From: Aurantimonas endophytica
GTDB taxonomy: Bacteria; Pseudomonadota; Alphaproteobacteria; Rhizobiales; Rhizobiaceae
Direction of reading: 5' to 3'
Assembly: GCF_014196845.1 (NCBI RefSeq)
Contig: NZ_JACIEM010000001.1
Coordinates: forward strand, 1-64,000
Length of the DNA: 64,000 nt
The stretch's first letter is position 1; each line of letters starts with the position of its first letter. A program made the position numbers and the translations under genes. The notes beneath the pieces were generated by a model. That model was not told the origin of the DNA, ran no database searches, and saw only the letters and a list, made by a program, of their open reading frames with translations. Of the stretch, positions 1-64,000 are shown piece by piece.

Positions 1-251
1 GCTTCTAGCTGTGCGCGATAGTCCTTCCACCAAGCATCCTCGATCTCGTCCACCATGATTTCGATGACGATGATGCGGTCCTTCTGGATCGCGGCGTCCT
101 GCTTCCACAGCCCGTCAGCTGGTGCACGAGTGAAGGCGGTCGCGCCGCCGAACCGGACCGCAAGACCGTCAATAATCTCTTCGATGATCTCTGGCTCGAT
201 CGGCCTGCCGCGGCCGGTATCGAGCGGCAAGAACACCTCGACAATCTGCAT
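1..251 (-). CDS. Small conserved phage-associated protein, C-terminus cut off by window edge
   Basis: The frame opens at an ATG at 251 and runs off the left edge without a stop, giving at least 83 residues starting MQIVEVFLPLDTG. The leader on the coding strand has GAAGGAA a few bases before the ATG, a good ribosome-binding site. The protein is acidic with no membrane segment. It lies opposite to the plus-strand head genes, like the small reversed genes at 2.8-4.2 kb. I recognise no domain and assign no function. Confidence 0.6.
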   Translation of the reverse strand, partial: MQIVEVFLPLDTGRGRPIEPEIIEEIIDGLAVRFGGATAFTRAPADGLWKQDAAIQKDRIIVIEIMVDEIEDAWWKDYRAQLE

Positions 252-319
252 AGGCTGTTTCCTTCGGGGGGCGGCTTTTTCATGCCCGCAGTGCGGGCTT
301 CTCACCATAGGAGCGGCCA

Positions 320-1102
320 GTGGCCCTGAAAGCAATCCTCGACAGCCTCGATGGCGTCGATCCGCAGTTCCATGACCTCTACGAAGAGAAGGACGGCAAG
401 TTCGTTCTCGTCATCGAAGGGATCGAGCAGCACCCCGGAGCACAGTCGCTGAAGTCTGCCCTTGACCGCGTCCGCGGCGAGAAGCGCACGCTCAGCGACA
501 AGCTGACGACCGCTGAAAGCCGTCTGGAGGGCCTGCCGGACGATTTCGACGCCGACGCCTACGAACATCTGCGCCAGCAGGCGGAAGGCAAGGAACCGGC
601 CAATCTGGACGAGCGGTTGACGGCGCAGAAGACGCAGCTCGAGGCGAAGTTCGCCAAGGAGCGCGAGAAGCTGGAAGGCCGAGCGACGAAGCTGGACGGC
701 GCACTTCGCCGCGTCATGGTCGATGACGGCCTGACGAAGGCTCTCCTGGACGCCGGCATCGACAAGACATTCCTTCCGGCGGCGAAGGCGCTCCTCAAGG
801 AGAAGGGCCAGATCAAGCTCATCGAGGATGACGATGCGATCGAGGTCTTCGCCGACGACGGCGTGAATGACCGCACCCCGCTCTCCGACTACGTCCGCTC
901 GTGGGCCGGTCAGGACGAAGGCAAGCCCTTCATCGCCAAGGCCACAGGCGGCGACGCAAAAGGCGGGCAGGGCCGCTCCTTTGGCGAGAACCCGTTCGAC
1001 CCGAAGAACCCGAACCGGACGAAGCAGCAGGAGCTGATCGTCGCGAACGACGCCAAGGCCCGCCAGATGGCCGAGGCCGTGGGCATCAAGCCCTACTGGT
1101 AA
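320..1102 (+). CDS. Phage scaffold-like protein (coiled coil, upstream of coat protein)
   Basis: A 260-residue protein starting at GTG, with AGGAG about 7 bases upstream. Residues 40-130 are rich in charged heptads (KSALDRVRGEKRTL, then long K/E/A stretches), typical of coiled-coil capsid scaffold proteins. The C-terminus is polar and ends KPYW. Its place directly before the coat gene is the usual place of a scaffold, which binds inside the procapsid and leaves before DNA packaging. No protease motif is visible. The assignment rests on composition and position, so it is moderate. Confidence 0.7.
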   Translation: MALKAILDSLDGVDPQFHDLYEEKDGKFVLVIEGIEQHPGAQSLKSALDRVRGEKRTLSDKLTTAESRLEGLPDDFDADAYEHLRQQAEGKEPANLDERLTAQKTQLEAKFAKEREKLEGRATKLDGALRRVMVDDGLTKALLDAGIDKTFLPAAKALLKEKGQIKLIEDDDAIEVFADDGVNDRTPLSDYVRSWAGQDEGKPFIAKATGGDAKGGQGRSFGENPFDPKNPNRTKQQELIVANDAKARQMAEAVGIKPYW

Positions 1103-1144
1103 GCATTTCCGGCGTCAGTGACGCCAACAGACCGAGGCTGCGCC

Positions 1145-1181
1145 CAGTGGGGTGGCCGAACCCAATCCCTTCACCCCACTG
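1145..1181 (+). promoter_or_regulatory. Stem-loop in the leader of the coat protein gene
   Basis: A perfect 10-base inverted repeat, CAGTGGGGTG at 1145-1154 and CACCCCACTG at 1172-1181, with a 17-base loop. It lies between the scaffold-like stop and the AGGAG of the coat gene. There is no T-run, so it is more likely an mRNA-stability or processing hairpin raising coat expression than a full terminator. Confidence 0.5.
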
Positions 1182-1199
1182 ATCCAATAGGAGCCTCTC

Positions 1200-2204
1200 A
1201 TGGCCACCACCCGCCTGAGCGACGTCATCTATGGCCCGCTCTTCCTCCCGACGACGATCCAGCGCATTGCGCAGCTTTCGCGCATCCGCAACTCGCCGAT
1301 CGTCTCCGCCGACGCGCAGCTTCAGCAGTTCGCGAACGGCCCCGGCGACCTCGTCCAGATGCCGTTCTGGAACGACCTGACCGGCAACTCCAATGTCTCC
1401 ACCGACGACCCGGCGCAGAACGCCACGCCGAACAAGCTCACGCAGGGCCAGGACATGGCCCGCAAGATCCGCCGCAACAACGGCTGGCAGTCGGCCAACC
1501 TGGTCGCCTCCATGCTGGCGGAAGATCCGCTCGACGCCGTCGCCCAGCTCATCGCCGAGTACTGGGTCCGCGAGGAACAGCGCATCATGGGCCAGCAGAT
1601 GGCCGGTGTGTTCGCTTCGGCTGGTATGGCCGGCAACGTGCTTGACGTGGCGTCGGAAGACGGGGCGGCCGCACCGGTCAATCTCGATGCCGAGGTGGCC
1701 TCAAACGCCTACGCCCTGCTCGGTGAGTACGGGCAGACGCTTTCGGCGGTGATGATGCACAGCCGTGTGTTCTACAACCTGCGGGCTCAGCGGGCGATCG
1801 AGTTCGGCCGCGACCCGGTGACCGGTCTCGAGTTCACCCGGTGGGACGACAAAGACGTCTTCGTGTCCGACCAGTGCCCGCGGGAAGCAGGTACCACGAG
1901 TGGCTTCAAGTACACGTCCTACCTCTTCGGCAACGGAGCCATCGGCTATGCCGAGGCTACCGGCGAGGGCGGCCCGAAGAAGCCGGTCGAGCTCGACAGC
2001 GCGCCGGCTGCCGGCAACGGCGAGGGCGTCGAGACGGTCTGGTACCGTCGCCACTGGGTCATGCACCCGCGCGGTGTCCAGTTCAGCGCGACCCCGGCTT
2101 CGGCATCGGGCGTGACCGACGCCGAGCTCGCCGCCGGCGGCAGCTGGACCCGCGTCTACGATCCGAAGCTGATCCGCATGGTGGCGGTCGTCACCAACGG
2201 TTGA
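1200..2204 (+). CDS. Phage major capsid (coat) protein
   Basis: A 334-residue protein beginning MATTRLSDVIYGPLF, with AGGAG 6 bases before the ATG. The N-terminal part (SPIVSADAQLQQFANGPGDLVQMPFWNDL) and the later AQLIAEYWVREEQRIMGQQ segment are typical of coat proteins of temperate alphaproteobacterial siphoviruses, which adopt the HK97-type fold. It forms the icosahedral shell. Length and position, after a scaffold-like gene and before connector genes, agree. No N-terminal delta domain or protease cleavage site is obvious, consistent with use of a separate scaffold. Confidence 0.85.
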   Translation: MATTRLSDVIYGPLFLPTTIQRIAQLSRIRNSPIVSADAQLQQFANGPGDLVQMPFWNDLTGNSNVSTDDPAQNATPNKLTQGQDMARKIRRNNGWQSANLVASMLAEDPLDAVAQLIAEYWVREEQRIMGQQMAGVFASAGMAGNVLDVASEDGAAAPVNLDAEVASNAYALLGEYGQTLSAVMMHSRVFYNLRAQRAIEFGRDPVTGLEFTRWDDKDVFVSDQCPREAGTTSGFKYTSYLFGNGAIGYAEATGEGGPKKPVELDSAPAAGNGEGVETVWYRRHWVMHPRGVQFSATPASASGVTDAELAAGGSWTRVYDPKLIRMVAVVTNG

Positions 2205-2209
2205 GGGTA

Positions 2210-2223
2210 GGGGCTCCGGCCCC
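2210..2223 (+). terminator. Short GC hairpin after the coat gene
   Basis: GGGGC and GCCCC pair around the stable tetraloop TCCG, six bases after the coat stop codon. No T-run follows. It could protect the 3' end of coat mRNA or partially attenuate downstream expression. Confidence 0.4.
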
Positions 2224-2257
2224 GCCCATTCATCCCCTCATCCTCTGGAGAACATCC

Positions 2258-2815
2258 ATGACTACCGAACATCAGAACGATCCGCTTCTGGCGGAGGCGA
2301 TTGCACGCCGTGACGAAAGCCGAGCCCACATCCTGCGGTCGCGGGCTAATCGGGCCGGGGGCGGCGCCGTCGAGCGGCTCGCCAGTGCCTTCGACAAGAT
2401 GGCGCAGCAGGCAGAGAAGGCGTCGCGCCAGTCTGCCGACGCCATCGATGACATCGAGCCGCCGCAGCTCGACAAGGCCGGTACCGCCCCAACGCTGTCC
2501 GACAGCGCCGGCAATTTCGCGCCGAACCCTGATGTCGCCAACGTCGGCGGCATCGGTGTCGAGGCGAGCAACACCAAGGCCGGGACCGACGAACAGGCGC
2601 AGCGCGCCGAGGACGTTGATCTCTCCGGCGCGACCACCGGTGTCGGACCTGACGGTGAGGTCGGCGGCGGTGACGTCATCGACATCCCGTCCGACTGGGA
2701 GGGCTCGCACTGGCGCACTCGTGTGGCGCTGGCGGAACGGCTGTCCGGCAAGTCCGATCTCAAGGCCGAAGAGGCCAACGAGATCATCAAGGCCGAGGTT
2801 GAGCAGCGCGGATAA
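2258..2815 (+). CDS. Hypothetical phage structural protein following the coat gene
   Basis: A 185-residue protein starting MTTEHQNDPLLAEA, with CTGGAG upstream. The first 75 residues are helical and Ala/Arg-rich. The middle (about 80-140) is low-complexity Gly/Ala/Asp. The end is a compact segment (IPSDWEGSHWRTRVALAERL, then KAEEANEIIKAEVEQRG). A similar short C-terminal segment occurs in small phage head-region proteins, but I know no function. Its position suggests a capsid accessory or decoration protein; this is inference from order only. Confidence 0.7.
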   Translation: MTTEHQNDPLLAEAIARRDESRAHILRSRANRAGGGAVERLASAFDKMAQQAEKASRQSADAIDDIEPPQLDKAGTAPTLSDSAGNFAPNPDVANVGGIGVEASNTKAGTDEQAQRAEDVDLSGATTGVGPDGEVGGGDVIDIPSDWEGSHWRTRVALAERLSGKSDLKAEEANEIIKAEVEQRG

Positions 2816-2848
2816 CTCCGGGGAGGCTGGTCGGGGCAGTCGCCCCGG

Positions 2849-3106
2849 CTAGTCCCTCGGCTTCACCTCGGCGTGCCGGCGCGCGTGGTCGACGTCGTAA
2901 GGCATTTCCGGATTGGCCCCTTTCGGTGGCTCCGCGTTCTCGATGACAGCGGCGATGAGCCGCTCCTCCTCTTCCGAGCCGGCACCAAACGCGTTACCGG
3001 CGTCGCTGCGCAAGCCGCCCGCTGTCTGACCGACTCTCTCGTCTTGAGGGCGAGCGTTCGGCCCGTGGGACATCGACGGTGCCGGCTTGTCGGATTCGTC
3101 GCCCAT
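2849..3106 (-). CDS. Small acidic phage protein, reverse strand
   Basis: An 85-residue protein starting MGDESDKPAPSMSHG. This ATG has AAGGAGA 7 bases upstream, a near-perfect ribosome-binding site, and is preferred to an ATG slightly further out. It is polar and probably disordered, with the segment EEEERLIAAVIENAEPPKG. It is the last of a series of tiny reverse genes in the head region. No function recognised. Confidence 0.6.
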   Translation of the reverse strand: MGDESDKPAPSMSHGPNARPQDERVGQTAGGLRSDAGNAFGAGSEEEERLIAAVIENAEPPKGANPEMPYDVDHARRHAEVKPRD

Positions 3107-3129
3107 TGCTTGTCTCCTTGACGGGGCCA

Positions 3130-3324
3130 TCAATCCGCGCTGGTGCGCGAGCTCAGGTCTTCGAGATCGGGATCGTCGTCTTCCTCATCCCGCACCGCGT
3201 CGCGGAGGGCCTCATTGGTGTCCTGCGGCTCGTCAGCACGATCGGAAACGGTCTCTATTTCCTCGGCGCTTGCCGGGTTGTCGGTGCCGGAAACGAGCGT
3301 CGGCTTCTTCGGATTAATGTTCAT
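3130..3324 (-). CDS. Small acidic phage protein, reverse strand
   Basis: A 64-residue, strongly acidic protein (MNINPKKPTLVSGTDNPASA; tail DEEDDDPDLEDLSSR). AAGGAG lies 7 bases before the ATG. It is 23 bases upstream of the 85-residue reverse gene and probably cotranscribed with it. It is likely disordered. No domain recognised. Confidence 0.6.
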   Translation of the reverse strand: MNINPKKPTLVSGTDNPASAEEIETVSDRADEPQDTNEALRDAVRDEEDDDPDLEDLSSRTSAD

Positions 3325-3439
3325 CTGGATCTCCTTCGGAAGGAGAACGCGCGAGTGCGCGATTAGTCGCGGAGGCAGGAATGGTTACATTCTGCGGCGG
3401 CGCCGACCGGTCTGATATGTGTTTCGCCGGTGCGGTCCA

Positions 3440-3766
3440 GTGACCAAGGCAACGGTAGAACTCGTCATGGTCGAATGGGAGGATAGTGCTCAGCCAATTG
3501 CACGCTGGGCCTACCTTCGCGACCACGAAAAGCTGTCGCCCGTCGCCTGCGTCTCCGTTGGGTGGCTCATCCAGAAAGACGAGAAAGTTCACGCGCTCGC
3601 GCCGAACATGGGCGAGGTCGAGGACCCCGATCACATTCAGGCGTGCGGCATCATCCGTATTCCCACGCGAGCGGTAACGCGGGTCGTACGACTGAAGGAG
3701 GGGAAGGTTATTTCTTCTTGCCCTTCGTCTCGTCCTGGCCGAGCGCGGAAGCGGAAACCTTTTTAG
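3440..3766 (+). CDS. Small conserved phage protein
   Basis: A 108-residue protein if it starts at the GTG at 3440 (VTKATVELVMVEWEDS); a GTG at 3419 in the same frame is an alternative, and neither has a strong ribosome-binding site. The body (VACVSVGWLIQKDEKVHALAPN, then QACGIIRIPTRAVTRVVRL) resembles small beta-rich phage proteins of unknown function. It is the only plus-strand gene among four reverse ones. Its last 59 bases overlap the 3' end of the convergent gene at 3708-3887, so its true C-terminus is less certain. Confidence 0.6.
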   Translation: MTKATVELVMVEWEDSAQPIARWAYLRDHEKLSPVACVSVGWLIQKDEKVHALAPNMGEVEDPDHIQACGIIRIPTRAVTRVVRLKEGKVISSCPSSRPGRARKRKPF

Positions 3767-3887
3767 TCTCAGCTGGCGTCAGCTTGCCGGTCCGAAGCCC
3801 TTTCGACGCTACGGCAGACACGGACTGTGACGTCTCCTTCTTTGCGCCACCGCCGCTGCTTTTGCCGCCTGATGCACTCTTGGCCAT
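3708..3887 (-). CDS. Lys/Ser-rich 59-residue phage protein, reverse strand
   Basis: Starts MAKSASGGKSSGGGAKKE with GGAG 9 bases before the ATG, and ends in a basic tail (QDETKGKKK). Very basic and low in complexity, it could bind nucleic acid, but nothing proves it. A longer in-frame start at 4007 has no ribosome-binding site and is not used. The 3' end overlaps the convergent plus-strand gene. Confidence 0.5.
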   Translation of the reverse strand: MAKSASGGKSSGGGAKKETSQSVSAVASKGLRTGKLTPAETKKVSASALGQDETKGKKK

Positions 3888-4011
3888 CGATAATCTCCGC
3901 TGCTGCCACCAACCCAGAATGTCCGAAGCCGCGGCATCCGTCGAGGTGGCGATGATGGATGAAAATGTGGGCGCCGGGCGATTTACGATTGAGCCGCCCG
4001 ACGCCACGGTA

Positions 4012-4206
4012 TCAGACCTCGTCGGCTTCCTCGGTTTTCGCGAGGATGTCGTCCAGCGTGTCCGCCAGCACGTCGAGTTGATCTCGAGAGGCAGTCAATT
4101 CGAGCGTCGCGCCGGAATCATCCTCGATATGCAATTGAGCTGTCTGCCCTTCGCTGTCCGGCTCGATGCGGAACTGGGCAAGCTTCTTGGTGGTGGCTTT
4201 GGCCAT
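4012..4206 (-). CDS. Small phage protein, reverse strand
   Basis: A 64-residue protein (MAKATTKKLAQFRIEPDSEG) with GAGGAG 8 bases before the ATG. Alternating polar and hydrophobic residues (QLHIEDDSGATLELTASRDQL) suggest a small beta sheet followed by a helix. It is the first gene of the reverse cluster. I recognise no family. Confidence 0.6.
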   Translation of the reverse strand: MAKATTKKLAQFRIEPDSEGQTAQLHIEDDSGATLELTASRDQLDVLADTLDDILAKTEEADEV

Positions 4207-4304
4207 TGCCGTTCTCCTCTGTGGCGATTGAGAACGTACGGACGGGGCTTTCGCTCCACAGCCGGGGAGCAGTCCGCCCCTCGGCCTCAGCCTGAGGATT
4301 CGGC

Positions 4305-4550
4305 ATGAGCAATCTCGTCAGCATCGAGGGCAAGACCAGACGCGGCCAGATCAATCAGCAGGTGATCGAGATGCTCCGCGAATGGCTCGCCAGCGCTGAG
4401 AGCGGCGAGGTCGTCGGCGTGATGATCGTCGGCACGTGCGCTGACGGTTCGACGAACACCTCCGCGACCGATGGCGACGATTTCCAGCGGATGCTGGGCG
4501 CGATCGAGATCCTTAAAGCGCGTCTGCTGCGGCGGCATCTGGAGGACTGA
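4305..4550 (+). CDS. Small conserved phage protein
   Basis: An 81-residue protein (MSNLVSIEGKTRRGQINQQV) preceded by TGAGGA. It ends two bases before the next gene and belongs to the connector operon. The segment GEVVGVMIVGTCADGSTNT followed by a helical end (MLGAIEILKARLL) recurs in small proteins of unknown function in alphaproteobacterial prophages. Confidence 0.65.
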   Translation: MSNLVSIEGKTRRGQINQQVIEMLREWLASAESGEVVGVMIVGTCADGSTNTSATDGDDFQRMLGAIEILKARLLRRHLED

Positions 4551-4552
4551 AG

Positions 4553-5041
4553 ATGCCCGACCACTACGGCACGATCGGCGGCGCCGACGCCTATCACTCG
4601 GCGCGTCTGAACGCTGGATGGACCGGCGAGGACACGGCCAAGACCGCTGCCCTCATCCGCGCCTCGTCATGGATCGATGCGACCTACGGCGCCCGGTTCG
4701 ATGGCATCAGGAGCGGCGGCAGGGAACAACTCCTGGCGTGGCCGCGCACCAACGCCCGCGACGGATCCGGCGAGGCGATCAATAGCGACGCCGTGCCGAT
4801 CGAGGTTGAGCGCGCGGTCTATGAGGCGGCGCTTCGAGAACTGACGACGCCCGGCTCGCTCTCCCCCGACATCATCCCCGGTTCAATCAAGAAGAAGGTT
4901 CGGGTAGAGGGCGCTGTGGAGGTCGAGTACGCCGCCGGTCGTGCAAGGGACATGATGCCCGTCCTCGCCGCTGTGGACGGCCTTCTCGCCTCGCTTCTGA
5001 CCCGTGGGGCGTCCACGACCAACTGGGTCAAACGGGCATGA
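4553..5041 (+). CDS. Head-tail adaptor with DnaT-like domain
   Basis: A 162-residue protein (MPDHYGTIGGADAYHSARLNAGW). The pattern of an N-terminal YGT..GAD.Y...R....W, then AALIRASSWIDATYGARFDG, then LLAWPRTNARDGSGEAI, matches the family annotated as DnaT-like ssDNA-binding phage proteins. In this position such proteins act as the head-tail adaptor on the portal rather than in replication. It overlaps the next start by 4 bases, so translation is probably coupled. Confidence 0.75.
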   Translation: MPDHYGTIGGADAYHSARLNAGWTGEDTAKTAALIRASSWIDATYGARFDGIRSGGREQLLAWPRTNARDGSGEAINSDAVPIEVERAVYEAALRELTTPGSLSPDIIPGSIKKKVRVEGAVEVEYAAGRARDMMPVLAAVDGLLASLLTRGASTTNWVKRA

Positions 5042-5415
5042 CCTTCTACGAGGAAATGCAGGGGATCGCCTCAGGCATCCTGGCCGAGTTCAACCAGGGC
5101 ACGGTTACGCTGCAGAAGACGGTTCCCGGTGCGCCCGACCCGAACACGCCGTGGCTGCCAGGAGCGCCGACGACAGAGACCTACGATCTCGATGCCACCG
5201 TCTCCACGGCCTACGTCGAGAACGCCAGCGCGGCCTACCAGGACGGCAGCCTGATCGAGATGAGCGACCTGATCGTGACCTGCGCCGTCCCGCCGGTGGC
5301 GCCGTCCCTTGACGACATCATCACCATCGACGGCAAGCCACACACCATCAAGCAGATCAATGCCATTCCGGCCGCCGGCACGCCGGTCGCCTTCAAGATC
5401 TTCGTGGGCTCCTGA
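5038..5415 (+). CDS. Probable head-closure (stopper) protein
   Basis: A 125-residue protein (MTFYEEMQGIASGILAEFNQ), overlapping the adaptor upstream and touching the gp10-like gene downstream. It is beta-rich, ending in ITIDGKPHTIKQINAIPAAG, a common ending in head-closure proteins that describe the sealed neck. The role is assigned mainly from gene order. Confidence 0.65.
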   Translation: MTFYEEMQGIASGILAEFNQGTVTLQKTVPGAPDPNTPWLPGAPTTETYDLDATVSTAYVENASAAYQDGSLIEMSDLIVTCAVPPVAPSLDDIITIDGKPHTIKQINAIPAAGTPVAFKIFVGS

Positions 5416-5819
5416 TGGCTGGCTTCCAGGAAGAGGTCGCGGCGTGGGTGGCGAAGACCAACGCCAAGATGGAGTTGGCCGTCCGGAAGATCGCGCTGGA
5501 CGTGTTCAGCGAGGTCATCCTGATGAGCCCCGTCGATACAGGCCGGTTCCGCGGCAACTGGCAGGTCGCCATCGGCGATGTCCCTGCCGGCACGCTGGAG
5601 ATCGAGGACAAGGACGGCACCGCAACCATCAGCAAGGTGCAGGCGGCCACGATGGGGCTCGAGGTCGGGCAGACGATCTACCTGATCAACAATCTGCCCT
5701 ACGCCCAGGCGCTAGAGTTCGGATCATCCCGGCAGGCCCCCGGCGGAATGGTCCGCCTGGCCGCTCAGCGGTGGCAGCCCATCGTCGAGAAGGTCGCTCA
5801 GGAGCTTAGCCGGTCGTGA
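5415..5819 (+). CDS. HK97 gp10-like neck / tail completion protein
   Basis: A 134-residue protein. The motif MSPVDTGRFRGNWQVAIG at about residues 36-53, followed by INNLPYAQALEFGSSRQAP, is the signature of the HK97 gp10-like family, which joins the connector to the tail. Start and stop overlap the neighbouring genes in typical late-operon style. Confidence 0.85.
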   Translation: MAGFQEEVAAWVAKTNAKMELAVRKIALDVFSEVILMSPVDTGRFRGNWQVAIGDVPAGTLEIEDKDGTATISKVQAATMGLEVGQTIYLINNLPYAQALEFGSSRQAPGGMVRLAAQRWQPIVEKVAQELSRS

Positions 5820-6220
5820 GCGTCGAGAACGACATCCAGAACGCGCTGTTCGCCCGGGTAGCTTCGATCGTCCTGTCGCCTGTCATTCCCGCCGTCTGGC
5901 CGAACATGAGCGAGGGAAGCCGCACCACCTACCTCCGCGTCTGGCCGCTGCCGAACCGGCCTGACCGCATCCTCATCGGCTCCGATGGCCCGCACCGCCG
6001 GCAAGGCATCCTGCAGCTTTCGCTTTTCACGCCGCTCAATCAGGGCGACGTCGCGAAGCCGATCGCGGACCAGATCGCCGATCACTTTGCGCCCGACACC
6101 ACGATGACCAGCAACGGCGTCACGGTGCGCGTCACCTCCGCCCCGTTCATCCGCAACGGCAGGCCGGAAACGGCGCATTGGCACACGCCAATCGAGATCC
6201 CCTACGAGAGCTTCAGCTAG
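5816..6220 (+). CDS. Phage tail terminator (DUF4128-like)
   Basis: A 134-residue protein starting at a GTG that overlaps the previous stop (GTGA). It opens with MSVENDIQNALFARVASIV and has the block RRQGILQLSLFTPLNQGDV, typical of DUF4128 tail terminators. The family caps the tail tube and fixes tail length. It sits directly before the tail tube gene, as expected. Confidence 0.75.
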   Translation: MSVENDIQNALFARVASIVLSPVIPAVWPNMSEGSRTTYLRVWPLPNRPDRILIGSDGPHRRQGILQLSLFTPLNQGDVAKPIADQIADHFAPDTTMTSNGVTVRVTSAPFIRNGRPETAHWHTPIEIPYESFS

Positions 6221-6277
6221 ATCCTCTCCCGCCTGAAAGCCCCTTCGGCAAGGGCATCATCATGACAGGAGGCCGAG

Positions 6278-6733
6278 ATGGCCCTTTATCCGGTTGCCGG
6301 CTCCCGGCTGTTCATCGGCGGCGTTCTTTCGGACAAGAGCACCGATTTCATCGCGGCGGACTTTACCGCTGCAGAGCCCTGGGTCGAGATTGACGGCTGG
6401 TCGACCATGGGCTCTTCCGGCGACACGTCGGCGCTCATCACCACCGCCCTCATCAATCGCGGCCGGGACGTGAAGCAGAAGGGCACGAAGAACGCTGGCC
6501 AGATGCAGAACACCTTCGCGATCATCGAGACCGACCCGGGGCAGATCGCGCTCATCGCCGCGTCCGAGGCCAACGACAACTATGCGTTCCGCATCGAGCT
6601 CTCGAGCGGCGGCGAGCGCCTGTTCATCGGCCTGGTCATGAGCGCCCAGGAGTCCGGCGGCGATGCGAACACCATCGCCAATCTCGCGGCGACAGTGGAG
6701 ATCAATTCCAACGTCGTGAAGGTCCCGGCCTGA
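6278..6733 (+). CDS. Phage major tail tube protein
   Basis: A 151-residue protein (MALYPVAGSRLFIGGVLSDK) with AGGAGG 5 bases before the ATG, the strongest ribosome-binding site in the operon, as fits a very abundant virion protein. The fold signals (WVEIDGWSTMGSSGDTSALI and later RLFIGLVMSAQESGGDANTI) match tail tube proteins of lambda-like siphoviruses. It precedes the tail chaperone pair. Confidence 0.85.
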   Translation: MALYPVAGSRLFIGGVLSDKSTDFIAADFTAAEPWVEIDGWSTMGSSGDTSALITTALINRGRDVKQKGTKNAGQMQNTFAIIETDPGQIALIAASEANDNYAFRIELSSGGERLFIGLVMSAQESGGDANTIANLAATVEINSNVVKVPA

Positions 6734-7170
6734 TGGATATCTCCTCGCTCAAGCGCGACAGCAAGAAGGTCGAGGCCGGCGAGTGGGTCGGCGACATCCC
6801 GGGCATGGAAGACGTTCGCCTACGGGTGCGCGGCCTCTCCAGCCCGACCGTGGCAGCCCTTCGCTCCCGCAAGGAACGCAAGGTCTCGCGGGAAGGCCGG
6901 GAGCGTGACGGCCAATTGAAGACCGATGTCGCCTTGGTCATCTTCGGCGAGATCCTGCATGAGGCCGTGCTGCTCGAATGGGACGGCATCACATCGGACG
7001 GCAAGCCGCTGCCCTTCGATGCCGACATCGCCAAGGTCTGGCTGACGGATCCCGACTTCACCCCGTTCGCCGACGCCGTAGTCTGGGCCGCCCAAGTCGT
7101 GGACAAGGGCAGGGCCGGCGATCAGGAAGAAGTGGGAAACGGCTCGCGGCGGCCGTCTCGCGCTACCTAG
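6733..7170 (+). CDS. Tail assembly chaperone, zero-frame product (lambda gpG-like)
   Basis: A 145-residue protein (MDISSLKRDSKKVEAGEWVG). The first 110 residues contain RLRVRGLSSPTVAALRSRKE, typical of tail assembly chaperones that coat the tape measure. It ends shortly after a slippery heptamer at 7134-7140. Its start overlaps the stop of the tail tube gene. Confidence 0.8.
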   Translation: MDISSLKRDSKKVEAGEWVGDIPGMEDVRLRVRGLSSPTVAALRSRKERKVSREGRERDGQLKTDVALVIFGEILHEAVLLEWDGITSDGKPLPFDADIAKVWLTDPDFTPFADAVVWAAQVVDKGRAGDQEEVGNGSRRPSRAT

Positions 7171-7472
7171 CCGGGGACGACCTTCTTCTCCAAGGCGATC
7201 TGCTGCCGGGTACCTATGAGTGGCTCAATGCCTTCTGGGAGCTCGGCACGGATCGCCCTATCGGCATGTCTGCCGGTCCCATACCGAGCCGGTCCATATC
7301 CGAATGGACGGACAGGGAGAGCATGGATGTGGTCGAGGCGCAGAGCTTCCGCTCCGCTATCCGGGCCATGGACAAGGTCTTTCTCGATTGGGCGGCCAAG
7401 CCGAAAGCGGAGCGAGAGAACGTGGAATCCCGGCCGATGACCGGGGCCCTGTTTGACGCCCTGTTCGGGTGA
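6733..7472 (+). CDS. Tail assembly chaperone GT fusion made by -1 frameshift
   Basis: A second open frame, -1 relative to the gpG-like gene, covers the overlap and continues to 7472. Slipping at 7134-7140 joins gpG residues 1-136 to 110 further residues (RLAAAVSRYLAGDDLLLQ onward, ending ALFDALFG), a fusion of about 246 residues. The extension has no start codon or ribosome-binding site of its own in a sensible place. In lambda the corresponding gpGT recruits tail tube subunits to the tape measure. Confidence 0.8.
7134..7140 (+). promoter_or_regulatory. Programmed -1 frameshift heptamer G GGA AAC
   Basis: The bases GGGAAAC fall exactly in the X XXY YYZ phase of the gpG-like frame: GGA at 7135-7137 and AAC at 7138-7140. 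Lambda uses the nearly identical GGGAAAG. AGGA at 7124-7127 could act as an internal stimulator. A GC-rich segment with short pairing arms (CGGCT near 7140 and AGCCG near 7169) follows. Confidence 0.8.
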
Positions 7473-7525
7473 TGAGGGATGATGCGGTGCTTGCGTGGGG
7501 ACAGAGGCGACAGCAGGGGAAACGA

Positions 7526-7759
7526 TTAGCTTCGCCTGATCGTCGCCCATTCCTTGAGCTGCTGCCACCAAGATCTACGGCTGCGTTGATGAAGCTCGGC
7601 CGCCTCATCTTCCGGCATCGGTTCGTCCCCAAAGATCGATCTCCAGAGCCGCTCTCTATCTTCAACCTCGGCCGGCGTCGGCTCAGCGTTTCCGTTTGCC
7701 GCTGGGAGATGTCTCCGGCTTCGTGATCTGGAACGGCTGCGGTTGGCGCTCTTACGCAT
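7526..7759 (-). CDS. Possible small reverse-strand protein in the chaperone/tape-measure gap
   Basis: The gap of 446 bases between chaperone and tape measure genes contains a 77-residue reverse frame. Its second half (EVEDRERLWRSIFGDEPMPE, then RRSWWQQLKEWA) looks like a real helical protein. The first part is a run of Arg/Ser, and the ribosome-binding site is weak. No plus-strand gene fits the gap. Real gene or chance frame are both possible; the other small reverse genes of this prophage make it more plausible. Confidence 0.4.
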   Translation of the reverse strand: MRKSANRSRSRSRSRRHLPAANGNAEPTPAEVEDRERLWRSIFGDEPMPEDEAAELHQRSRRSWWQQLKEWATIRRS

Positions 7760-7918
7760 GGGCCTAAACGTCCGCGTCTGGAGTGGGGACTAGCAAGGGA
7801 TGATTGGCATCCCCCGAGAAACTTCCGTCCCTCATCGAAACCACCGTCAGTCCTAACCGCATGTCCGCCTCCTTGTTGAGCCGGCAGGCTAGCTACTGGT
7901 GCAACGGAAGGCAAAACC

Positions 7919-10396
7919 ATGGACATCTCCCGCCTCGGTATTGCCGTCGAAAGCCGGACGGTCGACGACGCCACACACGCGCTTGAGAAGTTCGTGCAGG
8001 TCTCAGGCAGCGCCGAACGTGCCGCCAAGGGCATGGGGAAAGAGACGACCACTGCGGGACGCGCCGCCGCCGCCGCAAATGACAACGCGGCCGGATCTGC
8101 GAATCGGGCAGCGATGGCCTACGGCAAGTGGGAGATGGCAGCACGCATGGTCGGCCGGGCCATCGGCCTCATCACGGCTGCACTCGCCACCGGTGCCCTT
8201 GCCCGATACGCCGACACATGGTCCGACATCAATGCGCGGGTTGCTCTGGCATCCGGCAGCACGGAAGCCGGCGCCGCGGTGATGGAGCGACTGGGCACCG
8301 TCGCCCGCCGCACCTATTCCGATCTGGCGAATACGGCCGAGAGCTACATCGGCAATGCCACGGCTCTACGCGAGCTCGGCTATTCGACGCTCCAGCAGCT
8401 CGATTACACCGAGGCGCTGAACCTCGCCCTGGTCGTCTCCGGTGCCCGGGCCGAGCGCGCCGCATCCGTGACTAATGCGCTGACGAAGGCGATGGCGGCG
8501 GGCAAGCTGTCCGGCGACGAGCTGAACACCGTGATCCAAACCGGCGGCCGTGTGGCCGAGGTTATCGCGGAGAAGATGGGCGTCACGGTCAACCAGCTTC
8601 GCCAACTTGGCGCTGATGGGAAGATCACCGGCGACATTATCTACACGTCGCTGACGGGCAACCTCGAGCTTCTGCAGGAGCAGGCCGAGAGCATGCCGGC
8701 GACGATCGGCGACGCCTTCACCCTGCTGCGCAATTCTCTGCTGGAGTGGATCGGCGGCATGGATCAGGCCACCGGCACGTCGGCACGACTGGCAGAGGCC
8801 ATCATCTACCTCGGCGACAATATCGGGGTGATAGCCCGGGTGGCCGCGGTGGCCGGCGTAGCGCTGGTGACTGCTTTCGCGCCCGCCATCCTCGCTGCCA
8901 TGGCCGCCGGTTTGATGGCGATCGGCACGGCTGGCGTCGCTGCGATGTCGGCGATCACCGTTGCCATCATGGCCAACCCATTCGGCGCCTTGGCTGTGGC
9001 CATCACGACGGTCATTACCGCGGTCTGGCTATTCCGAGACGAGATCAAGCAGGCGGTCGGCGTGGATGTTGCCGAGATCGTCAAGGGTACAGCAAACACC
9101 ATCGTCGGTCTCTTCGTCGGCGCCTACAACGCTGTTGTCGAGGCCTGGGGCAACCTTCCGACCTTCTTCAGCGCCATCGGCAAGCAGGCGTGGAACAGCT
9201 TCATTGCCGAATTCGAAAAGCCCGCATGGGAGATCGGCGGCAAGGTGATCGTTCCGGGCTTCGATCTGTCGGGGATGAAGGGTAGCCTGTCAGAGGCCGA
9301 GACGGCAGCTCTGGGCGGTGCCAAAGCCACAATGGTTCAGGCCACGAACACCGACTACTTCCCAGGATGGGGTGGGTCGGGCGGCGATAGCGCTCCTGAT
9401 GCTGCGGCGATCGAGGAACTGAACCGCCAGCTCAACGCCGTGAACGGCAACGCCGGGTCCGCCGGGGCTGCAATGGATGAGGCGGGCAAGAAGAGCGCCA
9501 AGGCAGCCGAGAAGGCCGCCAGGGAGGCGCAGAAGCTCTCGGACGCATACGCCGGCATCGTCACGGGTGCCGAGCGGCACATCGCCGCCTCTCGGGCAGA
9601 AGCGGCAGCCCTTGGGCAGACCGCGGAGCAGGCCGCAGCGCTGAAATATCAGACGGACATGCTCAACCAGGCGCGCGACGCCGGGATCAACCTCACGGCA
9701 GCGCAGACGGCCGAGTTGAACGCTCTCGGGTCTCAGATGGCCGCTACGGAGGCTGCGACGGCCAAAGCGAAGGAGCAGATGGAGTTCAACCGTGAGACGA
9801 CCCGCGGCTTCGTCGAGGACCTTCGCTACGGCCTGAACGCAGGCGAGGGGCTGTGGGGATCCTTCAAGAACGCCGCGCTCAATGCCCTCGACAGCATCAT
9901 CGACAGGATCCAGAACCAGCTCATCGACGCGCTGTTCAGTGCGGGTCAGGCTGGCGGCGGCGGCGGTGGCGGCGGCTTGCTAGGCGCGCTCACCGGTCTC
10001 CTTGGTGGCGGCTTCGGATCAGGCACGGTGTCCAGTGGTGCAACGGCGGCCATCATGGCCAACCCTTTCGGCGGATTCTTCGCCGACGGCGGAACGCTCG
10101 GCGCCGGCAAGTGGGGCATCGCCGGCGAGAACGGTCCGGAGATCATCAAGGGGCCGGCGCAGGTCATCCCGAACCACCAGATGCCGCGGGTGCGGTCGGC
10201 AGCGAATGATGGGGGGCCAATCCAACTGGAAGTCACGTGGAGCGCATCGGTCGACACTAACGGCAATCTGATGCCGTTCGTTGAAGCCGTCTCGACTAAG
10301 GCCGCGGAGCAGGGCCGGGATCAGGCAGTTCGGATCGTCCACAAGGGTCTTCCCGACATGATCGGTGACGCCAAGCGCCGAGGTACGACACGTTGA
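7919..10396 (+). CDS. Phage tail tape measure protein
   Basis: An 825-residue protein. Residues about 70-270 form the tape measure N-domain (ARYADTWSDINARVALASGS, then SGDELNTVIQTGGRVAEV). Residues about 300-370 are strongly hydrophobic with several membrane-like helices, as expected for a protein that may help DNA cross the inner membrane. A helical Ala-rich middle follows. The end carries GFFADGGTLGAGKWGIAGE, a common tape measure C-terminal motif. Its length sets tail length; at roughly 0.15 nm per residue the tail would be about 120 nm (inference). Confidence 0.9.
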   Translation: MDISRLGIAVESRTVDDATHALEKFVQVSGSAERAAKGMGKETTTAGRAAAAANDNAAGSANRAAMAYGKWEMAARMVGRAIGLITAALATGALARYADTWSDINARVALASGSTEAGAAVMERLGTVARRTYSDLANTAESYIGNATALRELGYSTLQQLDYTEALNLALVVSGARAERAASVTNALTKAMAAGKLSGDELNTVIQTGGRVAEVIAEKMGVTVNQLRQLGADGKITGDIIYTSLTGNLELLQEQAESMPATIGDAFTLLRNSLLEWIGGMDQATGTSARLAEAIIYLGDNIGVIARVAAVAGVALVTAFAPAILAAMAAGLMAIGTAGVAAMSAITVAIMANPFGALAVAITTVITAVWLFRDEIKQAVGVDVAEIVKGTANTIVGLFVGAYNAVVEAWGNLPTFFSAIGKQAWNSFIAEFEKPAWEIGGKVIVPGFDLSGMKGSLSEAETAALGGAKATMVQATNTDYFPGWGGSGGDSAPDAAAIEELNRQLNAVNGNAGSAGAAMDEAGKKSAKAAEKAAREAQKLSDAYAGIVTGAERHIAASRAEAAALGQTAEQAAALKYQTDMLNQARDAGINLTAAQTAELNALGSQMAATEAATAKAKEQMEFNRETTRGFVEDLRYGLNAGEGLWGSFKNAALNALDSIIDRIQNQLIDALFSAGQAGGGGGGGGLLGALTGLLGGGFGSGTVSSGATAAIMANPFGGFFADGGTLGAGKWGIAGENGPEIIKGPAQVIPNHQMPRVRSAANDGGPIQLEVTWSASVDTNGNLMPFVEAVSTKAAEQGRDQAVRIVHKGLPDMIGDAKRRGTTR

Positions 10397-11010
10397 CCAC
10401 CTTTCCCCGCCTTCTCCCGGTCGTGGGCTGGGCCGATATCGACTTTCGGCTTGAGCGATCGGTGTCGCATTCCCGCTCGGGAAATCGGCTGACGAACATT
10501 ATCGAGGTCGCAGATCCCCTGTGGATGGTGACGCTCAAGACGGGGCTGATCCGCCGGGATCCGTTCACGGAAGTCGAGGCATGGTGGCACTCGCTCAGGG
10601 GCGGCCTTCGCAGCGTCCTCTTCTATCATCCCGCATGGCCGGGGCCGCGCTCAAACCGGGGCAACTTGGCGCCAGCGCAGACGGTGGGCGCGGTGGCGTC
10701 CATCACCAACAGCAACACGGTGTCTGCCACCGGCCTGAACGCCGGGCTGGTGATCAGCCGCGGCGACTATGTGACGTTCTACAATGGATACTTCCATGTG
10801 GCCCAAGTCACGGACACGTCGGGCGCCGGCACCACTCGCACGATCGAGTTCGAGCCGGCCTTTCCCCCGGGCTCAGCCTTCACAGGCGCCGGGGTCTATT
10901 TCGACCGGATCAACCTCTACATGCGCCCGGTCGCGGGGTCGTTTGAAAAGTCTGGCGACACGCTGTTCTACCAAGCCTCATTCGACCTGATCGAGACGAG
11001 ACTGCCATGA
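10393..11010 (+). CDS. Distal tail protein
   Basis: A 205-residue protein starting at a TTG that overlaps the tape measure stop (TTGA). The N-terminus (FPRLLPVVGWADIDFRLERS, then MVTLKTGLIRRDPFTEVEAW) follows the pattern of short tail-tip proteins that lie between the tape measure and gpJ-like genes in gene-transfer-agent-like and alphaproteobacterial siphophage tails. It probably forms the distal tail ring. Exact family not certain. Confidence 0.7.
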   Translation: MTTFPRLLPVVGWADIDFRLERSVSHSRSGNRLTNIIEVADPLWMVTLKTGLIRRDPFTEVEAWWHSLRGGLRSVLFYHPAWPGPRSNRGNLAPAQTVGAVASITNSNTVSATGLNAGLVISRGDYVTFYNGYFHVAQVTDTSGAGTTRTIEFEPAFPPGSAFTGAGVYFDRINLYMRPVAGSFEKSGDTLFYQASFDLIETRLP

Positions 11011-11579
11011 GGTCGCTTAACGCAGACACACTGGCACTACTCGACCAAGGCAAGGCTGTCATCCGCGGCATGATCCGCTTTGATTTCGGCACCGGCATTT
11101 ACTGCTTCTGGAATGGTTCGGCGCCGTTCGAGTTCGAGGGGCGAACCTACCTGCCAGGCGGCGTCATCGAGGTCGAGGACATCCAGGGCAGCTACGGCGC
11201 CGAGGCGGTCGGACTCACCCTCCGCCTGGCGGAGGCGCCAGCCGATGGCCTGACGCCGGCAGTGCTCGCGACGATCGAGCAGGAAGACTACCACCAGCGG
11301 CCGGTCACCATCTCGGATGCGTACTTCCACCCGGACACGGGCGCGCTGCTCTTCGTTGAGCCGGTCTATCGCGGCCTAGTAGACGTCGTCACGCACGACG
11401 CGGGCGAGGAATCGGCGCTGGTGATCCAGTGCGAGAGCCGGGCGCTGGACAACGTGAAGCCGGGCTTCCGGGTTCGCTCGACGGCCGACCAGCAGTCGGT
11501 ATGGCCGGGCGACCGGTTCTATGAACATGCCGAGGTGTCAGGCAAGCAAGAGATCTTCTGGGGGAGGGACAAGCCATGA
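11007..11579 (+). CDS. Phage tail tip/hub protein (DUF2163-like)
   Basis: A 190-residue protein. MRFDF-type opening followed by YLPGGVIEVEDIQGSYGAEA and later ESALVIQCESRALDNVKPGF resembles the DUF2163/BR0599-type baseplate hub proteins of alphaproteobacterial phages and gene transfer agents. It overlaps the genes on both sides by 4 bases, so the three tail-tip genes are translationally coupled. Confidence 0.65.
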   Translation: MRSLNADTLALLDQGKAVIRGMIRFDFGTGIYCFWNGSAPFEFEGRTYLPGGVIEVEDIQGSYGAEAVGLTLRLAEAPADGLTPAVLATIEQEDYHQRPVTISDAYFHPDTGALLFVEPVYRGLVDVVTHDAGEESALVIQCESRALDNVKPGFRVRSTADQQSVWPGDRFYEHAEVSGKQEIFWGRDKP

Positions 11580-11980
11580 CCCGCGTCCCCGAATGGGAAC
11601 AGGCGCTTGTGCGCGCGATCGAGAAGCACGCGACCCTGCCGTTTGCCTGGGGCGTCTCGGACTGCGGCTATCTCGCAACGGATTGTATCGAGGCCGTCAC
11701 CGGATCGCTGCCGTTCAAGAAGTTCCGCGGCTACAAGACAGAGGTAGGCGCGGCCAAGAAGCTGCTAAGGGCCGGCTTCAACGACATCGGCGACCTGTTC
11801 GCGTCGGCCTATGAGCCCATCCCACCTGCGATGGCGCAGCGCGGCGATGTCGGAACGATCGAGCGTGACGGCAAGGTCGGAGCCGCGGTCGTTACCTCCT
11901 TCGGCGTCGCTATCAAGACCGAGCACGGCGTCGGCTACGAGCCGATCACGGCGCTCTCCCGAGCCTTTCGCATCGGATAA
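11576..11980 (+). CDS. NlpC/P60-like (DUF6950) tail-tip protein, putative peptidoglycan hydrolase
   Basis: A 134-residue protein. PFAWGVSDCGYLATDCIEAV at about residues 23-42 gives the Cys nucleophile context of NlpC/P60-type cysteine peptidases. Small DUF6950 proteins in exactly this place, just before gpJ, are thought to open the cell wall during DNA injection. The expected downstream His is not clear (candidate in KTEHGVGYEPI), so catalysis is inferred. Confidence 0.75.
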   Translation: MTRVPEWEQALVRAIEKHATLPFAWGVSDCGYLATDCIEAVTGSLPFKKFRGYKTEVGAAKKLLRAGFNDIGDLFASAYEPIPPAMAQRGDVGTIERDGKVGAAVVTSFGVAIKTEHGVGYEPITALSRAFRIG

Positions 11981-11983
11981 TCC

Positions 11984-14641
11984 ATGCCTTTCATCGCACC
12001 AGCCATCGCGGCCATTGGCGCCGCCGTCACCGGCATTGCGTCCTTCGTCGGCGGGCTCGGCGTCGTCGGCCAGGCGCTGCTCGGCATCGGGCTCAACTTC
12101 GCTGTCAATGCGCTCCGGGGCGATCAGCAACAGCAGGCCGTCACAGGCACGCAGTTGCAGGTGCAGTATGGCGCCGATCGGCCGCGCGAGATCGCAGTCG
12201 GGCTCGTCGCCGTCGCCGGACACGACGTCTACACGAACACCTACGGCCCATCGAACAAGTACATGCAGAAGGTGTTCGTGCTGTCGGACTTTCCGGTCAC
12301 GGCGCTGACGCGGATCGCTGTCAACGGCGAGTGGCGGACGATCAACTGGGGCAATGTCGAGGGCCGCGGGGCGCAGGTCACCGGGTTCGACGGCGACGTG
12401 CTGCGCATCCGGTTCTACGACGGGCGGCACACCGCGCTGCAGGCGGCCGAGTTCGGCGAGCACGGTCTGGTCGGATCGTCCAACCCGGCCGGGCGGTGGA
12501 CGGCGGAGCACGTCGGGAAGAGCACGGCCTTCGTCGTCATCAATGCCCGCTTCGACGACGAGGAGATGGCCTCGCTGCCGCAGTTCCTGTTTGAGTTTCA
12601 GGGGGCGCCGCTCTACGACCCGCGCAAGGATACGACATCCGGCGGCGCCGGGGCGCATCGCTGGAACGACGTCGCGACATGGGAGTATTCCGAGAACCCG
12701 ATCGTCCAGGCCTACAACTACGAGCGCGGGTTCTTCGCCAACGGCCAGTTGCTCGTGGGCAAGGGCGTGCCGGAGATCGACCTTCCCGCCGCCCCATGGA
12801 TGTCGGCCGCCAATGTCTGCGATGAGAGCACGCCGACACGGGCGTTCCGCTACAGGGCAGGGGCGTTGTTCTCGACCAGCGATGGGGTGACGCATTCGGA
12901 CAACCTGGCGCCCGTCCTCGAGGCCTGCAGCGGCGGCCTGTTCTATCTGGTCGACGGCGACCATCCGATCGTCGGCGCCAACCAGCCGGTGGTCGCGACG
13001 CTCACCGACGACGACATCATCGTCGGCTCTCCGCGGCAGTTCCGCGCCAAGCGGCGTTCGGATCTCGTCAACACGGTCTTCGGCACCTACAACTCGCCGG
13101 ACGATCTGTGGGCGGCGACCTCCTACGATCCGCGGTCTTCGGCCGAGGCTCTTGCCGCCGATCGCGAGCGGCACGCCAAGGCGCTGAACTTCGGCGCCGT
13201 GTTCCTCGCCAGCCAGGCGTCGGACCTTGCCGAGGCGGCGCTGCGCCGGGCACGCTACCAGGCGTCCGAGACAATCATCGTCCGGCCACGGTGGATCGTG
13301 CTCGAGCCGGGCGACTGGATCTCGCTCGCCAGCGCCCGCTACGGCACGCGGACCTATCAGGTGGTTGGGCGCTCGCTGGGCGCGCTGAACGCCAACGGCG
13401 CCCGCAACGTGACGCTGACGCTGGATGAGGTCGGCAACGGCATCTATGACAGCTCCATCGTCATCCCGGAGCGGCCGGTGCGGATCGCGCCTGCTTTCCC
13501 GGTGCGGCTGTCGACGCTGCAGGGCTTCCTCGCCTACGCGAGCCAGGTCACCAGCGAGTCGGGCAGGGCGCTGCCGGCCATCACGGTGCAGTGGGATCTG
13601 ATCGACGACGTGACGGTCGACTCCGTCCTGATCGAATACTGGAAGTCGGACGATCCGACGCGGCGCATCCAGGCGAACTTCGAAAGGGCGTCGGTCACCG
13701 GCGTCGTCGCCGAGGGGCTGGTGCCGCGCACCTCCTACACGCTGCAGGGCACGGTGGTAACCAACCCGCCGCGGAACACGTTCTTCTCGGCGCCGCAGAT
13801 CGTCACGACGCTGACGGAAGACCTGGCGGCGGAGCTTGCCGATCTGCAGGAGGATATTCAGGAGATCCTGCGGTTCGGGCCGGAGAGCCTCGGGAAGCTT
13901 GAGGAACTGCTGGAAGGACTGGCGGCGACCATCGCCACAACCAACGTGGTTCAGCACAGCGAGGCAGAGAGCGCCAGCGCCGCTATCATCGAGGAACGGA
14001 CGACGCGGGCGACCGAGACCGAGGCACTTGCCCGTCGGACGGACGGCGTGGTGGCAACCCTCACGGATGTTGAGACGAAGGTCACCGGGACTGCTCAGGC
14101 CGTCACCACCCTTGAAGGGCGAGTGACAAGCGCCGAGGGAACGGTCACCGCGGCGGCAAGCGCTGTGACGGCTGCAACCGCTCGGATCGACAATGCCGAG
14201 GGGGTGGCGCTCGGAGCCGCGAGTGCCGTCAACTCTCTCAGCGCGACGGTGACGCAGAACACCAGTTCCATCACCGCTCAGGCAGCCCTCATCAACGGCG
14301 TTCAGGCGACTGTGGACGGGGTCTCCGCCAATGGCCTGTTCTCTGTCGACGCAATCGCCGGGGACGGCATCGGCAGCGTCCGCATGGCGCTGTTCGCGCG
14401 GGTCAACGACAGCGTCGGCTATGTCGACTCCGGCCTCTACATCGATGTCACCGGAGGCGTCGGAACGGTCCTCATTCAAGCCAACCGCTTCATCGTCACG
14501 GACGGCAGCGCATCCACCTATCCTTTCGTTATCCAGGGCGGCGTGGTGAAGCTGGCGATTGCCCGGTTCCAGCAGCTCGTCTCCGACAACGGCAAGATGG
14601 TCATCGACGGTTCGGGCGGGACGATCTCGATCTATGACTAG
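11984..14641 (+). CDS. Tail tip attachment protein (gpJ-like host specificity protein)
   Basis: An 885-residue protein. The start is a hydrophobic glycine-rich segment (residues 5-45). The middle (about 150-480) is the hub-like central part with YSENPIVQAYNYERGFFANG and the REXHAKALNFG-type helix. Fibronectin-like strands follow at about 510-610. Residues about 620-770 are a long Ala/Thr/Glu coiled coil. The final about 110 residues form a beta-rich tip. The protein is the central tail fibre that meets the host receptor. A 904-residue frame on the other strand is an artefact. Confidence 0.85.
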   Translation: MPFIAPAIAAIGAAVTGIASFVGGLGVVGQALLGIGLNFAVNALRGDQQQQAVTGTQLQVQYGADRPREIAVGLVAVAGHDVYTNTYGPSNKYMQKVFVLSDFPVTALTRIAVNGEWRTINWGNVEGRGAQVTGFDGDVLRIRFYDGRHTALQAAEFGEHGLVGSSNPAGRWTAEHVGKSTAFVVINARFDDEEMASLPQFLFEFQGAPLYDPRKDTTSGGAGAHRWNDVATWEYSENPIVQAYNYERGFFANGQLLVGKGVPEIDLPAAPWMSAANVCDESTPTRAFRYRAGALFSTSDGVTHSDNLAPVLEACSGGLFYLVDGDHPIVGANQPVVATLTDDDIIVGSPRQFRAKRRSDLVNTVFGTYNSPDDLWAATSYDPRSSAEALAADRERHAKALNFGAVFLASQASDLAEAALRRARYQASETIIVRPRWIVLEPGDWISLASARYGTRTYQVVGRSLGALNANGARNVTLTLDEVGNGIYDSSIVIPERPVRIAPAFPVRLSTLQGFLAYASQVTSESGRALPAITVQWDLIDDVTVDSVLIEYWKSDDPTRRIQANFERASVTGVVAEGLVPRTSYTLQGTVVTNPPRNTFFSAPQIVTTLTEDLAAELADLQEDIQEILRFGPESLGKLEELLEGLAATIATTNVVQHSEAESASAAIIEERTTRATETEALARRTDGVVATLTDVETKVTGTAQAVTTLEGRVTSAEGTVTAAASAVTAATARIDNAEGVALGAASAVNSLSATVTQNTSSITAQAALINGVQATVDGVSANGLFSVDAIAGDGIGSVRMALFARVNDSVGYVDSGLYIDVTGGVGTVLIQANRFIVTDGSASTYPFVIQGGVVKLAIARFQQLVSDNGKMVIDGSGGTISIYD

Positions 14642-15053
14642 GGGGGTCTACATCGCGCCCGATCGGATCGTGCTGAGCCTGGCCGGGTTTGAGGCCGGGC
14701 CGGCGACCCCGATGGACGGGAAACTGTTCGACAGCGCATGGCCGTCCACGGCGCTCGTCCTCGCGAGGGGGCTCTATATCGACCCCACCCCTTCGAACGG
14801 CCCTCCGAACTACCCTGCCTACACGACCGCCTCCAGCCTCCACGTCATTGGCATCCCGACCTTTCCGTTCCCGATCGTCTTCACCGCCATCACTGTGGGA
14901 ACGACGGCGTTCTCGTACGCTGCCGGGGCTTTCTCGGTAGACGGCTGGGTCATCTACCCGGATCAGGTCCAGAAAGCCCGGAGAACGTTGGTAGACGGCG
15001 GCGTCACCTACTACTCACAGGAGAGCTTCTTCTGGATGGTTCTGAAGGGGTGA
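14634..15053 (+). CDS. Tail-tip accessory protein A of a three-gene set
   Basis: A 139-residue protein starting at an ATG 8 bases inside the gpJ-like gene. Its N-terminus (GVYIAPDRIVLSLAGFEA, then DGKLFDSAW) reappears in altered form in the genes at 15,057 and 15,579. It is rich in beta-forming aromatic residues. Position after gpJ suggests a virion fibre-tip or receptor-related part. No named family. Confidence 0.65.
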   Translation: MTRGVYIAPDRIVLSLAGFEAGPATPMDGKLFDSAWPSTALVLARGLYIDPTPSNGPPNYPAYTTASSLHVIGIPTFPFPIVFTAITVGTTAFSYAAGAFSVDGWVIYPDQVQKARRTLVDGGVTYYSQESFFWMVLKG

Positions 15054-15056
15054 TCC

Positions 15057-15572
15057 TTGCCTAAACGAATGCGATTGGGGCTGAAGCCCAACGGCACGTA
15101 CGGGATCCGCATCTCCTCGCCCGGGACCGATGTCGACAATCCGGCTTCACCGGCGATCTTCGACTCTGACAGTCTCTACGCGCAGAAGCTGTTCTCGGCA
15201 TACGTTGGCATCGGCCAGAGCGTATCATATCAGTTCCAGCAAGTCGGGGGGATCATCGGCTTTGGCTATTACTTGGCCCAATACAGTTTCTCGGGGACGT
15301 ACATGTTCCCCTATGCGCTGCCCTTCCTCCCGGTGGCGATGGTCTACTACGATTATCACGATCAGCAGATTGCCGCGCCGCGAGCGCTCTTTACGGGGCG
15401 CGGTTTTCATCAGACCAGCGTCATGGATGTGGTCTACACGCCCTCTACAGATCGCGTCGTGTTTTCGGGATCGTTTGCCCAGATCGGCCCTATCCAGCAG
15501 GACCCTGCGCCCCCGAACGACTTCCAGATGTACGGCGCCTACGTGAGCGTCCTCAACATCCCGATCGGCTGA
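15057..15572 (+). CDS. Tail-tip accessory protein B of a three-gene set
   Basis: A 171-residue protein starting at a TTG three bases after the previous stop. The opening region (TYGIRISSPGTDVDNPASPA, then LF) follows the same scheme as its neighbours: arginine-Ile/Val-Ser-Pro-Gly-x-Asp, then Ala/Pro, then LF. The rest is Tyr/Phe-rich beta sequence (FPYALPFLPVAMVYYDYHDQ). Function unknown. Confidence 0.65.
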   Translation: MPKRMRLGLKPNGTYGIRISSPGTDVDNPASPAIFDSDSLYAQKLFSAYVGIGQSVSYQFQQVGGIIGFGYYLAQYSFSGTYMFPYALPFLPVAMVYYDYHDQQIAAPRALFTGRGFHQTSVMDVVYTPSTDRVVFSGSFAQIGPIQQDPAPPNDFQMYGAYVSVLNIPIG

Positions 15573-15578
15573 GGTCGA

Positions 15579-15902
15579 ATGGCCAGACGCGTTTACCTTG
15601 CCCCCGGGCTGATCCGGGTGTCCGCTCCTGGTTACGATGCGGCATCGGCGCCGATCCAGGGGCTGCTGTTTTCCGAGGCCTTCGGCAGCCTCCTTGATGC
15701 AACCGACCTGTACGTCTCAGTGGTGGCAGACCAGATGACCGGCGTTGCGCTTCCAGTACCGGGGCGGGTTCCGCCGATCCTCGTCCTCAACAACGGCGGC
15801 GCCCGGTACATGTTTATCAATACGGAACTGACGGCCCTCTTCATCTTCGGGCAAGTGACAGGAACCGCTCACATCCGGGTATTCAGCGGCAGGCTCTTTT
15901 GA
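15579..15902 (+). CDS. Tail-tip accessory protein C of a three-gene set
   Basis: A 107-residue protein (RRVYLAPGLIRVSAPGYDAA, then GLLFSEAFGS), clearly related at the N-terminus to the protein at 14,634. The rest is short and beta-rich. Its stop overlaps the next ATG (TGATG). Likely part of the tail tip. Confidence 0.65.
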   Translation: MARRVYLAPGLIRVSAPGYDAASAPIQGLLFSEAFGSLLDATDLYVSVVADQMTGVALPVPGRVPPILVLNNGGARYMFINTELTALFIFGQVTGTAHIRVFSGRLF

Positions 15903-16357
15903 TGGCTGACATTCTTTACAATCGCGAAGAGACCTTGCTCGGCTACAACGTCGTCTTGGCGAAAGACGACGGGCGTCCGTACTTGAGCCCCGGCAAGCCA
16001 TTCGTCCAAGGGTATCTGGACCGGCTTCGCGCCAACGGCGACCGGCTCGGCATCGTGCCGGAAGACGTGCCCATGAACGAAGTGTTCGGCGGCATGTGGC
16101 TTCCAGGCGATCTGGAGCCGCTTGTGCCACGCCCGGCCATCACCGCGACGGTGTCGAAAGCCGCCATCCTCGCCGACGGCGCCGACAAGGCCGTGATCAG
16201 CGGCCTGCCCAAGCCCTGCGTCGTCCGCGTTGACGGCCAGTCCGTTGAGCGCAAGGGCGGGACGCTCACGCTGACAGCAGACGTACCGGGCACGTACCGG
16301 ATCGAGGTCGATCAGTGGCCCTACCTGCCGTGGTCGGTGGAGATCGTCGCCACATGA
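15902..16357 (+). CDS. Phage tail fibre-region protein
   Basis: A 151-residue protein (MADILYNREETLLGYNVVLA). The ATG overlaps the previous stop; a TTG three bases earlier is in the same frame but less likely. The second half (KAVISGLPKPCVVRVDGQSV, then GTYRIEVDQWPYLP) reads like a small beta-sandwich domain often found in tail accessory proteins. Coupled to the next gene. Function unknown. Confidence 0.65.
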   Translation: MADILYNREETLLGYNVVLAKDDGRPYLSPGKPFVQGYLDRLRANGDRLGIVPEDVPMNEVFGGMWLPGDLEPLVPRPAITATVSKAAILADGADKAVISGLPKPCVVRVDGQSVERKGGTLTLTADVPGTYRIEVDQWPYLPWSVEIVAT

Positions 16358-16710
16358 AGATGACGAAGGACATGGCGGCGTTCCGCGCCGTAGCGCAGGC
16401 GCGCCTCGACCAGATCTTCGCCGATCGCTACGCAGCCATCCTCGGCCCCCTGCAAGCGATCCATGAACGCAAGGCGGCAGAGGCGAGGCAGGTGATCGCA
16501 TCGGGCGTCACCTCGCTGCTGCTGGCGCCGGAGGCCAAGCGGCGCGGCCTCGACGAAAAGGCGCTCGCGGCGCAAGTGATGATCCGCGCCGACCGCCAGG
16601 CTGCGCAGATCGGCGCACTCGAGGCGGAGCGGCAGGACGCGCAGGCGGAGATCGCCGCAGCCGAGTCACCCGCCGAACTCGACAGCATCATCGCCGCCCA
16701 CGGCGGCTGA
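16354..16710 (+). CDS. Helical phage protein, possible tail fibre assembly factor
   Basis: A 118-residue, strongly helical and charged protein (MKMTKDMAAFRAVAQARLDQ, later QVMIRADRQAAQIGALEAER). Its ATG overlaps the stop of the previous gene. Together with the preceding gene it forms a pair directly before the large fibre gene, a usual position for fibre chaperones. Assignment is by position. Confidence 0.6.
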   Translation: MKMTKDMAAFRAVAQARLDQIFADRYAAILGPLQAIHERKAAEARQVIASGVTSLLLAPEAKRRGLDEKALAAQVMIRADRQAAQIGALEAERQDAQAEIAAAESPAELDSIIAAHGG

Positions 16711-16751
16711 CACTCTTCCACCATTCCCAGACATGACAGGAGCGCGGCCCC

Positions 16752-18566
16752 ATGGCGGTGCAACCCCTCTACGCGACCGGAACCGCAACGGTCACCAGCG
16801 GCAGTGCGACCGTCACCGGCACGGGAACCGCGTGGACGATCGGCGTCGTCAACGGCGGGATCTTCTCGCGGAACGGGTTCAGCATTCCGATCGCGTCGAT
16901 CGAGAGCAACACCTCGCTGACGCTGGCCTATCCCTGGCCTTCGGGCACATCGACCGGCGCGTATGCAATCTCGCTGGGGAACTCAGGCGCCGCCTCCGCG
17001 ATCACCGCGAATGCCAGGCTGGCCGAGCTGGTCGCGCAACTGTCGGAAGTGAGCCCGTTCGTCAGGACGCTGTTTGACGACGCGGATGCGGAGGCGGTCA
17101 GGGCGTCGCTGGAGGTCCCTGACACGACGGCGGCGGTTATCAGGAGAGAATACGCGACGGTTGCTGCTGCCAAGGACGCTACTATTCCGGCCGGTATCGT
17201 CTATGTCACAATCCCAGGCCAAGCGACTTATGAGCGTGTCACGGAACCGGCGCTCGGTGCTGAACTCATCACGAACGGCGACTTCTCGGTAGGGACCGGT
17301 TGGCTGCTGATCGGCACCAATCCACCGACGATCTCGTCGGGAAGAATGAATTTTCCCGGTCCTGCTGCCGGGACATCTCGTCAGAGCGCACTCGCCGTCG
17401 TTAGCCAGCAGTATCGGCTCTCGTACACCGTCCTCAATCGGACGGCGGGAACGGCAACCTTTGTCCTTGACGACCTCACTGCGACGAACCGGTACTCTGA
17501 GCCGGCAAGGTCCACCAACGGGACATTCGTCGCATATCCAAATCTCACCTCGCTTATGACGAACCTGACGATCTTTGGCACGAACTTCGTCGGAGCCATT
17601 GATGACATCAGCCTTCGTCCGATCCTCGCCGGGCAGTTCCGGTCCGCAGATGGCCAGTGGTGGGCACAGGCGGCGGCGTCTGTCGCCTACACCCCGCAGT
17701 TCCCGACCGCTGGCGAACAGGCGCAGGCGCGCTCGAACATCGGAGCGACGGCCACGGGCTCCGCGCTATTCACCGCAGCGAGCGCTGCAGTGGCGCGCAC
17801 GACGCTCGGAATCGGCCTGCCCGTTGGGTGGCTCTTCGGGCTGGCCATGGCGAACAATGCGCCGAGCCCGGCGCGGTGGATCGACATAGCTGCTGGCTCG
17901 GCGCGTGACGAAGCCGACAGCGCGGATCTGCGGCTCTCGCCCGGGACAAGCAAGAACCTCGGTGCGGTCTGGGCAGCGGGCGCTGCCGGCGGCCTCGATG
18001 TCGGGCCCATCGCCAACAACACCTGGTATCACCTGTTCCTGATCGGAAACCCGACAACGGGGGCGGTCGACGCGATCTTCTCGACATCGCTTACGAACCC
18101 GGCATTGCCGTCCGGCTGGACGAAGAAGCGCAGGATTGGGGCGGTTCTCACGGACGGCTCTGCCAACATTCGCCGGTTCACTCAGAACGGGGACCATTTC
18201 CAGTTCGCCGTGCCGGCAAGCAATAACAGTGCAGCAGTCGCCGCTCAGACCCGCGTGTTGCGCGATCTGAACGTCCCGCCCGGGCTGAAGATCATGGCTG
18301 AGGTCACAGCGATATGGTCAACCACTGTCACGACAAACGGCGGCCTCTCGATCGTCGATCCGGTGATCGCGACCGGACCCGGTCCCGGCTCCGCAACCCA
18401 GGCAATCTATCGGTACAACAGCGCAGCGCAGTCCTTCGGCATCGCCACCCTGTGGGTCACAACGGACACCGAGCGGCGGGTCGCGGCCTACGACGACGCG
18501 GGCCTGCAGCTGCTGGCATTGAACACCCGCGGCTACCTGGATCGGCGGGGACGCGACGTTGCGTAG
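16752..18566 (+). CDS. Phage tail fibre / tailspike-like protein
   Basis: A 604-residue protein. Residues 1-90 (VQPLYATGTATVTSGSATVT, then GTSTGAYAISLGNSG) form a Thr/Gly-rich virion-binding N-domain common in tail fibres. Residues about 165-290 look like a carbohydrate-binding beta-sandwich (LITNGDFSVGTGWLLIG). A collar segment ARSNIGATATGSALFTAASA precedes a C-terminal receptor-binding part. The gene ends overlapping the SGNH esterase start, so the two products are probably made together. Confidence 0.75.
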   Translation: MAVQPLYATGTATVTSGSATVTGTGTAWTIGVVNGGIFSRNGFSIPIASIESNTSLTLAYPWPSGTSTGAYAISLGNSGAASAITANARLAELVAQLSEVSPFVRTLFDDADAEAVRASLEVPDTTAAVIRREYATVAAAKDATIPAGIVYVTIPGQATYERVTEPALGAELITNGDFSVGTGWLLIGTNPPTISSGRMNFPGPAAGTSRQSALAVVSQQYRLSYTVLNRTAGTATFVLDDLTATNRYSEPARSTNGTFVAYPNLTSLMTNLTIFGTNFVGAIDDISLRPILAGQFRSADGQWWAQAAASVAYTPQFPTAGEQAQARSNIGATATGSALFTAASAAVARTTLGIGLPVGWLFGLAMANNAPSPARWIDIAAGSARDEADSADLRLSPGTSKNLGAVWAAGAAGGLDVGPIANNTWYHLFLIGNPTTGAVDAIFSTSLTNPALPSGWTKKRRIGAVLTDGSANIRRFTQNGDHFQFAVPASNNSAAVAAQTRVLRDLNVPPGLKIMAEVTAIWSTTVTTNGGLSIVDPVIATGPGPGSATQAIYRYNSAAQSFGIATLWVTTDTERRVAAYDDAGLQLLALNTRGYLDRRGRDVA

Positions 18567-19149
18567 GATCACGATCGCCACGATGGGCACCAGCCTGACG
18601 GCTGGCAATTACGAGAACCGTTTCTGGCAGCCGCAGCTCGCGGCCCTGCTTGAGACGAAGACCTCTCACCCGATCACGGTTCGCAACTTCGGCATCGGGG
18701 GAGGGACATCGGCCAACGGCCTTGCAAGCATCGGCAGCTTTCTGCCGGCGCGTCCGGAGATCCTGACTATCGAATATTCGATGAACGACTCCGGTGGGTC
18801 CTTGACCCTTGCGCAGAGCCGGGCGAACGCGATCTCGATCATCAACCAGTTCCGGGCGCAGGACCCGGACATCATGATCTACATGCTGGTCATGACGCCT
18901 ATCGTGCCGGGGACAGGCGGCTTCATCGCTCGGCCCAACCTGGTCTGGTACTACGACGTCTATCGGCAGATGGCAGCAGACCCGTCTCTCAATGTCGGGC
19001 TGATCGACAACTATCTGGACTGGCCGCAGCCTCCGACGACGGGGCTGCTGCCAGACGGGCTTCACCCTCTCATCGCGGACATGAACCAGCGCCTGGTGCC
19101 GAGGATTGCGACCGTCCTGGCGCCGGCGATCACGGCGCGCTTCGGCTGA
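18559..19149 (+). CDS. Phage SGNH/GDSL-type esterase
   Basis: A 196-residue hydrolase starting at a TTG inside the fibre gene. All SGNH blocks are present: Ser12 in GTSLT (block I), the glycine of FGIGGGTS at about 45-51 (block II), Asn76 in YSMNDSG (block III), and Asp166/His169 in DGLHP (block V). The length is normal for a single-domain enzyme. There is no signal peptide. Coupling to the fibre gene suggests a virion enzyme that removes acyl groups from host surface polysaccharide during attachment. Substrate is inferred only. Confidence 0.85.
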   Translation: MRRITIATMGTSLTAGNYENRFWQPQLAALLETKTSHPITVRNFGIGGGTSANGLASIGSFLPARPEILTIEYSMNDSGGSLTLAQSRANAISIINQFRAQDPDIMIYMLVMTPIVPGTGGFIARPNLVWYYDVYRQMAADPSLNVGLIDNYLDWPQPPTTGLLPDGLHPLIADMNQRLVPRIATVLAPAITARFG

Positions 19150-19326
19150 TCACCGGATAGCCGTCATCCAATCGGCGTCGATCTGCTGCTCGGGGGTGAG
19201 GGCGCGCGTCTCCCAGACACCTGTCTCTGGGTGGTAGCGCCCCTCGCAGAACTCGGTGCCGCGGTGAGACGGGTGCCACTCGGTGAGCCCGTTGAGGCGA
19301 AGCCAGAACAGTCGCAAACGCTTCAT
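19150..19326 (-). CDS. 58-residue protein, reverse strand
   Basis: Starts MKRLRLFWLRLNGLTEWHPS, with AGGAGG 6 bases before the ATG, an excellent ribosome-binding site. The end reads LTPEQQIDADWMTAIR. The stop abuts the stop of the convergent esterase gene without a gap. It contains several Trp and His residues but no known motif. It belongs to the reverse cassette with the methyltransferase and acyltransferase. Confidence 0.6.
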   Translation of the reverse strand: MKRLRLFWLRLNGLTEWHPSHRGTEFCEGRYHPETGVWETRALTPEQQIDADWMTAIR

Positions 19327-19404
19327 TCGATCCTCCTGAGTTTCCCGCCGCCCGTTCTGGACACCTGAGTTGCCTGCCTACTCCGCTAGCGCATAAACGC
19401 CAAG

Positions 19405-19602
19405 CTAATGCACCCTGACCAGCTTGATACCGCGCTTACCCAGTTCCGCCATTATCGCAGCAGCTTGAAGGCGCCCGATCATTTCGGGCGTCCACCGCTC
19501 TTTGTCGGATGGCGGCACGACCGCGAGCCAGTGCTCCCATTCGGCGGCGATGGCCTTCGCGGCAATCTCGATTGCCTCGTGGAACGTGTCTCTGTCGGTC
19601 AT
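19405..19602 (-). CDS. 65-residue protein coupled to the methyltransferase
   Basis: Starts MTDRDTFHEAIEIAAKAIAA at an ATG that overlaps the methyltransferase stop (ATGA), so translation is probably coupled. Helical and amphipathic, with KERWTPEMIGRLQAAAIMAE and a basic end GKRGIKLVRVH. No recognised family. Confidence 0.6.
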   Translation of the reverse strand: MTDRDTFHEAIEIAAKAIAAEWEHWLAVVPPSDKERWTPEMIGRLQAAAIMAELGKRGIKLVRVH

Positions 19603-20471
19603 AGCTCCGAGTTCCACCAGCACTGCACGCCGTCGACCCGGATATCCGGTTTGCCACTATCTACCGCGATTATGGCGGGGCGCTCCATCTCAATCTTCCA
19701 CCCTGCGTCAAGGAAGGTGCTCATGATCCGCCCTTCAATCTGCCTCGAGTGGGTGCCGATGACGACGCGTCGAACAAGGCGTTTCATATCGCAGAGGTTC
19801 TCCTGGACGTAATCCGCCTCTCCGCCTTGGATATCGATGTGAAGCAGATCCAGCGGCTGGTTTCCCGCGATGTCCGCGAGAGGAATCATATCCAAGACGT
19901 GATGCGTCTTGTTCTCTAGTGCCGCATCGATCTGGTTCTGGCTGGCGCCCAACACGGGTTCAAGTCCCCATGATTGGCCTGACACTTCCGCGATCGGGAA
20001 AAGTGCCTTCCCCTTCGAGGCCGCAGCAATTCCGTGAATGATCCTGTATTCCGTCTGGCTGAAGCCATTGGCCCGACGGGCTTCCTCTGCAAACTCCACA
20101 TGACCCAAGTCGCCCTCAACGCCAATGAGCTCGATGCTCTTTCCGCGGCTTCTTGCTGCCGCCCCGGCGTTGTTCAGCCAACAGCCCCAGCCACAGCCAA
20201 GCTCGGCCATGCGAAAGGTGCTGCCGGCATGGTCTACCGCATGAAGAACCGAGCCCCACTCGGCAATGTCAGCGTGCCAGTTGGCTGGGATCGGGACCGG
20301 TTCGACCACGCCCGCCTTTCCGTCGAGGATACCCGGGAAGAAGCGCGGCGAGACCTTCACGCCGAGGAAGTTTGTGACGTGCTGCGGGTCGGGGGGCGCG
20401 GTCACTGCGTAGGCATGCATTAACGCGACGGCGTCGAAGCTGGAATTGTAGTGCCAGAATGGGCTCTGCAT
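19599..20471 (-). CDS. FkbM-type SAM-dependent methyltransferase
   Basis: A 290-residue protein starting at the ATG at 20,471, chosen because GGGAGG lies 6 bases upstream; a frame-extending ATG at 20,576 has no ribosome-binding site and lies next to a hairpin. Motif I of the SAM site is MAELGCGWGCWLN, and later LDLLHIDIQGGEADYVQ and RRVVIGTHSRQIEG match the FkbM family. Such enzymes O-methylate sugars of surface glycans or nodulation factors. Context with an acyltransferase and a phage esterase suggests modification of the host surface. Confidence 0.8.
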   Translation of the reverse strand: MQSPFWHYNSSFDAVALMHAYAVTAPPDPQHVTNFLGVKVSPRFFPGILDGKAGVVEPVPIPANWHADIAEWGSVLHAVDHAGSTFRMAELGCGWGCWLNNAGAAARSRGKSIELIGVEGDLGHVEFAEEARRANGFSQTEYRIIHGIAAASKGKALFPIAEVSGQSWGLEPVLGASQNQIDAALENKTHHVLDMIPLADIAGNQPLDLLHIDIQGGEADYVQENLCDMKRLVRRVVIGTHSRQIEGRIMSTFLDAGWKIEMERPAIIAVDSGKPDIRVDGVQCWWNSEL

Positions 20472-20585
20472 CAGTGGCCTCCCGATTTCGTCACCCATAC
20501 CACGAAGCCCGTCCCGGTCCATCCGCGGCGGGCTTCCCGGCGCCGGGGACAGCGCTGCAAAAGTCACCGAGATCATCGTGCCACC

Positions 20586-20600
20586 GCACTGCCACAGTGC
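20586..20600 (-). promoter_or_regulatory. Small hairpin between acyltransferase and methyltransferase genes
   Basis: GCACTG and CAGTGC pair around CCA. It lies in the leader of the methyltransferase, about 115 bases before the chosen start. No T-run. Possible operator or RNA structure. Confidence 0.3.
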
Positions 20601-20687
20601 AATCTTCCTAGGTAGGATCGAGGCCGAGGTGGATCGGTTCTTCGTCGATCGCAGCAGCCTCGTGGAGGAAATGTCCGTCTCCAGTGC

Positions 20688-21836
20688 TCACGCGATCACT
20701 GGCTTTTGCAGCGCTGGGATCTCAGGGTCCAACAGGTAAGGAACCCGTTTCCGAAGGAACGCTTTCTCAATCAACTCATATGAGACGGCGCTGACCAACA
20801 GGGTTACGGGGTAGTGGAACGTCAGCAGGGTCAGGCCCATCTGCCGGATAGGCACTTCCGAAAACTGAAAGCCGACATACTCCCCATAGAGGTAGTTGCA
20901 CATTGGGACGGTCAGGAAATGCAGCATGTAGGTGCTGTAAGAGATTGCGCCGATATATCCCAACGCCCTTGAGATTGGTCCGAACAGGCGCTGAGCCAGC
21001 AACGTGTATGATCCGACAACACAGGCCCAGAGGGCGGCAGTGACGGTCGGAAGGTAAACCCAAACCCCACCCTGATCGGGCGCATCTCCGTAAAATCCGC
21101 CGTGAATGTTAAGCCAGTGGTATACACCCACGAGGCTTGTACCCGCCGCCACGAGAACGACGACCGAGACTGCCCGTACGGACCTTTCGTGCCTGTGCCG
21201 GTGGGTGTTGAACACGTGGCCTGCCAATATGCCTGCGATGAACGCGTCAGCCTGCCCGAGGATGGTCCAGTACGCGATCGCCCGGACTTCACCTTTATCG
21301 ATGAAGAAGATGTAGCGGAGCATCAGAAATAGGCCGCAGAACAACGCGCACCGTAGGACGGTCTTGGTAGCGCTACTTCCCTCCAGTGTGTTCCTGAGAA
21401 AAGGATAGGCGAGGTAGAACTGGAACTCTACCGCCAGAGTCCATGTGCCGTAGACGGTTCCTCCGCCAAGCAATCCGAAAAACAGGAACAGTGATGTGTT
21501 CGTGCTTCCTATCGCGTGGACAGCGTAGAGCGTCATAAGGAAGATTAGCGGAAAGAGGCGGAGGACTCTGTTTTTCAGGAACGGCAGGAAATCGATCTGT
21601 TTCCCGGCAGTGAGAACAGTGAAGACGAAACCGGTGATCGTTATGAAGAGGGTTACGCCGCTCCACCCTTCCTCGAACAGGCTACCGACCCAAGTGCTTG
21701 GAACGGTATCAAATGGAATGTCGCGCACAAACGGAACGTCGCGCACATGAATTCCATGCCAGAAGAATACGAGGAAGGCGGCGAGCGCACGGAGATGGTC
21801 TAGGCCAATTATGTACGTTCCCTGCTTTGGCTTCAC
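20688..21836 (-). CDS. Membrane acyltransferase, OafA-like (acyltransferase family 3)
   Basis: A 382-residue protein with about ten hydrophobic segments. LDHLRALAAFLVFFWHGIHV (residues 12-31) is the first helix with the conserved Arg and His. KNRVLRLFPLIF and WTLAVEFQFYLAYPF are further family motifs. The family moves acetyl or other acyl groups to sugars of LPS O-antigen, capsule or Nod factors. It starts at GTG. Base composition is visibly richer in A/T than the phage genes, a sign of separate acquisition. As a phage cargo gene it may change the host receptor. Confidence 0.85.
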   Translation of the reverse strand: MKPKQGTYIIGLDHLRALAAFLVFFWHGIHVRDVPFVRDIPFDTVPSTWVGSLFEEGWSGVTLFITITGFVFTVLTAGKQIDFLPFLKNRVLRLFPLIFLMTLYAVHAIGSTNTSLFLFFGLLGGGTVYGTWTLAVEFQFYLAYPFLRNTLEGSSATKTVLRCALFCGLFLMLRYIFFIDKGEVRAIAYWTILGQADAFIAGILAGHVFNTHRHRHERSVRAVSVVVLVAAGTSLVGVYHWLNIHGGFYGDAPDQGGVWVYLPTVTAALWACVVGSYTLLAQRLFGPISRALGYIGAISYSTYMLHFLTVPMCNYLYGEYVGFQFSEVPIRQMGLTLLTFHYPVTLLVSAVSYELIEKAFLRKRVPYLLDPEIPALQKPVIA

Positions 21837-21939
21837 CGCCCCATTCCTCTCAGAAATATTCGGGCCGACTTAGCTTAGGGATGCAACTGTGTCCATCGGT
21901 TGAATAGCATCCTGCCGACTGCCCAGACTAAAAGCCAAT

Positions 21940-21974
21940 GCCCGCCCCGGTCCTGCCGCGGCGGGCTTTTCTTT
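21940..21974 (+). terminator. Rho-independent terminator before the lysis genes
   Basis: GCCCGCC at 21,940-21,946 pairs with GGCGGGC at 21,960-21,966 and is followed by TTTTCTTT. It points along the plus strand although the nearest upstream genes are on the minus strand, so it probably closed the tail operon before the reverse cassette came in between. Confidence 0.75.
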
Positions 21975-21994
21975 GCCACCACAGGAGACGCGCC

Positions 21995-22834
21995 ATGCGC
22001 CTGACGCTTCAGCACCTGTCGGCGATTGCCGGCGGGACGATGACGGCTGACCGTCGTTCGAACATGCAGTCGATCCTCGCTGGCCTGGCGGCTATGGGTG
22101 TTCAGGTTGGGCTCGACCGGCCGCAGCGCCTGTCGCAGTACCTGCCGCAGCTCGCCCACGAGAGCGGCCGCTTCCGCTACGATGTCCGCGAGGATCTCGG
22201 GAACACGCCGGCGCGCGACGGCGACGGCAAGCTCTACATGGGCCGATCCGGCATCCAAGTGACGGGTGGCGACAACTATCGCGGCTTCCGGGACTGGTGC
22301 TGGGCAGCCGGGCTGCCGGCGCCGGATTTCGAGCGGGAGCCGGACAAGGTCAATACCGACCCTTGGGAGGGCCTTGCGCCGATCTGGTACTGGTCGACGC
22401 GCAACCTCAACCGCTACGCGGACGAGGGCAACATCGAGATGGTGACGCGCCGGATCAACGGCGGCACCAACGGCTATGCTGACCGGCTCGTCATGTACGA
22501 GCGGACCGCGCTGGTCCTGCTCGGCCGCAAGCTCGAGGCGGGAGCCGTCCGGCGGTTCCAGGAAGAGCACGGGCTGATCCCCGATGACATCGCCGGGCCA
22601 CAGACGCGCGGCGCCATGCACGACGCGCTCGGCAAGCTGCCGGTGTTCGTGTTCGGCGATGCGCCGGCGCTGCCTGCGCCGCCGATCGTCGTGCCGGAGA
22701 AGCCGATGCCGGCGCCGGTGGTTGTCCCGCCGACGGTACCGACGCCGGCGCCGGGCGCGCCGCTCACCGCCATCCAGTACCTGACCATCATCGAGGCCGC
22801 GACCGCGGATCTCCGCAAGCACTACGGAGCCTGA
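21995..22834 (+). CDS. Endolysin: GH19-type lysozyme with peptidoglycan-binding region
   Basis: A 279-residue protein with AGGAG 8 bases before the ATG. Residues 1-175 are the glycoside hydrolase 19 (chitinase-like) lysozyme domain: YLPQLAHESGRFRYDVREDL contains the catalytic Glu, and KLYMGRSGIQVTGGDNYRGF is the conserved second block. VRRFQEEHGLIPDDIAGPQT is a peptidoglycan-binding helix set. A Pro/Ala/Val linker (about 220-255) leads to a short helical end. No signal peptide, so it needs a holin. It degrades the host wall at lysis. Confidence 0.85.
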   Translation: MRLTLQHLSAIAGGTMTADRRSNMQSILAGLAAMGVQVGLDRPQRLSQYLPQLAHESGRFRYDVREDLGNTPARDGDGKLYMGRSGIQVTGGDNYRGFRDWCWAAGLPAPDFEREPDKVNTDPWEGLAPIWYWSTRNLNRYADEGNIEMVTRRINGGTNGYADRLVMYERTALVLLGRKLEAGAVRRFQEEHGLIPDDIAGPQTRGAMHDALGKLPVFVFGDAPALPAPPIVVPEKPMPAPVVVPPTVPTPAPGAPLTAIQYLTIIEAATADLRKHYGA

Positions 22835-22837
22835 GCC

Positions 22838-23167
22838 ATGTCGAAGTGGATTCCCGATCGCAAGGTCTGGTCCGGCGGACTGTTCGCCGTCCTCGCCTTT
22901 CTCGCCGTGCTGGCGTCCAACACCTGGGCTGGCACCGACATCCCGATCGAGGCGGGCGCATTCATCGCGCTCGGCATCGGCAAGGCGTTCGAATACATCC
23001 TGCCGCCGTCAGTGCTCGACATCATCAAGCGTGTCGACAACGACATCGTGGCGATCGCTGGTGCCTCGCCGGAGTCGAAGGTGAGCCCAGAGGTCGGCAA
23101 CGTCGCGGCCAAGACGGCTCAGTCCGACGACGCCTTCGAGGCGATCATGAAAAGGATGGGCCGGTGA
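22838..23167 (+). CDS. Small membrane protein, possible holin
   Basis: A 109-residue protein with a hydrophobic helix at about residues 13-31 (GLFAVLAFLAVLASNTWAG) and a second moderately hydrophobic stretch (EAGAFIALGIGKAFEYILPP). It directly follows the endolysin gene. Size, topology and place agree with a holin, but no holin family signature is recognised. Confidence 0.65.
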   Translation: MSKWIPDRKVWSGGLFAVLAFLAVLASNTWAGTDIPIEAGAFIALGIGKAFEYILPPSVLDIIKRVDNDIVAIAGASPESKVSPEVGNVAAKTAQSDDAFEAIMKRMGR

Positions 23168-23256
23168 GCCGCCGCGTCTGGTCCGCCACGCTTTGGGCAG
23201 TCGTAGCGTTCCTGGCTGGGCTAGGCCTGGTGGCGCTCTTCACTCGCGGCGGGTGA
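23164..23256 (+). CDS. 30-residue single-span membrane peptide
   Basis: GTG start overlapping the previous stop (GTGA). The peptide is MSRRVWSATLWAVVAFLAGL plus LVALFTRGG: a basic N-terminus and one membrane helix. It is probably part of the lysis cassette. It is short enough that chance cannot be ruled out, but coupling and the clean helix favour a gene. Confidence 0.5.
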   Translation: MSRRVWSATLWAVVAFLAGLGLVALFTRGG

Positions 23257-23264
23257 AGCCAGCC

Positions 23265-23558
23265 ATGCTCGAGCAACTCGTCACTGATGCGGCCAGGCCG
23301 ATCCTCGACTTCGGCATCCTCGGTGCCGTCTGCTTCTTCCTGGCCGCAGCGCTGGTCGTCAAGGAGCGCATGCACGCCAAAGAGATGCGCGACGAGCGGC
23401 TCGCGCATCAGGCAACCCGTGACGCTCACATCGAGGCGCTGAAGGTCGCATACACGCACGGGAACTCGATGCGAGAGGCCCTGCAGTCCTTCGAAGTGGC
23501 CATGGAAAATTTCATCGAACTCGCGAAAGAAATGACGCGGGAGAGGGGCAGGCCATGA
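23265..23558 (+). CDS. Membrane-anchored coiled-coil lysis-region protein
   Basis: A 97-residue protein starting MLEQLVTDAARPILDFGILG; a GTG at 23,253 is an in-frame alternative. One membrane helix at about residues 14-36, then a long charged helix (KERMHAKEMRDERLAHQATR). This layout resembles Rz/i-spanin-like proteins or phage DUF-type membrane proteins. It overlaps the next gene by 4 bases. Confidence 0.6.
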   Translation: MLEQLVTDAARPILDFGILGAVCFFLAAALVVKERMHAKEMRDERLAHQATRDAHIEALKVAYTHGNSMREALQSFEVAMENFIELAKEMTRERGRP

Positions 23559-23755
23559 AGCTACCCCGCATTCTCAGGTGGTGGCGGTGCGGCGAGGACG
23601 CCGAGATGAAGTCGCGCCGGGAATCATCCGAGGTTCAGACACGACAGATCGTCGGAGATCTCCGCAATCAGGCACAGGTGATGCAATCGGGTTCGCGCCG
23701 GCTGAACACCATGGCCCGCACCATGGCGCTCATACGGGAAGGCCAAAATGACTAG
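23555..23755 (+). CDS. 66-residue basic protein in the lysis operon
   Basis: Starts MKLPRILRWWRCGEDAEMKS with overlap to the previous gene and overlaps the next by 8 bases. Helical and basic, no membrane segment. Function unknown. A role with the neighbouring coiled-coil membrane protein is plausible from coupling. Confidence 0.55.
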   Translation: MKLPRILRWWRCGEDAEMKSRRESSEVQTRQIVGDLRNQAQVMQSGSRRLNTMARTMALIREGQND

Positions 23756-24326
23756 AATTGTGAAGAACCGGATCATCGCCGGGATGCTCCTTTCCCTGGC
23801 GCTCTACTGGGGAACGGGGTTGCTCGCGGCCGGCCCCTGGTTCGGCGCCATGCTTGCCGCAGTCCTGTTCGTGTCGAGCACCGTCCTGATGATCCAGTTG
23901 ACGCCGGACTTCATCGCCGTGGCGAAGGAGGGGAAAATCGGCGACGACAGGTTGTCGCTGATGGGTCTGTACCTGATCGCGTTCGGCGGCTGCTACTCCG
24001 GCGTCTTCACCATGACGTGGGCTTCGTTCGGGAACCCGTCAGAATGGCTGAACACACCCTTCTCCGGGTTCGGACGGGCGACTATCACCGCTGGCTTCTG
24101 GCTGCTGATCGTCAGCCCGAACTCAACGCCGGATCGGGTTCGACTGCCGAAGTGGTGGGTGCTCGTGCTCGCGATCATCGCCATGGTCGCCATGGCGTTC
24201 GCCTTAGGGATACGGGTTGGAGACAAGCCGGTGAGGGAGGGGAACTTCCTGGTGCGCAAGGGGCCGGTTCTTCTCATGACACCGAAACCTATGGCGCTGG
24301 CCGCCGTCGCCACACATCCCCCGTAG
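23748..24326 (+). CDS. Polytopic membrane protein at the end of the lysis operon
   Basis: A 192-residue protein with about five hydrophobic segments (for example MLLSLALYWGTGLLAAGPWF, LMGLYLIAFGGCYSGVFTM, WWVLVLAIIAMVAMAFALGI). The last gene before the terminator. No family recognised. Candidates are a second holin/antiholin or an unrelated phage membrane protein. Confidence 0.6.
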   Translation: MTRIVKNRIIAGMLLSLALYWGTGLLAAGPWFGAMLAAVLFVSSTVLMIQLTPDFIAVAKEGKIGDDRLSLMGLYLIAFGGCYSGVFTMTWASFGNPSEWLNTPFSGFGRATITAGFWLLIVSPNSTPDRVRLPKWWVLVLAIIAMVAMAFALGIRVGDKPVREGNFLVRKGPVLLMTPKPMALAAVATHPP

Positions 24327-24353
24327 GATCTCGGCCAACATCGTTGTCATACC

Positions 24354-24390
24354 AAAGCCGCCGTCCCTTCACCTGGGCGGCGGCTTTTGT
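24354..24390 (+). terminator. Strong terminator ending the phage late operon
   Basis: GCCGCCG at 24,357-24,363 pairs with CGGCGGC at 24,378-24,384, flanked by AAA on the left and TTTT on the right, so it may work in both directions. It separates phage genes from the accessory regulators. Confidence 0.85.
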
Positions 24391-24405
24391 CGTTCTAGGA
24401 TCAGG

Positions 24406-24639
24406 TTAATGCAGCCACCCGGCCTCGATCGTCAGCGACCCTTGGAACACCGGGTTGTCCGCCTGATCGCGCACGCAGATGCTGATCACGTAGCGATCTC
24501 CGTGCTGTACGTCGCACGCCATTCGGGGCAGGGCATCGAGGGCAGCCTCCCGTACCGCGTCTAGGGTCTCACACTCGACCCCTTCATCGTCAGGGGCGAA
24601 AAGCCCATTGTCATCGATGTCAAAAAAGTAACGGGCCAA
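24406..24639 (-). CDS. DUF6894 family protein (copy 1)
   Basis: A 77-residue protein. The family opening ARYFFDIDDNGLFAPDDEGV is preceded by a TTG with GGAG 7 bases upstream; this start is chosen over a longer frame to 24,672 because family members begin just before RYFF/RFFF. The middle LDAVREAALDALPRMACDVQ is the usual helix. DUF6894 proteins are common small cytosolic proteins in Hyphomicrobiales with unknown function. A second copy lies at 26,580. Confidence 0.75.
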   Translation of the reverse strand: MARYFFDIDDNGLFAPDDEGVECETLDAVREAALDALPRMACDVQHGDRYVISICVRDQADNPVFQGSLTIEAGWLH

Positions 24640-24849
24640 ACTAGATCTCCAGGGGATGTCGTCTGGTAGCACAGTCGATGCTCCGCTTTCGCGTCTGATC
24701 CGGCGGAACTGGAGAAAAGTCTGTCGCCAGCTAGTGTCGCAACACTGACTCGGTGCCCAGTCAGACCGTGTGGCCCGCTGAAATTTCTGCAGGCGACCAA
24801 CCGGAGGACATGAGGAGCGCGGCGATAGTTGCGGACTTCCTAGTTTTGC

Positions 24850-25644
24850 TCAAGCTCCAGCATCTTCGAGAGAGGCTTTTCCCCCCGGTTGACTCCAGAT
24901 GTGGTCGTCCCCGTGAAGGTAGAAGTGACTGAAGTCGGCCTCGGCGCAGAGACCTTGCCAATCGTGAACCGTGAGCAGGTTTTGGCGAAGGGTGATCAGT
25001 TCCCGTCGACGCAGATCTTGCAGAGCTCGATTCACATAAACGACCGTTAGGCCCGTCGCGTCGACCAGTTCCTCTTGCGTCAGCGGGAAGATGCAGGTCG
25101 CGGTGTCTGCGAAGTCGAGGTTCCGGCTGCACGCGAAGATCTCGCACAACAGGTGGGCGACCCTCTGGTAGCCGGTGCGGCGCCCGACATTCATCACCCA
25201 CTCCCGCGCAATCGATGCATCGGCGAGGCTTCTGGCGAGGAAGGCTCGGGATATTACCGGACGTCTATCCATCAGGGCGAGCACCTCATCCCTGCGTGCT
25301 ACGGCGACGGCGCAGTCCGTCACGGTCTCGATGGAGTGGTCCGGGTCGTCGAAGAAGAGCGAGGAGAGGTCGCAGATGTGGCCGGGCATGAGGATGCCGA
25401 CGATCTGCCTGTTTCCTTGCCTGTTCGCCTTGTGGCGGATGGCCACACCGCTCTGAAGGATCCTCACCAGGTCGGAACGGTCGCCCTCTCGCCGCAGGAA
25501 GGCATGCTTTCCGACAACTATCGTCTGGGAAAAGACGTCGAATAGCGCATCCAGATCATCATCCGGGATTGGCAGCGCCAGCCGGAGCGGACCGCGAGAA
25601 AGGTTCGACACCAAGATACCTCCGAGCCAGTGTGAGGCGATCAT
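24850..25644 (-). CDS. Crp/Fnr-type transcription regulator (A)
   Basis: A 264-residue protein if it starts at 25,644 (MIASHWLGGILVSN); the frame stays open to 25,779. The N-terminal half (about 30-150) is a cyclic-nucleotide-binding-type beta barrel (VGKHAFLRREGDRSDLVRIL, then GHICDLSSLFFDDPDHSIET). The C-terminal half is a winged helix with LTQEELVDATGLTVVYVNRA as the recognition region. The cAMP-contacting Glu-Leu...Arg-Ser/Thr pattern and the Fnr cysteines are missing, so the signal is unknown. Divergent to a second Crp-type gene. Confidence 0.85.
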   Translation of the reverse strand: MIASHWLGGILVSNLSRGPLRLALPIPDDDLDALFDVFSQTIVVGKHAFLRREGDRSDLVRILQSGVAIRHKANRQGNRQIVGILMPGHICDLSSLFFDDPDHSIETVTDCAVAVARRDEVLALMDRRPVISRAFLARSLADASIAREWVMNVGRRTGYQRVAHLLCEIFACSRNLDFADTATCIFPLTQEELVDATGLTVVYVNRALQDLRRRELITLRQNLLTVHDWQGLCAEADFSHFYLHGDDHIWSQPGGKASLEDAGA

Positions 25645-25822
25645 CAAAGCTCTAAGCCACCGAAATGAAATACCTATGCGGGGAAGCGTCCGGTAGCGAA
25701 CATTTACGCGGTGGCAGTTGTAACGCGGGATCGTTGCGCTTAGTTTCGCTTCATCGCGTGCAGGTTTGACCGGGCGCACGCGGCCGCGAACTCGTCATGT
25801 TCCCGCCCCAGTTGGAGGCGGC
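25645..25822. promoter_or_regulatory. Divergent promoter region between two Crp/Fnr-type genes
   Basis: The 178 bases must hold start signals for both regulators. GGAGG at 25,814-25,818 serves the rightward gene. I searched for FNR-like (TTGAT-ATCAA) and CRP-like palindromes and saw none that convinces. Confidence 0.4.
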
Positions 25823-26551
25823 ATGATGCTCGATCTCACTTTCGAAAATTGCCAGAACACGCTGCTCCGCTCTTTGCCGGAGGAGGACTTCCGTATGATT
25901 GCGGAGCACCTGGAAAGGGTGGAGTTCGCGCAGCGCGATGTCCTTTTCCGGCCGAACGAGCCTGTCGAGTATATCGTGTTTCCCGAGAGCGGCATCTTCT
26001 CGCTCGTGATACATCCATCCGATGAGCGAGGCATCGAGGCGGGGCTGTTCGGCCGAGACGGGATGAGCGACGGCTGGATCGGGGCCGGAATCGACAGCGT
26101 GCCGCTGGAGTGCTTTGTCCAGGTGGCGGGAACCGGCCTTAGAATGAAGTCGAGCGATCTCGGCAGACTAGCGGAGGAGAGGCCGGCGGTATGCCGGATG
26201 ATGTTCCGCTGGGTTCACATGCTCGGACTCCAGACGGCGCAGACGGTCCTCGCCAACGGCAGTTACAACGTCGAAGAGCGCCTCGCCCGCTGGCTGCTGA
26301 TGTGCCAGGACCGCCTTGGTCGTAACGATATCCATCTGACGCACGACTTCCTGAGCGTGATGCTCGCCGTGCGAAGATCGAGCGTCACCCTCGCGATCCA
26401 TTTGCTCGAAGGGTCGCGGCTGATCTCGGCCAAGCGCGGCAACATCACGATCCTCGACCGGGAGGCGCTGATAGGGATCGCCCACGGATGCTACGGACCG
26501 GCGGAGGCGGAATATGAGCGCTACATCGGCCTCTTGCGTCACGACGCCTGA
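25823..26551 (+). CDS. Crp/Fnr-type transcription regulator (B)
   Basis: A 242-residue protein with GGAGG 4 bases before the first of two adjacent ATGs. The barrel domain (RSLPEEDFRMIAEHLERVEF, then PVEYIVFPESGIFSLVI) and a helix-turn-helix (HDFLSVMLAVRRSSVTLAIH) are clear. It belongs to a Crp branch frequent in rhizobia without cAMP-binding residues or Fe-S cysteines. It is not a close copy of the divergent regulator A, which has a different recognition helix. Confidence 0.85.
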   Translation: MMLDLTFENCQNTLLRSLPEEDFRMIAEHLERVEFAQRDVLFRPNEPVEYIVFPESGIFSLVIHPSDERGIEAGLFGRDGMSDGWIGAGIDSVPLECFVQVAGTGLRMKSSDLGRLAEERPAVCRMMFRWVHMLGLQTAQTVLANGSYNVEERLARWLLMCQDRLGRNDIHLTHDFLSVMLAVRRSSVTLAIHLLEGSRLISAKRGNITILDREALIGIAHGCYGPAEAEYERYIGLLRHDA

Positions 26552-26579
26552 GCCGGCTGCGCAGGATCGGAAGGGTGAG

Positions 26580-26831
26580 CTAGGCGCCGACGCCTTCGCC
26601 TGTGACCTGCAATGCGGCGGAAAAGCTCACGGTGAGAACAGTTTTCCTCGACTCATCCGTTACCTTCAGCAGCCATGCGGCGGTATCTTTGCCGCGCAGC
26701 AGGTTGCCCCGCACCCTCTCAGCCAGGAATTCGACTGCTTCTCCCCGTACGCTTGCCATGTCGGCGTGCTCCGAGCCAACGGTGTCAAGCACATCGATGC
26801 CATCATGCAGATTGAAGAAGAACCGAGCCAT
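26580..26831 (-). CDS. DUF6894 family protein (copy 2)
   Basis: An 83-residue protein (MARFFFNLHDGIDVLDTVGS) with AGGAG 7 bases before the ATG. The opening and the helix SVRGEAVEFLAERVRGNLLR match the DUF6894 pattern. Convergent with Crp-type gene B. Copies 1 and 2 share the scheme but differ strongly in sequence, so they are not a recent duplication. Confidence 0.75.
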   Translation of the reverse strand: MARFFFNLHDGIDVLDTVGSEHADMASVRGEAVEFLAERVRGNLLRGKDTAAWLLKVTDESRKTVLTVSFSAALQVTGEGVGA

Positions 26832-27339
26832 TGGGCTCTCCTGCGCGTTCGGCAAGAGTAACCAGCTCTCAGCCGCCCGCGCCGAAGAAATGCGAGCGAT
26901 TACCGAGCGTGCGCTTTTAATGAGACATGAGCAAGGCTGGTGAGGGGCAGCGAATGCGGCTGCGGACCACCACGTCATCGAGCCGCCGCGTCAGCGCTGC
27001 CCTTCATTGGGTGGCGCGGGCCTTTCGTCGTCTCTGCATTCTGTTTCTCCGCCCGCGTTGAATTCCTCATCGGCCACACAAGCTTCATCTCACCCCCAAA
27101 CGAGACAGGGGGACGAGCGCAGGCACGGCCCCACTGGTGCGCTCGGCGCCCCGCCCGCGCGCCCCTCCCGCGGACGGGGCGCACCCTTCGGCCACCAAGG
27201 TTATGACCGTTCGAACGGCGCTCCAGTCGTCTGCTTGATGGTCATGTTCGAGGGGCCGCCGGTCACGCGACGGCTTGGCGAGTTTGCAGAGTAAGGAGCA
27301 CAGTCCTCATCACTGGCTCTCTCAAGGCAGGTGTCGAAG
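26832..27339. other. 508-base stretch without an intact gene; holds a gene remnant
   Basis: Short frames here lack ribosome-binding sites and coding character. The only recognisable item is the 3' fragment of a gene at 27,201-27,262 described separately. The middle part (about 27,110-27,190) is very rich in C and G. Confidence 0.5.
27201..27262 (-). pseudogene. 3' remnant related to the zinc-ribbon gene at 33,976
   Basis: Read on the minus strand, the last codons give NMTIKQTTGAPFERS and a stop. The gene at 33,976-34,245 ends NTTIKQATGRPFEPS. The DNA blocks starting at 27,201 and 33,976 agree at about four of five bases over some 50 bases in the same orientation. Upstream of the fragment the similarity disappears. 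This is the broken end of a second copy or a shared C-terminal motif. Confidence 0.5.
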
Positions 27340-27588
27340 CTATTTGATCATCCCGGAGCGTAAGCCAATCGTAACGGCATGCGTCACGTTGACAGCTTTC
27401 AAATGATCGCACGCCTGGAATAGAAAATCCTCCACCTCGAATGGGGTGCTACCAAGAAGGTTGGCGGCTTCAATCACTGAAGTTCCATCCGCGATCAGTT
27501 GAAGACACAATACATGAGTGGGTTCCGTGGGCACGGTTTTCCGGTTAGATCTATGAACAGTCCTTGGCTTCAACAAATGAACAGTCAT
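27340..27588 (-). CDS. Small LuxR-type helix-turn-helix protein without sensor domain
   Basis: An 82-residue protein (MTVHLLKPRTVHRSNRKTVP) with GAGGCG before the ATG. Residues 25-80 follow the LuxR/GerE DNA-binding fold: LCLQLIADGTSVIEAANLLG, then a divergent recognition helix and NVTHAVTIGLRSGMI at the end. It has only the DNA-binding part, with no receiver. It lies next to a larger LuxR-type gene of the same orientation. It may act as a stand-alone or interfering regulator. Confidence 0.55.
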   Translation of the reverse strand: MTVHLLKPRTVHRSNRKTVPTEPTHVLCLQLIADGTSVIEAANLLGSTPFEVEDFLFQACDHLKAVNVTHAVTIGLRSGMIK

Positions 27589-27972
27589 GGCGCCTCGCCA
27601 CACTAAGCCAGAACTCTCTCAGAGCCGCTGACAAGTCACGGTGCTCATGGTCAATATGATCCAACTGCCTAGGTCCTGACACATTCCGTTACAAAAATCG
27701 GCCGAAAATGTGTCAGCGCCTGCAGGCCCTAACAGAGCAACTCGAATGGCTACTCGAAATAGTTCCACTCCCTTACGTTTGTGTAGAAAATACAGCCGAA
27801 TCCAGAGCAACCGGTTGCTGAGACGATAGAAATCGCTCTTCAGCTGAATACCGTAAGCATCACTGCTATAAATGCAACTATGGTGATGCCAACTCGCACT
27901 GAGATCTTCTTTGTTTGCGGCGATCGGGTGCTTGTTCAAGGCGTGACTGGCAAATCCCGCCGACCTTTTTCC
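27589..27972. other. 384-base gap between two LuxR-type genes
   Basis: No convincing gene. A perfect 10-base inverted repeat (27,676-27,716) is the only structured element. The DNA is richer in A/T than the surroundings, in keeping with a promoter region for the small LuxR-type gene. Confidence 0.4.
27676..27716. repeat. 10-base perfect inverted repeat
   Basis: CTGACACATT at 27,676-27,685 and AATGTGTCAG at 27,707-27,716 with 21 bases between. It lies about 90-130 bases upstream of the small LuxR-type gene. It could be an operator pair, an RNA hairpin or an old mobile-element end. Confidence 0.5.
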
Positions 27973-28839
27973 CTACGCGGCAGGCCTCACGGGAGGCGGT
28001 GCCCCACGCATTATTTCTCGCTCGATGAATCCGATCGCTCCCTGCGTGCGGTTCATTTCCCAGATCGCGGCCTGGGTACGATTGGTGACATTGATCTTGC
28101 GAAGGATCGACTTCACGTGGACCTTTACGGTCGCATCAGAAATATGGCAGATGCGGGCAATAGCCTTGTTTGAAAATCCCTTAGCGACATAGTCGAGAAT
28201 TTCCATTTCTCGGGCTGAGAGGTTTTCGCAGCGCCGCGAAATTATTTCCACATCAGATAAAGTCGGGCGCTCCGGCTCAGCCAGCGATGAAGCGGCGAGG
28301 TGACGGTTTGCCGGTTCTTCTATAGCGTGCCATGCCCGTAAAGGGGCGCTCGAGTGGGCCTGAGCCCAATTGTCGCCTGTTCTGCACGATGCCCCCTCGC
28401 ATGTTTCCTCGGCGGCGGCGCGAGCTCCGGGAGAAGCTTCGATCGCAGTTGGCGAGAACACGGACCCTCCAATAGCGATGAGTTCGAGACTCTTGACTAA
28501 GAACTCCCGTGAGATCGAACGGTGCAAAATACCCTGAGCGTTCAAGGCGATGGCTTGGCGCCTGCACACCTCGGAAAAGGTGTCGACTAAGAAGATAATG
28601 CGAGCCAGGGGGTGATTATTGCGCATCCCAGATATGCCGCCGTTATCGAGGGCAGCACCATCTTCGTGCCCGATCAAGACACTGATGTCCTCCGGCCACT
28701 TTCGTGGGACTTCAGTGAGGTTCTCGAGATTGGAGGCGACGGCGAAAACGCGGTGGTTCTCCTCGGTGAGGAGGTGTGCTAGCCCCGCGCGGTACAAGGG
28801 GTTGCCTTCGCAAATTGCTACGGCAAGTCGTTTAGCCAA
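27973..28839 (-). CDS. LuxR/NarL-type regulator with degenerate receiver domain
   Basis: A 288-residue protein starting at the TTG at 28,839, which has GGAGGGG 6 bases upstream; a GTG at 28,860 is an alternative. Residues about 5-120 look like a receiver ([18 protein letters not shown]), but the acidic pair is reduced to one Glu and the phospho-Asp position reads VLIGHED, so phosphorylation is doubtful. The C-terminal [20 protein letters not shown], then [20 protein letters not shown], is a textbook LuxR DNA-binding domain. Confidence 0.8.
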
Positions 28840-29028
28840 TGCCAACCCCTCCAGCTTCACGCCGGCTGCGCTTCCAATGAGTTTCCGAGAAAACGAGTGG
28901 TATGCGCCCTAAGACGTTAATCCGATTTCAATAAGCGACTTTCGAATCATTCGCCAGACGGCATCTCGAGGGTGCAATCATGTAGCAGCGACATCCAAGC
29001 CTTGGTCGGAGCAATTGCATGCCCTCTG

Positions 29029-29044
29029 GGTCACGGTGGTGACC
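29029..29044 (+). ncRNA. Hairpin in the left non-coding end of the IS; possible part of a guide RNA
   Basis: GGTCAC and GTGACC pair around GGTG. IS110-family elements encode bridge (seek) RNAs in their non-coding ends; in the IS110 group on the left, in the IS1111 group on the right. This hairpin is a candidate only. A comparable stem (GCGGC/GCCGC around TTTG) is at 30,389-30,402 on the right. Confidence 0.3.
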
Positions 29045-29189
29045 TTTACGCCCATGGCGCTCAAGCGTCCTGTTCTCGACGGCAGCTGTGGCCCGTGCTC
29101 TGCTACCGTGATGTGCTGGTGTGGACGGCCTCTCACCCCAAGCGTTTGATGACGTCGCAAGCGTCACAACCAGATGAGAGGAGAGTCCC

Positions 29190-30218
29190 GTGAACATTCC
29201 CGTCCGCATTGGCATGGATACCTCCAAGTCGGTGTTCCAGCTCCACGGAGTTGACGAGAACGAGGTCGTGGTTGTCCGCCGGCAGTTCCGGCGCGCCGAG
29301 ATGATCCGCTTCTTCGAGCGGCTTCCACCTGTTCTTGTTGCCATCGAGTCCTGCGGCAGCTCGCATCACTGGGCGCGGCTGCTGCAATCCTTCGGTCACG
29401 AGGTGAAGCTGATCCCGCCGCAGTACGTGAAGCCCTATGTGAAGCGTGGCAAGAACGATGCGGCCGACGCCGAGGCCCTGTGCGAAGCGGTGACTCGGCC
29501 AAGCATGCGGTTCGTGCCCGTGAAGTCGAAAGAGCGGCAGGCCGCCTGCATGCTTATGACCGTGCGGGAGCGCCTGGTCGGCGTGAAGTCGCAGCTCTCG
29601 AATGCTTTCAGGAGCTATGCGGCAGTGTTCGGCATTATCGGTCCCGCCGGAAGACAGAACGTCAACGCGCTCATCAAGCGCGTGCTCGAGGATGACACCT
29701 TGCCAGAGATGGCGCGGGATCTCTTTCGCTTCCAGGCCCGGGAGTACGCCACGGTCGAGACGCACCTCAAGGAGATTGAGGCCAAGCTGATGAAGTGGCA
29801 CCGTGAGGATGACGTCAGCAGGCGGATCGCAACGATACCCGGCGTCGGGCTCATTGGATCGAGCATGCTGAGCATGAAGGCTCCGCCGGCTGAGACGTTC
29901 AGGTCCGGTCGCGACTTCGCCGCTTGGTTGGGGCTAACGCCCAAGGATCATTCGACAGGCGGCCGCCAGCGACACGGAGGCATTACGAAGGCTGGGGATT
30001 CAGCGCTCCGCTCAACGCTGATTGTCGGTGCGACAGCCGTGCTGAGGCACATCCGCAAGGGACGCCATAAGCCTTCGCCATGGCTCGCCGCCCTGCTGGA
30101 GCGAAAGCCACCGAAACTGGTAGCGGTAGCGCTGGCCAAGAAGTTCGCCCGCATCGCTTGGCGACTGATGGTCTCGGGCGGCGTGTACAACCGGCCAGAA
30201 GCCGCCATGCCTACCTGA
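29190..30218 (+). CDS. IS110/IS1111-type transposase (DEDD recombinase)
   Basis: A 342-residue protein starting at GTG with AGGAG 7 bases upstream. The RuvC-like DEDD residues are in GMDTSKSVFQLHG (Asp), VLVAIESCGSSHHWAR (Glu), and GKNDAADAEALCEAV (two Asp). The C-terminal part has IPGVGLIGSSMLSMK, then WLGLTPKDHSTGGRQRHGGI and the conserved serine in TKAGDSALRS. All appear intact and full length. It moves the element with a guide RNA from its non-coding end. HSTGG style places it with the IS1111 group. Confidence 0.9.
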   Translation: MNIPVRIGMDTSKSVFQLHGVDENEVVVVRRQFRRAEMIRFFERLPPVLVAIESCGSSHHWARLLQSFGHEVKLIPPQYVKPYVKRGKNDAADAEALCEAVTRPSMRFVPVKSKERQAACMLMTVRERLVGVKSQLSNAFRSYAAVFGIIGPAGRQNVNALIKRVLEDDTLPEMARDLFRFQAREYATVETHLKEIEAKLMKWHREDDVSRRIATIPGVGLIGSSMLSMKAPPAETFRSGRDFAAWLGLTPKDHSTGGRQRHGGITKAGDSALRSTLIVGATAVLRHIRKGRHKPSPWLAALLERKPPKLVAVALAKKFARIAWRLMVSGGVYNRPEAAMPT

Positions 30219-30388
30219 TCCGAGACCGGCGCCGACGAGCGAGGCTGCTCGGCAGTAGCCCTACGAACTTGCAGGACGCAGTAGATGGAATGACCGGTCG
30301 GTCGATACGCGCGGGCTTCCGAAGGTTACACTGGCACCCGATGTCGCCCATGTGCTTGGAACGTGCGTAGCGAACACCATCTTGGCCA

Positions 30389-30402
30389 GCGGCTTTGGCC
30401 GC
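30389..30402 (+). ncRNA. Hairpin in the right non-coding end of the IS; candidate seekRNA region
   Basis: GCGGC at 30,389-30,393 and GCCGC at 30,398-30,402 flank TTTG. The 228 bases from transposase stop to the right repeat contain no gene and are the expected place for the guide RNA if the element is of IS1111 type. Confidence 0.35.
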
Positions 30403-30479
30403 GCAAACAGGCCGGACATCTGATAGCAAGCGATCAGGTCAGAAGGCTGCTACGATCCTGACAAGTGGAGGCCGTCCAC

Positions 30480-31142
30480 ATCTGCAACCTCTACTCTATC
30501 ACCAAGGGCCAGACGGCCATCCTCGAGTTCACCCGCGCCATGCGGGACCGCACCGGCAACATGCCGCCGCTGCCCGGCGTCTTCCCGGACACAATCGCGC
30601 CGGTCGTCCGGAACGGCGAGGACGGCGTGCGCGAGCTGACGATGGCGCGCTGGGGCATGCCCTCGCCGAAATTTGCGCTGGAGGGCAAGAAGACCGACCC
30701 GGGCGTGACGAATATCCGGCAGACCAACAGCCCGCACTGGCGCCGCTGGCTGGGACCGGCCAGCCGCTGCGTCGTGCCGGTGACCTCCTTCTGCGAATAC
30801 GACACGATCGAGGGCAAGAAGGTGCCGACCTGGTTCGCAAAGGATGAGAGCCGCCCCCTGATGGTTTTCGCCGGGATCTGGACGAACTGGACCAGCGTGC
30901 GGAAGGTGAAGGAGGGGGAGGTGAACGCTGACCTCTACGGCTTCCTCACCACTGAGCCGAACGCTGTCGTCGGGCCCATCCACCCGAAGGCAATGCCCGT
31001 GATCCTGACGGAGCCGGACGAGATCGACGTGTGGATGCGGGCGGAGTGGGCGGAGGCGTCAGTGCTGCAGCGGCCGCTGCTGGATGACATGCTGCGGATC
31101 GTGTCGCGTGGGGAGCGGAAGGACGGGGAGGCGGCGAACTAG
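30480..31142 (+). CDS. yedK: SRAP (YedK/HMCES-like) abasic-site protein; start codon reads ATC
   Basis: The family begins Met-Cys-Asn-Leu-Tyr-Ser, with Cys2 exposed to bind abasic sites in single-stranded DNA. Here the codons are ATC TGC AAC CTC TAC TCT, and GGAGG lies 8 bases before the ATC, the right place for initiation. A GTG at 30,465 would add five residues and bury the Cys. With Met at the ATC the protein has 220 residues and keeps Asn78, Glu106 (SFCEYD) and His168 (GPIHPKAMPVIL). Protein is therefore complete but expression or activity is uncertain. The IS end is just upstream. Confidence 0.8.
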   Translation: MCNLYSITKGQTAILEFTRAMRDRTGNMPPLPGVFPDTIAPVVRNGEDGVRELTMARWGMPSPKFALEGKKTDPGVTNIRQTNSPHWRRWLGPASRCVVPVTSFCEYDTIEGKKVPTWFAKDESRPLMVFAGIWTNWTSVRKVKEGEVNADLYGFLTTEPNAVVGPIHPKAMPVILTEPDEIDVWMRAEWAEASVLQRPLLDDMLRIVSRGERKDGEAAN

Positions 31143-31180
31143 GCAGACATCGACACCCGCTGTGTGGGAGCATGGTAGGG

Positions 31181-33463
31181 TCAGCGGGCCGTCTCGGTTA
31201 TCGCTTCCTGCTTCCGCCACCTCATAATGGACCACTGTCCGCCCCCATCCGGAGCCCCGAGTGCCGCCTCTATCGTCCCCGCTCGCAGCAATGTCTCGAT
31301 CTCGCGGGCAGGCAGCGGCCGGGAAAGCAGAAAGCCCTGTAGCTGGTCGCATCCCATCGCCAAGAGAAGGTCGTGTTGCGCGGTCGTCTCGACGCCCTCG
31401 GCGGTGGTCTTCATCCCGACTGCCTGCGCCAGGTCGACGATGGCCTGCACGATCGCTTCGTCACCCTTGTCGGTTCCGAACCCTGCAACGAAGCTGCGGT
31501 CGATCTTCAGGGCCTCTGCATGGAGATCGTGAAGCCGTCCCAGCGAGGAGAAGCCCGTGCCGAAGTCGTCGAGCGCGAACCTGACGCCGAGCCCGCGCAG
31601 ATGCGTGATGTTCTTCTCGCAGACCGTCGCCCTCTCACAGAAAGCGCTCTCGGTGATCTCCAGCTCGAGGCGTTGCGGCGCCATCCCCTTCGCGAGAAGG
31701 ATCTTCTCGACGCGGGCGGCGTAGTGCTCGTCGTGCAGTTCGATCATCGAGGCGTTGACCGCCACGGTGTCGACGGGCCATGTGCTGGTTTCCGTGCACA
31801 CTCGTTCTAGGACCCACGCACCCAGCCGGAGAATAAGACCTGTCTCCTCGGCCACCGGTATGAACACCGCCGGCGAAATCGTCCCCTCGATCGGGTGATG
31901 CCACCGCAACAGGGCTTCGAACCCGGATATTGTGCCGTCGTTTGCGCGGATGAGCGGCTGATAGTGTACCTCAAGCTCGCCCGGCTGCTCCAGCGCCGCT
32001 CGCAGGTCCCGCTCCAGGTTCCGGCGGAGCGTGGCCGCCTGGTCCAGTTGCGGGTCGTAGAGTGTATAGCTGCTGCGTCCCGACCGTTTGGAGTGATAGA
32101 GGGCGACGTCGGCTCTTCGAAATAGCTCCTCACGATCGTCGGACCGGTGTGACGTTCTTGCCGCCCCAACGCTCGCTCCAACAAACACCTGCGTGCCCTC
32201 CAGGTCGAAGGGGCGCCTAGTCGTCTGGATCAAGGTCGCGCAGAAATCCTCGACGGCCTGTGAAGACGATAGGGAGCGCGTCAGGACCACGAATTCGTCG
32301 CCGCCGACGCGGGCAACCGTATCGGCTTCGCTGGTCATTCGCCTGAGGCGATCGGCAAACTCTCGCAGCAGTTCGTCGCCAGCAGGGTGGCCGAGCGTAT
32401 CGTTCACCTCCTTGAAGTGATCGAGATCCAGATAGATCAGTGTGAGGTTATCGCCCGTCCGGCGGTCCGCAAGCGCCGCATTGAAGCGTTTGGCGAGATG
32501 GGCACGATTGGCGAGACCCGTCAGGAGATCGTGATGGGCGAGATGCCGAACCTCCGCTTCGCTCAAGGATAGATTGATCGAGCGCCGGCGCAGCGCCATG
32601 AGGAGTCCCACCAGGACGATCAGGCTGGCAATCGCGAGGCCCAACATGACAGGTCCAACCCGCCAGAGCACCGTCGAGCCGGGCCTGAAGGGCGTCCACA
32701 CGAGATAGCCGAGCGGCAGGCCGTCGTCCTTGAGGAGAGCGGCTCTTGCCCCGCCCGGTGGCACCTCGCTATCCCAGGAAAACCTCAGATCATCGAGAAG
32801 ATAGTCGCGCTCGAGCCCAGCCGCGAATTCCCCGTCGAGGTAGCGTGCGGCGACATGCATGTACTCATCGCCCGGTGCCTGCACCAGATCGCCAGTGTCG
32901 GAAACGATCGGCTTGACGCTGAGAATGGCCGGACGGCCATTGACGTTCACGAGATCCGATGCTCCGAGAGTGAGCACGCGATCAGATATGCCTTCGGTAT
33001 CTCCCGACGCCACTCGGGACCGCAACTCCGCCACGAGGGGTTGAGTTTGTGGCTGAACGGCAGCAAACGCAGACGGATCCTGCTGCGCACCGTCAGCAAA
33101 GGCATAGATGGGCCGATCCTCGGCATCGAGGACATAGGCGTGGTCGTGGCCGAAATAGCTGGCCATCCATGAACCCAGATTGACGTCGATCCACTCCGCA
33201 CCGCCGGGGTTTTTCACCTCCGTAACGGCGTCGTCCCAGACCGTTACGCTCTCCTGGTCATGAGCGATCTTCGACCGGATCTCAGCGACCACCACATCGA
33301 CCAACATGTGCTGGCGGTCGATCGAGACACGGTCTGATTCCGAGGCCGACCACCACAGCAGCGCCGCTGCAATGCCGTTCAGGAGCAATGCCGCAGCCAG
33401 CATTGGCAGCATAATCTTCAGAAAGAACAGGCGCCGGCTTGGCTGCGCAAAATTGTCGATCAT
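31181..33463 (-). CDS. CHASE4-GGDEF-EAL cyclic-di-GMP enzyme
   Basis: A 760-residue inner-membrane protein. Helix at about 14-37, periplasmic CHASE4-type sensor (about 40-265; VTVWDDAVTEVKNPG is typical), second helix at about 268-292, GGDEF domain (VGGDEFVVL near 390) and EAL domain (FEALLRWHH, then NASMIEL, LEITES, ALDDFGTGFSSLGRL, AEGVET, QGFLLSRPLP). Both active sites look intact, so it may make and degrade cyclic-di-GMP depending on signal. It is the largest non-phage gene of the island and stands alone. Confidence 0.9.
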   Translation of the reverse strand: MIDNFAQPSRRLFFLKIMLPMLAAALLLNGIAAALLWWSASESDRVSIDRQHMLVDVVVAEIRSKIAHDQESVTVWDDAVTEVKNPGGAEWIDVNLGSWMASYFGHDHAYVLDAEDRPIYAFADGAQQDPSAFAAVQPQTQPLVAELRSRVASGDTEGISDRVLTLGASDLVNVNGRPAILSVKPIVSDTGDLVQAPGDEYMHVAARYLDGEFAAGLERDYLLDDLRFSWDSEVPPGGARAALLKDDGLPLGYLVWTPFRPGSTVLWRVGPVMLGLAIASLIVLVGLLMALRRRSINLSLSEAEVRHLAHHDLLTGLANRAHLAKRFNAALADRRTGDNLTLIYLDLDHFKEVNDTLGHPAGDELLREFADRLRRMTSEADTVARVGGDEFVVLTRSLSSSQAVEDFCATLIQTTRRPFDLEGTQVFVGASVGAARTSHRSDDREELFRRADVALYHSKRSGRSSYTLYDPQLDQAATLRRNLERDLRAALEQPGELEVHYQPLIRANDGTISGFEALLRWHHPIEGTISPAVFIPVAEETGLILRLGAWVLERVCTETSTWPVDTVAVNASMIELHDEHYAARVEKILLAKGMAPQRLELEITESAFCERATVCEKNITHLRGLGVRFALDDFGTGFSSLGRLHDLHAEALKIDRSFVAGFGTDKGDEAIVQAIVDLAQAVGMKTTAEGVETTAQHDLLLAMGCDQLQGFLLSRPLPAREIETLLRAGTIEAALGAPDGGGQWSIMRWRKQEAITETAR

Positions 33464-33712
33464 GAGGTGTCCTTACGGCGCCACCCTAACAAGCGACATC
33501 TGAAGAAGCTGTTTCTAACTTCATAATCGAAAGCGCAGTCGTGCCACCTGTAGCATGTCCGAGTGAACCACGTCCGTGATTGAGCGGCCGGTCCTGCTCA
33601 GGCGTTCTGGGTTGGATCGAAACTCAGAGCAGCTACGAGAGGAAGGCTTATGCTGCCCCGAGGCGCAGTGGGGTCCCCTTGTAGGCCAAAGCCACGAGAG
33701 GCAGTTGACGCT

Positions 33713-33979
33713 CTACCTCTCCAGATATCCCCGCGCGTTATCCGGCTGATGCCGGTAGCCCGTCTGTCGCTCGATCTCCCGCATGACGCTGTTCCAGTGG
33801 CGGCCGCGGCGACGCAGCAACTGGCTGCCCCTCCACCGCGCATCCTCGCGCGCCACTCGCCAGCGATCACGCGCCTCCAGCCATGCGCCTTCCGGTCCGT
33901 ACAGAGTGATCAGCACAGTCACCTCGCGCCGGATATCGGGCGGGCGGCGGGAGAGGCGGGAGAGCAAGCGGCGGATCAT
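33713..33979 (-). CDS. Small basic protein, fourth gene of the island-end operon
   Basis: An 88-residue protein (MIRRLLSRLSRRPPDIRREV) whose ATG overlaps the stop of the preceding gene (ATGA). The start of the body (TVLITLYGPEGAWLEARDRW) recurs in small proteins of rhizobial prophages and islands. The rest is Arg-rich and helical, with a possible nucleic acid contact role. Function unknown. Confidence 0.65.
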   Translation of the reverse strand: MIRRLLSRLSRRPPDIRREVTVLITLYGPEGAWLEARDRWRVAREDARWRGSQLLRRRGRHWNSVMREIERQTGYRHQPDNARGYLER

Positions 33980-34245
33980 GACGGCTCGAACGGCCTCCCG
34001 GTCGCCTGCTTGATAGTCGTGTTCGCCCTTATGCGCATGCTGACGTTCCGGCTCCCGCATCGGACACATCGCACCGGCGCCTTCCAGCGGACATAGGTCT
34101 GATCGTGGCCCCACATCTCGATCGCGCGGGAGAGAGTTAGGTCGAGATCTCTATGGCAATCGTCGCACGCCCAGGCGATGCCCATGCCGTTGTCCACCAG
34201 GTCGCCGAGGGTCGAAATGGTGAAGCTCTGGTGTGTTGGTTTCAA
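33976..34245 (-). CDS. Small zinc-ribbon protein, third gene of the island-end operon
   Basis: An 89-residue protein starting at a TTG that overlaps the previous stop (TTGA), with GGAGG 9 bases upstream. ACDDCHRDLDL and VRCVRCGSRN give two Cys-x2-Cys pairs about 35 residues apart, a zinc ribbon. The end is NTTIKQATGRPFEPS. Coupled at both ends. It could bind DNA, RNA or protein. A fragment of a related gene is at 27,201. Confidence 0.65.
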   Translation of the reverse strand: MKPTHQSFTISTLGDLVDNGMGIAWACDDCHRDLDLTLSRAIEMWGHDQTYVRWKAPVRCVRCGSRNVSMRIRANTTIKQATGRPFEPS

Positions 34246-34496
34246 TCGCCCGCCACCTCCGCAGGCACTTCGCCATGCCGCACGAGCACGATCGGCTCCT
34301 CCAGGACTTCGCCGGTCTCCACGTCGACCGTCTGCTCTACCGCCACGACGCCAACCACATTGCCGAGCCGCCCGCCGTCGCGATCGGCGCGCAGCCGAGC
34401 TTCCTCGGCAGTCTTGAACTGCATCGTCTGCCCGTTCATGAGCCGACGGCCGTGCTTCACGAACTGCTGCACGACATAGAGCTTGCTGGCTGGCAT
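34242..34496 (-). CDS. Small protein, second gene of the island-end operon
   Basis: An 84-residue protein (MPASKLYVVQQFVKHGRRLM) with AAGGAA upstream. FKTAEEARLRADRDGGRLGN forms a helix of a type seen in small phage proteins, followed by VGVVAVEQTVDVETGEVLEE. No known function. Confidence 0.65.
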   Translation of the reverse strand: MPASKLYVVQQFVKHGRRLMNGQTMQFKTAEEARLRADRDGGRLGNVVGVVAVEQTVDVETGEVLEEPIVLVRHGEVPAEVAGD

Positions 34497-34525
34497 CGGT
34501 CATTCCTTCGGCTGGGGGAGACGGG

Positions 34526-34765
34526 TCACGCCCATCCCCGATGCACCGCATTCCATGCGTCGGCGACGTCAGCATAGCCGATGGCGCGCAGCAACTCGTC
34601 GATGACTTGGGCGCTGTCGGATCGGGCGACGGCCGGATCCGTCTCCTTGGCGATCATGTGCAGCAACGTGATGGCGTTCTCGCGTGTATTGGCGTTCGCG
34701 AGTTCGAGCAGGGAGGCCAGGTCGTCGTGCGGCTGGACGGCGCCGCGGGACCAAGGACTGGGCAT
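34526..34765 (-). CDS. Small helical protein, first gene of the island-end operon
   Basis: A 79-residue protein (MPSPWSRGAVQPHDDLASLL) with GGGAGGTGA 5 bases before the ATG, the strongest ribosome-binding site of the set. It is all-helical (NANTRENAITLLHMIAKETD; VIDELLRAIGYADVADAWNA). Its leader carries a 19-base palindrome. No known family. Confidence 0.65.
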   Translation of the reverse strand: MPSPWSRGAVQPHDDLASLLELANANTRENAITLLHMIAKETDPAVARSDSAQVIDELLRAIGYADVADAWNAVHRGWA

Positions 34766-34788
34766 CGTCACCTCCCGGTTTTGCAAGA

Positions 34789-34807
34789 AATCCGCAGAGT
34801 GCGGATT
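34789..34807 (-). promoter_or_regulatory. Palindrome in the leader of the island-end operon
   Basis: AATCCGCA at 34,789-34,796 and TGCGGATT at 34,800-34,807 are perfect mirror arms around GAG. It lies about 13 bases upstream of the ribosome-binding site of the first gene. Size and symmetry fit a repressor operator; an RNA hairpin is possible as well. Confidence 0.5.
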
Positions 34808-34880
34808 GCTTGGCTGTCGGGCCTGAATGTAAGCTGTTGTTCGCACGAGGGAAATTGGATCGCGGCGGGATCGTATTGCT

Positions 34881-34923
34881 TCCCTTAGCAGGGGAGCGCC
34901 TTCGACCACTCGGCCACCTCTCC
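34881..34923 (-). pseudogene. 5' half of tRNA-Ser(GCU), cut after the anticodon loop
   Basis: On the minus strand the acceptor start GGAGAGG, the D-arm (GCCGAGTGGTCGAAGGC) and the anticodon arm (CTCCC, loop CTGCTAA, GGGA) are perfect tRNA-Ser sequence with anticodon GCU. After GGGA the sequence departs: no long variable arm, no TTCGAAT loop, no closing CCTCTCC within several hundred bases. This is the pattern left when an element inserts into the anticodon arm. An intact copy must exist elsewhere, presumably at the left end. Confidence 0.75.
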
Positions 34924-35270
34924 GGGGACCGGCAATACGCGTGACGGCCGCCGCTGGCAAGGGAGAAGGCGGCAAAAGCCGTGCGCAAAAGCCAGGGTCC
35001 GGCATGGGACGGTGCGGCCGTGCGAGGCCGTGCGCGCGTGGCCAGGGTTCGCAGCACCCTTCTGGTGGGGCATCGGCCCTCTGGCGAACGGTCCGGGGAA
35101 GCCGCCGCAAACCCGGCGCCCGGTCGCCGGCGGGAGGCTGCGCGATGTCGCCCGCGGCGTCTGCGCCCGGGCCGTTGCTTGTGGGGCGGGCAGGGCTTCG
35201 TTAAAGGTCGGGAGAAAGCGTCTCGAGGTGTTCGAACGGTGACGTCGGGACGGTGGGGCATGGTGTCGTG
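34924..35270. other. 347-base intergenic region at the island border
   Basis: Apart from the tRNA promoter at its left side I see no gene or RNA. Short frames here are GC artefacts. The right part must contain the promoter of the LysM gene; no clear consensus is visible. Confidence 0.4.
34932..34960 (-). promoter_or_regulatory. Probable sigma-70 promoter of the broken tRNA-Ser
   Basis: On the minus strand TTGCCA (34,960-34,955) and TATTGC (34,937-34,932) are separated by exactly 17 bases and end eight bases before the tRNA. It reads into the island, towards the four small genes at 33,713-34,765. Confidence 0.5.
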
Positions 35271-37328
35271 ATGCAGCGGAAAGTCGTGGGGATACTCCTG
35301 GTCTGCGTGGTCCTGCTGGTGGCGATCATCGCCGGCTACTGGGACATGCTCCAGAGCGAGAGTCTGCGCATCTCCAATCCGCCGCAGGAAACGGCCGAAG
35401 ACGACGTCGCCCTCCTGCCCGAGGGCAGGGCGATGGGCGAGGACGTGCCCCGGGAGGGCGGCGGTCGGCCCGCGCAGGCACCGGCCGGCGAAACGGCGTC
35501 GCAGGCTTCGCCCGGTGGCTCGGTCCCGCCCGCGGATTCATCCGGCGACACGACGTCGAGCGCGGCGGCTCCCGAAGCGGCCGAAGCGTTGCCGGCCGAT
35601 GCGACTTGGAGCGGCGGGTCGGCCGAAGACATCGCCGATCCCGTGGCGACGGCGCAGGATTTGGTCGCGCCCACCGAAAGCACCGAGGCGGGCGCGCCGG
35701 CAAAGGATCCAGCGGCGCCGGCAGTTCCAGTTCCGGACGATGCGGCGGCGGATGACGCCGACGCGCTGCCGTCGGCGGCCACGGGTGCCTCGGACGCTGC
35801 CGCGGCGCCCGCTTCGCCGGCCGGTGCTGCGCCTGCAGACGCCGATGCATCCGAAGTGACGCCGCGCTTCGACCTGCTGCGGGTCGAACCCGACGGCGCA
35901 ACGGTGATCGCGGGGCGTGCGGCGCCCGGCAGCCGAATCGCCCTGCGCGACGGCGAGGCGACGATCGGGACGGACACGGCCAATGCATCCGGCGAGTTCG
36001 CCATCGTGCTCGAGAATGCGCTGGAGCCGGGCGACCACGCCATCCGGATCACCGCCACCGGCGAAAACGGCGCGGTCGCGTCGTCCGAGGAGATCGCCAT
36101 CGTCTCGGTTCCGCAGCCGGGGCGGGAGGGCGAATTGCTGGCCATGGTCGAGGCGCCGAACGAGGCGTCCCGGCTGATCAGCATCCCCGCCTTCGAGCCG
36201 CGGAACGCCGCCCCGCCGCCATCGACCTCGGGCGCCACAGAGACGGCGTCTGCGCCTGCCGGAGCCGAGACGCGCCTGGCCGCGCCGGCTGCCGATCCGG
36301 CCGCGCCGGACGCGGTGACGCTGCCGCGCGCCGCGCCGCAGTCCCCCGTCGGCGTACCGGCGACAGTGCCGATGCTGCGGGTCGAGGCGGTGGAAATCGA
36401 GGCCGGCAAGGTCTTCGTCGCGGGAGCGGCCGAGGCCGGTGCGCTGGTACGGGTCTATATCGACAATGTGCTGCTGGCCGAGGAACGCGCCAGCCCCAAG
36501 GGCCGGTTCCTGGTCAGTGCCGACACGCCGGTCGCGCCCGGCGACCACGTCGTGCGCGCCGATCAGGTGACGCGGGACGGCAGCGTCCAGATGCGCGCCG
36601 AAGTGCCGTTCCAGCGGCCGGCCGGCGAATCGGTCGCCATGGTGGCGCCGCCGCCGGCCATTGCGCCGGAGGCGGACAGCGCCAGTGGCGACGACCGCGA
36701 TGCTGCCCGCGCGGCGGCGCCGGGCGAGGCTTCGGCAGGATCCGCCGCTCCGTCGAGTGCGTCCGGGGCGGGTACCGGCAACGGCTTGCAGGCACGGACG
36801 AGTTCGCCCGACGACGCCGTGGCAACGCCAGTCGGCCCTGGCGAGGCTTCGTCGCAGGGTGGCCGGCCCGTGACGGTTGCAGAGATCCCGCCCGGCGACG
36901 CTGCGGGTGACCCAGTCGCCACTGGCGAAAACGCCGCCGATCAGTCAGTGGCTACTCCGGCTCCGCCAGCCACCAGCCAGGCCGCATCCGCGCCCCCTGC
37001 CGGAACATCCGCCCCCGCTGCCGCCGCGCCGACCCCCGCCGGCGGGCGGGTCGAGACGCTCCCGGCGGATTCCGCCGACGCCGCGTCGGAGCAGGTGCCG
37101 GTGAGCCGTCAGGATGCACTGACCACGGCGCAGGGCCGGGTGATCATCCGGCGCGGCGACTCGCTCTGGCGGATCTCGCGGGAGACCTACGGAATGGGCA
37201 GTCGATACGTGGTGATCTATCTGGCGAATGGCGACCAGATCCGGAACCCGCATCTGATCTATCCCGGTCAGGTCTTCAGCGTCCCGAACGAGCGCGTGGA
37301 AACGCCCGAAGTCGGTGACCGCGGCTAA
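35271..37328 (+). CDS. Membrane-anchored LysM protein with Ig-like repeats
   Basis: A 685-residue protein starting at the ATG at 35,271 (MQRKVVGILLVCVVLLVAII), with one uncleaved N-terminal helix. Long Ala/Pro/Asp-rich disordered segments separate two related Ig-like domains (about 197-280, LLRVEPDGATVIAGRAAPGS; about 363-445, MLRVEAVEIEAGKVFVAGAA). The C-terminus is a LysM domain (about 622-675, IIRRGDSLWRISRETYG, ending NPHLIYPGQVFSVPNE) that binds peptidoglycan. It probably bridges inner membrane and cell wall. Similar proteins are common in Hyphomicrobiales. Confidence 0.85.
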   Translation: MQRKVVGILLVCVVLLVAIIAGYWDMLQSESLRISNPPQETAEDDVALLPEGRAMGEDVPREGGGRPAQAPAGETASQASPGGSVPPADSSGDTTSSAAAPEAAEALPADATWSGGSAEDIADPVATAQDLVAPTESTEAGAPAKDPAAPAVPVPDDAAADDADALPSAATGASDAAAAPASPAGAAPADADASEVTPRFDLLRVEPDGATVIAGRAAPGSRIALRDGEATIGTDTANASGEFAIVLENALEPGDHAIRITATGENGAVASSEEIAIVSVPQPGREGELLAMVEAPNEASRLISIPAFEPRNAAPPPSTSGATETASAPAGAETRLAAPAADPAAPDAVTLPRAAPQSPVGVPATVPMLRVEAVEIEAGKVFVAGAAEAGALVRVYIDNVLLAEERASPKGRFLVSADTPVAPGDHVVRADQVTRDGSVQMRAEVPFQRPAGESVAMVAPPPAIAPEADSASGDDRDAARAAAPGEASAGSAAPSSASGAGTGNGLQARTSSPDDAVATPVGPGEASSQGGRPVTVAEIPPGDAAGDPVATGENAADQSVATPAPPATSQAASAPPAGTSAPAAAAPTPAGGRVETLPADSADAASEQVPVSRQDALTTAQGRVIIRRGDSLWRISRETYGMGSRYVVIYLANGDQIRNPHLIYPGQVFSVPNERVETPEVGDRG

Positions 37329-37468
37329 CCGGCGCGGTCACCGCGTCCGATCGCGAGAGGGCGTCGCCCAGCTCGCGTCCGGATAGAGGCTCGCGAGCGG
37401 GCTTAAGCTAACAGGACGTGGAGAGGCGCGGCGCTCATCGGCGCTTTGCCCGCGTCGGAAGGACAGTC

Positions 37469-39361
37469 TTGGCGAATCCAGGCAGCAAGCGCGTATCGGG
37501 CGACCGGGGAGCGACGTTCTCCACGCTGGTGAACCTGTGGCCCTATATGTGGCCGGCGGACCGGCCGGACCTGCGGATGCGGGTGGTCTACGCCTCCGTC
37601 TTCCTGATCCTCGCGAAGCTTTTGACCGTCGCCGTCCCGTATTTCTTCAAATGGGCCACGGACGCGCTGGACGGCGCCAACAGCGCCCGGGAATGGCTGC
37701 CACTGGTGGTCACCGGCGCGGTGACCCTGGTGGTCGCCTACAATGTCGCCCGGGTCGTCGCCGTCGCGCTCAACCAGCTGCGGGACGCGCTCTTTGCGCG
37801 TGTCGGCCAGCATGCCGTGCGCCGGCTCGCCTACCAGACCTTCGTGCACATGCACCGACTGTCGCTGCGCTTCCATCTCGAGCGGCGCACCGGCGGCCTG
37901 TCGCGGATCATCGAGCGCGGCACCAAGGGCATCGAGGCGATCGTCCGCTTCACCATCCTCAACACCGTGCCGACGATCCTGGAATTCGCGCTCGTCGCGG
38001 TGATCTTCGGCGTCACCTACGGCCTGTCCTACGTCGTGGTGATCGCCGTGACCGTGTGGCTCTACAGCTGGTTCACCATCAAGGCGAGCGACTGGCGCAT
38101 CGACATCCGCCGCGACATGAACGAGTCCGACACCGACGCCAACACCAAGGCGATCGACTCGCTGCTCAATTTCGAGACGGTGAAATATTTCGGCAACGAG
38201 GCGATGGAGGCGCAGCGCTTCGACCGCTCCATGGCGGGCTACGAGATTGCCGCGACGCGGATCTGGACGTCGCTCGGCTGGCTGAATTTCGGCCAGGGGG
38301 TGATCTTCGGCGTCGGCATGGGGATCACCATGGTGATGTCGGCGCTGGAGGTGCGGGCCGGCACCCAGACGCTCGGCGACTTCGTGTTCATCAACGCCAT
38401 GCTGATGCAGCTGTCGGTGCCGCTGAACTTCATCGGCTTCGTCTATCGCGAGATCCGCCAGGGCCTGACCGACATCGAGGAGATGTTCGCGCTGCTGGAG
38501 GTCGAGGCAGAGGTCAAGGACCCCCCGGGTGCCCCGGCGCTGGTGGTGCGGGAAGGTGCGATCCGCTTCGAGAATGTCCGCTTCGGCTACGATCCGCAGC
38601 GCGAGATCCTCAAGGGCGTTTCCTTCGAGGTGCCGCCCGGCAAGTCCGTGGCGATCGTCGGCCCGTCGGGCGCCGGCAAGTCGACGATCTCGCGGCTGCT
38701 CTTCCGCTTCTACGACGTCAGCGCCGGCCGCATCCTGATCGACGGCCAGGACATCGCCTCGGTCCGGCAGGATTCGGTGCGCGCCGCCATCGGCATCGTT
38801 CCGCAGGATACGGTCCTGTTCAACGACACCATCGCCTACAATGTCCGCTATGGCCGCGTCGATGCCACGGAGGAAGACGTCGAGCGCGCGGCGGAACTGG
38901 CGCAGATCGCCTCCTTCATCCGCGAATTGCCGGGCGGCTTCGGCGCCATGGTGGGCGAGCGCGGCCTGAAACTGTCGGGTGGCGAGAAGCAGCGGGTGGC
39001 CATCGCCCGCACCATCCTCAAGGCGCCGCCGATCCTCGTCCTGGACGAGGCGACGTCGGCGCTCGACACGCATACCGAGCAGGACATCCAGACGGCGCTC
39101 GACCTGGTCTCCAAGGAGCGGACGACGCTGACGATCGCCCACCGGTTGTCGACCATCATCAACGCCGACGAGATCATCGTGCTGAAGGCCGGCCAGATCG
39201 TCGAGCGCGGGTCGCATCGCAGCCTCCTGGCCGCCGGCGGGCTCTATGCCGAGATGTGGGCAATGCAGCGCGAGGCGACCGAGGCGGAGGAGACGCTGCG
39301 CCGGGCGCGCGAGGCGGATTCGCTGGGCGTCGTCGAGCGGCGGCCGCCACCCGCGCCGTGA
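37469..39361 (+). CDS. Atm1-type ABC exporter (heavy-metal/glutathione-conjugate transporter)
   Basis: A 630-residue half-transporter starting at a TTG with GGAAGGA 5 bases upstream; a GTG at 37,418 is an alternative. Six membrane helices fill residues about 30-310 (VASVFLILAKLLTVAV-type start, LNFETVKYFGNEAMEAQRFD). The ATPase domain has Walker [10 protein letters not shown] (near 397), signature LSGGEKQRVAIART (near 502), and Walker B ILVLDEATSALDTHT. LNFETVKYFGNE is diagnostic of Atm1/HMT1/ABCB7. It exports glutathione-linked metal or sulfur compounds across the inner membrane. Confidence 0.9.
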   Translation: MANPGSKRVSGDRGATFSTLVNLWPYMWPADRPDLRMRVVYASVFLILAKLLTVAVPYFFKWATDALDGANSAREWLPLVVTGAVTLVVAYNVARVVAVALNQLRDALFARVGQHAVRRLAYQTFVHMHRLSLRFHLERRTGGLSRIIERGTKGIEAIVRFTILNTVPTILEFALVAVIFGVTYGLSYVVVIAVTVWLYSWFTIKASDWRIDIRRDMNESDTDANTKAIDSLLNFETVKYFGNEAMEAQRFDRSMAGYEIAATRIWTSLGWLNFGQGVIFGVGMGITMVMSALEVRAGTQTLGDFVFINAMLMQLSVPLNFIGFVYREIRQGLTDIEEMFALLEVEAEVKDPPGAPALVVREGAIRFENVRFGYDPQREILKGVSFEVPPGKSVAIVGPSGAGKSTISRLLFRFYDVSAGRILIDGQDIASVRQDSVRAAIGIVPQDTVLFNDTIAYNVRYGRVDATEEDVERAAELAQIASFIRELPGGFGAMVGERGLKLSGGEKQRVAIARTILKAPPILVLDEATSALDTHTEQDIQTALDLVSKERTTLTIAHRLSTIINADEIIVLKAGQIVERGSHRSLLAAGGLYAEMWAMQREATEAEETLRRAREADSLGVVERRPPPAP

Positions 39362-39515
39362 GGCGGCTCTGACCGAGCCGGATGTCGCCAGCGTGATAAG
39401 GCGGCTTTTGCGCTGATGGCGTCCATCGGCTAGACCCGGCGGAACAACAGGATGGCGTCCGCCCTTCCGGCATCACGACTGCCGGGTCCACCGCTTGAAG
39501 AAAAGACCGCCAGAG

Positions 39516-40214
39516 ATGCACATATTCGCCTCGATCCGTAACGTGCTGGCCCCGGTCCACAAGGCCGGCTACCCCTTCATCGCTGCGTTCTTCGCCGTCG
39601 CCGTGGTGCTCGGCTTTCTCTGGCAGCCGCTGTTCTGGATCGGCATGATCCTGACGGCCTGGTGCGCCTATTTCTTCCGTGATCCGGAGCGGGTCACGCC
39701 GGTCGCCGATCATCTGGTGGTCAGCCCGGCCGACGGGCGTGTCTCGCTGGTCGGCCATGTCGTGCCACCTGCCGAACTCGGCCTCGGCGCCGAGCCCATG
39801 CTGCGCATCTCGGTGTTCATGACGGTCCTCGACTGCCACGTGAACCGCGCGCCGATGCGCGGCCGGATCACCCGCACCGCGTATCGCGAGGGCGAGTTCC
39901 GCAACGCCGAGCTCGACAAGGCGAGCGAGGTCAACGAGCGCAACTCGCTGGTCATCGACGGGCCGCAAGGCGAGATCGGCGTCGTGCAGATCGCCGGGCT
40001 CCTGGCGCGGCGGATCATCTGCTGGTCGAAGATGGATGACCGGCTCGAGGCCGGCGAGCGGTTCGGCCTGATCCGTTTCGGATCGCGTCTCGACGTCTAC
40101 CTGCCGGACGGTGCCCGGCCGCGCGTCGCCGAGGGCCAGACGGCGATCGCCGGCGAAACGGTCATCGCCGAATTCGGCAATCAGCTGCCGACATGGCCGT
40201 CGAGGCGCGACTGA
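39516..40214 (+). CDS. psd: Phosphatidylserine decarboxylase proenzyme
   Basis: A 232-residue short-type enzyme ([20 protein letters not shown]). Two N-terminal hydrophobic helices (about 20-50) are followed by [11 protein letters not shown] and the self-cleavage site [11 protein letters not shown] near the C-terminus, where Ser becomes the pyruvoyl group. It converts phosphatidylserine to phosphatidylethanolamine at the inner membrane. It precedes pssA, the previous enzyme in the pathway, with overlapping stop and start. Confidence 0.95.
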
Positions 40215-41050
40215 TGGCTATCGGCTCGCCGTTCCCGCCCTTCGATCCGGGCAATCCGGACGAGGCGGATGTTCCCGCCCGCCGCCGCATCCCGTTCCGG
40301 CGCATCGCGCCGAACCTGATCACGCTGCTGTCGATCTGTGCCGGGATGACGGGAATTCGCATGGCCTTCGAGGGCCGGTTCGAGCTCGCCGTCAGCCTCG
40401 TCCTCGGCGCCGCGCTGCTTGACGGCATCGATGGCCGCGTCGCGCGCTATCTCAAGGGCCAGAGCCGGTTCGGCGCCGAGATGGATTCGCTCGCCGACAT
40501 CGTTAATTTCGGCGTCGCGCCCGGACTCGTGCTGTACGCTTACATGCTGCACGATGCAGGCTCGCTCGGCTGGATCGCCGCGCTGCTCTATTCGAGCGCC
40601 TGCGCCCTGCGCCTGGCGCGGTTCAACACCATGCTCGACGATCCGAACCGACCGAAATGGCATTCGGCCTTCTTCGTCGGCGTGCCGGCGCCGGCCGGCG
40701 CAGCCCTTGCCATGTTCCCGGTCTATCTCAGCTTTTCGGGGTTCGATCTGGGCGTGCCGGGCGTGACCGCGGCAATCGCCAGTGTCTATCTCGTCGCCAT
40801 CGGCCTGCTGATGGCCAGCCGCCTGCCCACCTGGTCGGGCAAGGGTGCCGGGATCCGCGTGCCGCGCGACTATGCGATCCCCATCATCCTGGGGCTCGTC
40901 GCCTATGTCGCGGTGCTGCTCAGCTTCTTCTGGCAGACCCTGACCCTGACCGCGATCGCCTATTTCGTGTCGATCGGGTTTTCCGCCCGGGCCTTCAGCC
41001 AGCGGGCAGCGCTCGACGCCCGCGGCGACGATCAGGCCGGGTCGCGGTAG
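40214..41050 (+). CDS. pssA: CDP-diacylglycerol-serine O-phosphatidyltransferase
   Basis: A 278-residue membrane protein; the ATG overlaps the psd stop and GAGGCG stands before it (an ATG at 40,193 is possible). The CDP-alcohol phosphatidyltransferase signature is complete: DGIDGRVARYLKGQSRF, then GAEMDSLAD with the catalytic Asp. About eight helices. It makes phosphatidylserine, the substrate of Psd. The 3' end overlaps the convergent SDR gene by 19 bases. Confidence 0.95.
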   Translation: MAIGSPFPPFDPGNPDEADVPARRRIPFRRIAPNLITLLSICAGMTGIRMAFEGRFELAVSLVLGAALLDGIDGRVARYLKGQSRFGAEMDSLADIVNFGVAPGLVLYAYMLHDAGSLGWIAALLYSSACALRLARFNTMLDDPNRPKWHSAFFVGVPAPAGAALAMFPVYLSFSGFDLGVPGVTAAIASVYLVAIGLLMASRLPTWSGKGAGIRVPRDYAIPIILGLVAYVAVLLSFFWQTLTLTAIAYFVSIGFSARAFSQRAALDARGDDQAGSR

Positions 41051-41772
41051 TCCAGGAACTTTTCGGCCCGCACGTCGAACAGCTTGCCGGTCTCGGTGAC
41101 GCCGGCGAATGCCAGCGGCACGATCTTCGCCGCGACCTCGCGGGCCGTCGGCAGCGACTTCGGATCCTCGCCCGGCATCGCCTGGGCGCGCATGGCGGTG
41201 CGCGTGGCACCGGGATTGACCGAATTGACGCGGAGCGGAAGGTTCTGCGTCTCGTTGGCCCAGGACCGCACCATGGCCTCGGTCGCTGCCTTGCTGGCGG
41301 CATAGAGCGACCAGAACGCCTTTGCCGAATGGGCGGCGCCCGAGGAGATGACGAGGGCGCGCCCCGCCTGCGCCTTGCGCAGCAGCGGATCGACCGAGCG
41401 GATCAGCCGCCAGGTCGCCGTGACGTTGACCGTCATGGTCTTCTCGAAGGTCTTTGCCTCGATATGGCCGATCGGCGCCAGCACGCCCAGGAGGCCGGCA
41501 TTGGCGACCAGCACGTCGAGCCGGCCCCAGCGCTCGTTGATGGCGCCGCCCAGCCGGTCGATTCCGCCCATGTCGGTGAGGTCCAGCGGCACCAGCGTCG
41601 CCGAGCCACCGGCGGACTTGATCTCGTCGTCGAGTTCCTCGAGCCCGCCGACCGTGCGGGCGAGGGCGATGACATGCGCGCCTTCGGCGGCGAGCCCCTT
41701 GGCGATCTGGTAGCCGATGCCCCGGGAGGCGCCGGTGACCAGCGCGACCTTGTCCTTGAGCTGTCCGGTCAT
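41032..41772 (-). CDS. Short-chain dehydrogenase/reductase
   Basis: A 246-residue SDR (MTGQLKDKVALVTGASRGIG). TGASRGIG binds NAD(P); NAG at about 95; the active site is Ser in VISSGAAHS and YAASK. No specific substrate can be read. In many Hyphomicrobiales an SDR follows purF, as here (35 bases apart, same strand), so it is probably cotranscribed with purF. Confidence 0.9.
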   Translation of the reverse strand: MTGQLKDKVALVTGASRGIGYQIAKGLAAEGAHVIALARTVGGLEELDDEIKSAGGSATLVPLDLTDMGGIDRLGGAINERWGRLDVLVANAGLLGVLAPIGHIEAKTFEKTMTVNVTATWRLIRSVDPLLRKAQAGRALVISSGAAHSAKAFWSLYAASKAATEAMVRSWANETQNLPLRVNSVNPGATRTAMRAQAMPGEDPKSLPTAREVAAKIVPLAFAGVTETGKLFDVRAEKFLDYRDPA

Positions 41773-41807
41773 GCGATCTCTGTCGAAGCGAATGCGTTGG
41801 GAGAAGT

Positions 41808-43259
41808 TTAGCCTGCGCCGCCGAGCAGGGACAACTGCCGAACATTGTCCGTGCCGTCCTGGTCGGTGAGCGAGGTCGGGTAGTCGCCGGTGAAGCACGC
41901 ATCGCAGAATTGCGGCATCATCCGGTTGCGCTCCGGCTCGTCGACGGCGCGGTAGAGCCCGTCGATCGTCAAAAAGGCGAGCGAGTCGACCTTGATGTAG
42001 TCAGCCATTTCCTCGATCGTCATCCGCGAGGCAAGCAGCTTGCCCTTTTCCGGCGTGTCGACGCCGTAGAAGCAGCTGGCGCGGGTCGGCGGTGAGGCGA
42101 TGCGCATGTGCACTTCGGCAGCGCCGGCCTCGCGTACCATCTGCACGATCTTCTGGCTGGTGGTGCCGCGCACGATCGAATCGTCAACCAGCACAACACG
42201 CTTTCCCTCTAGGATTTTGCGGTTGGCGTTGTGCTTGAGCTTGACGCCCATGTGGCGGATCGCATCCGTCGGCTGGATGAAGGTCCGGCCGACATAGTGG
42301 TTGCGGATGATCCCCAGCTCGAACGGCAGGTTGGCTTCCTGGGCGTAGCCGATGGCGGCAGGAACGCCGGAATCCGGCACCGGCACGACGATGTCGGCCT
42401 CCGCGTGGCTTTCGCGGGCAAGCTCGGCGCCAATCTTCTTGCGGATGTCGTAGACGTTCCGGCCTTCGACGTTGGAGTCGGGCCGGGCGAAGTAGACATA
42501 TTCGAAGATGCAGAAGCGCGGCCGCCTTGCCTGGAAGGGGAAGACGCTCTCGATGCCGTCTTCGGTGATGATCACCAGTTCGCCCGGCGCGATGTCGCGG
42601 ACGAAGGTCGCGCCCATGATGTCGAGCGCGCATGTCTCCGAGGCGAGGATCAGCGAGCCCTCGAACTCGCCGAGCACCAGCGGCCGGATGCCCAGCGGAT
42701 CGCGAACGCCGACCATCTTCTTCGACGACAGGCCGACCAGCGAGAAGGCGCCCTCGAGCCGCGACAGCGCGTCGATGAGCTTGTCGACGAACAGCCGCCC
42801 GGCGCTGGTCGCGACCAGATGCAGGATCGTCTCGGTGTCGGAAGTGGAGGAGAAGATCGATCCGCGCCGCTGCAGCTCGCGCTGCACGGTCATCGCATTG
42901 GTAATGTTGCCGTTGTGCGCGACGGCGAATCCGCCGGCGGAAAGCTCGGCGAAGAAGGGCTGGACGTTGCGCAGGCCGCCACCGCCGCTGGTCGCGTAGC
43001 GCGTGTGGCCGATCGCAGAGGTGCCGGGGAGGCGTTCGAGCACCGACTGCTTGGTGAAGGTGTCGCCGATCAGCCCCGAGTGGCGCTCCACATGGAACTG
43101 CGAGCCGTCGTAGGAGACAATGCCAGCCGCCTCCTGGCCCCGGTGCTGGAGCGCATGCAGCCCCAGCGTGACAACGGCGGCCGCATCGGTCCGCTGGAAA
43201 ATACCGAACACGCCGCATTCTTCATGCAGCGAGTCATCGCCAAAAGGCGTCTCATCCAT
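41808..43259 (-). CDS. purF: Amidophosphoribosyltransferase
   Basis: A 483-residue enzyme. A short propeptide is followed by the nucleophile Cys in HEECGVFGIF; glutaminase motifs GHTRYATSG and AHNGNITN; the phosphoribosyl domain has VVLVDDSIVRGTTS, the PRPP loop. It performs the first committed step of purine synthesis (PRPP + glutamine to phosphoribosylamine). It follows cvpA on the same strand, a classic pairing. Confidence 0.97.
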   Translation of the reverse strand: MDETPFGDDSLHEECGVFGIFQRTDAAAVVTLGLHALQHRGQEAAGIVSYDGSQFHVERHSGLIGDTFTKQSVLERLPGTSAIGHTRYATSGGGGLRNVQPFFAELSAGGFAVAHNGNITNAMTVQRELQRRGSIFSSTSDTETILHLVATSAGRLFVDKLIDALSRLEGAFSLVGLSSKKMVGVRDPLGIRPLVLGEFEGSLILASETCALDIMGATFVRDIAPGELVIITEDGIESVFPFQARRPRFCIFEYVYFARPDSNVEGRNVYDIRKKIGAELARESHAEADIVVPVPDSGVPAAIGYAQEANLPFELGIIRNHYVGRTFIQPTDAIRHMGVKLKHNANRKILEGKRVVLVDDSIVRGTTSQKIVQMVREAGAAEVHMRIASPPTRASCFYGVDTPEKGKLLASRMTIEEMADYIKVDSLAFLTIDGLYRAVDEPERNRMMPQFCDACFTGDYPTSLTDQDGTDNVRQLSLLGGAG

Positions 43260-43376
43260 GATTTTGTCCGCCGTTTGCCGGTGCGCCCCGGCCTGCCGTC
43301 GTAAAGATCACCATATAGGCCCGCGCCCGCCGATGCGCGAGTCTTTGCTGCACGGATCGTTCAATCCCGCGAAACC

Positions 43377-44030
43377 TCAGTTGGCGGGCGGGGGCGTCTC
43401 GCCGGAATCGTCGATGAGCCCCTCGATCGAGCTCGGCTCGCCGGGTGCCTCCGTCGCGTCGGGCAAGGGAGCCGCGCCCGGCTCGCCATCCGGAGCCGGC
43501 ACGGTGTTCGGTTCGCTATCCGTGCCCTGGATCTGGTCCATGATGACCTGCTCGGGATTCTCCGGCAGCGCCGCCACCAGTCGCTGGCCGAGATCGTCGA
43601 GAAACGGCTTGCTGCGGGAGTCGGCGATCCATTGCGGCTGATTCGCCGGTGCCAGCCAGTTGAAGAACAGCATGGCCACGACGACGAGCAGCAGGCCGCG
43701 TATCGCGCCGAACACGAAGCCGAGCGCCCGGTCGATCGCGCCGACGCGGCTGTCGATGATGAAGTCGGCAATCCGCAGCGTGATGAACGACACCACGATC
43801 AGCGTTAGCAGGAAGATCAGCGCGGCGGAAACCGCCAGCGCCACCATGTCCGACGCGATGTACTCGGACACGTAGGGGGTAAGGGGCCGGTAGAAGAAGA
43901 ACGCGGCGGCCGCGGCAACCAGCCACGCGACGACCGACAGGACCTCGCGGGAGAAACCACGCACCATCGCCAGAAGCGCCGAGACGAGCATGATCGCGAA
44001 GAGGATCGCGTCGAGAAGGGTAAGCGTCAT
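43377..44030 (-). CDS. cvpA: CvpA family membrane protein
   Basis: A 217-residue protein (MTLTLLDAILFAIMLVSALL) with AGAGGA before the ATG. Four membrane helices fill the first 130 residues, with FSREVLSVVAWLVAAAAAF and RALGFVFGAIRGLLLVVVAM as family blocks. A long acidic Pro-rich cytosolic tail follows, ending GETPPPAN. The family is linked to envelope homeostasis. It precedes purF. Confidence 0.9.
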   Translation of the reverse strand: MTLTLLDAILFAIMLVSALLAMVRGFSREVLSVVAWLVAAAAAFFFYRPLTPYVSEYIASDMVALAVSAALIFLLTLIVVSFITLRIADFIIDSRVGAIDRALGFVFGAIRGLLLVVVAMLFFNWLAPANQPQWIADSRSKPFLDDLGQRLVAALPENPEQVIMDQIQGTDSEPNTVPAPDGEPGAAPLPDATEAPGEPSSIEGLIDDSGETPPPAN

Positions 44031-44152
44031 AAACGATCGATCCTCTGGCCTTTCGGAGCGAGCGGGCAACGGGTCTTGCCGGTCCCGTCCGCGCAGCGTC
44101 GCTGGGCAATAACCCTTTGCCGCCGATTTTACACTAGGGCCGTGGCGGAAAA

Positions 44153-45544
44153 TCAAGCATCTGTGGCCCCGCCGCCCGATGCGACCCTTGCCACGAGGTC
44201 CGGCAGAGCCTCGACCTCGAAGCCGCTCATGTCGCGCGAGCGCGGCATGTCGGCGGGCGCCGAGGGTAGCACCGCCTGGCGGAAGCCGAGCTTTTCGGCC
44301 TCCTTGAGGCGCTGGGCGGCATGGGCGACGGGCCGCACCGAGCCCGACAGGCTGATTTCGCCGAAATAGACGCAGTCCGACGGCAAGGGCGCCCCGCTCA
44401 GCGAAGAGACCAAAGCTGCGGCTACGGCAAGGTCGGCGGCGGGCTCGGAGATGCGGAACCCGCCGGCGACGTTGAGATAGACGTCGTGCTGGCCGAGCCG
44501 GACGCCGCAATGGGCTTCCAGCACCGCCAGGACCATGGCGAGGCGCGGCTGGTCCCAGCCGAGAACTGCCCGCCGCGGTGTGCCGAGCGCGGAGGGCGCC
44601 ACCAGCGCCTGGATCTCCACCAGCACCGGCCGCGTGCCCTCCATGCCGGCGAAGACCGCCGCCCCCGGCGCCTTCTCGTTTCGCTCGCCGAGGAACAGCT
44701 CTGACGGGTTCTGCACTTCGCGCAGGCCCAGGTCGCCCATCTCGAACACTCCGATCTCGTCGGTCGGGCCGAAGCGATTCTTGACGGTGCGCAGGATCCG
44801 GTAGTGATGGCCGCCTTCGCCCTCGAAATAGAGCACCGCGTCGACCATGTGCTCGACGACCCGGGGCCCGGCGATCTGGCCCTCCTTGGTGACGTGCCCG
44901 ACGAGGATCACCGCCGCGCCGCTCGCCTTGGCAAAGCGCACCATCGCCTGGACGCCCGCCCGCACCTGGGTGACGGTGCCGGGCGCGGAATCGGCCATGT
45001 CCGACCAGAGCGTCTGGATCGAATCGATGATGACGAGGTCGGGCCGCCGCGCCTCGGCCAACGTCGCTAATATGTCCTCGACGTTGGTCTCGGCCATCAG
45101 CTGTACGTCGGTGTCGGCGGCCTTCAGCCGCTGCGCCCGGAGCCGCACCTGCGCTACCGCCTCCTCGCCGGAGACGTAGACGACGCTGTGGCCGTTGCGG
45201 GAGAGGGCGGCCGCCGCCTGCATCAGCAGCGTCGACTTGCCGATGCCGGGGTCGCCGCCGATCAGGATCGCCGAACCACGCACGATGCCGCCGCCGAGTG
45301 CCCGGTCGAGCTCATCGATCTTCGAGATGATCCGCGGCGCCTCCTCCATTTCTCCGGAGAGCGGGAGCAGCGCGGACGGACGGCCGCGGCGCCGAGAAGC
45401 GCCCTGCGGTCCACCGCCGATGCCGCCGGCGGAATTCTCCTCGACGACGGTGTTCCACTCGCCGCAGGCTTCGCACTTGCCCTGCCAGCGGGCGGTCACC
45501 GAGCCGCAATTCTGGCAGATGAAGGAGAGTTTCGGCTTGGCCAT
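44153..45544 (-). CDS. radA: DNA repair protein RadA
   Basis: A 463-residue protein. N-terminal zinc finger (ICQNCG, then CEACGEWNT), RecA-like ATPase with Walker A GGDPGIGKST, the RadA-specific KNRFG motif (VKNRFGPTDEIGVFEM), and a C-terminal Lon-protease-like domain (PSDCVYFGEISLSGSVRPVA). It is a branch-migration helicase in homologous recombination. Full length. Confidence 0.96.
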   Translation of the reverse strand: MAKPKLSFICQNCGSVTARWQGKCEACGEWNTVVEENSAGGIGGGPQGASRRRGRPSALLPLSGEMEEAPRIISKIDELDRALGGGIVRGSAILIGGDPGIGKSTLLMQAAAALSRNGHSVVYVSGEEAVAQVRLRAQRLKAADTDVQLMAETNVEDILATLAEARRPDLVIIDSIQTLWSDMADSAPGTVTQVRAGVQAMVRFAKASGAAVILVGHVTKEGQIAGPRVVEHMVDAVLYFEGEGGHHYRILRTVKNRFGPTDEIGVFEMGDLGLREVQNPSELFLGERNEKAPGAAVFAGMEGTRPVLVEIQALVAPSALGTPRRAVLGWDQPRLAMVLAVLEAHCGVRLGQHDVYLNVAGGFRISEPAADLAVAAALVSSLSGAPLPSDCVYFGEISLSGSVRPVAHAAQRLKEAEKLGFRQAVLPSAPADMPRSRDMSGFEVEALPDLVARVASGGGATDA

Positions 45545-45728
45545 GCGGTCTTTCGTCGAACGGGAGTTGCGGCAATATGAAGTGAGAACAAATCAGAAAC
45601 AAGGGCGGCGGGCGTCGTCGCCGTCTTGGCTATAACGTCCGACCGGCGCTGCACTTGCCGCTCGGATCGCGGGACAGGGTTTGGCAAGGCGGATGCGACA
45701 GGATGGTGGCCCCGCCCGGAGCCGCGTC

Positions 45729-46052
45729 ATGATCCTCGCCGTCCTCGTCTACCTGTTCGTCGTCAATGCGACGGCCTATGCCGCCTTCGCTTACGACAAG
45801 GCGATGGCGATGGAAGGCCGGCGCCGCGTGCCCGAACGTCGGCTGCTCGGCCTGGCGCTGATTGGCGGCATCGTCGGGGCGGTCGCGGCGCAGCGCCTGC
45901 TGCGGCACAAGACGCAGAAGGAGCCGTTCCGCTCGCGGCTGCGGGCGATCCTCGTCCTGCACGGCCTCCTGCTGCTCGGTGCGGCCATCGTCGGCGCTGA
46001 TGGCCTGGCGGCGTTCGGTGACATGGTCGCCGGCGCCGCGTCGAAGCCATAG
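45729..46052 (+). CDS. DUF1294 family membrane protein
   Basis: A 107-residue protein starting at ATG 45,729 (MILAVLVYLFVVNATAYAAF). AFAYDKAMAMEGRRRVPERR followed by LLGLALIGGIVGAVAAQRLLRHKT is the DUF1294 signature. Three membrane helices. Function unknown. It lies alone between radA and alr, both on the other strand. Confidence 0.85.
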   Translation: MILAVLVYLFVVNATAYAAFAYDKAMAMEGRRRVPERRLLGLALIGGIVGAVAAQRLLRHKTQKEPFRSRLRAILVLHGLLLLGAAIVGADGLAAFGDMVAGAASKP

Positions 46053-46080
46053 GGCCGCGCGCCCGGACATTCGATGACCG

Positions 46081-47232
46081 TCAGGCCCAGCGTCGTTCCA
46101 CCCGTTTCCCCATGCCGGTCAGGAGCTCGTAGGCGATCGTTCCCGCCGCCGCGGCCACCTCGTCGATCGCGACGCCCGGTCCGAAGAATTCCACCCGATC
46201 GCCCGGCCTGACGGCGTCGTCCGGCAGCGCCGTGACGTCGAGCAGGGTCATGTCCATGGAGATGCGGCCGATGACCGGCACGCGCTGCCCGGCGAGCAAG
46301 GCGTCGGCCGCCGGACACAACGGCCGCAAGGCGATGCCGGCGCCCGAGGCCGCGCGCGGCAGGCCGTCGGCATAGCCGATCCCGACCGTGGCGATGCGGG
46401 TGTCGCGTTCGAGCCGCGTCGCTGCGCCGTAGCCGACGGCCTCGCCGGTCCGCGCGGTGCGCAGCTGAAGGATCGCGGCGGTGAGGCGCGCGACCGGCTG
46501 CAGCGCGCCGGCGGGTCCGGCGCGGCCGCCATAGAGGCCGATGCCGGGGCGGGTGAGGTCGAAGCCGTAATCGGGCCCGAGAAACACCCCGGCGGAATTG
46601 GCCAGCGAGCGCGGCACGCCGGGGAACAGCGCGGACAAAGCCAGGAATCGCTGCAACTGCTCGGCGCTTTGCGCCGTCGTCTCGTCGGCGGAGGCGAGGT
46701 GGCTCATCACCAGGCAGAGCGGCAGGTTGCCGGAGGCGGCCAGCGCTGCGGCCTGATGCGTTTCGCCGTCGTCGAGCCCGAGGCGGTTCATCCCGGTTTC
46801 CACCTGCAGGGCCGCAGGGGCTTGTACGCCAGCCGTGCACAAGCCGTCCCGCCAGACGGCGATGTCGTCCGGGGTCGACAGCACCGGGGTGAGATCGTGC
46901 CGGAGATGCAGGGGTACGGTCGCCGGCTCGAGGCCCTGCAGGACGAAGATCTGCGCATCGCCTGGGTCGGCCCCGGCCTGCGACAAAGCCTTCCGCACGG
47001 CGACGCCCTCCGACGCCCAGGCGACGAAGAAGTCGCGGCAGCCGGCTTCGTGTAGCGCCGTCGCGACGGGCGCCGCCCCGAGGCCATAGCCGTCGGCCTT
47101 GACGGCAGCACCGGTGCGGGCACCCGGCTGGCGCGCCGCCAGCGTCCGCCAGTTGGCGGCGAGCGCGGCGCGGTCGATCTCCAGCACCGGCATGCGGGAC
47201 GGTTCGGCGCTCCTATCGGCAAGACTCGGCAC
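46081..47232 (-). CDS. alr: Alanine racemase, biosynthetic type
   Basis: A 383-residue PLP enzyme if it begins at the GTG at 47,232; an ATG at 47,193 would give 370 residues. AAVKADGYGLGA holds the PLP lysine; MNRLGL and IGLYGG are further motifs; RISMDMTLLDV is the C-terminal substrate-site motif. It makes D-alanine for peptidoglycan. It lies 8 bases after dnaB, as usual in alphaproteobacteria. Confidence 0.95.
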   Translation of the reverse strand: MPSLADRSAEPSRMPVLEIDRAALAANWRTLAARQPGARTGAAVKADGYGLGAAPVATALHEAGCRDFFVAWASEGVAVRKALSQAGADPGDAQIFVLQGLEPATVPLHLRHDLTPVLSTPDDIAVWRDGLCTAGVQAPAALQVETGMNRLGLDDGETHQAAALAASGNLPLCLVMSHLASADETTAQSAEQLQRFLALSALFPGVPRSLANSAGVFLGPDYGFDLTRPGIGLYGGRAGPAGALQPVARLTAAILQLRTARTGEAVGYGAATRLERDTRIATVGIGYADGLPRAASGAGIALRPLCPAADALLAGQRVPVIGRISMDMTLLDVTALPDDAVRPGDRVEFFGPGVAIDEVAAAAGTIAYELLTGMGKRVERRWA

Positions 47233-47240
47233 GGCGGCGC

Positions 47241-48731
47241 CTATTCGTAGCGTTCGGGCAGATAGGTCTCGTCCGCCAGGTCGGTGAAGCGCGTGTATTC
47301 GGCCTGGAAGGCGAGGGGCACGGTGCCGGTCGGCCCGTGACGCTGCTTGGCGATGATCACCTCGGCCTTGCCGCGGGCCTCGTTCAGCGCCTGCTCCCAC
47401 TTCAGGTGTTCGTCGGTGCCGGGCTTCGGCTCGCGGTTCGAGAGGTAATATTCGTCGCGGTAGACGAACATCACCACGTCGGCGTCCTGCTCGATGGAGC
47501 CCGATTCGCGCAGATCCGAGAGCTGCGGGCGTTTGTCCTCGCGGCTTTCAACCTGCCGCGACAGCTGCGACAGCGCGATGATCGGCACCGACAGCTCCTT
47601 TGCCAGCGCCTTCAGGCCGGTGGTGATTTCGGTGATCTCCTGCACGCGGTTCTGCGAGGAGGCCTTGGACGATCCCTGCATCAGCTGGACGTAGTCGATG
47701 ACCATGACGTCGAGGCCGCGCTGGCGCTTCAGGCGCCTTGCCCTTGCGGCGAGCTGGGCGATCGATATGCCACCCGTCTGGTCGATGTAGAGCGGCAGCT
47801 TCTGCATCATCTCCGAACAGGCGATCAGCTTGGTCAGCTCCTGGTCGTTGATGTTGCCGCGGCGGATCTTCGAGGACGAGATCTCCGTCTGCTCGGAAAT
47901 GATACGCGTCGCCAGCTGCTCGGCCGACATTTCCAGGCTGAAGAAGGCGACGACGCCGCCATTCTTGGCCTTGAAGGAGCCATCGGCCTGTTCGGCGGGC
48001 TCGTACGCAGCCGCGATGTTGAAGGCAATGTTGGTGGCGAGCGACGTCTTGCCCATGGCCGGACGGCCGGCGAGGATGATCAGATCCGAGGACTGCAGCC
48101 CGCCCATCCGCCGGTCGAGGCCGATGATGCCGGAGGACACGCCCGACAGGCCGCCGTCGCGGTCCTTCGCCGCCGTCGCCATCTGCACGGCCAGCGTCAC
48201 CGCCTCGGTGAAGGACTGGAAGCCGCCATCGTAGCGGCCGGTCTCGGCAAGCTCGAACAGTCGCCTTTCGGCGTCCTCGATCTGGCCCTTCGGCTCCATG
48301 TCGAGCGGCGCGTCGAAGGCGATGTTGACCATGTCCTCGCCGATCCGGATCAGCGAGCGGCGCATCGCCAGGTCGTAGATGGCGCGGCCATAGTCGGTGG
48401 CGTTGATGATGGTCGTGGCTTCCGCCGCGAGGCGGGCGAGATATTGCGCCACGGTCAGCTCGCCGACCTTGTCGTTGGCGGCGAGGAACGTCTTGATCGT
48501 GACCGGATTGGCGATCTTGCCCATCCGGATCATCTCCGAGGTCTTGGAGAAGATCTCGCGGTGCAGCGGCTCGAAGAAATGGTCCGGCTTCAGGAAATCG
48601 TGGACGACGTAATAGGCATCGTTGTTGACGAGCATCGCGCCGAGCAGCGCCTGCTCCGCCTCGATGTTGTTCGGCGCTTCGCGATAGAGCGCCGCCGCGT
48701 CCTCATCGAATTTCCGCGCCGCATCCGCCAT
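47241..48731 (-). CDS. dnaB: Replicative DNA helicase
   Basis: A 496-residue hexameric helicase. N-terminal primase-interacting domain (PNNIEAEQALLGAMLVNNDA), linker, and RecA-like motor with Walker A AGRPAMGKTS, Walker B VMVIDYVQLM, and SVPIIALSQLSRQVESREDK. It unwinds DNA at the replication fork. The frame contains no intein. Gap of 236 bases to cfa upstream holds its promoter region. Confidence 0.97.
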   Translation of the reverse strand: MADAARKFDEDAAALYREAPNNIEAEQALLGAMLVNNDAYYVVHDFLKPDHFFEPLHREIFSKTSEMIRMGKIANPVTIKTFLAANDKVGELTVAQYLARLAAEATTIINATDYGRAIYDLAMRRSLIRIGEDMVNIAFDAPLDMEPKGQIEDAERRLFELAETGRYDGGFQSFTEAVTLAVQMATAAKDRDGGLSGVSSGIIGLDRRMGGLQSSDLIILAGRPAMGKTSLATNIAFNIAAAYEPAEQADGSFKAKNGGVVAFFSLEMSAEQLATRIISEQTEISSSKIRRGNINDQELTKLIACSEMMQKLPLYIDQTGGISIAQLAARARRLKRQRGLDVMVIDYVQLMQGSSKASSQNRVQEITEITTGLKALAKELSVPIIALSQLSRQVESREDKRPQLSDLRESGSIEQDADVVMFVYRDEYYLSNREPKPGTDEHLKWEQALNEARGKAEVIIAKQRHGPTGTVPLAFQAEYTRFTDLADETYLPERYE

Positions 48732-48967
48732 GCCGCGTCACCCCTGCCCACGATCCCGTATGGACCCTGCCTACACCAGCGCAGGCTTCGCTCCTAGCGT
48801 CTTCAACCGCCACGCCGGGTACCGCTTCGCGCCCCATTTTCCCTGTGGAAGGATTACGGGGAAAAGCGCGCCGCCGGGCCTTTGCGCGGGAGTCTGGACG
48901 GCCGTGAGCCTGTGGATATCTTCGACAAGCCGACCGCGAGGCTCCGCGGCACGGTGCCCCGCATTCG

Positions 48968-50257
48968 CTACTCCGCGGCACAGCGCTCCGGCCAGGTGCC
49001 TTCGCGTGAGGCGGCAGCGGCGTCGGGATCGTCGCGCTGGCGCAATCTTGCTTCGGCCTCGAACATGTAGTCGCGGGTCAGCGGCAGCGCATCGCGCGAC
49101 TTGGTCAGCTGGACCTGGAAGACCACGAGGTCCTGCCAGCGGAACGAGCCCTCCGAAGCGGCGAGATAAAACTCCCACATCCGGCAGAATCGCTCGTCGT
49201 AGAGCGCCTTGGCCTCGTCGCGTCGGGCGGCGAAGCGCTCGCGCCAGTGGCGCAGCGTCTCGGCGTAATGGAGGCGCAGCACCTCGACATCGGTGACGAT
49301 CAGGCCGGCGCGCTCGATCGCCGCGGTCATCTGCGACAGCGAGGGAATGTAGCCGCCGGGGAAGATGTATTTGGCGATGAAGGAATTGGTGTTGGTCGGC
49401 TCCTCGAACCGGCCGATCGTGTGGAGGAGCATCACCCCGTCCGCCTCCAGGAGCTCGGCGCAGCGGCTGAAATAGGCTTCGTAGAAGTCGACGCCGACAT
49501 GCTCGAACATACCGACGGAGACGATCCGGTCGAACTGCCCCTTCACGTCGCGATAATCCTCGATGCGGAACTTGGCGCGGTCGGCCAGCCCGGCATCCTC
49601 GGCGCGTTTCCGGGCGACCGCCAGCTGCTCGTCGGACAGGGTGATCCCGGTGACCTCGGCCTGCAGCTGGCCCGCGAGATAGAGCCCCATGCCGCCCCAG
49701 CCGCAACCAATGTCGAGGGCGCGCAGCCCCGGCCGGTCGAAGTTCAGCTTGGCGGCGATGTGCCGTTTCTTGGCCAGCTGCGCCTCTTCGAGGGATGCAC
49801 CGGGACGCTCGAAATAGGCGCAGGAATATTGCCGGTCCGCATCGAGGAAGAGATCGTAGAGCGCGCCGGACAGATCGTAGTGATGCTGCACGTTGGCGCG
49901 GGCTCGCCTCGGCGTGTTGTTCTGGATGTAGCGCCGGTACAGGAGCCGCATCCGGGCGATGGCGCGCATCCACGGCTCGCGGGCGGCGTCACCCCTGTCG
50001 GCGTTCGCAAAGATCAGCGCCAGCACGTCGTAGATCGACCCGGAGACGACGTCGAGGCCGCCATCCATGTAGGCCTCGCCGAATTTCAGGCTCGGATGGA
50101 GGGCGACAGCCCGTTCCGCCGCTTTCGTGTTGAAGCGGATGTGCAGCTTCTCGCCGGTGCCGTCACCCCATTGGGTCACGCCGCCCGACGCATCGGTGAT
50201 GGTGAGGTTGCCGGTCTTGAAGAGATGGGAGAGGAAGACGGAGAGGATGCGGTTCAT
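48968..50257 (-). CDS. cfa: Cyclopropane-fatty-acyl-phospholipid synthase
   Basis: A 429-residue enzyme starting at ATG 50,257 with AGGAGATC upstream. NVQHHYDLSGALYDLFLDAD marks the lipid-binding start; LRALDIGCGWGGMGLYLAGQ is the SAM site; HTIGRFEEPTNTNSFIAKYI is a family block. It adds a methylene group from SAM across unsaturated acyl chains of membrane lipids, usual in stationary phase or acid stress. Confidence 0.93.
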   Translation of the reverse strand: MNRILSVFLSHLFKTGNLTITDASGGVTQWGDGTGEKLHIRFNTKAAERAVALHPSLKFGEAYMDGGLDVVSGSIYDVLALIFANADRGDAAREPWMRAIARMRLLYRRYIQNNTPRRARANVQHHYDLSGALYDLFLDADRQYSCAYFERPGASLEEAQLAKKRHIAAKLNFDRPGLRALDIGCGWGGMGLYLAGQLQAEVTGITLSDEQLAVARKRAEDAGLADRAKFRIEDYRDVKGQFDRIVSVGMFEHVGVDFYEAYFSRCAELLEADGVMLLHTIGRFEEPTNTNSFIAKYIFPGGYIPSLSQMTAAIERAGLIVTDVEVLRLHYAETLRHWRERFAARRDEAKALYDERFCRMWEFYLAASEGSFRWQDLVVFQVQLTKSRDALPLTRDYMFEAEARLRQRDDPDAAAASREGTWPERCAAE

Positions 50258-50372
50258 GAGGTCGATCTCCTGGCCGTAGCCTGAAGAACCTCGACGGCCC
50301 GAACGCCGCCGGGAGTTGCTTCGCACGATGCACTGCGAACCAAAGATAATACCCGCACTGAACATATGAAAA

Positions 50373-50395
50373 GGGGCCCCACGGTGTGGGGCCCC
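50373..50395 (-). terminator. Rho-independent terminator of the ribosomal protein operon
   Basis: GGGGCCCCAC and GTGGGGCCCC are perfect arms around a GGT loop. On the minus strand the stem is followed by TTTT (AAAA at 50,369-50,372 on the plus strand). It lies about 75 bases after the rplI stop. Confidence 0.9.
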
Positions 50396-50470
50396 TCTAC
50401 GTATGTCTGCTGAGCGTTTCCGGGCGCCGCCCGCGGGCCAGGCCGCTGGTATCGACGCTCTGACTGGCGC

Positions 50471-51091
50471 TTAGCGGGCCTCGTCGGCCTCTTCCTCGGA
50501 GTCGGCAGCAGTCGTCTCGCCGCCTTCTTCTTCGGTGGCTTCGCCTTCGGCGTCCTCGTCCTCGTCGATCTCGTCCTCATCGTCGATGCCGTAGATCGCA
50601 TCGGCGGAGGTCAGATCCTCGCCGCGCGACTGGCGCTCGGCTTCGTCCGGCGAGCGGGCGACGTTGACGTTGATGGAAACCGAGACTTCCGGGTGCAAGG
50701 CGATCGAGATCGAATGCACGCCGATCGCCTTGATCGGCTGGCGCAGCTCGATCTCGTTGCGGCCGACCTTGAAGCCTTCGGCCGCCAGCAGATCGGCGAT
50801 GTCGCGCGTCGACACCGAACCGTAGAGCTGGCCGGTTTCGCCGGCGGAACGGACCGCGACGAAGCTGCGACCTTCAAGCGTCTTGGCGATCTCCTGAGCT
50901 TCGGCCTTCCGCTCCTCGTTGCGCTGAACGAGCTGGGTCTTCTGCGATTCGAACTTGGCGCGGTTCGCCTCGTTGGCGCGAAGGGCGCGGCCGGTCGGCA
51001 GGAGGTAGTTGCGGGCGTAGCCGTCGCGCACCTTCACGGTGTCGCCCATCTGGCCGAGCCTTGCGATGCGTTCGAGAAGAATGACGTCCAT
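50471..51091 (-). CDS. rplI: 50S ribosomal protein L9
   Basis: A 206-residue protein. [20 protein letters not shown] and [17 protein letters not shown] are the L9 N-terminal domain; the long connecting helix and the C-domain ([20 protein letters not shown]) follow. After about residue 150 comes a very acidic tail ([20 protein letters not shown]) that makes it longer than the typical 150-190. It binds 23S rRNA at the L1 side of the large subunit. Confidence 0.96.
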
Positions 51092-51126
51092 TTTGAGTTC
51101 CTTTCTGGAGGGGTTGAATGCGTCGT

Positions 51127-52095
51127 CTACTGGCTGGCGGGCGAGGCAGTGCCGTCGCCGTGTCGCCAGGTCTGGAAGAGCCCGAGCCCTAGAAAAACGA
51201 GGAGCGGGAATGAGAGCAGCAGGATCGCCGCGTAGCTGGTGAACAGCACGAGGCCGCGGCCGGGCCGTCCGCGGCTGCGACGATGGAGGGCGGCCAGGCC
51301 GATCAGCGTGTAGGCGGCACCAAAGGCCCCGACGATGACCGCGCCGATGAGGCCGAGCGTGCCACCGGCGAGGACCGCGCCAAGGCCGGCCGCAAAGACC
51401 AGGAGCGTCGTGCGCGGCAGACCGGCGATGGCGGGGATGTCGTCGCGTGGCCGCGGCAGGCGGTTGGAGATGCGGGTCACGGTGGCGCCGAGATAGAGCC
51501 CGATGACCAGGATGATCGTCAGCATCGCCGGCTGAACGAACGGTACCAGCGACACGACGAGGCTGGCGAGTTCCCTGATCTGTTCCTGGTCCGGTGCATC
51601 GGGTCCGGCGACGCCGCCCTCGCCGAGCGCCTGGGCGACGGCCGGGACGAATGCCTGCGCGTCGTAGCCGAGCATCCAGCCGAGAAACAGGCAGGCGACC
51701 GTCGCCATGGCAGTGATCGCCATCAGCACCCGCTCGAGCGGGTACCAGTCGAGCGGCGGCGTGGCCGGGACGTTACCGTTCGCTGCGCGCATCGGCGCCT
51801 CGGCGGGCCGGGCAAGACCCGCCAGATGACCGGCAACGGCCGTCGGGATCGCCATCGAGACGAGCAGCGTCAGCGCGCTGGGAACGGAGAGGGTCACCGC
51901 AAAGATCGTCGCACCGGCGGTCGCGGCGGCGATGAAGCCGGCGACGGAGCCCCAGCCGAGGCTGGCGATGGCGATGGGGATCGGGGCGGCGAGAGCCAGA
52001 CTCACCGCCGACGCCGATTGCAGGACGATGCCGGCAAACAGCAGCGCACTGGCAAGGCCCGAGGCCACGGCGATGAGGATGGTGGTTGGTTTCAT
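51127..52095 (-). CDS. DUF2232 family membrane protein
   Basis: A 322-residue protein with about eight membrane helices (for example [58 protein letters not shown]). The place between rpsR and rplI is characteristic of DUF2232 in alphaproteobacteria. Function unknown; related proteins are seen as possible transporter components. Confidence 0.88.
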
Positions 52096-52225
52096 CTTAA
52101 GTGCGCTGTCCTGCTCGCGGCAGTTAGAGGCGTTCGCCCCAACTAGGCTTGGTCGTGTCCCGCGGCGGCCTGACGCGCGTGGGACGGGAGGCGGCGCCCG
52201 CGCGCCGCCTCCCGGTATCGAAGTC

Positions 52226-52474
52226 TTACTTCAGGACGTAGGGCAGAAGGCCGAGGAAGCGGGCGCGCTTGATCGCACGGGCGAGGGCCCGCTGGTTCTT
52301 CTGCGACACGGCGGTGATCCGCGACGGGACGATCTTGCCACGCTCGGAAATGTAGCGCTGCAGGAGACGGACGTCCTTGTAATCGATCTTCGGCGAATCG
52401 GTGCCGGCGAACGGATCGGACTTGCGGCGGCGATGGAACGGCCGGCGGGTGGGAAGCTGAGCGATATCGACCAT
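52226..52474 (-). CDS. rpsR: 30S ribosomal protein S18
   Basis: An 82-residue protein. [20 protein letters not shown], then [20 protein letters not shown] and [19 protein letters not shown] are the complete S18 sequence pattern. It lies 5 bases after rpsF; the S6-S18 pair binds 16S rRNA together. Confidence 0.98.
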
Positions 52475-52479
52475 GTTTC

Positions 52480-52932
52480 TTACTCCGAATCGTCACGGCT
52501 GCGGCGCGGGCGGTCATCGTCGCGATCGCGACGCGGGCGGTCATCGTCACGGCGGGGACGGTCGCCCCGGTCGCCACGATCGTCGCGGCCGCCACGGCGG
52601 GGCCGGTCGTCGCGCTTCTGCATCATCACCGACTGGGCGTCCTCGTGCTCATCGACGCGAATGGTGATGTAGCGCAGGATGTCCTCGTTGAAGCGCATCT
52701 GGCGCTCCATCTCCTGGACCGCCGCCGAAGCGGCGTCGATGTTCATCAGCGTGTAGTAGGCCTTCCGGTTCTTGTTGATCCGGTAGGTGAGGGTCTTGAG
52801 GCCCCAGTTCTCGACCTTGCCGACCGAGCCGCCATTGGCCTCGAGGACGCCACGATACTGCTCGACGAGAGCCTCGACCTGTTGGTTCGAGATATCCTGG
52901 CGCGAAAGAAATACGTGCTCGTAAAGAGCCAT
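52480..52932 (-). CDS. rpsF: 30S ribosomal protein S6
   Basis: A 150-residue protein. [40 protein letters not shown] and [20 protein letters not shown] define S6. From about residue 105 there is a 45-residue Arg/Asp-rich tail with repeated DDRPRR units (tail ends [10 protein letters not shown]), longer than in E. coli. First gene of the operon rpsF-rpsR-DUF2232-rplI. Confidence 0.97.
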
Positions 52933-53306
52933 GCGCTATCGCCTTTCCATTGTTTCGTTCGCATCTGCCCGGGTACAGCGGCTAAGCCTCGTCGACTTCC
53001 CTGCGAACCCGGTGACCCGGGACGATGTGGAAAGGCGCCTGTACGAGAACGGTCGAGAGCGGAGACACGGGAAGCCGATGCCTTCTATGGCACCCTGTTG
53101 CCGGCACAGCGGCAGCCTTCCGTTCAGCCCCCAGCTGAGGCCCGAGCATTGACGAGTGTGCACCTACCGGGTTTCCGGCGGTAATTCAACCCTGAAGCGG
53201 TGTTGCCTGGGGCCGGCGGAGGCTCATGTGCCACCGCAGCCTTGACAGGAGGTCGTGGCGACAACCATTGCGGCACACGCCGAACAGCAATCACAGGAGA
53301 TGGCGC
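52933..53306. promoter_or_regulatory. 374-base divergent promoter region rpsF / fabD
   Basis: Holds the leaders of the ribosomal operon (left) and of the fatty-acid operon (right). AGGAGA at 53,295-53,300 is the fabD ribosome-binding site. Short frames in both directions have no coding signals. I do not see a promoter or S6:S18 binding motif clear enough to place. Confidence 0.5.
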
Positions 53307-54245
53307 ATGGCCATGGCATTGGTTTTTCCGGGACAGGGCAGTCAGAGCGTCGGCATGGGTCGGACGCTCCATGACTCGTTCGCCGAAAGCCGTGCCGTCT
53401 TCGAGGAAGTCGACGAGGCGCTGGGCGAGAAGCTATCGTCTCTGATCTTCGAAGGACCGGAAGACCAGCTGACGTTGACGGCCAATGCCCAGCCGGCGCT
53501 GATGGCGGTGTCGATCGCTGCCCTGCGGGCCCTCGAGGCCAAAGGCTTCAGCCTGACCGAGGCGCGCTACGTCGCCGGCCATTCGCTGGGCGAATATTCG
53601 GCGCTGGCGGCGGCCGGCGCGATCACCGTCGCCGACACGGCCCGGCTGCTGCGCATCCGGGGCACCGCCATGCAGGCCGCGGTGCCGCAGGGCGAGGGCG
53701 CGATGGCGGCGATTCTCGGCCTCGATGCGGATGCGGTGCTCACCCTCTGCGAGGCTGCGGCCGAAGGGCAGGTCTGCGAGCCGGCAAACGATAATGGCGG
53801 CGGGCAGATCGTCATCTCCGGCGACAAGGCGGCCATCGACCGCGCCGTGGCGATGGCGCCGGAGCGGGGCGCCAAACGCGCCATCCCGCTCTCCGTTTCA
53901 GCACCCTTTCACTGCCGGCTGATGCAGCCGGCGGCCGACCGCATGCAGGCAGCTTTGGCCGAGACCGTCATCGCTGCGCCTTCCGTCCCGGTCATATCGA
54001 ATGTCACGGCCACCCCGACCTCTGCGCCCGACGAAATTCGCGAGCGCCTGGTTCGGCAGGTGACCGGGCAGGTTCGCTGGCGCGAGAGCGTCGAGTTCCT
54101 GGCGAGCGACGGCGTGACGAAGCTGGTCGAGATCGGCAGCGGCCGGGTTTTGAGCGGGCTCGCCCGCCGTATCGACAAGAGCCTAGTTACGTATGCAGTC
54201 GGGACGGTTGACGAGGTCCGGACTTTTTCCGGAGAACGGGGCTGA
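53307..54245 (+). CDS. fabD: Malonyl-CoA-acyl carrier protein transacylase
   Basis: A 312-residue enzyme (MAMALVFPGQGSQSVGMGRT). The active site is Ser in AGHSLGEYSAL; the Arg of RGTAMQ and the His of SAPFHCRLM complete the site. It moves malonyl groups from CoA to ACP. First gene of the fab operon; AGGAG is 8 bases before the ATG. Confidence 0.97.
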   Translation: MAMALVFPGQGSQSVGMGRTLHDSFAESRAVFEEVDEALGEKLSSLIFEGPEDQLTLTANAQPALMAVSIAALRALEAKGFSLTEARYVAGHSLGEYSALAAAGAITVADTARLLRIRGTAMQAAVPQGEGAMAAILGLDADAVLTLCEAAAEGQVCEPANDNGGGQIVISGDKAAIDRAVAMAPERGAKRAIPLSVSAPFHCRLMQPAADRMQAALAETVIAAPSVPVISNVTATPTSAPDEIRERLVRQVTGQVRWRESVEFLASDGVTKLVEIGSGRVLSGLARRIDKSLVTYAVGTVDEVRTFSGERG

Positions 54246-54290
54246 AGGCGTCGCGCCACGGCTACGTCAACGATCACGGAAGGAAACCAG

Positions 54291-55028
54291 ATGTTTGATC
54301 TGACCGGGCGCAAGGCGCTTGTCACCGGCGCCAGCGGCGGCATCGGCGAGGCGATCGCCCGCGCGTTCCACGCGGCCGGCGCCACGGTGGGCCTGCACGG
54401 CACGCGCCGCGAGAAGCTCGAGGCGCTCGTCGCCGAGCTCGGCGACCGCACGATGGTGTTCCCCGCCAATCTCGCCGACCGCGACGCGCAGAAGGTCCTG
54501 GCGGAAACTGCCGAGGCCGAGATGCAGGGCGTCGACATCCTCGTCAACAATGCCGGCATCACCCGTGACGGGCTGTTCGTGCGGATGTCGGACGACGATT
54601 GGGACAGCGTCATCGAGGTCGATCTCACCGCCGCCTTCCGGCTGACGCGCGGCATCACCCATCCGATGATGCGCCGCCGGCACGGGCGAATCATCAACAT
54701 CACGTCGATCGTCGGCGTCACCGGCAATCCGGGACAGGCGAATTATTGCGCCGCCAAGGCCGGCATGATCGGCTTTTCGAAATCGCTGGCGCAGGAGATC
54801 GCCTCGCGCAACGTCACGGTCAACTGCATCGCGCCGGGCTTCATCGCCAGCGCCATGACCGAGAAGCTCAACGACAAGCAGAAGGACGGCATCATGGGAG
54901 CCATTCCCATGAAACGGATGGGCGAGGGCGCCGATATCGCCGCCGCTGCGGTCTATCTGGCGTCCGACCAGGCCGGCTACGTCACCGGCCAGACGCTGCA
55001 CGTCAACGGCGGCATGGTCATGATCTGA
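54291..55028 (+). CDS. fabG: 3-oxoacyl-ACP reductase
   Basis: A 245-residue SDR. LVTGASGGIGEAIARAF binds NADPH; NNAGITRDGLFVRM, the catalytic Ser in INITSIVGVTGNPGQ and YCAAKAG are specific FabG patterns. It reduces 3-oxoacyl-ACP in fatty-acid elongation. Standard length; 45 bases after fabD. Confidence 0.97.
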   Translation: MFDLTGRKALVTGASGGIGEAIARAFHAAGATVGLHGTRREKLEALVAELGDRTMVFPANLADRDAQKVLAETAEAEMQGVDILVNNAGITRDGLFVRMSDDDWDSVIEVDLTAAFRLTRGITHPMMRRRHGRIINITSIVGVTGNPGQANYCAAKAGMIGFSKSLAQEIASRNVTVNCIAPGFIASAMTEKLNDKQKDGIMGAIPMKRMGEGADIAAAAVYLASDQAGYVTGQTLHVNGGMVMI

Positions 55029-55190
55029 GGCGGGCCTCTCCCTTGGCCCCCGCGTCGCGGCGTGGTAAGCGCCGCGCCACCGAACCATTCGACCCAAAGC
55101 TGGCGCACGACCGAAATGCCGGTGCCGCTTGATAAAGCGCCGCCCCGCGTCTAACGAATGCGGCAGCACCATCGCAATAGAGGACTGACA

Positions 55191-55427
55191 ATGAGCGATA
55201 CCGCCGAGCGAGTGAAGAAGATCGTCGTCGAACATCTGGGCGTCGAGCAGGAGAAGGTCACCGAGAACGCCAGCTTCATCGACGATCTCGGTGCCGACAG
55301 CCTCGACACGGTCGAGCTCGTCATGGCCTTCGAGGAAGAGTTCGGCGTCGAGATTCCGGACGATGCCGCCGAGACGATCCTCACCGTCGGCGACGCGGTG
55401 AAGTTCATCGAGAAGAATCAGGCCTGA
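55191..55427 (+). CDS. acpP: Acyl carrier protein
   Basis: A 78-residue acidic protein ([20 protein letters not shown]). The phosphopantetheine serine is in [15 protein letters not shown]. The ATG at 55,191 has AGAGGA 8 bases upstream. It carries growing acyl chains; located between fabG and fabF. The 162-base leader may hold an own promoter, typical for acpP. Confidence 0.98.
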
Positions 55428-55467
55428 CGCTTCGGGCGGAGCGTCCGCCTGGGCGATTGAGCAATTG

Positions 55468-56733
55468 ATGAGACGAGTTGTTATCACTGGCGTCGGCATG
55501 GTCAGCCCCCTTGGGGCCGGTGCCGGCGTCACATGGAAACGCCTCCTGAACGGCGAGAGCGGTCTGAAGCGGATCGAGCATTTCGAGGTCGGTGACCTCG
55601 CTTGCCAGATCGCCGGACAGATCCCGCGCGGCGCCGGGGAGGACGGCACCTTCAATCCAGACCAGTGGATGGAGCCGAAGGAGCAGCGCAAGGTCGACGA
55701 TTTCATCGTCTATGCCATGGCTGCCGCCTCCGAGGCGCTGGACGATGCCGACTGGCATCCCGAATCCTACGAGGACCAGATCGCCAGCGGCGTTCTGATC
55801 GGATCGGGTATCGGCGGCCTGCAGGGCATCGAGCGCAGCGCGCTGATCCTTGCCGAAAAGGGCCCCAGACGGGTCAGCCCCTTCTTCATTCCGGGCAGCC
55901 TGATCAACCTTGCGTCCGGCCATGTGTCGATCCGCAACGGCCTGAAGGGCCCGAACCATTCCGTCGTGACCGCCTGTTCGACCGGCGCCCACGCGATCGG
56001 TGACGCGTCGCGGATCATCGCGCTCGGCGATGCCGACGTGATGGTCGCTGGCGGCGCCGAGTCGCCGGTGTCGCGGCTCGCCGTTGCAGGCTTTGCCGCC
56101 TGCCGGGCGCTGTCGACGCATTTCAACGACGATCCGACCCGCGGCTCCCGCCCGTATGACCGTGACCGCGACGGCTTCGTCATGGGCGAGGGCGCGGGCA
56201 TCGTCGTGCTCGAGGAACTCGAGCATGCCAAGGCGCGCGGCGCGCGCATCTATGCCGAAGTCATCGGCTACGGCATGTCGGGCGACGCCTACCACATCAC
56301 CGCTCCGTCGGAAGACGGCGACGGTGCCTATCGCTGCATGTCGGCGGCGATGAAGCGCGCCGGCATCACCCCTGCCGACATCGACTACGTCAACGCGCAT
56401 GGCACTTCGACGCCGCTCGGCGACGAGATCGAGCTCAGGGCGATCGAGCGGCTGCTCGGCGATGCGGCGGCGGGAATCTCGATGTCCTCCACCAAGTCGG
56501 CCATCGGCCATCTGCTGGGCGCCGCGGGTGCCGTCGAAGCGATCTTCTCGGCTCTGGCGATCCGCGACAATGTCGCGCCGCCGACGCTCAATCTCGACAA
56601 TCCTTCCGTCGAGACGAAGATCGATCTCGTGCCGCACGTGAAGCGCGAGAAAGAGATCAAGATCGCGCTGTCGAACTCCTTCGGGTTCGGGGGAACCAAC
56701 GCGTCGCTGATCCTGCGGCAGCTGGACGAATAG
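55468..56733 (+). CDS. fabF: 3-oxoacyl-ACP synthase II
   Basis: A 421-residue condensing enzyme. Catalytic Cys in VTACSTGAHAIGDA, His in NAHGTSTPLGD and SAIGHLLGAAG. It elongates acyl-ACP with malonyl-ACP. Start at the ATG of ATGAGACGA; a TTG three bases before is less likely. Length is normal for FabF. Confidence 0.97.
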   Translation: MRRVVITGVGMVSPLGAGAGVTWKRLLNGESGLKRIEHFEVGDLACQIAGQIPRGAGEDGTFNPDQWMEPKEQRKVDDFIVYAMAAASEALDDADWHPESYEDQIASGVLIGSGIGGLQGIERSALILAEKGPRRVSPFFIPGSLINLASGHVSIRNGLKGPNHSVVTACSTGAHAIGDASRIIALGDADVMVAGGAESPVSRLAVAGFAACRALSTHFNDDPTRGSRPYDRDRDGFVMGEGAGIVVLEELEHAKARGARIYAEVIGYGMSGDAYHITAPSEDGDGAYRCMSAAMKRAGITPADIDYVNAHGTSTPLGDEIELRAIERLLGDAAAGISMSSTKSAIGHLLGAAGAVEAIFSALAIRDNVAPPTLNLDNPSVETKIDLVPHVKREKEIKIALSNSFGFGGTNASLILRQLDE

Positions 56734-56749
56734 TCCTTCGCATCGACAG

Positions 56750-56777
56750 GCCCGGGGATCGCATTCGTCCGGGCTTT
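56750..56777 (+). terminator. Terminator-like hairpin after fabF
   Basis: GCCCGG at 56,750-56,755 pairs with CCGGGC at 56,769-56,774, followed by TTT. Only three T, so termination may be partial, allowing some readthrough into mltG. Confidence 0.6.
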
Positions 56778-56833
56778 CGCCACATTCCAGTGATGCTTCG
56801 GCGGTCACGGCAACACGTTCGGGGGATGATCCG

Positions 56834-57952
56834 GTGAGCCAGGACTCGGGAGCCGATTCGAGACGCGAGCGCCGCAAGGCGGCCCGCGATTTACGGCCGT
56901 CGCCGGCTCCCCTGCCGCCGCGCCGCTCGCGCCACGCACGAAGCCAGATCGTCATCTTCCTGAACTTCTGCCTGTCGATGGCGCTGTTTCTGATGCTGGC
57001 CGCCGGCGCCGTGATCTACTGGGGAGCGGGGCAGTTCGAGGGGCCCGGTCCGCTTCGCCAGGAAGCGACCTACGTCGTGCCGAGCGGCTCGGGCGCACAG
57101 ACCATCGCAGCCGGGCTGGAGCGCGAGGGGATCATCAGCGACGCACAGGTGTTCGAATACGGCGTGCGTTTTGCCGGTGCCGGTGGCGAGCTGAAGCCCG
57201 GCGAATACGCCTTCACGCCCGGCATCTCGATGCGCGGCGTGATGGAGAAGCTGCGCAGCGGCAAGTCGATCGTCCACTCCGTCACGATCCCGGAAGGCTG
57301 GACCGTCCAGCGCATCTACGACCGGATCGCCGCTTCGGAGGTGCTGTCCGGGGAAATGCCGGAGCTGCTGCCAGAAGGCACGCTGCGTCCCGACACCTAC
57401 CTCGTCCAGCGCGGCGACAGCCGGAAGGGCCTCGTGCAGCGCATGAAGGATGCCCAGGACCGGCTCGTCGCGGAGATCTGGGAGACCCGCAACCCGGAAG
57501 TGCCGGTGGACGATATCGGCCAGTTCCTCACGCTTGCCTCGATCGTCGAGCGCGAAACCGGCGTCGACAGCGAGCGGCCGCACGTCGCGTCCGTCTTCGT
57601 CAACCGGCTGCGCAAGGGCATGCGGCTGCAGTCCGACCCGACCTTCCTCTATGGCGTCTACGGCGGAGCCGGCAAGCCAAGCGACCGGCCGGTGACGCAG
57701 TCCGACATCGACAGCGACACGCCCTACAACACCTACCGGATCAACGGCCTGCCGCCGGGCCCGATCGCCAATCCGGGGCGCGCGGCGCTGGAAGCCGTGG
57801 CCAATCCGCTCGAGACCGACGACGTCTATTTCGTCGCCGACGGGACCGGCGGGCACGTCTTCGCCGAGACGCTGGACGAGCACAACCGCAACGTCCAGCG
57901 ATACCGCGAATACGAGCGCCAGCAGCGGGCCGCGGCCGAAGCGGCAGAGTGA
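56834..57952 (+). CDS. mltG: Endolytic murein transglycosylase MltG
   Basis: A 372-residue protein from a GTG start. Basic cytosolic N-terminus, one membrane helix at about 40-64 (VIFLNFCLSMALFLMLAAGA), LysM-like fold, then the YceG catalytic domain: ASIVERETGVDSERPHVASV holds the catalytic Glu, LQSDPTFLYG and PYNTYRINGLPPGPIANPG follow. It cuts nascent peptidoglycan strands at the inner membrane and limits their length. Confidence 0.95.
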   Translation: MSQDSGADSRRERRKAARDLRPSPAPLPPRRSRHARSQIVIFLNFCLSMALFLMLAAGAVIYWGAGQFEGPGPLRQEATYVVPSGSGAQTIAAGLEREGIISDAQVFEYGVRFAGAGGELKPGEYAFTPGISMRGVMEKLRSGKSIVHSVTIPEGWTVQRIYDRIAASEVLSGEMPELLPEGTLRPDTYLVQRGDSRKGLVQRMKDAQDRLVAEIWETRNPEVPVDDIGQFLTLASIVERETGVDSERPHVASVFVNRLRKGMRLQSDPTFLYGVYGGAGKPSDRPVTQSDIDSDTPYNTYRINGLPPGPIANPGRAALEAVANPLETDDVYFVADGTGGHVFAETLDEHNRNVQRYREYERQQRAAAEAAE

Positions 57953-57996
57953 CGGGACGGCGCCCGGTCGGCGGCTGAACGCGAGGGGGATCAGGC

Positions 57997-58884
57997 ATGC
58001 CCGTCCAGAGCATGACGGGCTTTGCCCGCCACGAAGCCGTCGCCGAAGGCATCGATTTCGTCTGGGAGCTGCGCTCCGTCAACGGCAAGAGCCTCGACAT
58101 GCGGCTGCGGCTGCCGCCGGGTTTCGAGCCGATCGAGGCCACGCTTCGCCGCCTTGCCGCTTCGCGCCTGTCGCGCGGCAACATCCAGGCCGGGCTGCAA
58201 CTCAAGCGCGACGCCAGCCTGCCCGAACTCATCGTCAATGACGCCATGCTGCAGCGCGTGCTGGCACTGTCGTCCAGGCTCGTCGCAGACGGCCATGCCG
58301 CCGCGCCGACGGCGGACGGTATCCTGGCGATCAAGGGCATCGTCGATGTCGCAGAAACCCGGCCGGATCCGGAAATCGAAGCCCGCCGGCACGCCGCGGT
58401 AACCGAAGGCTTCGCCGCAGCACTCGACGCGCTGGCGCTCGCCCGGCGGTCGGAAGGGGACGTGCTGCGCGGCATCCTGCTGACGCGCGTCGACGAGATC
58501 GCGTCCCTCGTGGAGCGGGCCGAGACGGATCCAGCGCGCTCGGCGGACGCCATCCGACAGAGACTGGCGTCGCAGATCGCTGACCTCCTCGGGGCGGACG
58601 CCCGGCTCGACGAGGCACGCCTGCACCAGGAGGTGGCGCTCCTGGCGACGAAGGCCGACATTCGCGAGGAGCTCGACCGGTTGCGCGCGCATGTCGACGC
58701 AGCACGGTCGCTGCTCGACGGCGGCGGTCCGATCGGGCGGCGCCTCGACTTTTTATCGCAGGAATTCAACCGCGAATCGAATACGGTCTGCTCCAAGTCG
58801 AACGCGAACTCGCTCACCGCCATCGGGTTGGAGTTGAAGGTCGTCATCGATCAGTTTCGTGAACAGGTGCAGAATCTAGAATGA
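57997..58884 (+). CDS. yicC: YicC family endoribonuclease
   Basis: A 295-residue protein ([20 protein letters not shown]). SMTGFAR at the start, [20 protein letters not shown], and the end [20 protein letters not shown] are conserved YicC blocks. Recent work on the E. coli homologue shows RNA cleavage. Overlaps gmk by 4 bases, a common arrangement. Confidence 0.94.
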
Positions 58885-59546
58885 CGTCGATCTTCGACAC
58901 CGAATCGCCCATCAAGATCGCGCGTCGCGGCCTCATGCTCGTGTTGTCCTCGCCGTCCGGCGCCGGCAAGTCGACGATCGCCCGGACCCTGCTCGATTCC
59001 GACCCGCTGTTCATGCTTTCGGTCAGCGTGACGACCCGCAAGCGCCGGGCGAGCGAGATCGACGGCGTGCACTACCACTTCATCGGGCGCGACGAGTTCC
59101 ACCAGATGCGCGAGGGCGGGGCGCTGCTCGAATGGGCCGAGGTCCACGGCAATCTCTACGGCACGCCGCGTTCGGCCGCCGAGAAGGCGATGCAGGACGG
59201 GCGCGACATGCTGTTCGACATCGACTACCAGGGCGCGCTGCAGCTGCAGCGCCAGGCCAAGGCCGACATCGTCTCGATCTTCATCCTGCCGCCGTCGATG
59301 GCGGAGCTGAAGACGCGGCTGCTGCGCCGCGCAGAGGACTCCGGCGAGACCATCGCCGTCCGGCTGAAGAACGCCCGCGTGGAGATCGCCCGCTGGCGCG
59401 ATTACGATTACGTGGTGATCAACGACGATCTCGACCGCGCCTTCTCGGCGGTCCGCTCGATCATCAACGCCGAGCGGCTGCGCCGCGACCGCCGGCCCGG
59501 GCTCTACGACTTCACCGCCCAGCTGCTGGCCGAAGAAATCGAGTGA
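58881..59546 (+). CDS. gmk: Guanylate kinase
   Basis: A 221-residue enzyme. Walker [11 protein letters not shown], then [20 protein letters not shown] and the GMP site [20 protein letters not shown], and [13 protein letters not shown]-type Walker B. It phosphorylates GMP to GDP. Last gene of the rightward block, convergent to rsmA 26 bases away. Confidence 0.97.
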
Positions 59547-59572
59547 AGAGCCGGAATCAGTTTGTCGGCGTG

Positions 59573-60403
59573 TCAGCCTAACAGGCGGGCGATACTAACG
59601 AATTCGGCGACCGACAAGGTCTCGGCCCGCCGCTGCGGGTCGATCCCGGCGCGGCCGAGCAGGGCCTCGCCGCCGAGCGCCTTGAGGCTCTGGCGCAGCA
59701 TCTTGCGCCGCTGGCCGAAGGCCGCCGCCGTCACCGTTTCCAGCGCAGCGAGGGCGACCGGCTCCGGCTCCGGTCGGGGAACGATCCGCACCACCGAGGA
59801 GGTGACCTTCGGCGGCGGGGTAAACGCTTCGCGCGATACGTCGAAGGCGATGCGCGACACGGTCCGCCAGCCGGCAAGGACCCCTAGCCGGCCGTAATGA
59901 TCGGAGCCGGGCGCGGCGACGATCCGCTCGGCCACCTCGCGCTGGAACATCAGCGTCAAGCTCTCCCAGGCCGGCGGCCATGTGGGCGTCGCGATCCAGT
60001 TGAGCAGCAGCTGCGTTCCGACATTGTAAGGCAGGTTGGCGACGACCTTGAGCGGCCCTTCGTGGGCGATCGCGGCGACATCCAGCGTCAGCGCATCGGC
60101 CTCGATGATCTCCAGCCGCCCGGGATAATGGTCGGCAATGGCATGCAGCGCGGGCAGGCAGCGCGAATCCTTCTCGATGGCGATCACCCGGCCGGCGCCC
60201 TCGGCGAGCAGCGCCCGCGTCAGCCCGCCGGGACCGGGGCCGACTTCGACGACCGTCGCGTCCTCGAGCGGCTGCGCCTGCCGGGCGATCCGAGCGGTCA
60301 GGTTGAGGTCCAGCAGGAAATTCTGGCCGAGGCTCCGGCGCGGCTCCAGCCCGTATTCGGCAAGGACGGTGCGCAAGGGCGGCAGCGGATCGATCGGGCT
60401 CAC
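59573..60403 (-). CDS. rsmA: 16S rRNA dimethyladenosine transferase
   Basis: A 276-residue enzyme (also called KsgA). [20 protein letters not shown], the SAM site [20 protein letters not shown], and [11 protein letters not shown] are typical. It dimethylates two adjacent adenosines of 16S rRNA near its 3' end. Overlaps pdxA by 4 bases. Confidence 0.97.
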
Positions 60404-61446
60404 GCGATGGCCGCGGGAAGGGGCGATGCGGCCGCCATGCGCCCCGCCAGGCGAAGCGCGGCGAGGAAGCTGTCGGGCCGCGCCCTGCCGGTTCCGGCGA
60501 TGTCAGCGGCGGTCCCGTGATCCGGCGACGTGCGAATGATCGGCAATCCGAGCGTCGCGTTGACCGTCTGGTCGAAGGCGAGCGTCTTGGCCGGGATCAG
60601 CGCCTGGTCGTGATACATGCACACCGCCACGTCGTAGCCGCGGCGCGCTTCGGCGTGAAACATCGTGTCGCCCGGCAGAGGCCCGAAGGCGTCGATGCCG
60701 GAAGCCCTCAGGCGCTCGATCGCCGGCCGGATCACCGTCTCTTCCTCGGTACCGATCGCACCCTTTTCGCCGGCGTGCGGATTGAGCCCGGAGACCGCCA
60801 GGCGCGGCAAAGGGATGCCGAGCCGCGTCCGGTAATCCGCGGCCACGATGCGGCAGGTCGTCTCGATCAGCTCGGCGGTCAGCTGTCGCGGCACCTCGGC
60901 CAGCGGGATGTGGATGGTCACGGGCACGCAGGACAAGTCCGGACCGGTCAGCAGCATCACCGGCGTGAAGGGGCGGCCCAGCCGCCTGGCGCAGAGGTCG
61001 GCAAGGTATTCGGTGTGGCCGGGATGGCGAAAGCCGAAATCGTAGAGCGCCTTCTTGTCGATCGGGCCGGTGACGAGGGCCGAAGCCTCGCCGGCGAGCA
61101 CCAGCGCCGTGGCGCGATCGATCGCCTCGATCGTCCCGGCGGCGTTGTCGGGATCGATACGGCCCGGCGCCTCGGCCTGGCGGTTCACCAACGGCAGAAC
61201 GGCCAGCGCCCCCACGGGCGTGGCAGCTGCCTCGTGCGGCGCGGAAATGGGGTGGATCGACAGCGGCATGGCGAGGCGCGCGGCCCGGTCGGCGAGCATG
61301 CGGGGATCTGCCAGCACGAAGAAGCCGGGCAGGTCGCGGTGCCCGGCGGCATGGATGGCAAGAACGATATCCGGCCCGACCCCCGACGGCTCGCCGAGCG
61401 TGACCGCGACCAGCGGCGGCCCGTCGCGGCGGCCGGCATCACTCAT
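60400..61446 (-). CDS. pdxA: 4-hydroxythreonine-4-phosphate dehydrogenase
   Basis: A 348-residue enzyme of vitamin B6 synthesis. [17 protein letters not shown] at the start, [29 protein letters not shown] and [20 protein letters not shown] contain the metal-binding His residues. Overlaps both neighbours by 4 bases. Confidence 0.96.
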
Positions 61447-62390
61447 CGGCGGCTGATCTGCGCCTTGTCGCGCAATTCCTTCAGGAAGGCGCCGTCGGGA
61501 CCGCCGCTTTCCTCGCCGAGCTTTGCCAGGTCGCTGGACTGGAACACCATCGCGGCCACCTTGTCGTCCGAAATGCTGCGGCTGCTGCAGACGGCGATGT
61601 ACTCGACGCCGCGCTCGGTCTCCTGGACGGGAGTGGTCTTGCCGTTGCCGGCGCGAATGATGTCGTCCTTCCAGCGTGGGGGTAGCTCCGGCTGCGCAAC
61701 ACGTCCGAGGTCGCGAACGGTGACGTCGCGAAGTCCCTTGGCGAAGGTGTAGGTCGCGTCACAGGACTGGAAGCGCGAGCGCATGCCGTCCGCCTCGCGC
61801 TTGCGCTGCCCGAGCATTGCACCGCGCTGGCCTTCGGGGATGACGAAGATCACCTGCTGCAGCGTGTATTCGGTCGTGGACGGCTTCTGCCCGCCTTGCG
61901 CCAGCATGCGCTGTACGACGTCCTGCTCACTCATCCGTTCGCTGCTGCGCATGTGCGCCTGCACGGCCTGTCCCCAGCCCATCTGCACCCGGATGTAATC
62001 CTTGAACGCGTCGGCAGAGAAGCCGGCGCGTGACAGCACCTCGGCGAGCTGCTGCTCGTTCATGTTGTTCTCTGCGGCGAACCGGGCGTAGGCCTCGTCG
62101 ATCGCGCTATCGGGCACGTTGATGCCGCGCCGACGGATCTCCTGCTTCTTCAGTTCCTCGTCGATCAGTTCCTCCGTGGCCTTCTGCGTGGCGTTGCCGC
62201 CGACCCGGCGCAACTGCAGGAAAGCCGCGCGCTGGCGGATCTGGAAGGTGGTGATGGGCTGGCGGTTGACGACGACGCTGACCTCCGAGGCGGCCTGTGC
62301 CGGCGTCGGGAGCAGGGGAGCAAACACCGCCGTCGAACCGAGTAGAGCGAATGCAAGGGCCGCACGCTTGACGACGTTGTGAATGGTCAT
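61443..62390 (-). CDS. SurA-like periplasmic chaperone / peptidyl-prolyl isomerase
   Basis: A 315-residue protein starting at ATG 62,390 (MTIHNVVKRAALAFALLGST) with a clear signal peptide ending in AQAA near residue 34. The SurA N-terminal chaperone domain (SVVVNRQPITTFQIRQRAAF, then EELIDEELKKQEIRRRGINV) is present. The isomerase part (TTEYTLQQVIFVIPEGQRGA) is diverged. Encoded between lptD and pdxA, as SurA is in many proteobacteria; it helps outer membrane proteins fold. Confidence 0.88.
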   Translation of the reverse strand: MTIHNVVKRAALAFALLGSTAVFAPLLPTPAQAASEVSVVVNRQPITTFQIRQRAAFLQLRRVGGNATQKATEELIDEELKKQEIRRRGINVPDSAIDEAYARFAAENNMNEQQLAEVLSRAGFSADAFKDYIRVQMGWGQAVQAHMRSSERMSEQDVVQRMLAQGGQKPSTTEYTLQQVIFVIPEGQRGAMLGQRKREADGMRSRFQSCDATYTFAKGLRDVTVRDLGRVAQPELPPRWKDDIIRAGNGKTTPVQETERGVEYIAVCSSRSISDDKVAAMVFQSSDLAKLGEESGGPDGAFLKELRDKAQISRR

Positions 62391-62532
62391 GGTTCCTGAA
62401 ACTCCTCCTCCGGGGCAATAGCTGCGGCGGGTTGCGACGCCTCTAGACGCCCGCTCTGGCGAAATGATGGTCGTTCGACCGATTTCCGCCGAGAACGGGC
62501 GCCGAAGCTTTTGTGTCGCGGGCCGTCGCCGC

Positions 62533-64000
62533 CTAGCTGCCATTGCTCCCGATATCATAGGACTGCGAGAAGTCCGAGATGGTTCGCAGTCCGAGCGTGA
62601 ACATCAGCTTCGTCGAGTTGGAATCCTGCGAGTAGCGGTTCACCGTGTCGGAATAGGAGACGAGGAGGCTGAAGCACTCGTCGGCGTAGCCGACGCCGAA
62701 CGTCTTCTCGACCAGCGTGTCGTTCTCGATGTCGTAGCCGAGCGCGCCGAACGCCGTCCAGTTGGGGGCGAAGGTCAGGGCGCCCGAGGCGGTGACCTGG
62801 CTGCGGTCCTCGATGGATCCGTAGATCGGCTGCGCCGCGATCTCCGTGTAGGTCAGCTGGGCATTGCCCCTGGCGAACGCGTAGGAGCCGTAGATGTCGG
62901 TCCGGCGGAGTTCGTAATCCTCCTCGTCGAGCCGCATCTGGGTGCCGATCTCCAGGCCGATCGGCGTTCCGAATGCGAGCGAGGTGACGTAGTCGGAGCG
63001 GTCGGTCTCCAGGCCCGAATCGTAGCCGACCAGCGACAGGTCGGTCTGGGCGTAGGAGTTGAGGCCGGCGAGATGGTAGGACTGGCCGATCACCGCATCC
63101 AGAGAATAGCCGCTGTCGAGCGTCGCCGCATAGCGCAGACCGTAATTGGTGCGGGTGCCGCCCTCGATGCGGTCGTAGCCGGAGAACTTGTCCAGCGCGA
63201 AGAGGTTGGCGGTGTTGAACACCAGTGTCTGGGCGTCCTCGTTCGGCAGGAAGCCGATGCGGGTTTCGTCCGGACGGACGATCATCTGGGCGATCGGCTC
63301 GATCACGTGAGTCGAATGGGCCGTCTCGATCAGATAAGGGTAGCGCGCCTCGAGCGCGCCGGTCGCCATGCCGCGCGCGCCGGAATCGTCGACGTCGATG
63401 GCGCCCTGTTCAAAGAACCCGGTCGGCTGGGCCGGGTCGAACCCTGCATAATAGTTGGTGAACCCGTTCGAACTCATGTCGGCGGTGTAGAGGTCACCGC
63501 GCACGGCAGCGATCGGCTTGAGAACCAGGCCCGAGTTGAGCGCGTAGCTGTCTTCCCACTGGACCGCCGCCGTTCCGCGCGTGTAGTCGCCCTCGAGGCC
63601 GAGGTAGCGGGTCAGGTCGGGGCGGAACCAGTAGCCGGTCGTCGGGAACATGCAGCTCCCGTCCGAGAGCGACGTCGCACAGAGGCCGGTGAGCTGATCC
63701 TGGTCACGATGCAGCGACGTGACGTTGAGATCGACCTGGATCTCGCCGCCGAGCACGCTCTCCTGCTCGATTCGCTGGTAGTCGAAAGTCGGCAGCACGT
63801 AAGGCTGCTGGTCCTCGAAGGTCGGGTCGGTCGACTGATAGTCGAACTTCTGCGCCCGCAGGTCGAAGACGCTCTGGTCGCCGAGACCGGTCAGGTAGAT
63901 TTCCGACGTGCGCAGCGTCTCGCTGAAGCCCGGGATCTCGTACGTTCTGGAGAAGTTGTCGTCGGATTGGGCCAGCACGTCCCAGCCGAACGTCCAGCGG
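62533..64000 (-). CDS. lptD: LPS assembly protein LptD, N-terminal part outside window
   Basis: At least 489 C-terminal residues of an outer membrane beta barrel (for example GSIEDRSQVTASGALTFAPN, CFSLLVSYSDTVNRYSQDSN). GLCATSLSDGS and the late ECFSLLVSY contain cysteines. Repeated Tyr/Asp/Gly strands and the position before surA and pdxA identify it. It inserts LPS into the outer leaflet with LptE. The open frame continues past base 64,000, so the listed end is the window edge. Confidence 0.92.
   Translation of the reverse strand, partial: RWTFGWDVLAQSDDNFSRTYEIPGFSETLRTSEIYLTGLGDQSVFDLRAQKFDYQSTDPTFEDQQPYVLPTFDYQRIEQESVLGGEIQVDLNVTSLHRDQDQLTGLCATSLSDGSCMFPTTGYWFRPDLTRYLGLEGDYTRGTAAVQWEDSYALNSGLVLKPIAAVRGDLYTADMSSNGFTNYYAGFDPAQPTGFFEQGAIDVDDSGARGMATGALEARYPYLIETAHSTHVIEPIAQMIVRPDETRIGFLPNEDAQTLVFNTANLFALDKFSGYDRIEGGTRTNYGLRYAATLDSGYSLDAVIGQSYHLAGLNSYAQTDLSLVGYDSGLETDRSDYVTSLAFGTPIGLEIGTQMRLDEEDYELRRTDIYGSYAFARGNAQLTYTEIAAQPIYGSIEDRSQVTASGALTFAPNWTAFGALGYDIENDTLVEKTFGVGYADECFSLLVSYSDTVNRYSQDSNSTKLMFTLGLRTISDFSQSYDIGSNGS

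Follow-up and report, generated by a model that had tools for sequence, protein, structure and literature searches.

We analysed a stretch of 64,000 nucleotides, hereafter the window (Aurantimonas endophytica, GCF_014196845.1, contig NZ_JACIEM010000001.1, positions 1 to 64,000, forward strand). Beginning inside the end of a tail fibre gene, 18559-21836 contains an SGNH/GDSL hydrolase gene on the same strand as the fibre and then, on the reverse strand, the genes of a methyltransferase (FkbM-like) and of an acyltransferase-3 (AT3); the endolysin comes next. The open reading frames are exactly those given in a first-pass annotation, which had noticed an esterase, a methyltransferase and an acyltransferase together in a prophage; this observation is confirmed. 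It is not a chance reading, since curated cut-offs are exceeded by two of the three genes and other phages show parts of the same arrangement. The prophage label is also borne out, with the view limited to the late part. Specifically, the contig begins at the scaffold gene, so the packaging, integrase and repressor genes lie out of view and the prophage may or may not be intact. A decaying remnant with a silent cassette appears highly improbable to us: the late region alone is in view on a contig that begins within the prophage, and both Terminase_6N matches of the genome (the only terminase family searched) lie on another contig, but the interval genes are open and full-length with their catalytic motifs kept, and the break at the contig end may be an assembly break.

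Table 1 Features of the tail fibre-endolysin interval in the window.
Feature	Position	Strand	Evidence
Tail fibre, 604 aa	16752..18566	+	PHROG tail fibre matches within about residues 3-96
SGNH/GDSL hydrolase, 196 aa	18559..19149	+	Pfam PF13472 (GDSL_2) 8.4e-19
Small ORF, 58 aa, perhaps last gene of the reverse block	19150..19326	-	ORF only; no Pfam match
Small ORF, 72 aa, overlapping the methyltransferase end	19405..19623	-	ORF only; no Pfam match
FkbM-like class I methyltransferase, 325-aa ORF	19599..20576	-	Weak Pfam FkbM; structure model
Acyltransferase-3 membrane protein, 382 aa, AT3-only	20688..21836	-	PF01757 2.1e-27; PHROG O-acetyltransferase 3.2e-32
Terminator-like stem-loop and T run, between AT3 and endolysin	21940..21970	+	7-bp GC stem, by eye
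Endolysin, chitinase-like, weak peptidoglycan-binding match	21995..22834	+	PHROG 14712 1.4e-80

The GC content is 62.8% for the SGNH gene, 60.6% for the methyltransferase and 55.4% for AT3, against 64.9% for the head-tail region, and AT3 has the highest AT content among the eight genes measured. A consensus scan, which reaches promoters of the sigma-70 type only, returned no sigma-70-like promoter. A terminator scan placed a shorter stem at 21952-21965; its two matches in all are not above shuffled sequence (mean 2.8). The endolysin likely starts after an AGGAG motif (the listed ORF starts at 21938), and it matches the chitinase of Sinorhizobium phage phiLM21 at 52% over 76% of its length.

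The tail fibre has a short N-terminal part common to related phages, while the rest is variable, as seen in an alignment with the fibres of L112 and L115. The SGNH hydrolase scores above the Pfam GDSL_2 cut-off (69.2 bits against 32.9). All the residues on which a complete esterase had been annotated are present, namely Ser12 (block I), Asn76 (III), and Asp166 and His169 (DxxH, V), together with Gly47-49 (II). Its TTG start codon lies inside the final 8 nt of the tail fibre gene (TTGCGTAG) and is preceded by a G-rich stretch, and a stop in the same frame lies at 18520. Because its own frame is closed 39 nt upstream of the start, the hydrolase is a separate gene; its translational coupling to the tail fibre gene is likely. 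A programmed frameshift fusing fibre and esterase was also considered, and was set aside as unlikely on the grounds of this closed frame and the gene's own start. With its catalytic block starting as early as residue 10, the protein has no space for a signal peptide. Sequence search of the PDB gave distant TesA-type esterases (best 1e-5), and a single-sequence structure model was too poor (mean pLDDT 52) for the alpha/beta/alpha fold to be read from it. A tblastn search of 50,697 phage records (E 1e-5) gave no relative of the hydrolase. SGNH proteins are frequent in host chromosomes, with six places in this genome and matches in 70 of 151 genomes.

The AT3 protein scores 96.5 bits against PF01757 (cut-off 31) over residues 10-353 and contains 11 hydrophobic segments, some of them overlapping. 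The motifs defined for this family, R/K-X10-H in the first membrane helix and RXXR in loop 2-3 (PMC7448272), correspond to R16-X10-H27 and R90-V-L-R93, as read from sequence with the helix positions not modelled. No fused C-terminal SGNH domain was detected (no further Pfam match), so the annotation as an OafA-like acyltransferase is right about the AT3 family but not about the OafA/OafB type; the protein is Oac-like and AT3-only. Relatives were absent from phage records (tblastn, E 1e-5), and a sequence search of the PDB gave nothing at E 1. In OafA/OafB, AT3 and SGNH domains are reported to cooperate (PMC7448272), and the hydrolase could by the same token be a periplasmic transfer partner of AT3, like that SGNH domain or PatB, instead of a tail enzyme. 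We lend this only the slightest credence: the SGNH gene is on the other strand from AT3 and overlaps the tail fibre gene, its product begins at the catalytic block without a signal peptide, and the AT3-only Oac is described as acetylating O-antigen (PMC9558356).

The methyltransferase falls below the cut-off of Pfam FkbM (PF05050; E 0.009, 16.6 bits, cut-off 22.7), as does its relative on viral contig L011 (17.0 bits). Its AlphaFold2 model (mean pLDDT 90.9) matches class I methyltransferases. In BFVD the best match is an FkbM protein (E 3.5e-10, TM 0.53 by query length), with several further FkbM proteins below it; in the PDB fold search other class I methyltransferases rank first, and a sequence search of the PDB gave nothing at E 1. 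The FkbM-type annotation thus holds for the class I fold and the best viral match, but not by the Pfam threshold. Since pLDDT stays below 50 over residues 1-32, translation probably begins further inside the ORF.

The genomic context of relatives points to O-polysaccharide as the target of the predicted AT3 and methyltransferase, and the surface-glycan role first assigned to the pair is thereby supported. Three of the six non-own AT3 relatives, from two genera (two of the three from one genus), directly adjoin ABC2_membrane and Wzt_C genes (Wzm/Wzt exporter) and a glycosyltransferase; the other three, two of them in one genome, have no polysaccharide genes alongside by eye. Among 130 neighbour proteins of chromosomal methyltransferase relatives, 19 match group-1 glycosyltransferases and 6 match GDP-mannose dehydratase. 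The host genome contains one Wzt_C gene, and a pair of FkbM genes belongs to its Wzm/Wzt operon. The first of the pair overlaps the end of Wzt and shares 46% identity over 59 aa with the prophage methyltransferase (E 2e-9). The methyltransferase might instead act on a protein, lipid or small molecule. FkbM homologues are reported to be required in polyketide methylation, the comparison with FK506 being made in the phi3LM21 paper (PMC5537653); the Pfam match is below cut-off, and among the top fold matches in the PDB are many with RNA, protein or small-molecule substrates. Set against the glycosyltransferases and GDP-sugar enzymes beside the chromosomal relatives and the distant homologue after Wzt in the same genome, such a target seems very unlikely.

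We next compared the tail fibre-endolysin interval among related phages, with genes called by a simple custom script. The survey set, chosen by endolysin similarity, comprised 17 loci (L105-L120 and L134) from 28 + 12 endolysin loci; L121-L132 and L135-L145 were gene-called only, and G158 was left out of the 29 non-own endolysin places. Glycan-modifying genes occupy the interval in five of the 17 (L106, L108, L110, L111 and L114). The remaining 12, one of which (L119) is without upstream sequence, have no detected glycan gene there, and they include L112 and L115, the only two of L105-L145 to score with the window's tail fibre profile. In phiLM21 and phi3LM21, both from Sinorhizobium, an FkbM gene likewise lies in the interval, between tail fibre and chitinase, and phiLM21 shares a related endolysin with the window; unlike in the window, no SGNH or AT3 is annotated there. 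These two FkbM proteins are seemingly unrelated according to the authors, who cite FK506 (PMC5537653). The interval is thus a recurring site for glycan-modifying genes in some related phages. In the window, phiLM21 and L011 the glycan genes run opposite to the late genes, and the same holds in part for L110, L111 and L114. Glycan genes are co-directional with the late genes in L106, L108, L100 and phi3LM21, an orientation that gives no hint of their being expressed separately in the lysogen.

The first-pass reading, upheld for the surface-glycan role and for the presence of glycan genes here in certain related phages, finds no support in recurrence of the trio: among the related loci examined, SGNH, methyltransferase and AT3 occur together in the window only, and pairs occur once each. 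A methyltransferase and an AT3, opposite to the late genes as here, are found on L011 (recovered by the methyltransferase query), and a tail SGNH with an acyltransferase-like gene in prophage L111, where both Pfam matches are below cut-off. The SGNH domain is fused to the fibre in L111 (31.5 bits, cut-off 32.9) and L114 (57.4 bits). Scans of viral contigs with the AT3, the endolysin and the SGNH (the last pattern-limited) gave only the IMG/VR copy of the same DNA. No glycan family was among the first 25 of 82 Pfam families of control genes, the junction tally covering the first 25 of 62. Of 145 junction proteins, 14 (hub, tape-measure and further large proteins) stayed outside the Pfam scan, as did 14 of the 162 control proteins. 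A Fisher test with the AT3, SGNH and methyltransferase profiles over 22 loci (junction 8/145, elsewhere 1/162, p = 0.015) was rejected as evidence, because the window was included, its own proteins seeded the profiles, and L002, L094, L095 and L100 had been found by the methyltransferase query.

The three genes may have arrived separately as independent morons at a permissive site, acting on different glycans or positions and forming no functional unit. Quite different genes occupy the same site in related phages, the GC contents of the three are unlike, and on L011 the methyltransferase/AT3 order is reversed and the AT3 is barely like the window's by BLASTP. However, all three genes indicate surface glycans, and methyltransferase and AT3 recur together in a second phage, again running opposite to the late genes. 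We regard separate arrival as possible, though on the doubtful side.

Each activity has known counterparts. Sf6 is a podophage of an enteric host, has to our knowledge no methyltransferase and uses a tail enzyme that cuts the chain instead of taking off acyl groups. It too is temperate and, as proposed for the prophage in the window, pairs a tail enzyme acting on the receptor glycan, in its case the tailspike endorhamnosidase, with an AT3-only acyltransferase, Oac, whose acetylation of O-antigen is described as hindering the tail enzyme and making the lysogen immune to further Sf6 (PMC9558356). In Klebsiella prophages, SGNH is among the commonest tail-protein domains, two such proteins being active esterases, and also occurs in fibre-adjacent proteins; depending on the K-locus, 5-30% of prophages carry predicted acetyltransferases, and competition between acetylation and deacetylation has been proposed (PMC13123978). 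These prophages concern capsule, not O-polysaccharide, and the part of that report used here describes no linked methyltransferase/AT3 block (PMC13123978). A tail enzyme and a converting enzyme in one phage are thus already published for Sf6, and acetylation versus deacetylation is discussed for Klebsiella prophages. In E. coli phage G7C, gp63.1 is an SGNH tail protein that takes an O-acetyl group off lipopolysaccharide (as told in PMC13123978); its SGNH domain lies within the receptor-binding polypeptide, whereas in the window the hydrolase has an ORF of its own. WbdD of E. coli O8/O9a methylates Wzm/Wzt O-polysaccharide and couples chain termination to export (PMC3482155); this host enzyme is likened to the window's methyltransferase by function, not sequence.

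By gene content, the prophage carries a glycan-modifying gene, as seroconverting temperate phages do, and by analogy with Sf6 or Klebsiella prophages the interval is likely a lysogenic-conversion cassette next to a de-acylating receptor-binding module. Drawing on gene content, motifs, the methyltransferase fold, the glycan-cluster context of relatives and site recurrence, we consider it fairly probable that the region belongs to a temperate siphophage and forms its receptor end, combining a virion esterase with lysogen-expressed enzymes. Specifically, the SGNH esterase would be made with the late genes, probably on or with the tail, and would strip ester-linked acyl groups from the host surface polysaccharide at adsorption. 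The reverse pair, AT3 and then methyltransferase, would constitute a moron block that the lysogen expresses. In it, AT3 would O-acylate and the FkbM-like enzyme O-methylate the host O-polysaccharide, probably that exported by Wzm/Wzt, and the altered glycan would shift the lysogen's phage sensitivity.

The suggestion that decoration blocks re-adsorption has a logical gap: if the virion esterase removes what the lysogen adds, decoration alone would not keep out the same phage. Decoration would block rivals, or esterase and AT3 must act at different positions. In a more elaborate version, which we think unlikely, the AT3 group (with the methyltransferase) on the Wzm/Wzt O-polysaccharide would work as a private lock and key, excluding rivals, while the phage's own esterase would match it, letting virions enter lysogens or escape acylated debris. 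The methyltransferase may then act at the chain end, as Wzm/Wzt capping enzymes do, altering O-polysaccharide length, and the interval would be an exchange site at which receptor-binding and receptor-altering genes travel together.

Each activity is known from other viruses; here they stand together at a site where some related rhizobial phages also carry such genes. Lysogenic conversion of surface polysaccharide is best known from enteric bacteria, and the proposed reading, if true, would extend it to phages infecting rhizobia and related bacteria, in which O-polysaccharide also matters for plant interaction. It raises the question of whether the tail esterase of a phage attacks the very bond made by the converting acyltransferase of that phage, and the tail fibre-endolysin interval offers a simple place for finding glycan-modifying genes.

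The cassette at 18559-21836 is real and, judged from sequence and context, is best read as a lysogenic-conversion cassette beside a de-acylating receptor-binding module. The 1.58-Mb contig begins with the window and already within the prophage, at its scaffold gene, and the packaging/terminase, integrase and repressor genes are out of view; both Terminase_6N matches in the host genome lie on a different contig. The prophage genes run in the order scaffold, major head protein (~39% identical to the SPP1 coat protein), neck, tail tube, tape measure, distal tail, hub and fibre. The hub is nearest to that of Sinorhizobium phage HMSP1-Susan (38% over 77%), and the endolysin to that of phiLM21 (52% over 76%).

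Features of the prophage cassette and of related loci (L handles, fetched prophage or viral-contig loci, L152 being a host-genome locus; interval, the stretch between tail genes and endolysin)
Feature	Coordinates	Strand	Evidence
Contig start within prophage, at scaffold gene	1-1102
SGNH hydrolase ORF	18559-19149	+	Pfam GDSL_2 69.2 bits (cut-off 32.9)
Small reverse ORF (58 aa), after methyltransferase	19150-19326	-	No Pfam match
Small reverse ORF (72 aa), after methyltransferase	19405-19623	-	No Pfam match
Methyltransferase ORF	19599-20576	-	Match below Pfam FkbM cut-off
Acyltransferase-3 (AT3) ORF	20688-21836	-	Pfam 96.5 bits (cut-off 31); PHROG O-acetyltransferase family 3.2e-32
Region with GC-rich stem-loop and T run	21930-21995		Stem-loop inside endolysin ORF as listed from 21938
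Two Crp/Fnr-type regulator genes	24850-26551		Directly past prophage late end; FnrL-/FixK-like, far below NCBIfam cut-offs
IS110 family RNA-guided transposase	29190-30218		2.4e-92
L106 interval			FkbM domain 2.1e-12; second methyltransferase domain
L108 interval			Polysialyltransferase-like gene 2.8e-16; GT2 match below cut-off
L110 interval			GT29 gene 2.3e-11; methyltransferase by eye
L111 interval			Tail fibre with SGNH domain 31.5 bits (just under cut-off); Capsule_synth gene 3.5e-38; hexapeptide transferase-like gene, below cut-off
L114 interval, tail fibre			SGNH domain 3.4e-15
L114 interval, second SGNH gene (reverse)	11865-12590		1.1e-11; N-terminus signal-peptide-like by eye
Alpha/beta-hydrolase-looking proteins, alike, L114 and L100 intervals	L114 12878-13771; L100 9112-9966		GxSxGG-type motif; all by eye; no Pfam match
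L116 interval protein	4955-6622		Nucleoside-hydrolase domain joined to concanavalin-like lectin domain
L152 Wzm/Wzt operon	8587-15754		Consecutive FkbM pair, first overlapping Wzt end; resembles chain-capping arrangement

ORF calling confirmed the ORFs of the first-pass annotation, and the SGNH hydrolase stands as described there, with catalytic residues Ser12, Asn76, Asp166 and His169 all present, together with Gly47-49. Its TTG start lies within the tail-fibre stop region (TTGCGTAG). Since a stop at 18520 closes its own frame upstream, it is a gene separate from the fibre, and is most simply translated by coupling to it. SGNH-type proteins are common (six places in the host genome; matches in 70 of 151 genomes sampled), so the gene gives no lead on substrate. 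The acyltransferase had been called OafA-like; the family assignment holds by Pfam, PHROG and the R-X10-H and RXXR motifs, both found in the ORF and reported for AT3 proteins (PMC7448272), but the ORF lacks an SGNH domain and its architecture is therefore nearer to Oac of phage Sf6 than to OafA. Between AT3 and the endolysin, the stem-loop and an AGGAG before ATG 21995 suggest a terminator and a later endolysin start.

The methyltransferase was modelled with AlphaFold2 from an alignment of 64 sequences, its own included (mean pLDDT 90.9; residues 1-32 below 50). PDB Foldseek matches of the model were class I methyltransferases (best E 1.6e-7) and its best viral match was an FkbM protein (E 3.5e-10); the proposed FkbM type falls short at the Pfam cut-off but is favoured by the predicted fold. 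Among the best 80 of 146 genome relatives, the available flanks contained no relatives of the queried phage structural proteins; the family thus seems to be chiefly chromosomal, with acquired copies in phages. The GC contents of AT3 (55.4%) and the methyltransferase (60.6%), against 64.9% in the head-tail region, fit acquisition. The 130 neighbours tallied from 76 of those 80 loci included, among the 25 Pfam families listed of 126, 19 group-1 glycosyltransferases, 13 general methyltransferase domains, six GDP-mannose dehydratases and three sulfotransferases; one locus (L039) has an SGNH match in its flank. The two small reverse ORFs may share the methyltransferase transcript.

Both reverse genes have relatives near O-polysaccharide genes. 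Of the six AT3 relatives beyond its own in a 151-genome sample, three (32-34% identical, two genera) have genes for an ABC-2 permease, a Wzt_C ATPase and a group-1 glycosyltransferase as immediate neighbours; beside the other three (two in one genome, 38-39% identical) no polysaccharide genes were seen by eye. In the host operon with the single Wzt_C gene, a pair of FkbM genes and a large glycosyltransferase gene come after it, with two GDP-mannose dehydratase/epimerase-type genes upstream, and the first FkbM protein matches the prophage methyltransferase (46% identity over 59 residues, E 2e-9). In another Wzm/Wzt system, capping by WbdD, including methylation, is reported to govern chain length and export (PMC3482155).

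Endolysin relatives were collected from the bacterium's own family (27 of 394 genomes at E 1e-20, own included) and order (12 of 397 at 1e-35, own included, one common to the family list), and 17 loci (L105-L120, L134) were surveyed. Glycan-modifying genes lie in the interval of five (L106, L108, L110, L111, L114); among the families listed, none was detected in the other 12, L119 being without upstream sequence, nor was a glycan transferase found in 10 larger proteins of L107, L113, L116, L117, L120 and L134 scanned singly. The reverse SGNH gene of L114 may encode a periplasmic esterase produced by the lysogen, which would mean conversion by de-acylation. Of five named phages, two carry an FkbM gene in the interval: phiLM21, initially picked up by the methyltransferase query, and phi3LM21, whose enzyme also matches the Vibrio cholerae RfbT family below threshold (2.9e-5); by annotation, phi2LM21, HMSP1-Susan and RHph_N3_2 have none there. 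Viral contigs found by the methyltransferase query include L011, where the methyltransferase adjoins AT3, both opposite to the late genes, L100, where it ends early, and L094, where it lies beyond the endolysin, on the far side. In the window, phiLM21 and L011 such genes oppose the late genes, and in L110, L111 and L114 they do so in part; in L106, L108, L100 and phi3LM21 they follow them. The search for co-occurrence in related prophages, suggested in the first-pass annotation, found pairs: among the loci examined the trio is seen only in the window, methyltransferase with AT3 also in L011, and a tail SGNH with a separate acyltransferase-like gene also in L111. L112 and L115, where the window tail-fibre profile scored, have none of the three; their fibres are conserved in the N-terminal part and divergent in the remainder.

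Parallels are reported elsewhere. Oac acetylation hinders the Sf6 tail enzyme, giving immunity to further Sf6 (PMC9558356); among Klebsiella prophages, tail proteins of the SGNH type are frequent and two of them are active esterases, while per K-locus 5-30% of prophages carry predicted acetyltransferases (PMC13123978). The FkbM genes of phi3LM21 and phiLM21 were reported as auxiliary genes, with FK506 biosynthesis cited (PMC5537653). A paper on phiLM21-like prophages lists one FkbM gene, and by word search its main text lacks 'surface', 'moron', 'acyltransferase' and 'glycosyltransferase' (PMC12429752). Full-text searches, judged by title and abstract opening and covering few subscription papers, turned up no paper recognised as treating this interval as a place where rhizobial phages exchange glycan genes.

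Beyond sequence and context, we infer the following steps. The SGNH esterase would be produced alongside the late genes and probably be tail-borne; at adsorption it would strip acyl groups from the O-polysaccharide, and in the lysogen the reverse pair would be expressed, adding acyl and methyl groups. If esterase and AT3 share one bond, rivals would be excluded rather than sibling phage. The analysis adds a recurring site and a link to Wzm/Wzt O-polysaccharide.
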